DNA from: a virus
Strand: one strand, 5' to 3'
Virus record (IMG/VR): IMGVR_UViG_3300025120_000675
Span: 1 to 21,297 of that record
Length of the DNA: 21,297 nt
In this document: one piece after another, positions 1 to 21,297 of the stretch
Layout of the letters: every line of letters begins with the position of its first letter
How positions within the stretch are numbered: position 1 is the first letter of the stretch
Program-made: the position numbers and the translations under genes
The notes under the pieces: model-generated
Told to the model about the DNA's origin: nothing
The model's database searches: none
The model's input: only the letters and a program-made list of their open reading frames with translations

Positions 1-2946
1 CATCGCCCTAAACACTTCTCCCGCTGGTGGTAGATATAACCTTATATTATTTTCTGTATCTTTATATCTAACCCAAGGCCAGTAAGTAGCGACATAACTA
101 CTAGCTAAAGCCGAATTACTGAAATTATCTACTGCGGAGTCTACTGTTTGATTTGTTGGATTCGTAGAATTAACAACGTATAGAGCGTCGGCCCTATCGT
201 TTTCTATCATCTCCAATGCTCTATTAACTAATGTAAGATTATTAGTATAATCTATACCTGGAGTACCAAACAAACTAATATCTATGTCCTCTGGATTTGA
301 ATATTTTCTAATACCATCATGAAAAGGATAGTAATCAGTAACTAAACATGTTGAGGTAATTGTATTATTGTACCAAAAAGTAGGGTAGTTAGTTTGATTT
401 ACTATATACGTATCTCCATTAGTTCTAGTTTTTCTATACCTATCCCAACCATCATTACCACCATAAGGAATAACTGTAAATTTAAGATAATCACTATCAT
501 TATAATAGTTTTGTGTTTGTAACGAAGTGTTACCACTTGGATTAAAGTTATAAGCCCCTACATTGTACTGGTATGTATCCGTAGTTGTCATAGCCGATAC
601 TCTATTATCGAAATGGAATCCTAATGTTTTACCTGTCCACGCAGTACCGTTACTATTACACTTATATGGACTTGTTGGATTTGTTCCGTTAAGTCCTTTG
701 TATATAAAGAATGATTTATCAAATCCTTTTTTGCTTGACCAACCTAAATAAGTTCTTGGTATATTATCATTTAAGGTATCATATACTAAATTATAGAATG
801 GTTTAGGTGCTGCGCTATCTGGCCAACCTGAAACCGCCCCACTACTAAATGTATTATTATTTAATTCGGAAGATGCTGGTGGGTTTTGGTATACCTCGTT
901 GGAGAATGTCGCACCACTATAGTCCCTAATTGGGTATCCTTGGAATCCTGCTGGTAATGCGTCTATTGGTGCGTCTTCATCAAATTCAAGCATAATGTAT
1001 CGACTTCTAATAGGATAATCCCCATTTTCAGTACCTACTTTTATACCTACGTAATTCTGACTACCCGGATTCATTGTACAGTTTTGGTAACTTTCGTATA
1101 TAATTTGGTTTGCGTCTGTATCGTTTATATCTCTAACAACTAGTGAAAATGATTTAGTGTTTTTATTAATATTTTGTATGGATATTTTAACCATGTCATT
1201 GGCGTTATTACCATCTGGAATAAGGATTGTTTTGAATAACTTAAATATCTTATTACCTCTAATTTCTGACATTATAAAAGGTGTTTCAGGCCCTTTTGCC
1301 GCTGCTAATGGTTGCCAATCTTCACTATAATTGTCAAATACCGGTTCTTGTCCTATTGATATCTGACTAAATGTTACTGCTGAGGTTGCTAGATTATTCA
1401 AACTATTAGCATATATCTCTTCCAACCACATGTTATTATTTTTGTCAAAAGGGTCTGTACCAAATACTTTTGGTAAGTAGTTTTGGGAACTAGAGTCTAA
1501 GTTTGTTTGGTAACTAAATTGCGCCCCTGGTCCTGTAAATCCAGAAATAAAGAAATTTTGTTTATAGTTTGTTGTGTTTATAGTTCTAAATTCTTCTGCG
1601 GTACAGTCTGGAGATAATGGAGGTGCCGCCAATTGTGGACAAGGTCCTGCTCCATCACCAAATGAAGGTGATTGTTGCACTGTAACACCTGCGGAACCAC
1701 CTGTACTGTCACCAACATTTCTTGTAAAAGTATTAAGTGAATAATTACCTCTACTTCTTAACTTAGCAACTACCATATCTTGTGTTGCCGCTGTCCAGGT
1801 AAACACAGTACCTGATGTTTGTGCTGTCCATCCTTGTGTTCCCCCTGAATGTGCACCAATATTATTACCGTATCTCCAATTTAATTGGAATGTGTATCCT
1901 GTACAAGGATACCCTAATGGATTCATAACTCTTGCTCCTGTCCCCGCTCTAAATTCGTTAGATGGGTCGATAACTGAAAAGTTTGCACCATCATCGTGTC
2001 GTGATATAGCAGGATTCCATCTAATCGCATTATATGTTGTTCCATTTACTTGTTCTGCAACTCTAGTAGTCTCAAACCCCGTATTATTAATTATTGGATT
2101 TGCACCACCATCTGAAGCATTTGTTGAAATAACGAATGTTTCACCACTTAATAAACATAGTGGATAAGCGGTTGTTGTTAGTTCTGAAGCCCAAGGAAGT
2201 CCTGCGGATGAAGATGATGGTCCCGCAAAAGAATTACCTCCTGTACTACCTGTTACCACTAATTTTCCACTCCCCCCTTTAGTTGTTGCTGAAAAGATTA
2301 CCGCTAATTCTATTGCTGATTGAAAATTTGCACCAAAATTACCACCACCACCAGCATTAGTATATTGTGTACCATTTATTGCTGAACCTCCATCTCCATC
2401 TGCATTATAACCCCAAGTCCCTCCACTAAATAAACCTGGTTGACCAGTTGAAGGAGCTGTATATACTGAAGGTACTGTTGAAGTTGCTACTTGTCCTGCT
2501 GAGTTCAATCCCGGAATACCGTAAGCACCTAAAGCGTTATAACTAACCTCCAGATAGTTTCCATTATTACTACCACCAAAGGATCTAAACACATTGTCAT
2601 AGTTTGGTACATAACTTAAAGTTATATTCCAAGCAGTACCAGCGTCATATCCAGAATAACCTAAAACTCTAGTCGCATAATATGAATTCGATTCACTTAG
2701 GAAAGTTTTAGCAATATACGATTGTTCGTATTGTGGTATATTTGTACCTGGAAAAGTGGTTTTATTTAACCCACCGAAGTAGGTTTGGTATGTGTCGTAA
2801 CTTGTTACGAATACAGGTTCAAAAGCTGGACCCTGGGTTGTTTCTCCAACAGTACCCAGAGTAGTAGCCCCTATACTTGCATTATTTGCTGTTAATTCTC
2901 TTTCGGAAGTGTAAACACCAGGCGATAATGGAACTTGATTTGCCAT
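1..2946 (-). CDS. Tail sheath protein, second paralogue (partial, 3' end outside window)
   Basis: The frame is open from an ATG at 2946 to the window edge: 982 codons with no stop. Its N-terminus (MANQVPLSPGVYTSERE) and much of the rest align with the sheath gene just upstream. Shared blocks include a TDP block near residue 495, a GDYPIRSRYIM block, the motif FTVIPYGGNDGWD and, close to the window edge, TYWPWVRYKDTENN. The conserved C-terminal sheath domain, about 165 residues by comparison with the paralogue, lies beyond the left edge, so the full protein should be near 1,150 residues. Sheath subunits polymerise around the tail tube and contract to drive infection. The start is 25 bp after the stop of the other sheath gene, so the two are probably co-transcribed. 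The odd part is roughly 240 extra residues between residues 100 and 495, rich in Gly, Ser, Thr and Asn, absent from the paralogue. That it is a sheath is clear; which copy builds the main sheath is unknown. Confidence 0.9.
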   Translation of the reverse strand, partial: MANQVPLSPGVYTSERELTANNASIGATTLGTVGETTQGPAFEPVFVTSYDTYQTYFGGLNKTTFPGTNIPQYEQSYIAKTFLSESNSYYATRVLGYSGYDAGTAWNITLSYVPNYDNVFRSFGGSNNGNYLEVSYNALGAYGIPGLNSAGQVATSTVPSVYTAPSTGQPGLFSGGTWGYNADGDGGSAINGTQYTNAGGGGNFGANFQSAIELAVIFSATTKGGSGKLVVTGSTGGNSFAGPSSSSAGLPWASELTTTAYPLCLLSGETFVISTNASDGGANPIINNTGFETTRVAEQVNGTTYNAIRWNPAISRHDDGANFSVIDPSNEFRAGTGARVMNPLGYPCTGYTFQLNWRYGNNIGAHSGGTQGWTAQTSGTVFTWTAATQDMVVAKLRSRGNYSLNTFTRNVGDSTGGSAGVTVQQSPSFGDGAGPCPQLAAPPLSPDCTAEEFRTINTTNYKQNFFISGFTGPGAQFSYQTNLDSSSQNYLPKVFGTDPFDKNNNMWLEEIYANSLNNLATSAVTFSQISIGQEPVFDNYSEDWQPLAAAKGPETPFIMSEIRGNKIFKLFKTILIPDGNNANDMVKISIQNINKNTKSFSLVVRDINDTDANQIIYESYQNCTMNPGSQNYVGIKVGTENGDYPIRSRYIMLEFDEDAPIDALPAGFQGYPIRDYSGATFSNEVYQNPPASSELNNNTFSSGAVSGWPDSAAPKPFYNLVYDTLNDNIPRTYLGWSSKKGFDKSFFIYKGLNGTNPTSPYKCNSNGTAWTGKTLGFHFDNRVSAMTTTDTYQYNVGAYNFNPSGNTSLQTQNYYNDSDYLKFTVIPYGGNDGWDRYRKTRTNGDTYIVNQTNYPTFWYNNTITSTCLVTDYYPFHDGIRKYSNPEDIDISLFGTPGIDYTNNLTLVNRALEMIENDRADALYVVNSTNPTNQTVDSAVDNFSNSALASSYVATYWPWVRYKDTENNIRLYLPPAGEVFRAM

Positions 2947-2971
2947 CTATTTCAAAAATTTTATCTACTTG

Positions 2972-5794
2972 TTATATGTCATCAAAACTAGTCGCAGTTG
3001 GTGTAACATTGAACTGGATTTCGATAAACTCTAAAGATCTAGTTGGTTTAAGATAAATTTTTCCTGTTAATTTATTTTGGTCAATTTCTTCCGGGTCACT
3101 TGATACAACAACTCTAAAGTCTGTTAAACCTCTATCTCTTCTTATGTCTTCTAGTATTGGATTAACTAAACTTAGGAACTCTTGTCTAACAACTTCATCA
3201 TTTTGTTCAAAGACTAGTCTAACCGCCACTGCTGAAATTAGTTTTCTTGCTCTTAATAATAGTCTCCTAACATTAATTCTATCTAAAGCCGATAAACTTG
3301 ATTGTAGTGTTTTATTACCCCAGATAACTGGTCCAGTTGCTGTAAATGTTGCAATAGGGTTAATTCTAGCCTCGTATAAGTCATCTCTATTATCTTGTGT
3401 AAGTTTAGTTCTAACTCTAGTCGCTTTAACAATACCTCTATTATAACCCGCAGTTGCGAACCATGGAAAAGATACATTATCAGTTAATGCCATGTTTCTT
3501 AATACCTCAGCAGTTGATGGTATGTAGATTCTAACATTGTTTTCTGTATCATTGTATTGTATCCATGGCCAATAAGTTGCTGTGTAATTACTATCTAACA
3601 ACGCATCATCTAAAGCGTCTACTGCAGTTGCTGTAGTTTGGTCTTTATAATTTTCAGCTGTAACAATATAAAGTGAATCTGCTCTTTCATCTTCAATCAT
3701 TTCAATTGTTTCATTAACTAATGTAAGGTTGTTTGTGTAATCAATACCTGGAGAAGCAAATAAGTTAATATCAACGTTTTCAGGATTAGCAAATTTTTCT
3801 ATGTTTGTGTTATATGAATACCAATCAGTATTTTTGTTGAATTGGTAAGACCCTGACGCAGCTACCGTTGTTGTACCAGAACCATATCCTGGTGTGTAAC
3901 TTGTACTATTTTCTTTATAAACATCAGTATTACTTCTATTAGTTCTACTTGTGTCCCATCCATCGTGTCCTCCAAATGGAGCCACTGTGAATTTTCTATA
4001 TTGTTTTTTAGAATAAATGTTAAGTGTTGTCCCTAAACTTGCATCACACCCTGTACCGTAATATTTACCACCACATGCTGTACTACCATATATACTAGTT
4101 GTAGTGAAGAATGGGAATGTACCTACTGATCCTGAAAACCATATTTTTTTGTCTCCTATGTTTTCTCCCCCTACGAAAGTTGATCCTGAAGCTCTTGTAT
4201 CTAGGTGAAATCCGTATGTATGTCCCGTCCAAGCCGCAGCACATGGTGTACCTGCTACTGTTGCACATCCTTTATAATCAAATATATCTTGGTCATACCC
4301 GATTTTACTAGATATACCTAAAAAAGTTTTTCTTATATTATCTGTTACTGTATCATAAGCAATGTTATAAGTTAAGTACGGTTCAACTCTAGTATGTGTT
4401 GATTGTACAGACCAAATACCACCACCTGTTCTTCCACTTAGATTACCATAATCTGTTTGTGGATACCCACCGTAACCTGATGGTAAACCATCAATTGGTG
4501 CGTTTTCGTCAATTTCAACCATTATATATCTAGACCTTAAAGGATAATCTCCGTTAAGAGTACCTATTCTTTTTCCAATATAGTTTTGACTAACTGGGTT
4601 CATAGATAGGTTTCTATATTGTTCGTATATAACTTGTTTAGCGTCACTATCACTGTATTGTCTAACAGCTAAATCAAAAGTAACATTATCTATATCAATG
4701 TTAAGAACACTAAATTTAACAAAGTCATTAGCTGAATCACCGTCGGCTATTGTAATAAGTCTAAATAGTTTTAATATTTCAGTACCTCTAACCTCAGAAT
4801 ATATCCAAGGTGTTGATGGTCCGTTTGGTGTTGCAATTGGTTGGTAAGTGTCACTGTAGTTGGACCAAGCACTAGGTAAGTTATAGAAAGACATGTCTTT
4901 CAAAGCATCTAAGTAATTGTATGTTGCAGAACCACCCCAAGTTTTACCCATTTGTTGCATTGACTTAGGGTAAAATTGATCTACGTAAAGTTTAGCGTCA
5001 GGGTTATTAATATCATAATAAGGGTCAGTACCTAAAACTTTTAGAATATAATTGTTACTATTAGGATTAAAATTAACAACCCATGAATTTATTACCCCAG
5101 TACCAGCAATTTCTGTAGCTTCAATTACAAAATCACTAGACGCGTCGGTCCATTGTCCATAAACGTAAGGAGCTATAGATGTAGCAAAAGTTGTTCTAGG
5201 TGCCCCACCCATTCCTGTTATCCAAGGAGCTGCAAAAATAGCAGCATTAATTGGATTTGTGTTAGAAGCGGATCCAGTAGTATATGTTCCTGATTTGTTC
5301 ACTCGGATTGCGAAGTCGGGTTGTGAGAAAGTACCTGTTGATGTTGTACTTTTTCTAGCTCTAATTACACAGGCTGTCATTGCTGAAACAGCTTTCACCG
5401 ATTGTACTTGGTCTAGTCCGTCTACATTACCTTTATTATTATCTAAAGCCGCCCTAACATTAATAACTAAACCTTCTGTAGCGTCATAACCTGTTTGTCC
5501 AAGTACACGTGACATGTACATGTTATTTGATTCTTCTAAGTATTGTCTAGCAATATAAGTTGATTCATATTTAGGTACTTTTGTAGAACCTAAAGTAAAT
5601 ACACTTGTATTTTGTCCACCAAAATAAGTGGTATACGTGTTATAATCTCCAATAAAGATTGGTTGGTAAGCGGGACCTCTTACTGTTTCTCCCGCGACTC
5701 CTAAACTTGTGATACCTACACTTGCCGCAACAAAAGAAAGGTCTTTTTCCGATGTATAAACACCTGGTGATACTACTACTTGATTTGTACTCAT
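2972..5794 (-). CDS. Tail sheath protein, gp18-like
   Basis: This 940-residue protein is a contractile tail sheath subunit of the T4 gp18 family. The N-terminal strand is of the usual kind (VVVSPGVYTSEKD). The motif FTVAPFGGHDGWD is at about 602-614. The C-terminal domain is diagnostic: INPIATFTATGPVIWGNKT near 811-829, LDRINVRRLLLRARK near 837-851, then an FEQND...R..F block, TDFRVV and KIYLKPTRSLEFIEIQF. The T4 protein is about 660 residues, so this one carries extra domain material in its N-terminal two thirds, including a Cys-containing loop around 510-585. It follows the gp15-like terminator gene, as expected from T4 order, but a small plus-strand gene sits between them. The ATG has a purine-rich leader (TTAAGAG). 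A TACTATAAATACT element lies about 40 bp upstream. A paralogue follows directly. Confidence 0.95.
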   Translation of the reverse strand: MSTNQVVVSPGVYTSEKDLSFVAASVGITSLGVAGETVRGPAYQPIFIGDYNTYTTYFGGQNTSVFTLGSTKVPKYESTYIARQYLEESNNMYMSRVLGQTGYDATEGLVINVRAALDNNKGNVDGLDQVQSVKAVSAMTACVIRARKSTTSTGTFSQPDFAIRVNKSGTYTTGSASNTNPINAAIFAAPWITGMGGAPRTTFATSIAPYVYGQWTDASSDFVIEATEIAGTGVINSWVVNFNPNSNNYILKVLGTDPYYDINNPDAKLYVDQFYPKSMQQMGKTWGGSATYNYLDALKDMSFYNLPSAWSNYSDTYQPIATPNGPSTPWIYSEVRGTEILKLFRLITIADGDSANDFVKFSVLNIDIDNVTFDLAVRQYSDSDAKQVIYEQYRNLSMNPVSQNYIGKRIGTLNGDYPLRSRYIMVEIDENAPIDGLPSGYGGYPQTDYGNLSGRTGGGIWSVQSTHTRVEPYLTYNIAYDTVTDNIRKTFLGISSKIGYDQDIFDYKGCATVAGTPCAAAWTGHTYGFHLDTRASGSTFVGGENIGDKKIWFSGSVGTFPFFTTTSIYGSTACGGKYYGTGCDASLGTTLNIYSKKQYRKFTVAPFGGHDGWDTSRTNRSNTDVYKENSTSYTPGYGSGTTTVAASGSYQFNKNTDWYSYNTNIEKFANPENVDINLFASPGIDYTNNLTLVNETIEMIEDERADSLYIVTAENYKDQTTATAVDALDDALLDSNYTATYWPWIQYNDTENNVRIYIPSTAEVLRNMALTDNVSFPWFATAGYNRGIVKATRVRTKLTQDNRDDLYEARINPIATFTATGPVIWGNKTLQSSLSALDRINVRRLLLRARKLISAVAVRLVFEQNDEVVRQEFLSLVNPILEDIRRDRGLTDFRVVVSSDPEEIDQNKLTGKIYLKPTRSLEFIEIQFNVTPTATSFDDI

Positions 5795-5831
5795 CTCTTA
5801 ATTTATTTTAATTAAATATTATTCTTGGTTT

Positions 5832-5844
5832 TACTATAAATACT
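5832..5844. promoter_or_regulatory. TATAAATA-type late-promoter-like element in divergent gap
   Basis: The 13-mer TACTATAAATACT sits in the 126-bp gap between the divergent sheath gene (minus) and RHH-like gene (plus). The identical 13-mer recurs in the other divergent gap at 7749-7761. Read on the plus strand, TATAAATACTATG is very close to the T4 late consensus TATAAATACTATT and would point at the RHH gene, 74 bp away. Read on the minus strand it gives AGTATTTATAG, 39 bp before the sheath ATG, a suitable distance for a promoter core. Which direction it serves cannot be told from sequence. Confidence 0.5.
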
Positions 5845-5880
5845 ATGGTTTTCTTCAAAGTACAAAGGCTTTTTTAGTGT

Positions 5881-5911
5881 AGTATGAAAAGAAACATACT
5901 TTTTTCATACT
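5881..5911. promoter_or_regulatory. Inverted repeat upstream of RHH-like gene, possible operator
   Basis: Perfect 10-bp arms, AGTATGAAAA (5881-5890) and TTTTCATACT (5902-5911), flank an 11-base spacer that itself contains another CATAC (5895-5899). The second arm ends 9 bases before the ATG of the RHH-like gene. RHH repressors commonly bind such repeats and regulate their own genes, so an operator is the favoured reading. An RNA hairpin in the leader, or a terminator for transcription arriving from the left, is possible. Confidence 0.5.
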
Positions 5912-5920
5912 TATTAATAG

Positions 5921-6094
5921 ATGAGCAAACCAAAACGTAATAAAAACCTTAAAATAGATACGAAAACACATTCTGTTTTGAAATCTTATTGTGATAAGAA
6001 TGGTCTTAAGATGTTTGCCTTTGTAGAAAAACTAATAAGGGAAAGCTGTACTTCTACTCGTCATAATAAAAAAGATGACCTTTATGATGATTAA
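5921..6094 (+). CDS. Small ribbon-helix-helix-like DNA-binding protein
   Basis: This is a 57-residue ORF starting MSKPKRNKNLKIDTKTHSVL and ending DDLYDD. The pattern fits one RHH unit (Arc/MetJ/CopG type): a short strand NLKIDT near residues 9-14, helix THSVLKSYCDKNG near 16-28, a turn, then helix KMFAFVEKLIRES near 30-42. A basic N-terminus and an acidic tail complete it. RHH proteins dimerise and insert the paired strands into the DNA major groove. The gene runs against the surrounding late genes: its stop overlaps the stop of the gp15-like gene by 4 bp, and a perfect inverted repeat lies immediately before its start. It probably regulates its own transcription or that of the divergent sheath gene; the target is inferred, not shown. 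The fold call rests on pattern only. Confidence 0.7.
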   Translation: MSKPKRNKNLKIDTKTHSVLKSYCDKNGLKMFAFVEKLIRESCTSTRHNKKDDLYDD

Positions 6095-7218
6095 ATCACG
6101 TTTATGTATCCTCTTACGGTTATTGATGAGTCGATAGATTCATCTACTACCTTTAAGTAAGACCTAAGTATGTGTCCAGGTAAAACTTGTATCGGGAAAT
6201 TAAAATCGATAAAACTAACACCATCGTTAATCGATACTTGGGTTTGTGGTGATATACTTGTACAGTCGTCACTTATAATTGCACAATCTCTAGCGTTAGA
6301 TAAACTAAATTCAGTAAATAACACACTTTGATCGATAATTACTTCACTAGTTAACTTGTTCAGACCTGGTGTTACTAAAGAACCCGGTTCCCAAATCATT
6401 TCGGAACTATATTCTACTAATTCTGGTTCTGGATTAAGTCCATCTGTTTGACTTCTACTAGGACTTATATTTGGTTCGGTTTCAAATAAGGAAACGACTC
6501 TTTTAATCGCTGGTGTAACTTCGTATTCTTCTTCGTCCATTATATAACCCTGCAATTGCATTTCAAAATTTTGTACATAAAATCTTTTCTGTTCGAATTG
6601 GTCTATCGTACTTTCATCTCCGATACTTTCTAGTACGACAGGGAAAAAATGCCCATTACATTTAATATATTTTTGTCTAGATTGAAAAGCTTGCATTATT
6701 ATCTTATTAAACTTATTTAATTCTCTCATTCTATAAGTGAAAAATCTAACTTGGTATGTTAGGTTGACCGCAATTGGTTGGGGTATTCTGTAGACATCGT
6801 AACCTATAGTATCCCCGTCATAGTTTGGAACTTTCATGTAGTCAAATCTTCTTTTTTGAGGTATTGTGTACTGAGTAACTGGATTGGTTCCGAATTGAAT
6901 ATCTGGGTTCCTTACTATCGTTATAAAAGGCATTTGAACATTTCTATTTTTATCAGTAAATTTCCAAGTCCTAGCAAATTCTGCCCATCTTTGTGTTGTT
7001 AGGAAAAATACTGGTACATCTTCTCCTTCTACCGAAATAACTAAATCCTCTTCGATAAGTTTTATAAAGTCCCTATCCATATCTTCATATAAAACTCCTT
7101 TGGGTACAAACGTTCCACTAGCGTCCATACCTTCTTGCCACAACTCCATTCGTCTTTCATGATTTCTAGCCGCTGGCTTAATGTTTATGTTTTTCAAAAA
7201 ATTCTTTGGTACTCCCAT
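6091..7218 (-). CDS. gp15-like tail terminator / proximal sheath stabilisation protein
   Basis: This 375-residue protein (MGVPKNFLKNINIKP...) has a segment order resembling T4 gp15: a VPVFFLTTQRWAEF block (like the gp15 VPITYASKEHF region), MPFITIVRNPDIQFGTNP (like the LPRINLHLVDF...FKTN region), IPQPIAVNLTYQVRFFTYRM (like PSPIKMIYELSIFTRYED), and a closing FYVQNFEMQLQGYIMDEEE before a tail absent from T4. In T4, gp15 caps the tail tube and sheath so that the tail can join the head. The C-terminal third, about 120 residues, looks beta-rich and is an addition. The ATG at 7218 is preferred to a TTG at 7233 because AAGGA lies 7 bases before it and it starts one base after the gp14-like stop (TAATATG). 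The position between gp14-like and sheath genes supports the call. Homology is by eye and remote. Confidence 0.65.
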   Translation of the reverse strand: MGVPKNFLKNINIKPAARNHERRMELWQEGMDASGTFVPKGVLYEDMDRDFIKLIEEDLVISVEGEDVPVFFLTTQRWAEFARTWKFTDKNRNVQMPFITIVRNPDIQFGTNPVTQYTIPQKRRFDYMKVPNYDGDTIGYDVYRIPQPIAVNLTYQVRFFTYRMRELNKFNKIIMQAFQSRQKYIKCNGHFFPVVLESIGDESTIDQFEQKRFYVQNFEMQLQGYIMDEEEYEVTPAIKRVVSLFETEPNISPSRSQTDGLNPEPELVEYSSEMIWEPGSLVTPGLNKLTSEVIIDQSVLFTEFSLSNARDCAIISDDCTSISPQTQVSINDGVSFIDFNFPIQVLPGHILRSYLKVVDESIDSSITVRGYINVI

Positions 7219-7219
7219 A

Positions 7220-7747
7220 TTATATTCCTTCAAATTCGTTAGGGTCTACTGTTGTACATTCAACCGTCCTAGTAGCTCCTTTATATCCAAAAACTGTGTG
7301 TTCGTTGTCTGAAAATATTTTTCCATCATTCACCACAGTCCAAAATTTCATATTATCTTCAGTGTCCCTATATCCTATATAATCACCGTATTTTATTTCA
7401 CACCCTTTTTCACTTAACTGTTTTTGGTAAACATTAAAAGTCATATTACCATAGTCTCTATACCTTAAAGTACCTCCAGCGTCGTATGTTTGATTTTCCC
7501 CTGGTACAATTTCTAAATTAACCTGTAACTCTATGGGTGCAAAAAATCTTATGTCTTGTGATTTAACTTCCTTATAAACATCGTCAGTGTCAGTCTTTTC
7601 AATATCAACACTATATAGTATTATTGTCATGTTAAGGTCACCTTCCATATATTCACGTCCAAAACCAATTTCTAAATCAAAATCAATTTCATCAAAGAAT
7701 TTGGTCAGTCTTGTAATTGGTACTTTATTAGGTCTATTGTTTTCCAT
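7220..7747 (-). CDS. gp14-like neck protein
   Basis: A 175-residue protein. Its C-terminal half, around YGNMTFNVYQKQL, KYGDYIGYRDTEDNMKFWTV and ECTTVDPNEFEGI, resembles the T4 gp14 core, where a GDLIYFPMDNSLFEINWVE stretch is followed by a strand-rich region. In T4, gp14 joins gp13 in the neck connecting filled heads to tails. The N-terminus includes a FFDEIDFDLEIGFGREY block. It is followed, one base later, by the gp15-like gene, reproducing the T4 14-15 order. The leader is peculiar: the TACTATAAATACT element ends only about 3 bases before the ATG and no Shine-Dalgarno site is visible. If that element is its promoter, the transcript would be nearly leaderless. The neck-protein call depends on weak similarity plus gene order. 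Confidence 0.55.
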   Translation of the reverse strand: MENNRPNKVPITRLTKFFDEIDFDLEIGFGREYMEGDLNMTIILYSVDIEKTDTDDVYKEVKSQDIRFFAPIELQVNLEIVPGENQTYDAGGTLRYRDYGNMTFNVYQKQLSEKGCEIKYGDYIGYRDTEDNMKFWTVVNDGKIFSDNEHTVFGYKGATRTVECTTVDPNEFEGI

Positions 7748-7748
7748 A

Positions 7749-7761
7749 TACTATAAATACT
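7749..7761. promoter_or_regulatory. TATAAATA-type late-promoter-like element in divergent gap
   Basis: TACTATAAATACT, identical to the 13-mer at 5832-5844. It lies between the gp14-like gene (minus) and the helicase gene (plus). On the plus strand it is a T4-late-like TATAAATACT about 108 bp before the helicase start. On the minus strand it is AGTATTTATAG almost touching the gp14-like ATG. Confidence 0.5.
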
Positions 7762-7803
7762 CTTGACTTAGTTATAATTAATAATTAGCATTAAGCACGC
7801 TAC

Positions 7804-7837
7804 TAATAACTATTAATAACTTATAATAACTAATAAT
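7804..7837. repeat. TAATAAC iterons with 10-bp phasing
   Basis: TAATAAC occurs at 7804-7810, 7814-7820 and 7824-7830, exactly 10 bp apart, followed directly by TAATAAT at 7831-7837. A spacing of about one helical turn places the copies on the same DNA face, typical of regulator or initiator binding sites. The array is in the divergent gap, 33 bp upstream of the helicase start. The surroundings are extremely AT-rich, so slippage or low complexity is an alternative. Confidence 0.5.
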
Positions 7838-7869
7838 TATTTAATTGCTTAATATAATATATATAATGC

Positions 7870-9639
7870 ATGCTTGATCCAAATCGTATAAAAGATTATA
7901 TTTCTTTAGTTAGAAACTATACTGGGGAAAACGACTATATGCTTAGTCTTAAAACTAGAGTAAATAATTCTGGTACCTTTAATCCAACCCCAAAACAAAT
8001 AGACTATATTCAAAAAAACTATAGGAAAAAACCTATAGTACTAGAAAAAGAGATTACTGTATCAAGTTACTTTGCCACTAAATTACAAGAACAACACCGG
8101 TTGGTTTTTTTACCTAAAAAGTTTTTAATAGTTAAAATTTTAGCTAATGGGGAAGACACACTTCATGTTATGGTAAAATTTACTGAAAAACAAACCAACC
8201 CAACCATGGTCTGGATACCGAAAAAATTTATTATAAAAGAAAAAGTTAAAAATATTATCACACAAGTTGATTATAGTAAGTTTTCACACAGACCACCGAT
8301 GGTCCACCAAAAAGAGGCCGTTAAAAAATTATTAGAATATGATAGGTTTATTTTATCTGACGACATGGGGTTAGGTAAAACTACTTCTGCTGTATTAGCG
8401 GCGATGATAAGTGAATCTAAAAAAATATTAATTATTTGCCCCTCTTCTCTTAAATTAAATTGGAAAAAAGAGATTGAGAATTATGATTCTGGTGTTGGTA
8501 TCGTTTCTGGTAAAAAATGGGAACCTGACACAAAGTGGACAATAATAAACTATGATATATTGAAAAATTTTCACTCTTTACCAACAAAAAACAAATCATT
8601 ATCTAAAAGAGAGGTTAGTACTATTTTAGATTCTAACTTTGATTTGGTTATTATTGATGAGGCTCACGCTATAAAAAATACCTCCTCAAAAAGAACAAAG
8701 TTAGTCATGGATTTTGTTAAAAGTATTAGTAGAGTTTGGTTGTTAACAGGAACTCCCGTAGCTAACAGACCAATAGATTTTTATAATTTATTAAGGGTTT
8801 GTAAATCTTATGTTTCTCAGGATTGGATACATTTTGTTAAAAGGTATTGTGAGGGTACCCAATTTAGAGGACAGGGAGGTAGGTTAGTTTGGGATACTAA
8901 AGGAGCTTCTAATTTACAAGAATTACATCATTACACTAAAGACTCGATTTTAAGAAGAAAGAAAGAAGAGATTTTAGACTTACCACCTAAAATTGTTTCC
9001 CCACTATATCACCAATTACAAAACCCTAGGGGGTACCAGGAAATTATGGGAGAATATAAAACATGGACACTAAAACATGGTCACGCTAGTTTAGCGGAGC
9101 ATATGACTAAATTAGTTACTCTAAGAAAATTTCTCGCAGAAGAAAAAACTTCGTCCACAATAGAATTTACAAAAGACCTTATCGACCAAGGTAAGAAAGT
9201 TATAGTTTTCACTAACTTTAATGACGAACAACAAAAAATAGCAGACGCCTTCCCAAAAAAATGTGTTAGACATAATGGTTCTATGACTTTAGAACAAAAA
9301 GAAGAAAGTGTTGAACGGTTTCAGAACGACCCAAAAATAAAAGTTTTTGTTGGTAATATTATTTCCGCTGGTGTTGGTATAACATTAACTAGTGGTGAGG
9401 TTGTTATAATGAATAGTTTGGATTGGGTACCTAAATCTCATTCCCAAGCCGAAGATAGAGCATATAGAATAGGACAAGATAAGAAAGTTAATGTATATTA
9501 CCCTATTTTTGATAAAACTATTGAGGAAATTATGTATAAATCTTTGAAGTCTAAACAGAAGAATATTGACACAATAATGGGAGAATTTTCAGAGGATGAC
9601 GTAGTGGAGAGTTTAATTGACCAATTAAAATTTATTTAG
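7870..9639 (+). CDS. SNF2-family DNA helicase / translocase
   Basis: A 589-residue superfamily 2 ATPase of the SNF2 (SMARCAL1-like) group. A short N-terminal region precedes the motor. The Q-type region is near HQKEAVKKLL (146-155). Walker A is DMGLGKT (165-171), motif II is DEAH (263-266) and motif III is LTGTPVANRP (292-301). The C-terminal lobe has VIVFTNFNDEQ (445-455), GVGITLTSG (501-509) and the SNF2 motif VI QAEDRAYRIGQ (526-536). Such enzymes translocate on duplex or branched DNA, and related phage proteins act in fork remodelling, recombination or repair; the exact substrate is unknown. It lies antisense inside the neck cassette, overlapping the stop of the S74 fibre gene by 8 bp. 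The ATG at 7870 is used because an ATG four bases earlier reads into a stop within three codons. No clear ribosome binding site is visible. Confidence 0.92.
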   Translation: MLDPNRIKDYISLVRNYTGENDYMLSLKTRVNNSGTFNPTPKQIDYIQKNYRKKPIVLEKEITVSSYFATKLQEQHRLVFLPKKFLIVKILANGEDTLHVMVKFTEKQTNPTMVWIPKKFIIKEKVKNIITQVDYSKFSHRPPMVHQKEAVKKLLEYDRFILSDDMGLGKTTSAVLAAMISESKKILIICPSSLKLNWKKEIENYDSGVGIVSGKKWEPDTKWTIINYDILKNFHSLPTKNKSLSKREVSTILDSNFDLVIIDEAHAIKNTSSKRTKLVMDFVKSISRVWLLTGTPVANRPIDFYNLLRVCKSYVSQDWIHFVKRYCEGTQFRGQGGRLVWDTKGASNLQELHHYTKDSILRRKKEEILDLPPKIVSPLYHQLQNPRGYQEIMGEYKTWTLKHGHASLAEHMTKLVTLRKFLAEEKTSSTIEFTKDLIDQGKKVIVFTNFNDEQQKIADAFPKKCVRHNGSMTLEQKEESVERFQNDPKIKVFVGNIISAGVGITLTSGEVVIMNSLDWVPKSHSQAEDRAYRIGQDKKVNVYYPIFDKTIEEIMYKSLKSKQKNIDTIMGEFSEDDVVESLIDQLKFI

Positions 9640-10819
9640 TTTTATCTCCGTCTGAAGAAAGTATATAAACATAATTTAAGTGACACAACAAACTAATACT
9701 ACTACCGTTTTCTAATCTCATTTCATTCCACTTTTCATCAATTAATCTAGTAGAACTTACGGTTACATTTGATAAAGACTTTATTCTAACAATCCCAGAT
9801 AAGGAATTAGATAGAGTTATTTTAATATCTCCACCACCACGAGCAATTATAGTTCCGTCGTGTATAACTTTATAATCATTAGAAATAACTTTTACTTTAT
9901 CTTTTTCATAGGTTGTTTTGAATGATGGGTCTACCGTTTTACGTAATTCAATCAATTCCTTAAGTATTATAGGGGCAATTGATTCGTATTTCACTCCACT
10001 TAATCTACCGTCGGATTCATATATTGCTAAATTTTTATTTGTTTCTTCTATGTCCTCTGCAATAAAACCATACTCTTTTTTCCCTGGAAACTTCCTAAAT
10101 TCAAACTCAACAGGTTTTAAGTCATATATCCAAGTACTATCGTACTCGTAATCTATATTAAGTTTTAGTGATCTAAGAGAAGTATTAACCCCTACTTGAC
10201 CATCTGAACCAATCATTAAAGTTTTATGAGACTCGACATTGTTAAGAGTGTTACCCCTTAACCAAATATGGGATTGTGATAAGGGTCTCATATCTCCGAT
10301 AATAACATTCATTGCGTCATCAACAGTAAGACCAGTCATTCCCACAGTACCATCAAAGTTAGATACGGTAAAACCAGTACTTGAAGATGTGGTTCCACTA
10401 CCAAAAACCATAACAGAAGCCGGTTTATGTGAACCATTATTTTGAATATTTGTTAAATCACTAGATTTATACCTAAAAACACTTTGTTGTGCAAAGGCAC
10501 CAAATTGTCCATTTTGACCATTATCGTTTAGGTTAATTTTTAATTTATTAACCATATAAATGGAAGTACTGTCGGCAGGGTCTGGCATATTTATTTCCCA
10601 CGCCTTTGTTACTGGACTATATCTAGTATAGGGACTAGTTGTACCACCACTCATGTATAAATAAGAGTAGTACGGATATCCTTCGGACGCAACACTGTTT
10701 GGGTAAACAGAGCCCAGTGTTAATGAACCTAATATTTTTGTGTTACCTGAGAACTCAGCGCTCGTTCCTTGGTGTTGTGTAAGTTGTCTAGAATAATCTA
10801 CTAATGTTGTAAAACCCAT
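9632..10819 (-). CDS. Tail fibre with intramolecular S74 (endosialidase-type) chaperone
   Basis: A 395-residue fibre-type protein. Residues 1-210 are Gly/Ser/Thr/Asn-rich and beta-prone, as in trimeric fibre shafts. The peptidase-S74 chaperone domain starts at SLRSLK (214-219), matching the S-x-R-x-x-K pattern with candidate nucleophile S214 and K219. It continues through LKPVEFEFRKFPGKKEYGFI (234-253), AEDIEE, SDGRLSGVKYESIAPIILKE and the helix ending near 296. This domain aids trimer folding and then usually cuts itself off. Unusually, about 95 residues of predicted beta structure follow (HDGTIIARGGGDIKITLS...), resembling a domain of marine phage fibres; self-cleavage would release it with the chaperone. 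The gene starts 6 bp after the gp13-like stop, so it is in the same operon. The receptor is unknown. Confidence 0.85.
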   Translation of the reverse strand: MGFTTLVDYSRQLTQHQGTSAEFSGNTKILGSLTLGSVYPNSVASEGYPYYSYLYMSGGTTSPYTRYSPVTKAWEINMPDPADSTSIYMVNKLKINLNDNGQNGQFGAFAQQSVFRYKSSDLTNIQNNGSHKPASVMVFGSGTTSSSTGFTVSNFDGTVGMTGLTVDDAMNVIIGDMRPLSQSHIWLRGNTLNNVESHKTLMIGSDGQVGVNTSLRSLKLNIDYEYDSTWIYDLKPVEFEFRKFPGKKEYGFIAEDIEETNKNLAIYESDGRLSGVKYESIAPIILKELIELRKTVDPSFKTTYEKDKVKVISNDYKVIHDGTIIARGGGDIKITLSNSLSGIVRIKSLSNVTVSSTRLIDEKWNEMRLENGSSISLLCHLNYVYILSSDGDKTK

Positions 10820-10825
10820 ATTAAT

Positions 10826-11968
10826 TTATATTACGTACATGCCTAAAGGTATGTAACTAAGAGATTTATTTAATGATTCAGCTGTTGTTGATCTTTGTTC
10901 TGACTGACCAAGATTACTCATACTAGTTAATCTTTCCCCCAACTCCTCAATTAATTTTGATTGTTCATCCTTACCTTCTGATAGTAAAGATTCATAATCC
11001 ATAGAGACTTCGGCACCCGGTACATTTAACGCTCCTGAAAACTTACCCCTAACTCTACCTAATGTTTCTTTAGCTAAACCTAAAAGATAACGCCTTACCC
11101 ATATTTTAGACGGTAAATTAAGAGAAGCATACTCAATAGCATCTAAAGGTACGTCGGAAGGTAATTTAATTACATCAGCATTTGCGTTTAGACAAGCTTC
11201 AGAACTTGTGTCATCAGACGCATTATCAATATCATAATAACGATACCATACTTTCCCCTGATATAGACTCATCGCACCTCTATCATACTTACCACCAGGA
11301 GTGGGCATTAACCAAAGGTATCTAGTGTTATTACCAGAAGAGTCTGTTGGACCAGCGGTTAATTTATATTGTAAATCACCTCTAATCATTCGGTTTTTAA
11401 GATTTCTATCTGTTTGTCTTAATAATACATCAAAGGCTGGCATTACATAATAAGCACCCATACCAAATTGAGCCATTCCTCCTTCACCACCAAAACCTCC
11501 ACCAAAAGCTCCTCCAATACCAATAAATGGGTCAATCACTGATTGGTCTAAAGTTGGTGGTGTGTACCACAATACCTCATTAATTTCTCTATTAGCGGGT
11601 AATAAATACTGTTGTTGGTTAGAGACCAAGTCAACATAGTCAGTCTTTAATTCCCAAGGACCTCTAGCTTGTAAACCTACAGCCTTAGAATAAGCGTATG
11701 TGTATTCTATCTCAACACCCAAAGTTTTTTGACTCAACCCAGTAACTACCTGTTCAGGTGTTAGACTTTGATTAAGTAAACTTGGCCATTGGTTATCTAC
11801 TAACCATTCATATTGGTATTGTACATAGTCTTCCACAGCAATAGTCAATAAAGTATCCAACTGTTCGTCGGTCAACTCTACCTTTCTTACCGGGGCACCT
11901 AGACGGTGTCTAGTTTTACGAAATAATGATGTTCTTTCTGCGGTGGTTATATTAGTTGCTTCTGCCAT
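10826..11968 (-). CDS. Neck protein, gp13-like
   Basis: A 380-residue structural protein. The start resembles phage head-tail joining proteins: a short helical region (RTSLFRKTRHRLGAP, then DEQLDTLLTIAVEDY) followed by beta-rich stretches. A Gly/Phe-rich insert lies near 150-165 (GGAFGGGFGGEGG). The most telling part is IWVRRYLLGLAKETLGRVRG near 295-315, followed by VPGAEVSMDYESLLSEGKDE and a helical tail, a layout I associate with gp13-like neck proteins of marine T4-like phages. In T4, gp13 and gp14 complete the neck after DNA packaging. The gene precedes the gp14- and gp15-like genes in reading direction, although a fibre gene and an antisense helicase come between. An alternative is another head-tail connector protein of similar fold. 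Confidence 0.55.
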   Translation of the reverse strand: MAEATNITTAERTSLFRKTRHRLGAPVRKVELTDEQLDTLLTIAVEDYVQYQYEWLVDNQWPSLLNQSLTPEQVVTGLSQKTLGVEIEYTYAYSKAVGLQARGPWELKTDYVDLVSNQQQYLLPANREINEVLWYTPPTLDQSVIDPFIGIGGAFGGGFGGEGGMAQFGMGAYYVMPAFDVLLRQTDRNLKNRMIRGDLQYKLTAGPTDSSGNNTRYLWLMPTPGGKYDRGAMSLYQGKVWYRYYDIDNASDDTSSEACLNANADVIKLPSDVPLDAIEYASLNLPSKIWVRRYLLGLAKETLGRVRGKFSGALNVPGAEVSMDYESLLSEGKDEQSKLIEELGERLTSMSNLGQSEQRSTTAESLNKSLSYIPLGMYVI

Positions 11969-11980
11969 ATTCTTTTATCT

Positions 11981-12000
11981 TTCTATATAAATATTAAGAT
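11981..12000 (-). promoter_or_regulatory. TTCTATATAAATAT element upstream of the gp13-like gene
   Basis: Plus-strand TTCTATATAAATATTAAGAT matches the element at 14508-14527 at 18 of 20 positions. In the direction of the gp13-like gene it reads ATATTTATATAGAA and lies 12 bp before the ATG. It resembles the TACTATAAATACT sites and the T4 late core, though the TATAAATA sequence itself is on the opposite strand and no plus-strand gene follows here. Confidence 0.5.
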
Positions 12001-12034
12001 ACTCACAAAACTAATATAATATAATTTATGATGT

Positions 12035-12112
12035 TTATTTTTGTTCTGCAGTACTACCTGCGTCACTACTAGCTAAACAACCACCTTTTTGTCCTTTACA
12101 AGAATTTTCCAT
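12035..12112 (-). CDS. Candidate 25-residue microprotein
   Basis: A short ORF, ATG at 12112 to TAA, lies between the 202-residue gene and the gp13-like gene. It begins MENSCKGQKGGCLASSDA and ends EQK. It starts 8 bp after the previous stop, the tight spacing seen between neighbouring genes. A CxxxxxxC pair and a Gly/Ser/Ala-rich tail are all that can be seen; it has no membrane segment. Nothing indicates a function. It may be a real microprotein or a chance ORF in the gap. Confidence 0.4.
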   Translation of the reverse strand: MENSCKGQKGGCLASSDAGSTAEQK

Positions 12113-12120
12113 TTTGAAGT

Positions 12121-12729
12121 CTATTTGTTAATCGATTTTGATTTTGTTATTTTCCCCGTGAAGATGGTGTCCCCAACTCTGATTTGTAATTGTTCATCAA
12201 CCTTTCTTTCTACAATTATTTCCTCAACTACTTCTCTAATTAATGATTTTAAGTCACTATTAGTGTTAACCACTTTTTTTTGAGTAGTTGATTCTTTAAC
12301 AACTTTTTTTACTTCTTTTTGATAATTTGGGTTAATCATCTTAATTAATTCTGGATCCATTCCTTCTACACTACCTATAGACGCTGGGTCTGGAATCTTG
12401 TCATTAATCATTGCTTCTACAATTTCTCTAGGCATTTTTGTGGTTTTAGCATTTTTAAGAGTTCTTCTTATTGCTTGTGTTGGATCCGATTTTACTGTAG
12501 GGGTTTGTCCCGGTGGTAAACTTGTTAACATTTGTGAAGAATCTATCATATCTCCAGGTAGTGGTGGTGTTGCCCCCTCATTTACTGAAGTTGGTGACGA
12601 ACTTGAGTTTTTACTGTGTTCTCCCCCATCTCCACTTTTTCCGAATGTTCGATCTACTTTATCTAATAGAGATTTTGACTTCCCTAATATTCCCGCTAAT
12701 TGTGATATATCTACTGGTGTTTCTGCCAT
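12121..12729 (-). CDS. Hypothetical protein, disordered middle with coiled C-terminal part
   Basis: I do not recognise this 202-residue protein. A helical N-terminus (VDISQLAGILGKSKSLLDKV) leads into a low-complexity Ser/Gly/Pro stretch at about 30-80. A middle part, TQAIRRTLKNAKTTKMPREI, is followed by a charged helix, LKSLIREVVEEIIVERKVDE, around 160-180. It ends in a short strand-turn unit, IRVGDTIFTGKITK. The arrangement suits a virion-associated or assembly protein with a small C-terminal binding module, but that is inference from shape and position only. It is packed 2 bp after the WYL-like gene in a run of small late-type genes. Confidence 0.75.
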   Translation of the reverse strand: MAETPVDISQLAGILGKSKSLLDKVDRTFGKSGDGGEHSKNSSSSPTSVNEGATPPLPGDMIDSSQMLTSLPPGQTPTVKSDPTQAIRRTLKNAKTTKMPREIVEAMINDKIPDPASIGSVEGMDPELIKMINPNYQKEVKKVVKESTTQKKVVNTNSDLKSLIREVVEEIIVERKVDEQLQIRVGDTIFTGKITKSKSINK

Positions 12730-12731
12730 AA

Positions 12732-13100
12732 TTAAAATTTTGCTTGTGCGTATATTCTTGTCATGTCTTTATCCCCATTAGGGTTATAAAGAGGTTTTGC
12801 TTCTTCAAATATATCACCACTATTTACAAAGTCAACCATCCTATCAACTCTAAAGAGTCTCCAACCAGGGATTTTATCAGGTGTGTCACTCTTACCTTCT
12901 AATTGGTAGGCCCTAATTACAGGGTTTTCCCTTTTAGATAAACCATAAACATATGGTTCTATTTCTCTATACCCAGGGTTATTAATAGTATCACCTTCAT
13001 AATATATGGTACATACATTACGATTATTAATAGCACTAATTATTTGATTCCTGCTTACTGCCTCTAAAATTATATCTTTATATAAAGAAGTTAATTTCAT
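12732..13100 (-). CDS. WYL-like domain protein
   Basis: A 122-residue protein beginning with a helix, MKLTSLYKDIILEAVSRNQI. The rest follows a WYL-type (Sm-like barrel) pattern: VCTIYYEGD (I-Y-Y strand), then REIEPYVYGLSKRENPVIRA (r-x-I-x-PY-x-y-G-x-s...lRa), YQLEG, a loop, and PGWRLFRVDRMVDF (W-x-l-F-R-v-D-R-i). WYL domains bind ligands or nucleic acid and usually regulate transcription or nuclease activity when attached to an HTH or Cas domain; here there is no partner domain. Stand-alone versions are seen as uncharacterised proteins in other phages. The C-terminus YNPNGDKDMTRIYAQAKF is also typical of that phage group as I recall it. Whether it regulates anything or is structural is unknown. 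Confidence 0.65.
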   Translation of the reverse strand: MKLTSLYKDIILEAVSRNQIISAINNRNVCTIYYEGDTINNPGYREIEPYVYGLSKRENPVIRAYQLEGKSDTPDKIPGWRLFRVDRMVDFVNSGDIFEEAKPLYNPNGDKDMTRIYAQAKF

Positions 13101-13110
13101 TTTCTAAGTT

Positions 13111-13443
13111 TTAAGATTCTGATTGGTAAGGGTATGGATTCAAATTCGGTCCACTATAAGGAGTATCTGGGGACATCCCATTAGTACTTTCATTCATAGA
13201 AATCGCGTCCGTACGCTTCTCAATATCGATTGAGCTGCCAACTTCAGCCTCAGCTGGTGCTGCATACCCATTAACTAAACCACCAGCGTAGGCCGGGTTA
13301 CCCTTTCCTTGAGCGTCTCCACTACTTAAAGCATTCTCGTGAGACTCACTATAAGCCACAGTTTCGTTATACCCAAACTTACTTTGGTTTATTGCAAAAG
13401 CTTCTGTTCTTTTATTATTTGCTGTTTCATCTAATGTTGCCAT
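13111..13443 (-). CDS. Hypothetical protein, low-complexity
   Basis: Not recognised. The 110 residues are hydrophilic and rich in Asn, Ser, Gly, Ala, Glu and Tyr, with no hydrophobic core pattern, membrane segment or Cys. The tail (SPDTPYSGPNLNPYPYQSES) is Pro/Tyr-rich and looks disordered. It starts 5 bp after the 160-residue gene and ends 10 bp before the WYL-like gene, so it is part of one transcript with them. An extended virion or assembly peptide is possible but unsupported. Confidence 0.7.
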   Translation of the reverse strand: MATLDETANNKRTEAFAINQSKFGYNETVAYSESHENALSSGDAQGKGNPAYAGGLVNGYAAPAEAEVGSSIDIEKRTDAISMNESTNGMSPDTPYSGPNLNPYPYQSES

Positions 13444-13448
13444 AATAA

Positions 13449-13931
13449 TTAATTTTTTAATATTTTATTTATTGTTTGTATCATTTCTTTATACACTGTC
13501 TTATTAGTAAATATTTGTCTAGCCGTATTTTGTGGTCTAGCGACGTTTACTTTAGTCACATTTTTATTTTCCCTGTCTTTAGTGTGGGTTTTCTTAAACT
13601 GATTTGTCATCCCCGAGTCCGCCTTTATTGTCTTTTGTCTATTAACATCACCTCTCGACTTATCTAACGTATTATTAACCCAAGTTTTCATTTTATCACC
13701 TCCATTAATTAAGTATTCTGAGTTTTCTTTACCTCCTTTGAATCCATCAAAAAAATTCTTTATTCTTTTTAACATGGAGTAGGTCATTGATTTATCTCCC
13801 ACTATGTTTTGAGCTCTTTTATATCCTTTTAATGATTTATTATTTTTATTTCTATTAATTTCTTTATTAATAGCACTTACCACATCATGAGGTACCGTAT
13901 AGGTGTTCCCATATAAATCCTTATTCGCCAT
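13449..13931 (-). CDS. Conserved-looking phage hypothetical protein
   Basis: This 160-residue basic protein has no function I can name. It has a pattern I have seen in uncharacterised phage proteins: a YTVPHDVVSAINKEI start, KGYKRAQNIVGDKSMTYSML, a KRIKNFFDGF helix, EYLINGGDKMKTWVNNTLDK around 73-92, then a Lys/Asn-rich linker (GMTNQFKKTHTKDRENKN) and a C-terminal helix, YKEMIQTINKILKN. The many Lys and Arg residues would allow DNA or RNA contact, but that is inference. Its start overlaps the end of the 191-residue gene by 11 bp, which suggests translational coupling. Confidence 0.75.
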   Translation of the reverse strand: MANKDLYGNTYTVPHDVVSAINKEINRNKNNKSLKGYKRAQNIVGDKSMTYSMLKRIKNFFDGFKGGKENSEYLINGGDKMKTWVNNTLDKSRGDVNRQKTIKADSGMTNQFKKTHTKDRENKNVTKVNVARPQNTARQIFTNKTVYKEMIQTINKILKN

Positions 13932-14496
13932 TAATAATATTGATTAATTTTTCTTTAGTGGATGGGTCTACTTCATTAAAGTTAACGTCTTTTAATAAAT
14001 CATTTATTATAATAATTCTTTCACTATTTTCTCTTTCTAACCATAATTCTTTTATTAACATAACCCATTTAACTAAAATAGGGTCTTCGTCAGAATATTG
14101 TTGGAGTGTGATTATTTCTTTTTTGTTATTATCAGGTAATAGTTCACTATTCATACGATTTGTTACAATATCCTCTAACATCTCCTTCATTAAATCTTCA
14201 GAGTGGTCATTAGTAAAATAGTCCTCAAACTCAGATTCCTTACCATTATCTTTAAGTATTTCGAAAAATTTAGATGGGTTATTTTGTAATTTATCAGCTA
14301 TTTTAGAATGTGGTTTGTTTTCATCACCTTCACCCCAAAACCTCCTATAACCGTAAAAGTTAGACGCTCCTTGTCTAGTCATTTTTTCAAAACCATCTGA
14401 GGTTTTATCACTACCAAAATCATGATTAATAGTATAATCACCAGAAATTATACTTCCAGTCGAATCTATTAACTCCATTAAATCTTTTTTATTCAT
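13921..14496 (-). CDS. Hypothetical protein, acidic
   Basis: Not recognised. It has 191 residues, acidic, mostly helical in the second half (SEDLMKEMLEDIVTNRMNSE, VKWVMLIKELWLERENSERI). An early segment, GASNFYGYRRFWGEG near 43-57, is aromatic-rich. There is no signal peptide or membrane span. It is the first gene after the polymerase in reading direction, with its own upstream element at 14508-14527, and appears to head the run of small genes leading to the neck proteins. It overlaps the next gene by 11 bp. Confidence 0.75.
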   Translation of the reverse strand: MNKKDLMELIDSTGSIISGDYTINHDFGSDKTSDGFEKMTRQGASNFYGYRRFWGEGDENKPHSKIADKLQNNPSKFFEILKDNGKESEFEDYFTNDHSEDLMKEMLEDIVTNRMNSELLPDNNKKEIITLQQYSDEDPILVKWVMLIKELWLERENSERIIIINDLLKDVNFNEVDPSTKEKLINIINGE

Positions 14497-14507
14497 TATA
14501 TTAATGT

Positions 14508-14527
14508 TTCTATATAAATATCAACAT
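14508..14527 (-). promoter_or_regulatory. TTCTATATAAATAT element upstream of the small-gene block
   Basis: Plus-strand TTCTATATAAATATCAACAT, 18 of 20 identical to 11981-12000. It lies 11 bp upstream of the 191-residue gene within the 58-bp gap after the polymerase. In gene direction it reads ATATTTATATAGAA. It is taken as a phage promoter or control element because it recurs in the gaps that open new transcription blocks. Confidence 0.5.
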
Positions 14528-14554
14528 AGAATAAAACGATCAGTATTATGGTTT

Positions 14555-17287
14555 TTAATTATTACCTTTATCTAGGACAGACATTAAAGTTTCCTTAGGA
14601 CTACTATTTATATCTTTCCAGAAAACATCCTCCCTTTCATCCATTTTCATTAAATCTTCCATGTTATCTTGGTCTTTTTCATTAAAAGGCATTCCCGAGA
14701 TTAACCCCATTTGTGTTTTGGTGTAATATTCTCTTGGTTCTAATAACCCTTTTTTATCAACACCTTTCAATACATTATCTCGTATTGCTGGTTCGAAAGA
14801 AACTAATAATGGTTTAACTCTTTTATTAAAGTTTGACACATACCTAGCCTTATTGTAATCTCCACATATGTCTGGATTCTTCTCCATTTCATTCTTATCT
14901 AACATATAACAATTAAATGTTAACACACCTTTTTTCTTTTGTATGTCTCCATGTGAAGCCCTTAAACCATTATTAACATAAAATATCGTATCCCCAAGAC
15001 TAACCCTAACGTCGTTTTTTATAACCAATTCCATATGGGCTTGTGAGGGTAGGGGATTACCAGCTTTATTATTACCTCTATTAATATATGACTTAACTGT
15101 TCTTTTTATTCTAGATTTAGATGCTATTTTATTAAGTGGTATTTTACAATCATAGATATTTTGTAAATGTTCATAATAATATTCTATGAATTCTGGTCCT
15201 TTACCATTTAATAACATGTTCAAACCATTATCAATAAACTCTTTAACATAATCAGGGAGTGCTTTTGATTTAATTGTGTTTCCAACAATATCTACTTTAC
15301 CGTCTTCTGTTAAATCAGCATAATTCTTACGAGATATATTTATTGATGATTTCCAAAAACCATCGATATCTAATCCCATAACCCCTCTCATATATAAATC
15401 ATTAAATTCAGCAACAACTGCAGCGGTTCCAGTATAACCTTTATCTTTTTCTACAAAATGGTGTATTCCCCTACCAACATAGTGGTACTCTTTTGTTGAT
15501 TCTGGTACACTAAAATTACAACCATCAGTATCTAACACAAGAGGAATAAACCCCCGATTTTCAAAGAACCTAACCAATAGTCTAAGGTACATCCTTGCGG
15601 TACAAGTAACTTCTTCTCCCTTCATAACATCCCCCCAGTTAAAAACTTGTGGAGCGGTTAGTGAACCATACATAGAGTTATTTATAATTTTAATTGGTAG
15701 TTGTTTAGCTTTGAAGAATGACGCCATTTTTTTATCTCCTTTCGCGGCACATTCATTAGCTTTATACTTGTATACGTTTCTGGTGTCGTATAAATATTGT
15801 AACATGGCGTGCATTGCACCTGATACATCACATTCTGGATAAACACCATGTGTTATCATTATTGAAGGGTATAGGGACGCATAATCTAATTTAACTATGT
15901 CTTTTGAGTAACCCACTTTAAGGATTCTAGATAAACCTCCGGTAAAACTTCTTTTTTCTCCTTTTTCTGGTACGGCCAATCCGTTTTCATAGGACCATGA
16001 CAACATTAGTAATTTCCATATTGATGCGGTTCCCATAGTAGAAACTCTTTCATATATGGTTGGTAATATCTTCGCCATTAAAAATGATGATTGATTAAAA
16101 CTATTATCCACTTCAAGAGTTTCCCAAATATCGTCCAATAAGTATTTCTCAACAATATCTTTACCTGATATCTCTTCCCAACCTTGCGGCATTTCTGTGT
16201 CCGAAGACTCAACCCACTCACCAGTTTTTATATTAATCCAGTAAGGGTTTTCATTAAACCTTAATTTAGCAATCTTATCATGGTCAACATATACTCTATT
16301 ATCTTTAGCTATTCTTTGTTGTTTACATATATATTTTAACCCAGCTGATTTTATGTTGGAATTAATTGCCATTGCTCTTCTTACCGAATGTATCACATCT
16401 ATTATGTTATAACCCCACATACTTGTTTGTTCAAATTTCTCGACCTCGTTTGCCAACTTTAACATATTTTCACGTCTTCTAAATTTAGATTTCTTTTTAG
16501 GGTCTAAAGTTTTAGCAATTTCTTTTATATCTAAACCTAAAATTTCACACCTAGAAACAATCCAATACCAGTCAAAATTTTCTGAATTATACCCACCGAT
16601 AATAGATGGTCTCACATAATCAATAACTTTGAAGAAGTTAACTATCATCTCTTTTTCTTCCTCTTCGTTATCCGCATCCAATACAACCTCAAATCCCCTA
16701 TTATCTTTTACCCCAATTGAGAACATTCTTCCGTCGGATGGCTCCAATGAAGTTGTTTCAATATCAAAAACCATACGATGTACATCGTCATAATTATCGA
16801 ATCCTTTGAATAGTCTTTTCCCTGAAGATATCATATATTGCTCAACAGGTGATATTAGTTCGAAATACTCTCTATTTTTGTATGGTTGTATTCCTCCGTC
16901 CCCAAAAAATTTAAGTAGTGTGTAAAACCCTTGATTAGTGTAAACTAAATATTTATAACCTTTTTCTAGTCTTTCATCCCCTGCAGTGTTTAACTTTTTA
17001 ATTTTAACACCAAATTGCTTCATCGCCGCTTTTATCCTTCTCCTATCTCTACCATAAAAATTAACTATTTCAGAAGTAAAAACATCCTCCTTACACCATA
17101 GAAATGGTTTTAATTTTTTCCTTGTTGTAAACTTTCCTTTAACTGGGTCGTCAATAACTAAATGAATATAATTACCCGCCGGTTCATACTCAAGAGCTGT
17201 TATGTATTGTTGAGGGTCTTTACCCTCTAAAAATGCAGAAATAGCGTCCTGGTCAATATGGGGAATTTTATCGTGTTTTATTGGCAT
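14555..17287 (-). CDS. Family B replicative DNA polymerase, T4 gp43-like
   Basis: A 910-residue polymerase with 3'-5' proofreading exonuclease. The exonuclease motifs are DIETT (175-179), GYNSENFDW (232-240) and the Y-x-x-x-D motif in KYLLDD (Y382, D386). The polymerase motifs are A, DYASLYPSI (468-476); B, PIKIINNSMYGS (531-542); and C, DTDG (586-589), carrying the two metal-binding aspartates D468 and D588 together with D586. T4 gp43 is about 898 residues, so this is a full-length enzyme. The C-terminus is likely to bind the sliding clamp, but no clear clamp peptide is picked out. It lies, unusually, between a fibre gene pair and late structural genes. A TATCTTTG promoter-like core lies 24 bp before the ATG, suggesting separate, earlier expression by host polymerase. 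Confidence 0.96.
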   Translation of the reverse strand: MPIKHDKIPHIDQDAISAFLEGKDPQQYITALEYEPAGNYIHLVIDDPVKGKFTTRKKLKPFLWCKEDVFTSEIVNFYGRDRRRIKAAMKQFGVKIKKLNTAGDERLEKGYKYLVYTNQGFYTLLKFFGDGGIQPYKNREYFELISPVEQYMISSGKRLFKGFDNYDDVHRMVFDIETTSLEPSDGRMFSIGVKDNRGFEVVLDADNEEEEKEMIVNFFKVIDYVRPSIIGGYNSENFDWYWIVSRCEILGLDIKEIAKTLDPKKKSKFRRRENMLKLANEVEKFEQTSMWGYNIIDVIHSVRRAMAINSNIKSAGLKYICKQQRIAKDNRVYVDHDKIAKLRFNENPYWINIKTGEWVESSDTEMPQGWEEISGKDIVEKYLLDDIWETLEVDNSFNQSSFLMAKILPTIYERVSTMGTASIWKLLMLSWSYENGLAVPEKGEKRSFTGGLSRILKVGYSKDIVKLDYASLYPSIMITHGVYPECDVSGAMHAMLQYLYDTRNVYKYKANECAAKGDKKMASFFKAKQLPIKIINNSMYGSLTAPQVFNWGDVMKGEEVTCTARMYLRLLVRFFENRGFIPLVLDTDGCNFSVPESTKEYHYVGRGIHHFVEKDKGYTGTAAVVAEFNDLYMRGVMGLDIDGFWKSSINISRKNYADLTEDGKVDIVGNTIKSKALPDYVKEFIDNGLNMLLNGKGPEFIEYYYEHLQNIYDCKIPLNKIASKSRIKRTVKSYINRGNNKAGNPLPSQAHMELVIKNDVRVSLGDTIFYVNNGLRASHGDIQKKKGVLTFNCYMLDKNEMEKNPDICGDYNKARYVSNFNKRVKPLLVSFEPAIRDNVLKGVDKKGLLEPREYYTKTQMGLISGMPFNEKDQDNMEDLMKMDEREDVFWKDINSSPKETLMSVLDKGNN

Positions 17288-17295
17288 ATTATATC

Positions 17296-17445
17296 TTGTT
17301 AAATTTTACAACAAAGATAATAAAAAATTTTGTAAAAGAAAAACTAAACTATGAACAATTTGTAACTTCATTTACTAAACAAGAATCCTATCCAGTAAAT
17401 TGGGTTATCTGGTACCCATTATACCCCGGTGGTGGTTGTTTATGA
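17296..17445 (+). CDS. Possible small antisense ORF (49 codons, TTG start)
   Basis: The plus strand of the longest gap has a stop-free frame from a TTG at 17296 to a TGA at 17443-17445, encoding a basic amphipathic start (KIIKNFVKEKLNYEQF) and an aromatic-rich end (NWVIWYPLYPGGGC). It overlaps the stop of the 117-residue gene tail-to-tail by 6 bp, as the two proven antisense genes do with their neighbours. Against it: there is no ATG and the ORF is short. It may be a remnant or chance. Confidence 0.2.
   Translation: MLNFTTKIIKNFVKEKLNYEQFVTSFTKQESYPVNWVIWYPLYPGGGCL
17312..17319 (-). promoter_or_regulatory. Bacteroidota-type -7 promoter core upstream of DNA polymerase
   Basis: In polymerase direction the sequence is TATCTTTG, matching the Bacteroidota sigma-A -7 consensus TAnnTTTG, 24 bp before the ATG. 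No good TTTG element is present at the -33 position, only a T-rich run, so the match is incomplete and could be chance. Confidence 0.35.
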
Positions 17446-17793
17446 ATAAACTCTAATTTCTAACATTGTGTTTTCTAAAGTATCATCTACTCCTGGTCCA
17501 CCATCACTCTCTATTGCTAATTGAAATTTTGTTGTTGTAGAATCAATGATAACCCCAATTATTTCACTGTACTTGTAAGTGTTTCCAATTCTTAAAGTAG
17601 TTTTGGATAAGTCGACTGAACTTCCATAAGTTGCTCGATACATACCAGCACTTAATCTTGTCCAAGTAAGTGTTATCCCAGCACTGTTTTCTAAAATTGT
17701 TTCAGTAGGGGCATTTGTTCCTGACTGAGCCACTAAAGAAACTCTTGATGTGTAAGGTAACGATTTTATTCCATTTATTTGAGAAATTTCCAT
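17440..17793 (-). CDS. Small fibre-associated protein
   Basis: A 117-residue beta-rich protein. It matches a compact domain I associate with marine phage fibre loci: PYTSRVSLVAQSGTNAPTE, then ILENSAGITLTWTRLSAGMY, a strand-rich middle, and a DGGPGVDDTLENTMLEIRVY ending. Such domains are found as separate proteins or as tips of fibres. The gene begins 19 bp after the big fibre gene and so is probably made with it, as a tip, chaperone or decoration; which one is not shown. Its start region and the fibre stop region share a 13-bp direct repeat. Confidence 0.7.
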   Translation of the reverse strand: MEISQINGIKSLPYTSRVSLVAQSGTNAPTETILENSAGITLTWTRLSAGMYRATYGSSVDLSKTTLRIGNTYKYSEIIGVIIDSTTTKFQLAIESDGGPGVDDTLENTMLEIRVYS

Positions 17794-17822
17794 ATTAAGT
17801 TATTTTTCTATATTAAGTTATT
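17792..17822. repeat. 13-bp direct repeat at fibre/small-protein junction
   Basis: ATATTAAGTTATT occurs at 17792-17804 and again at 17810-17822, an 18-bp period. One copy covers the start codon of the 117-residue gene, the other the stop codon of the large fibre gene. It may mark a small duplication or an exchange junction between fibre modules. Confidence 0.6.
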
Positions 17823-20800
17823 ACTATGAAAGTTGATTCTGGATTGAAGTAAATTACGTTAGTTGTTGTTGTCATGTACCCAACAACTCTTACATAATCC
17901 CCACTACTCATACTACCAGTACTTTCTGTTATTTTACCAACAACAGTTGATGCATATAGTTGACCTCCATTGGCCCATGTCCCTACGTCGTCCGCTGTAT
18001 TAATTTTATAAAATCCTTTAATTAGTATACCGTCACTTGGGGCGGCCCCTAAAGCCATACCAACTAAGTTTCCTTGTAGTGTTGTGTCATCAGCGTCTGC
18101 CCTAACCCAGTTAGAGGCTCCCCTTAATTGTACTAAATTACCAGCCGCATATCCAGTACCAGCACTACCAAATGTTATTACTTCACCACCTCCAGTATCA
18201 TTCGACAATCCTGTTGGGTCATGATGTACATCTAATTTTGTTTTAGGTAAAGTGGTACCCATACCAATACTAGTAGCTGAAAAAATAACATCATTACTAG
18301 AACCTATAGTTAAGTCTATTTCCCCTCCATTACTTTCATTACCACTAATCCAAGTTTGTTGATTAGCAGGAATCCCTCCTTGCCAAAGAAGATACAATCT
18401 TCTGGTAGATGCATTAATACCAAAGACCTCATTATTAGAATAATTTTCAACAAAGGCTGAAGTTGGGACATCATTCAAATCAATCGACATCGATGAATTA
18501 GCAGCCCCATATTGTGTGAACTCTACTTTTCCAGTAGCCTCCAAATTAATATCATCACCAGACTTTAACTCAATATCATTACCACTCCAAATCTCTAGGT
18601 CGGTCGGATTACCAGATGGTGTCGTTCCTCCAGATATATAATTTTCATTATTACCAAAGAATACACGAGCCCCATTCATTCCATCAACTGTTGAAGCACT
18701 TATAGCACCTTTTGTTGTTAATACTGTGTTTAGTTGAGTACCTATAGTACCTTCAATACCCACTCCAATACCAACACTATTTATACCTGATCCTCCTTTA
18801 CCAACGTCTCTTCCTGTAATAAATCCACCAAAATTAACTTCTGAACTAGCACTAAATGAACCAGCAACCGACAAAGTGTGATTAGGTATATCCGATAATA
18901 TCCCTATCGCGTTAGTAGAACTCCCATTAATTGCACGACCAAATATAGAGTTACCTATGTTTATTTGGTTACTACCGGTTCCGTCTTTAATGTTGGTTTG
19001 ACAACCTATAGTTATATTATTTGACCCAGTGGTTATTGCCTGCCCTAACCCGATTCCGGAACCTGCGTTATTACCAACGGCTACGTTACAACCTCCCGTA
19101 GTAATACCAGATAAAGATCCAGAACCTATTGAGGTGTTATAACTATGACTTTGACTTGTTACACCATATGAACTTTTGTGTCCTAGTGCAACATTATGAA
19201 CACCAGTTCTATTTGATAAACTTGCTGCATCCCCAATTGAGGTATTAAAGGTTCCAGTAGTCATTGATGTTTGTGAAAACCTACCTACAGTTACATTATT
19301 ATTAGCAGTTGTTATTGCCCCATGAGCGTAGTCCCCAATCGCAATATTAAATTCACCATTTAGAGTTGAATTAGCCATAGCATAATTACCAACGGCTAAG
19401 TTATTACTAGCAGTTTCAGAACCACCTAGAGCAAAACTACCGATACCTATGTTAAATGACCCAGTCTCATTGTCTCTCAGTGATGTTGACCCAATTGCGG
19501 TATTCTCATCACCGGTTTCGGTTTTTCCTAACGATTTATAACCAACTGCGGTGTTTGAACTAGCCGCTGCTCCGATATATTGCATGGATCTTGACCCAAC
19601 GGAGGTGTTAAAATTACTAACGTTTAACGCATTTTCTGTATTTATTCCATAGCCAACAAAAGTATTTCCATTACTATTAGTTGTACCAGAACCTACACCA
19701 AACTGATTATTCCCTATAGAAGTAAACTCGTTAGAGTCAGTAAATTTTAAGTTAGGTGCTTGTATTGTTCCTGTTGCCCTTACACCCCCAACTACACCAA
19801 CATATTCATTACCACCGGTATTCCCATCACCAAAACCAGTTAAAGTACCTTCAATTTCTACAGTACCATTTATTGTCAACCCTGAAGTATTCATGTTACC
19901 ATATATTAAAGGTTCTTCACCATTAAAATTGTGGTTATTCCCTATTCTTAATATACTACTTTCTGTTAAGTTCCACCCTTGCGCGTAACCTATATAGACA
20001 TTCGCGTTTTGAGTGGTAATAGAAGTACCAGCATAAGCACCTACAAAAGTATTTAGACTACCTGTTGTAAGTGAGTCCCCAGCTTCTCGTCCTATCGCAA
20101 CATTCAGTTCTCCTGAAGTTATATTATTTATGGTTTTCCAACCAACAGCGGTATTACCTTCGGCACCATTCATGGCCCCAGCAGTGGTGGTATCAACCCA
20201 ACCTATCATTGTATTTTTAGAACTAGTTGTGGACCCAGAAGGTCTACCATAACCTAAATACATACTTTCTGCCGGGTTAGGCCATTTCATATAGTCTGTG
20301 GAGTGTATTGCTCCCGTACCACTAATAGAACCAACAACTGTTAATTCTTTTGTTGGTTTCGCAGTAAAAATACCAACACCTTTATTACCTCCTATACCCC
20401 CAAGATTATTATCCCCTCTTATTACCATGGCACCGTCTAAGTTTTCAGTATCTCCAATAACTGAGAATGGGTTTATTATCTTCTGTGTGCTCGCATCTCC
20501 AGCTGTATATCTAGATGCCCTCATTAATGAAAAACCAGTACCAATAGGTGACCCATGAAGAGTTAATGGGGTGGTAAAGGATTTCAGTCTCCAAGTTGTA
20601 GAACCTGACTTAACCCCACCCCCAGCCGCCAAACCAAGATAAGCTATTTCTTTAGATGTTATCGACGCTATATAAGAAGAGGTTTCCGTACTTTGCACAT
20701 ACGCCCATCCATAGGGAGCTTTAACGTGAAAAGGAACTTCAGGTTTACCGGTACCTATACCCACTCTAGTACCCTTCCAATCACTACTTGTTGCTCCTGC

Positions 20801-21297
20801 ATTTGTTCCCCCAGATATGGAGACACTCCTATAACCCGGTAAATCACCTACAGTGTTCCATGGTAAACCGGCCGCATCTGTTGTGTTGGCGGTCCAAGGA
20901 CCCGTATTCTTCAATGATATTGGTTTATTAATACTAGGACCGGAAGTATATTTTGATGCGTGTAAATAACCATCCTTATCTATTGTTACAAATCCCTCAT
21001 CCCCTGGAGGTAAGGTTGTTATCCTAGCACTACCCCATATTGTCGCCCCTGAAGTTTCAAAATCACCTTGTAATAGTGGACGAGTAGTTCTCCCAGGAGT
21101 TTGTGCTCGATTACCTATTCTTAGTGTGTTTTGTTCCGTTGTCTCCAGACTTCCTTGTCCGTACCCTAGGTAAACATTACCGCTTTGAGATGTTAAGTTA
21201 TATCCACCACCATTACCTATTACAGTGTTATAATCCCCACTAGTAAGACTCCTTAAAGATTGGTACCCTACTGCAATATTGTGGTTGGCAGCATTTA
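17813..21297 (-). CDS. Large repeat-rich tail fibre / adhesin (partial, 5' end outside window)
   Basis: The frame is open from the right edge to a TAA at 17813, at least 1,160 codons with no start in the window. A TTG at 20914 lies inside continuous coding sequence and is not the start. The protein carries many 17-residue YadA-head-like repeats of the form NTAIGSxSLxxxETG, in three blocks: near the window edge, at about 19895-20155, and a long run at 18950-19666. The first two blocks share a module ending LRIGN...PL..G...TSG...G. After a shaft region comes a C-terminal domain, from VHHDPTGLSNDTGGGEVI to FNPESTFIVIT, of a type ending many marine phage fibres. It is probably a trimeric host-recognition fibre. 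The two related modules suggest growth by internal duplication. Confidence 0.9.
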   Translation of the reverse strand, partial: NAANHNIAVGYQSLRSLTSGDYNTVIGNGGGYNLTSQSGNVYLGYGQGSLETTEQNTLRIGNRAQTPGRTTRPLLQGDFETSGATIWGSARITTLPPGDEGFVTIDKDGYLHASKYTSGPSINKPISLKNTGPWTANTTDAAGLPWNTVGDLPGYRSVSISGGTNAGATSSDWKGTRVGIGTGKPEVPFHVKAPYGWAYVQSTETSSYIASITSKEIAYLGLAAGGGVKSGSTTWRLKSFTTPLTLHGSPIGTGFSLMRASRYTAGDASTQKIINPFSVIGDTENLDGAMVIRGDNNLGGIGGNKGVGIFTAKPTKELTVVGSISGTGAIHSTDYMKWPNPAESMYLGYGRPSGSTTSSKNTMIGWVDTTTAGAMNGAEGNTAVGWKTINNITSGELNVAIGREAGDSLTTGSLNTFVGAYAGTSITTQNANVYIGYAQGWNLTESSILRIGNNHNFNGEEPLIYGNMNTSGLTINGTVEIEGTLTGFGDGNTGGNEYVGVVGGVRATGTIQAPNLKFTDSNEFTSIGNNQFGVGSGTTNSNGNTFVGYGINTENALNVSNFNTSVGSRSMQYIGAAASSNTAVGYKSLGKTETGDENTAIGSTSLRDNETGSFNIGIGSFALGGSETASNNLAVGNYAMANSTLNGEFNIAIGDYAHGAITTANNNVTVGRFSQTSMTTGTFNTSIGDAASLSNRTGVHNVALGHKSSYGVTSQSHSYNTSIGSGSLSGITTGGCNVAVGNNAGSGIGLGQAITTGSNNITIGCQTNIKDGTGSNQINIGNSIFGRAINGSSTNAIGILSDIPNHTLSVAGSFSASSEVNFGGFITGRDVGKGGSGINSVGIGVGIEGTIGTQLNTVLTTKGAISASTVDGMNGARVFFGNNENYISGGTTPSGNPTDLEIWSGNDIELKSGDDINLEATGKVEFTQYGAANSSMSIDLNDVPTSAFVENYSNNEVFGINASTRRLYLLWQGGIPANQQTWISGNESNGGEIDLTIGSSNDVIFSATSIGMGTTLPKTKLDVHHDPTGLSNDTGGGEVITFGSAGTGYAAGNLVQLRGASNWVRADADDTTLQGNLVGMALGAAPSDGILIKGFYKINTADDVGTWANGGQLYASTVVGKITESTGSMSSGDYVRVVGYMTTTTNVIYFNPESTFIVIT
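18950..19666 (-). repeat. Tandem 17-residue (51-bp) YadA-head-like coding repeats
   Basis: About 13 consecutive units start with N-x-x-(V/I/L)-G, for example NTAVGYKSLGKTETGDE, NTAIGSTSLRDNETGSF, NIGIGSFALGGSETASN and NIAIGDYAHGAITTANN. Most are 17 residues long; a few are 18, 19 or 23. In YadA such repeats form a left-handed trimeric beta-roll, so an extended adhesive rod is expected. The DNA copies have diverged, so the selection appears to be on protein, not on recent DNA duplication. Confidence 0.8.
19895..20155 (-). repeat. Second YadA-like repeat module of the fibre
   Basis: Four repeat units (NTAVGWK, NVAIGRE, NTFVGAY, NVYIGYA) are followed by the closing segment LRIGNNHNFNGEEPLIYGN and TSGLTINGTVEI. 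The same arrangement, with the closing segment LRIGNRAQ and a matching PLLQGDFETSG, occurs at 21062-21297, so the module is present at least twice. Confidence 0.75.
21062..21297 (-). repeat. First YadA-like repeat module of the fibre (partial)
   Basis: The units NIAVGYQSLRSLTSGDY, NTVIGNGGGYNLTSQSG and NVYLGYGQG lead to LRIGNRAQ...PLLQGD. This is the paralogue of the module at 19895-20155 and is cut by the window edge, so its full unit number is unknown. Confidence 0.7.

Follow-up and report, generated by a model that had tools for sequence, protein, structure and literature searches.

Contractile tail sheaths are, in the textbook view, homopolymers. The window, i.e., the whole stretch of 21,297 nucleotides analyzed here, raises the question why a phage should keep two sheath genes side by side, and whether both products enter one and the same sheath. 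The initial annotation had described two divergent sheath paralogues where one gene is usual. This was borne out: both copies are maintained, while nearly all relatives of the lineage have one.

Sheath genes and their neighborhood

The two genes, called A and B in the following, and their parts are located as follows.

2972..5794, minus strand: sheath paralogue A, complete ORF of 940 aa, matching PF04984, PF17482 and PHROG 23; its model aligns to T4-like gp18 chains
5054..5482, minus strand: shortened variable outer segment of A, about residues 105-247, without the RSRG/RSRA motif
3305..3802, minus strand: subtilisin-like sheath core domain PF04984 of A, residues 665-830 (Pfam match)
3002..3289, minus strand: C-terminal sheath domain PF17482 of A, residues 836-931 (Pfam match)
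2947..2971, minus strand: spacer between A and B, 25 bp (21-26 nt in relatives)
1..2946, minus strand: sheath paralogue B, 982 aa visible, start codon present, running off the contig end
1480..2643, minus strand: long variable outer segment of B, about residues 102-489

The gap between the genes (2947-2971) measures exactly the 25 bp first reported. BLASTP aligned A and B with 236 of 574 residues identical (41%, E 5e-129) and an additional N-terminal block with 56 of 102 (55%), a similarity well above what chance would give and consistent with the early estimate that about half of the residues agree in the best blocks. The further statement that shared blocks extend along the whole visible length is slightly too strong, as approximately 390 residues of B (about 102-489) have as their counterpart in A a stretch of just some 143 residues that align poorly. 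In complete relatives, the alignment of A and B runs from the first to the last residue, so that the SPGV(Y/F) motif at the N terminus and the extreme C terminus are both covered.

Protein A matched PF04984 (2.6e-9) and PF17482 (3.6e-8), both over the cut-off, as well as the tail sheath family PHROG 23 (8e-60). The visible part of B alone matched no Pfam or PHROG family. Because the window copy is truncated, the domain tests for B were made on the complete orthologue in contig L021, which matched PHROG 23 tail sheath (2e-55) and PF17482 over the cut-off, while PF04984 remained 0.2 bits short of it (31.2 vs 31.4 bits). The nearest relative, L007, carries a B that is 89% identical to that of the window and reaches 1112 aa before the L007 contig ends. 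Gene A is mostly near-identical to its counterpart in L007, every 300 nt showing 1-8 differences. Near codon 760 of A this number increases to approximately 20-60 and stays at that level into B, as if recombination had joined two sequences within A.

Judged by its predicted genes, the window has the content of a T4-like phage. It also encodes a B-family DNA polymerase and, on the opposite strand, an SNF2-type helicase. Three genes upstream of A complete the picture.

6091..7233, minus strand: gene on the upstream side of A, kept in synteny among relatives; by its position probably a neck or tail-completion protein
7220..7747, minus strand: gene likewise kept in synteny; by its position probably a neck protein
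10826..11968, minus strand: gp13-like neck protein / head-tail adaptor Ad2 (phrog_211, E 7e-12)

A PDB profile search returned no match for the first two of these genes. In the gap of approximately 300 bp upstream of A, an ORF of 57 aa (5921-6094, plus strand) lies on the strand opposite to A; it has a weak Arc-like repressor match (E 0.002) and the same length in L021. The gene at 17813-21295 (minus strand) encodes a long protein of at least 1160 aa, in which head-like repeats of the type N-(T/I)-A-(I/V)-G abound, and it matches virion structural and tail spike families. The gene at 9632-10819 (minus strand) encodes a probable fibre-type protein, whose C-terminal YGFIAEDIEE resembles, by eye, S74 intramolecular chaperones. 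It measures about 395-405 aa in the tandem-sheath clade; single-sheath relatives, where it was found, have an ORF of 110-127 aa.

Beyond the sheath genes, the order in relatives is a 260-aa ORF, a 162-aa gp19-like tube protein, whose match to PF06841 is weak and does not reach the curated cut-off, then a baseplate hub protein of T4 type, followed by long genes, which probably include the tape measure. Only one gp19 tube gene was found per record, several of the records being incomplete, and the suggestion that one paralogue serves a second tail section thus found no second tube gene to go with it. Two ORFs were considered as second tube genes and rejected: a 252-aa ORF is the baseplate hub protein, and the 260-aa ORF following B has no tail-family match and the look of a HAD-type phosphatase by motif (DWDDNIL and ITARPQ, seen by eye in L021). 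The latter ORF (L021 15300-16082, plus strand), located between the pair and the tube gene, is kept in many single-sheath relatives.

Conservation and origin of the pair

Sixteen contigs, some of which are near-copies of each other, extend far enough past A to be informative, and in every one of them B follows A after a gap of 21-26 nt. The pair is present in many contigs from different metagenomes, and no clade member with a single copy was seen among the contigs with enough sequence downstream of A. Two larger pair records were searched for further sheath genes, and none was found beyond A and B. Within the clade, A measures 933-991 aa and B 1156-1169 aa; complete B orthologues of this length occur in L005, L006, L008, L010, L012, L013, L016, L018, L020, L021, and L026.

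The initial annotation had named two observations that would speak against a genuine pair, namely a left-hand gene lacking the C-terminal sheath domain outside the window, and a copy that decays in relatives. Neither was made. A complete B with the C-terminal sheath domain is present in at least seven related contigs, and both copies are kept, with dN/dS between orthologues of 0.04-0.21 for A and 0.07-0.27 for B, the higher values coming from pairs with dS above 1 and thus near saturation. On these estimates, both copies are under strong purifying selection and neither decays.

A wider scan of relatives yielded a sample of 80 loci out of at least 600 candidates; among these 80, nearly all have one sheath in the same gene order. 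In trees built on 94 and 45 sequences, A and B together form one clade (100/100), within which A (100/100) and B (100/100) form clades of their own with matching subtrees. The joint clade is nested among single-sheath lineages that share the gene order. This topology points to a single tandem duplication, which the trees place in an ancestor with one sheath, ahead of the diversification seen in the clade today, followed by long joint inheritance. With regard to the host, no close relative was found in bacterial genomes, and more distant single-sheath relatives occur in records under labels such as Prochlorococcus, Bacteroidales and Wolfebacteria.

Three loci that might be taken for tandem pairs, L049, L095, and L103, were rejected, as their piece sizes indicate broken or frameshifted single sheaths. 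In L095 the sheath ORF is split into approximately 400 and 574 residues, and the other two are likewise in two pieces; a frameshift, an inserted element or an assembly error is possibly the cause. A different case is given by LR756508.1 (L028), a 484-kb uncultured huge phage, in which two sheath-like ORFs of 824 aa (11497-13971 and 14986-17460) lie on one strand about 1 kb apart. Both proteins fall outside the A+B clade, albeit on long branches, and the product of the upstream ORF, which has diverged to an extreme degree, is without the N-terminal SPGV; by its tree position, this pair represents a separate event.

Predicted structure and divergence of the two copies

Single-chain models of A and of the L021 B were of moderate quality (pLDDT 64 and 58, respectively), residues 115-384 of the latter being poorly modelled (pLDDT about 25-30). 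The model of A aligned with the sheath of Klebsiella phage Lilla1 (Z 26.4 over 421 residues) and with the gp18 model 3j2m (Z 22.8), and Foldseek returned T4 gp18 chains as top matches for the L021 B model (7e-15). Both A and B are thus predicted to adopt the sheath fold. In known sheaths, such as those of AlgoCIS and phiCD508, N- and C-terminal arms link neighboring subunits. Since the arm regions are retained in both A and B, both proteins can presumably enter a sheath lattice and likely do so.

The two copies differ most clearly in the variable outer segment. It comprises approximately 142-175 residues in A and 392-408 in B; single sheaths mostly have about 205-335, the longest segment reaching 484. 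The RSRG/RSRA motif is found in 58 of 61 single sheaths and in 10 of 10 B proteins, but in none of 11 A proteins. By this comparison, A has lost most of the variable outer domain, whereas B has kept or enlarged it.

The core and the C terminus show the reverse asymmetry. Whether stem-branch changes in the core favor A or B could be read from too few sites (C-terminal 6:0, p 0.03), and therefore the comparison was based on variable sites within the clade. Across the same six genomes, 19 core sites vary only in A and 42 only in B (p 0.004), while the C-terminal domain has 6 and 37 such sites (p 2e-6); the six genomes are related, so the p-values overstate independence. At a matched mid-domain identity of 60-70%, the mean identity of the C terminus is highest in A (0.95), intermediate in single sheaths (0.87) and lowest in B (0.75). 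Over the N-terminal 105 residues, both copies are less conserved than the single sheaths (0.73 and 0.71 vs 0.88). Codon usage of A is closer than that of B to the capsid and tube genes, a weak signal taken from one genome. Such a pattern of constraint would fit a division of labor in which A retained the principal role in the lattice while B preserved or extended the surface portion, but it could also arise from A and B alternating in every ring with different contacts.

Possible arrangements of the two proteins in the tail

Sheaths made of more than one protein are already known, and to this extent the novelty implied by the initial annotation was too high. The only precedent among phages is the giant Pseudomonas phage PaBG, which is reported to have a two-component sheath of gp76 and gp213, both present in the virion (PMC7412058). 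As with A and B, these are two divergent proteins (38% identity) that go back to one duplication. Unlike A and B, their genes are not in tandem but approximately 118 kb apart (46.8-48.3 and 165.3-166.9 kb), and the proteins are short (528 and 547 aa), whereas A (933-991 aa) and B (1156-1169 aa) are long and have large outer domains. In our trees, gp76 and gp213 form a clade of their own apart from the A+B clade, which, long branches considered, indicates a separate origin. A third PaBG gene, gp093 (L030 18241-19866), is also annotated as tail sheath.

Extracellular contractile injection systems (eCIS) provide the second precedent. The Afp sheath polymerises from Afp2, Afp3 and Afp4 (PMC12961389), and the solved eCIS entries matched in our searches contain Pvc2 (355 aa) in 30 chains next to Pvc3 (440 aa) and Pvc4 (410 aa) in 6 chains each. 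These systems (Pvc2/3/4, Afp2/3/4, PlPVC1) resemble our locus in that several homologous sheath proteins of unequal size occur per particle, and A and B have profile matches to eCIS sheath chains. They differ in being head-less particles with three short paralogues (matched chains of 354-466 aa), whereas our locus belongs to a T4-like phage with two long paralogues. In a 231-kb related record that carries the pair, a capsid gene of the T4 Gp23 type was identified (PF07068, E 4e-63), which sets this record apart from head-less particles. T4 gp18 shares fold and domains with A and B (profile match E about 3e-53) as well as the position of the sheath upstream of gp19, but T4 has one sheath gene, of 659 aa.

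The explanation we tentatively put first is that both subunits belong to one sheath, A forming the bulk of the trunk and B acting as a specialised or minority subunit at particular positions. One tandem duplication of a gp18-type sheath gene in the ancestor of the lineage gave rise to two subunits, which would assemble together into a single contractile sheath surrounding one tube. A, with its short outer domain and constrained core and C terminus, would most likely form most of the trunk, while B, with its long outer domain and freer C terminus, would most likely bear the surface domain and occupy particular positions, such as one or more rings adjoining the baseplate or the neck, or a minority of positions. 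This reading is drawn from the reciprocal asymmetry of outer segment versus core and C terminus, and from the analogy to the short Pvc2 alongside the longer and fewer Pvc3 and Pvc4.

A serious contender, to which we give less credence, is a uniform mixed sheath with A and B throughout, e.g., in alternating rings or strands, where neither protein would make a normal sheath by itself, as suggested for PaBG. The PaBG sheath, with both of its proteins among those reported for the virion, would be at least as compatible with a mixed lattice as with a trunk plus a specialised subunit. In addition, no domain has been lost from either gene of our pair, only 25 bp separate the two, and they are always inherited together; with A trimmed and B enlarged, the bulk could be shared between the partners. 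However, a symmetric 1:1 role does not predict that the core and C terminus of A are far more constrained than those of B, and the PaBG duplication is independent, with unlinked sheath genes.

The proposal that the two genes are used alternatively, each product making its own sheath in different particles or conditions, is not favored. Both are complete sheath proteins, as it would require, but they are encoded adjacently on the same strand, 25 bp apart, next to one tube gene; promoter and terminator signals in the region do not exceed the shuffled background, and neither an inversion nor a phase-variation structure was seen in related pair contigs. We therefore regard it as improbable. It is similarly improbable that B no longer bears load and instead uses its sheath scaffold mainly for decoration or adhesion, or has another virion or assembly role. 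Its long, poorly modelled and fast-evolving outer segment and its relaxed C terminus would suit such a role, but purifying selection has preserved in B every sheath domain, the two arm regions and the majority of the invariant core residues, and the gp18 fold is still recognized in its model. A duplication that is recent or an assembly artefact, without functional meaning, can practically be dismissed; no observation spoke for it, and the proteins share just 41-55% identity, the duplication is older than the whole clade, and the pair recurs in many contigs of different metagenomes with both copies under purifying selection.

In the open-access literature, we found little on duplicated or heteromeric sheaths beyond PaBG and eCIS. 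Measured against it, what appears to be new is that T4-like phages carry an ancient tandem pair whose members have diverged reciprocally in outer domain and core. Next to PaBG and the injection systems, the lineage is apparently one more independent case. Together with its single-sheath sisters of like gene order, the tandem lineage constitutes a natural before-and-after pair for studying how a homomeric contractile lattice turns heteromeric, and how work is split between outer domain and lattice core after duplication. A and B might even follow a fixed pattern of rings or strands that places the large outer domain at set positions of the tail. We consider this unlikely; if true, however, it would mean a sheath with positional information, or with two mechanically different zones around a single tube.
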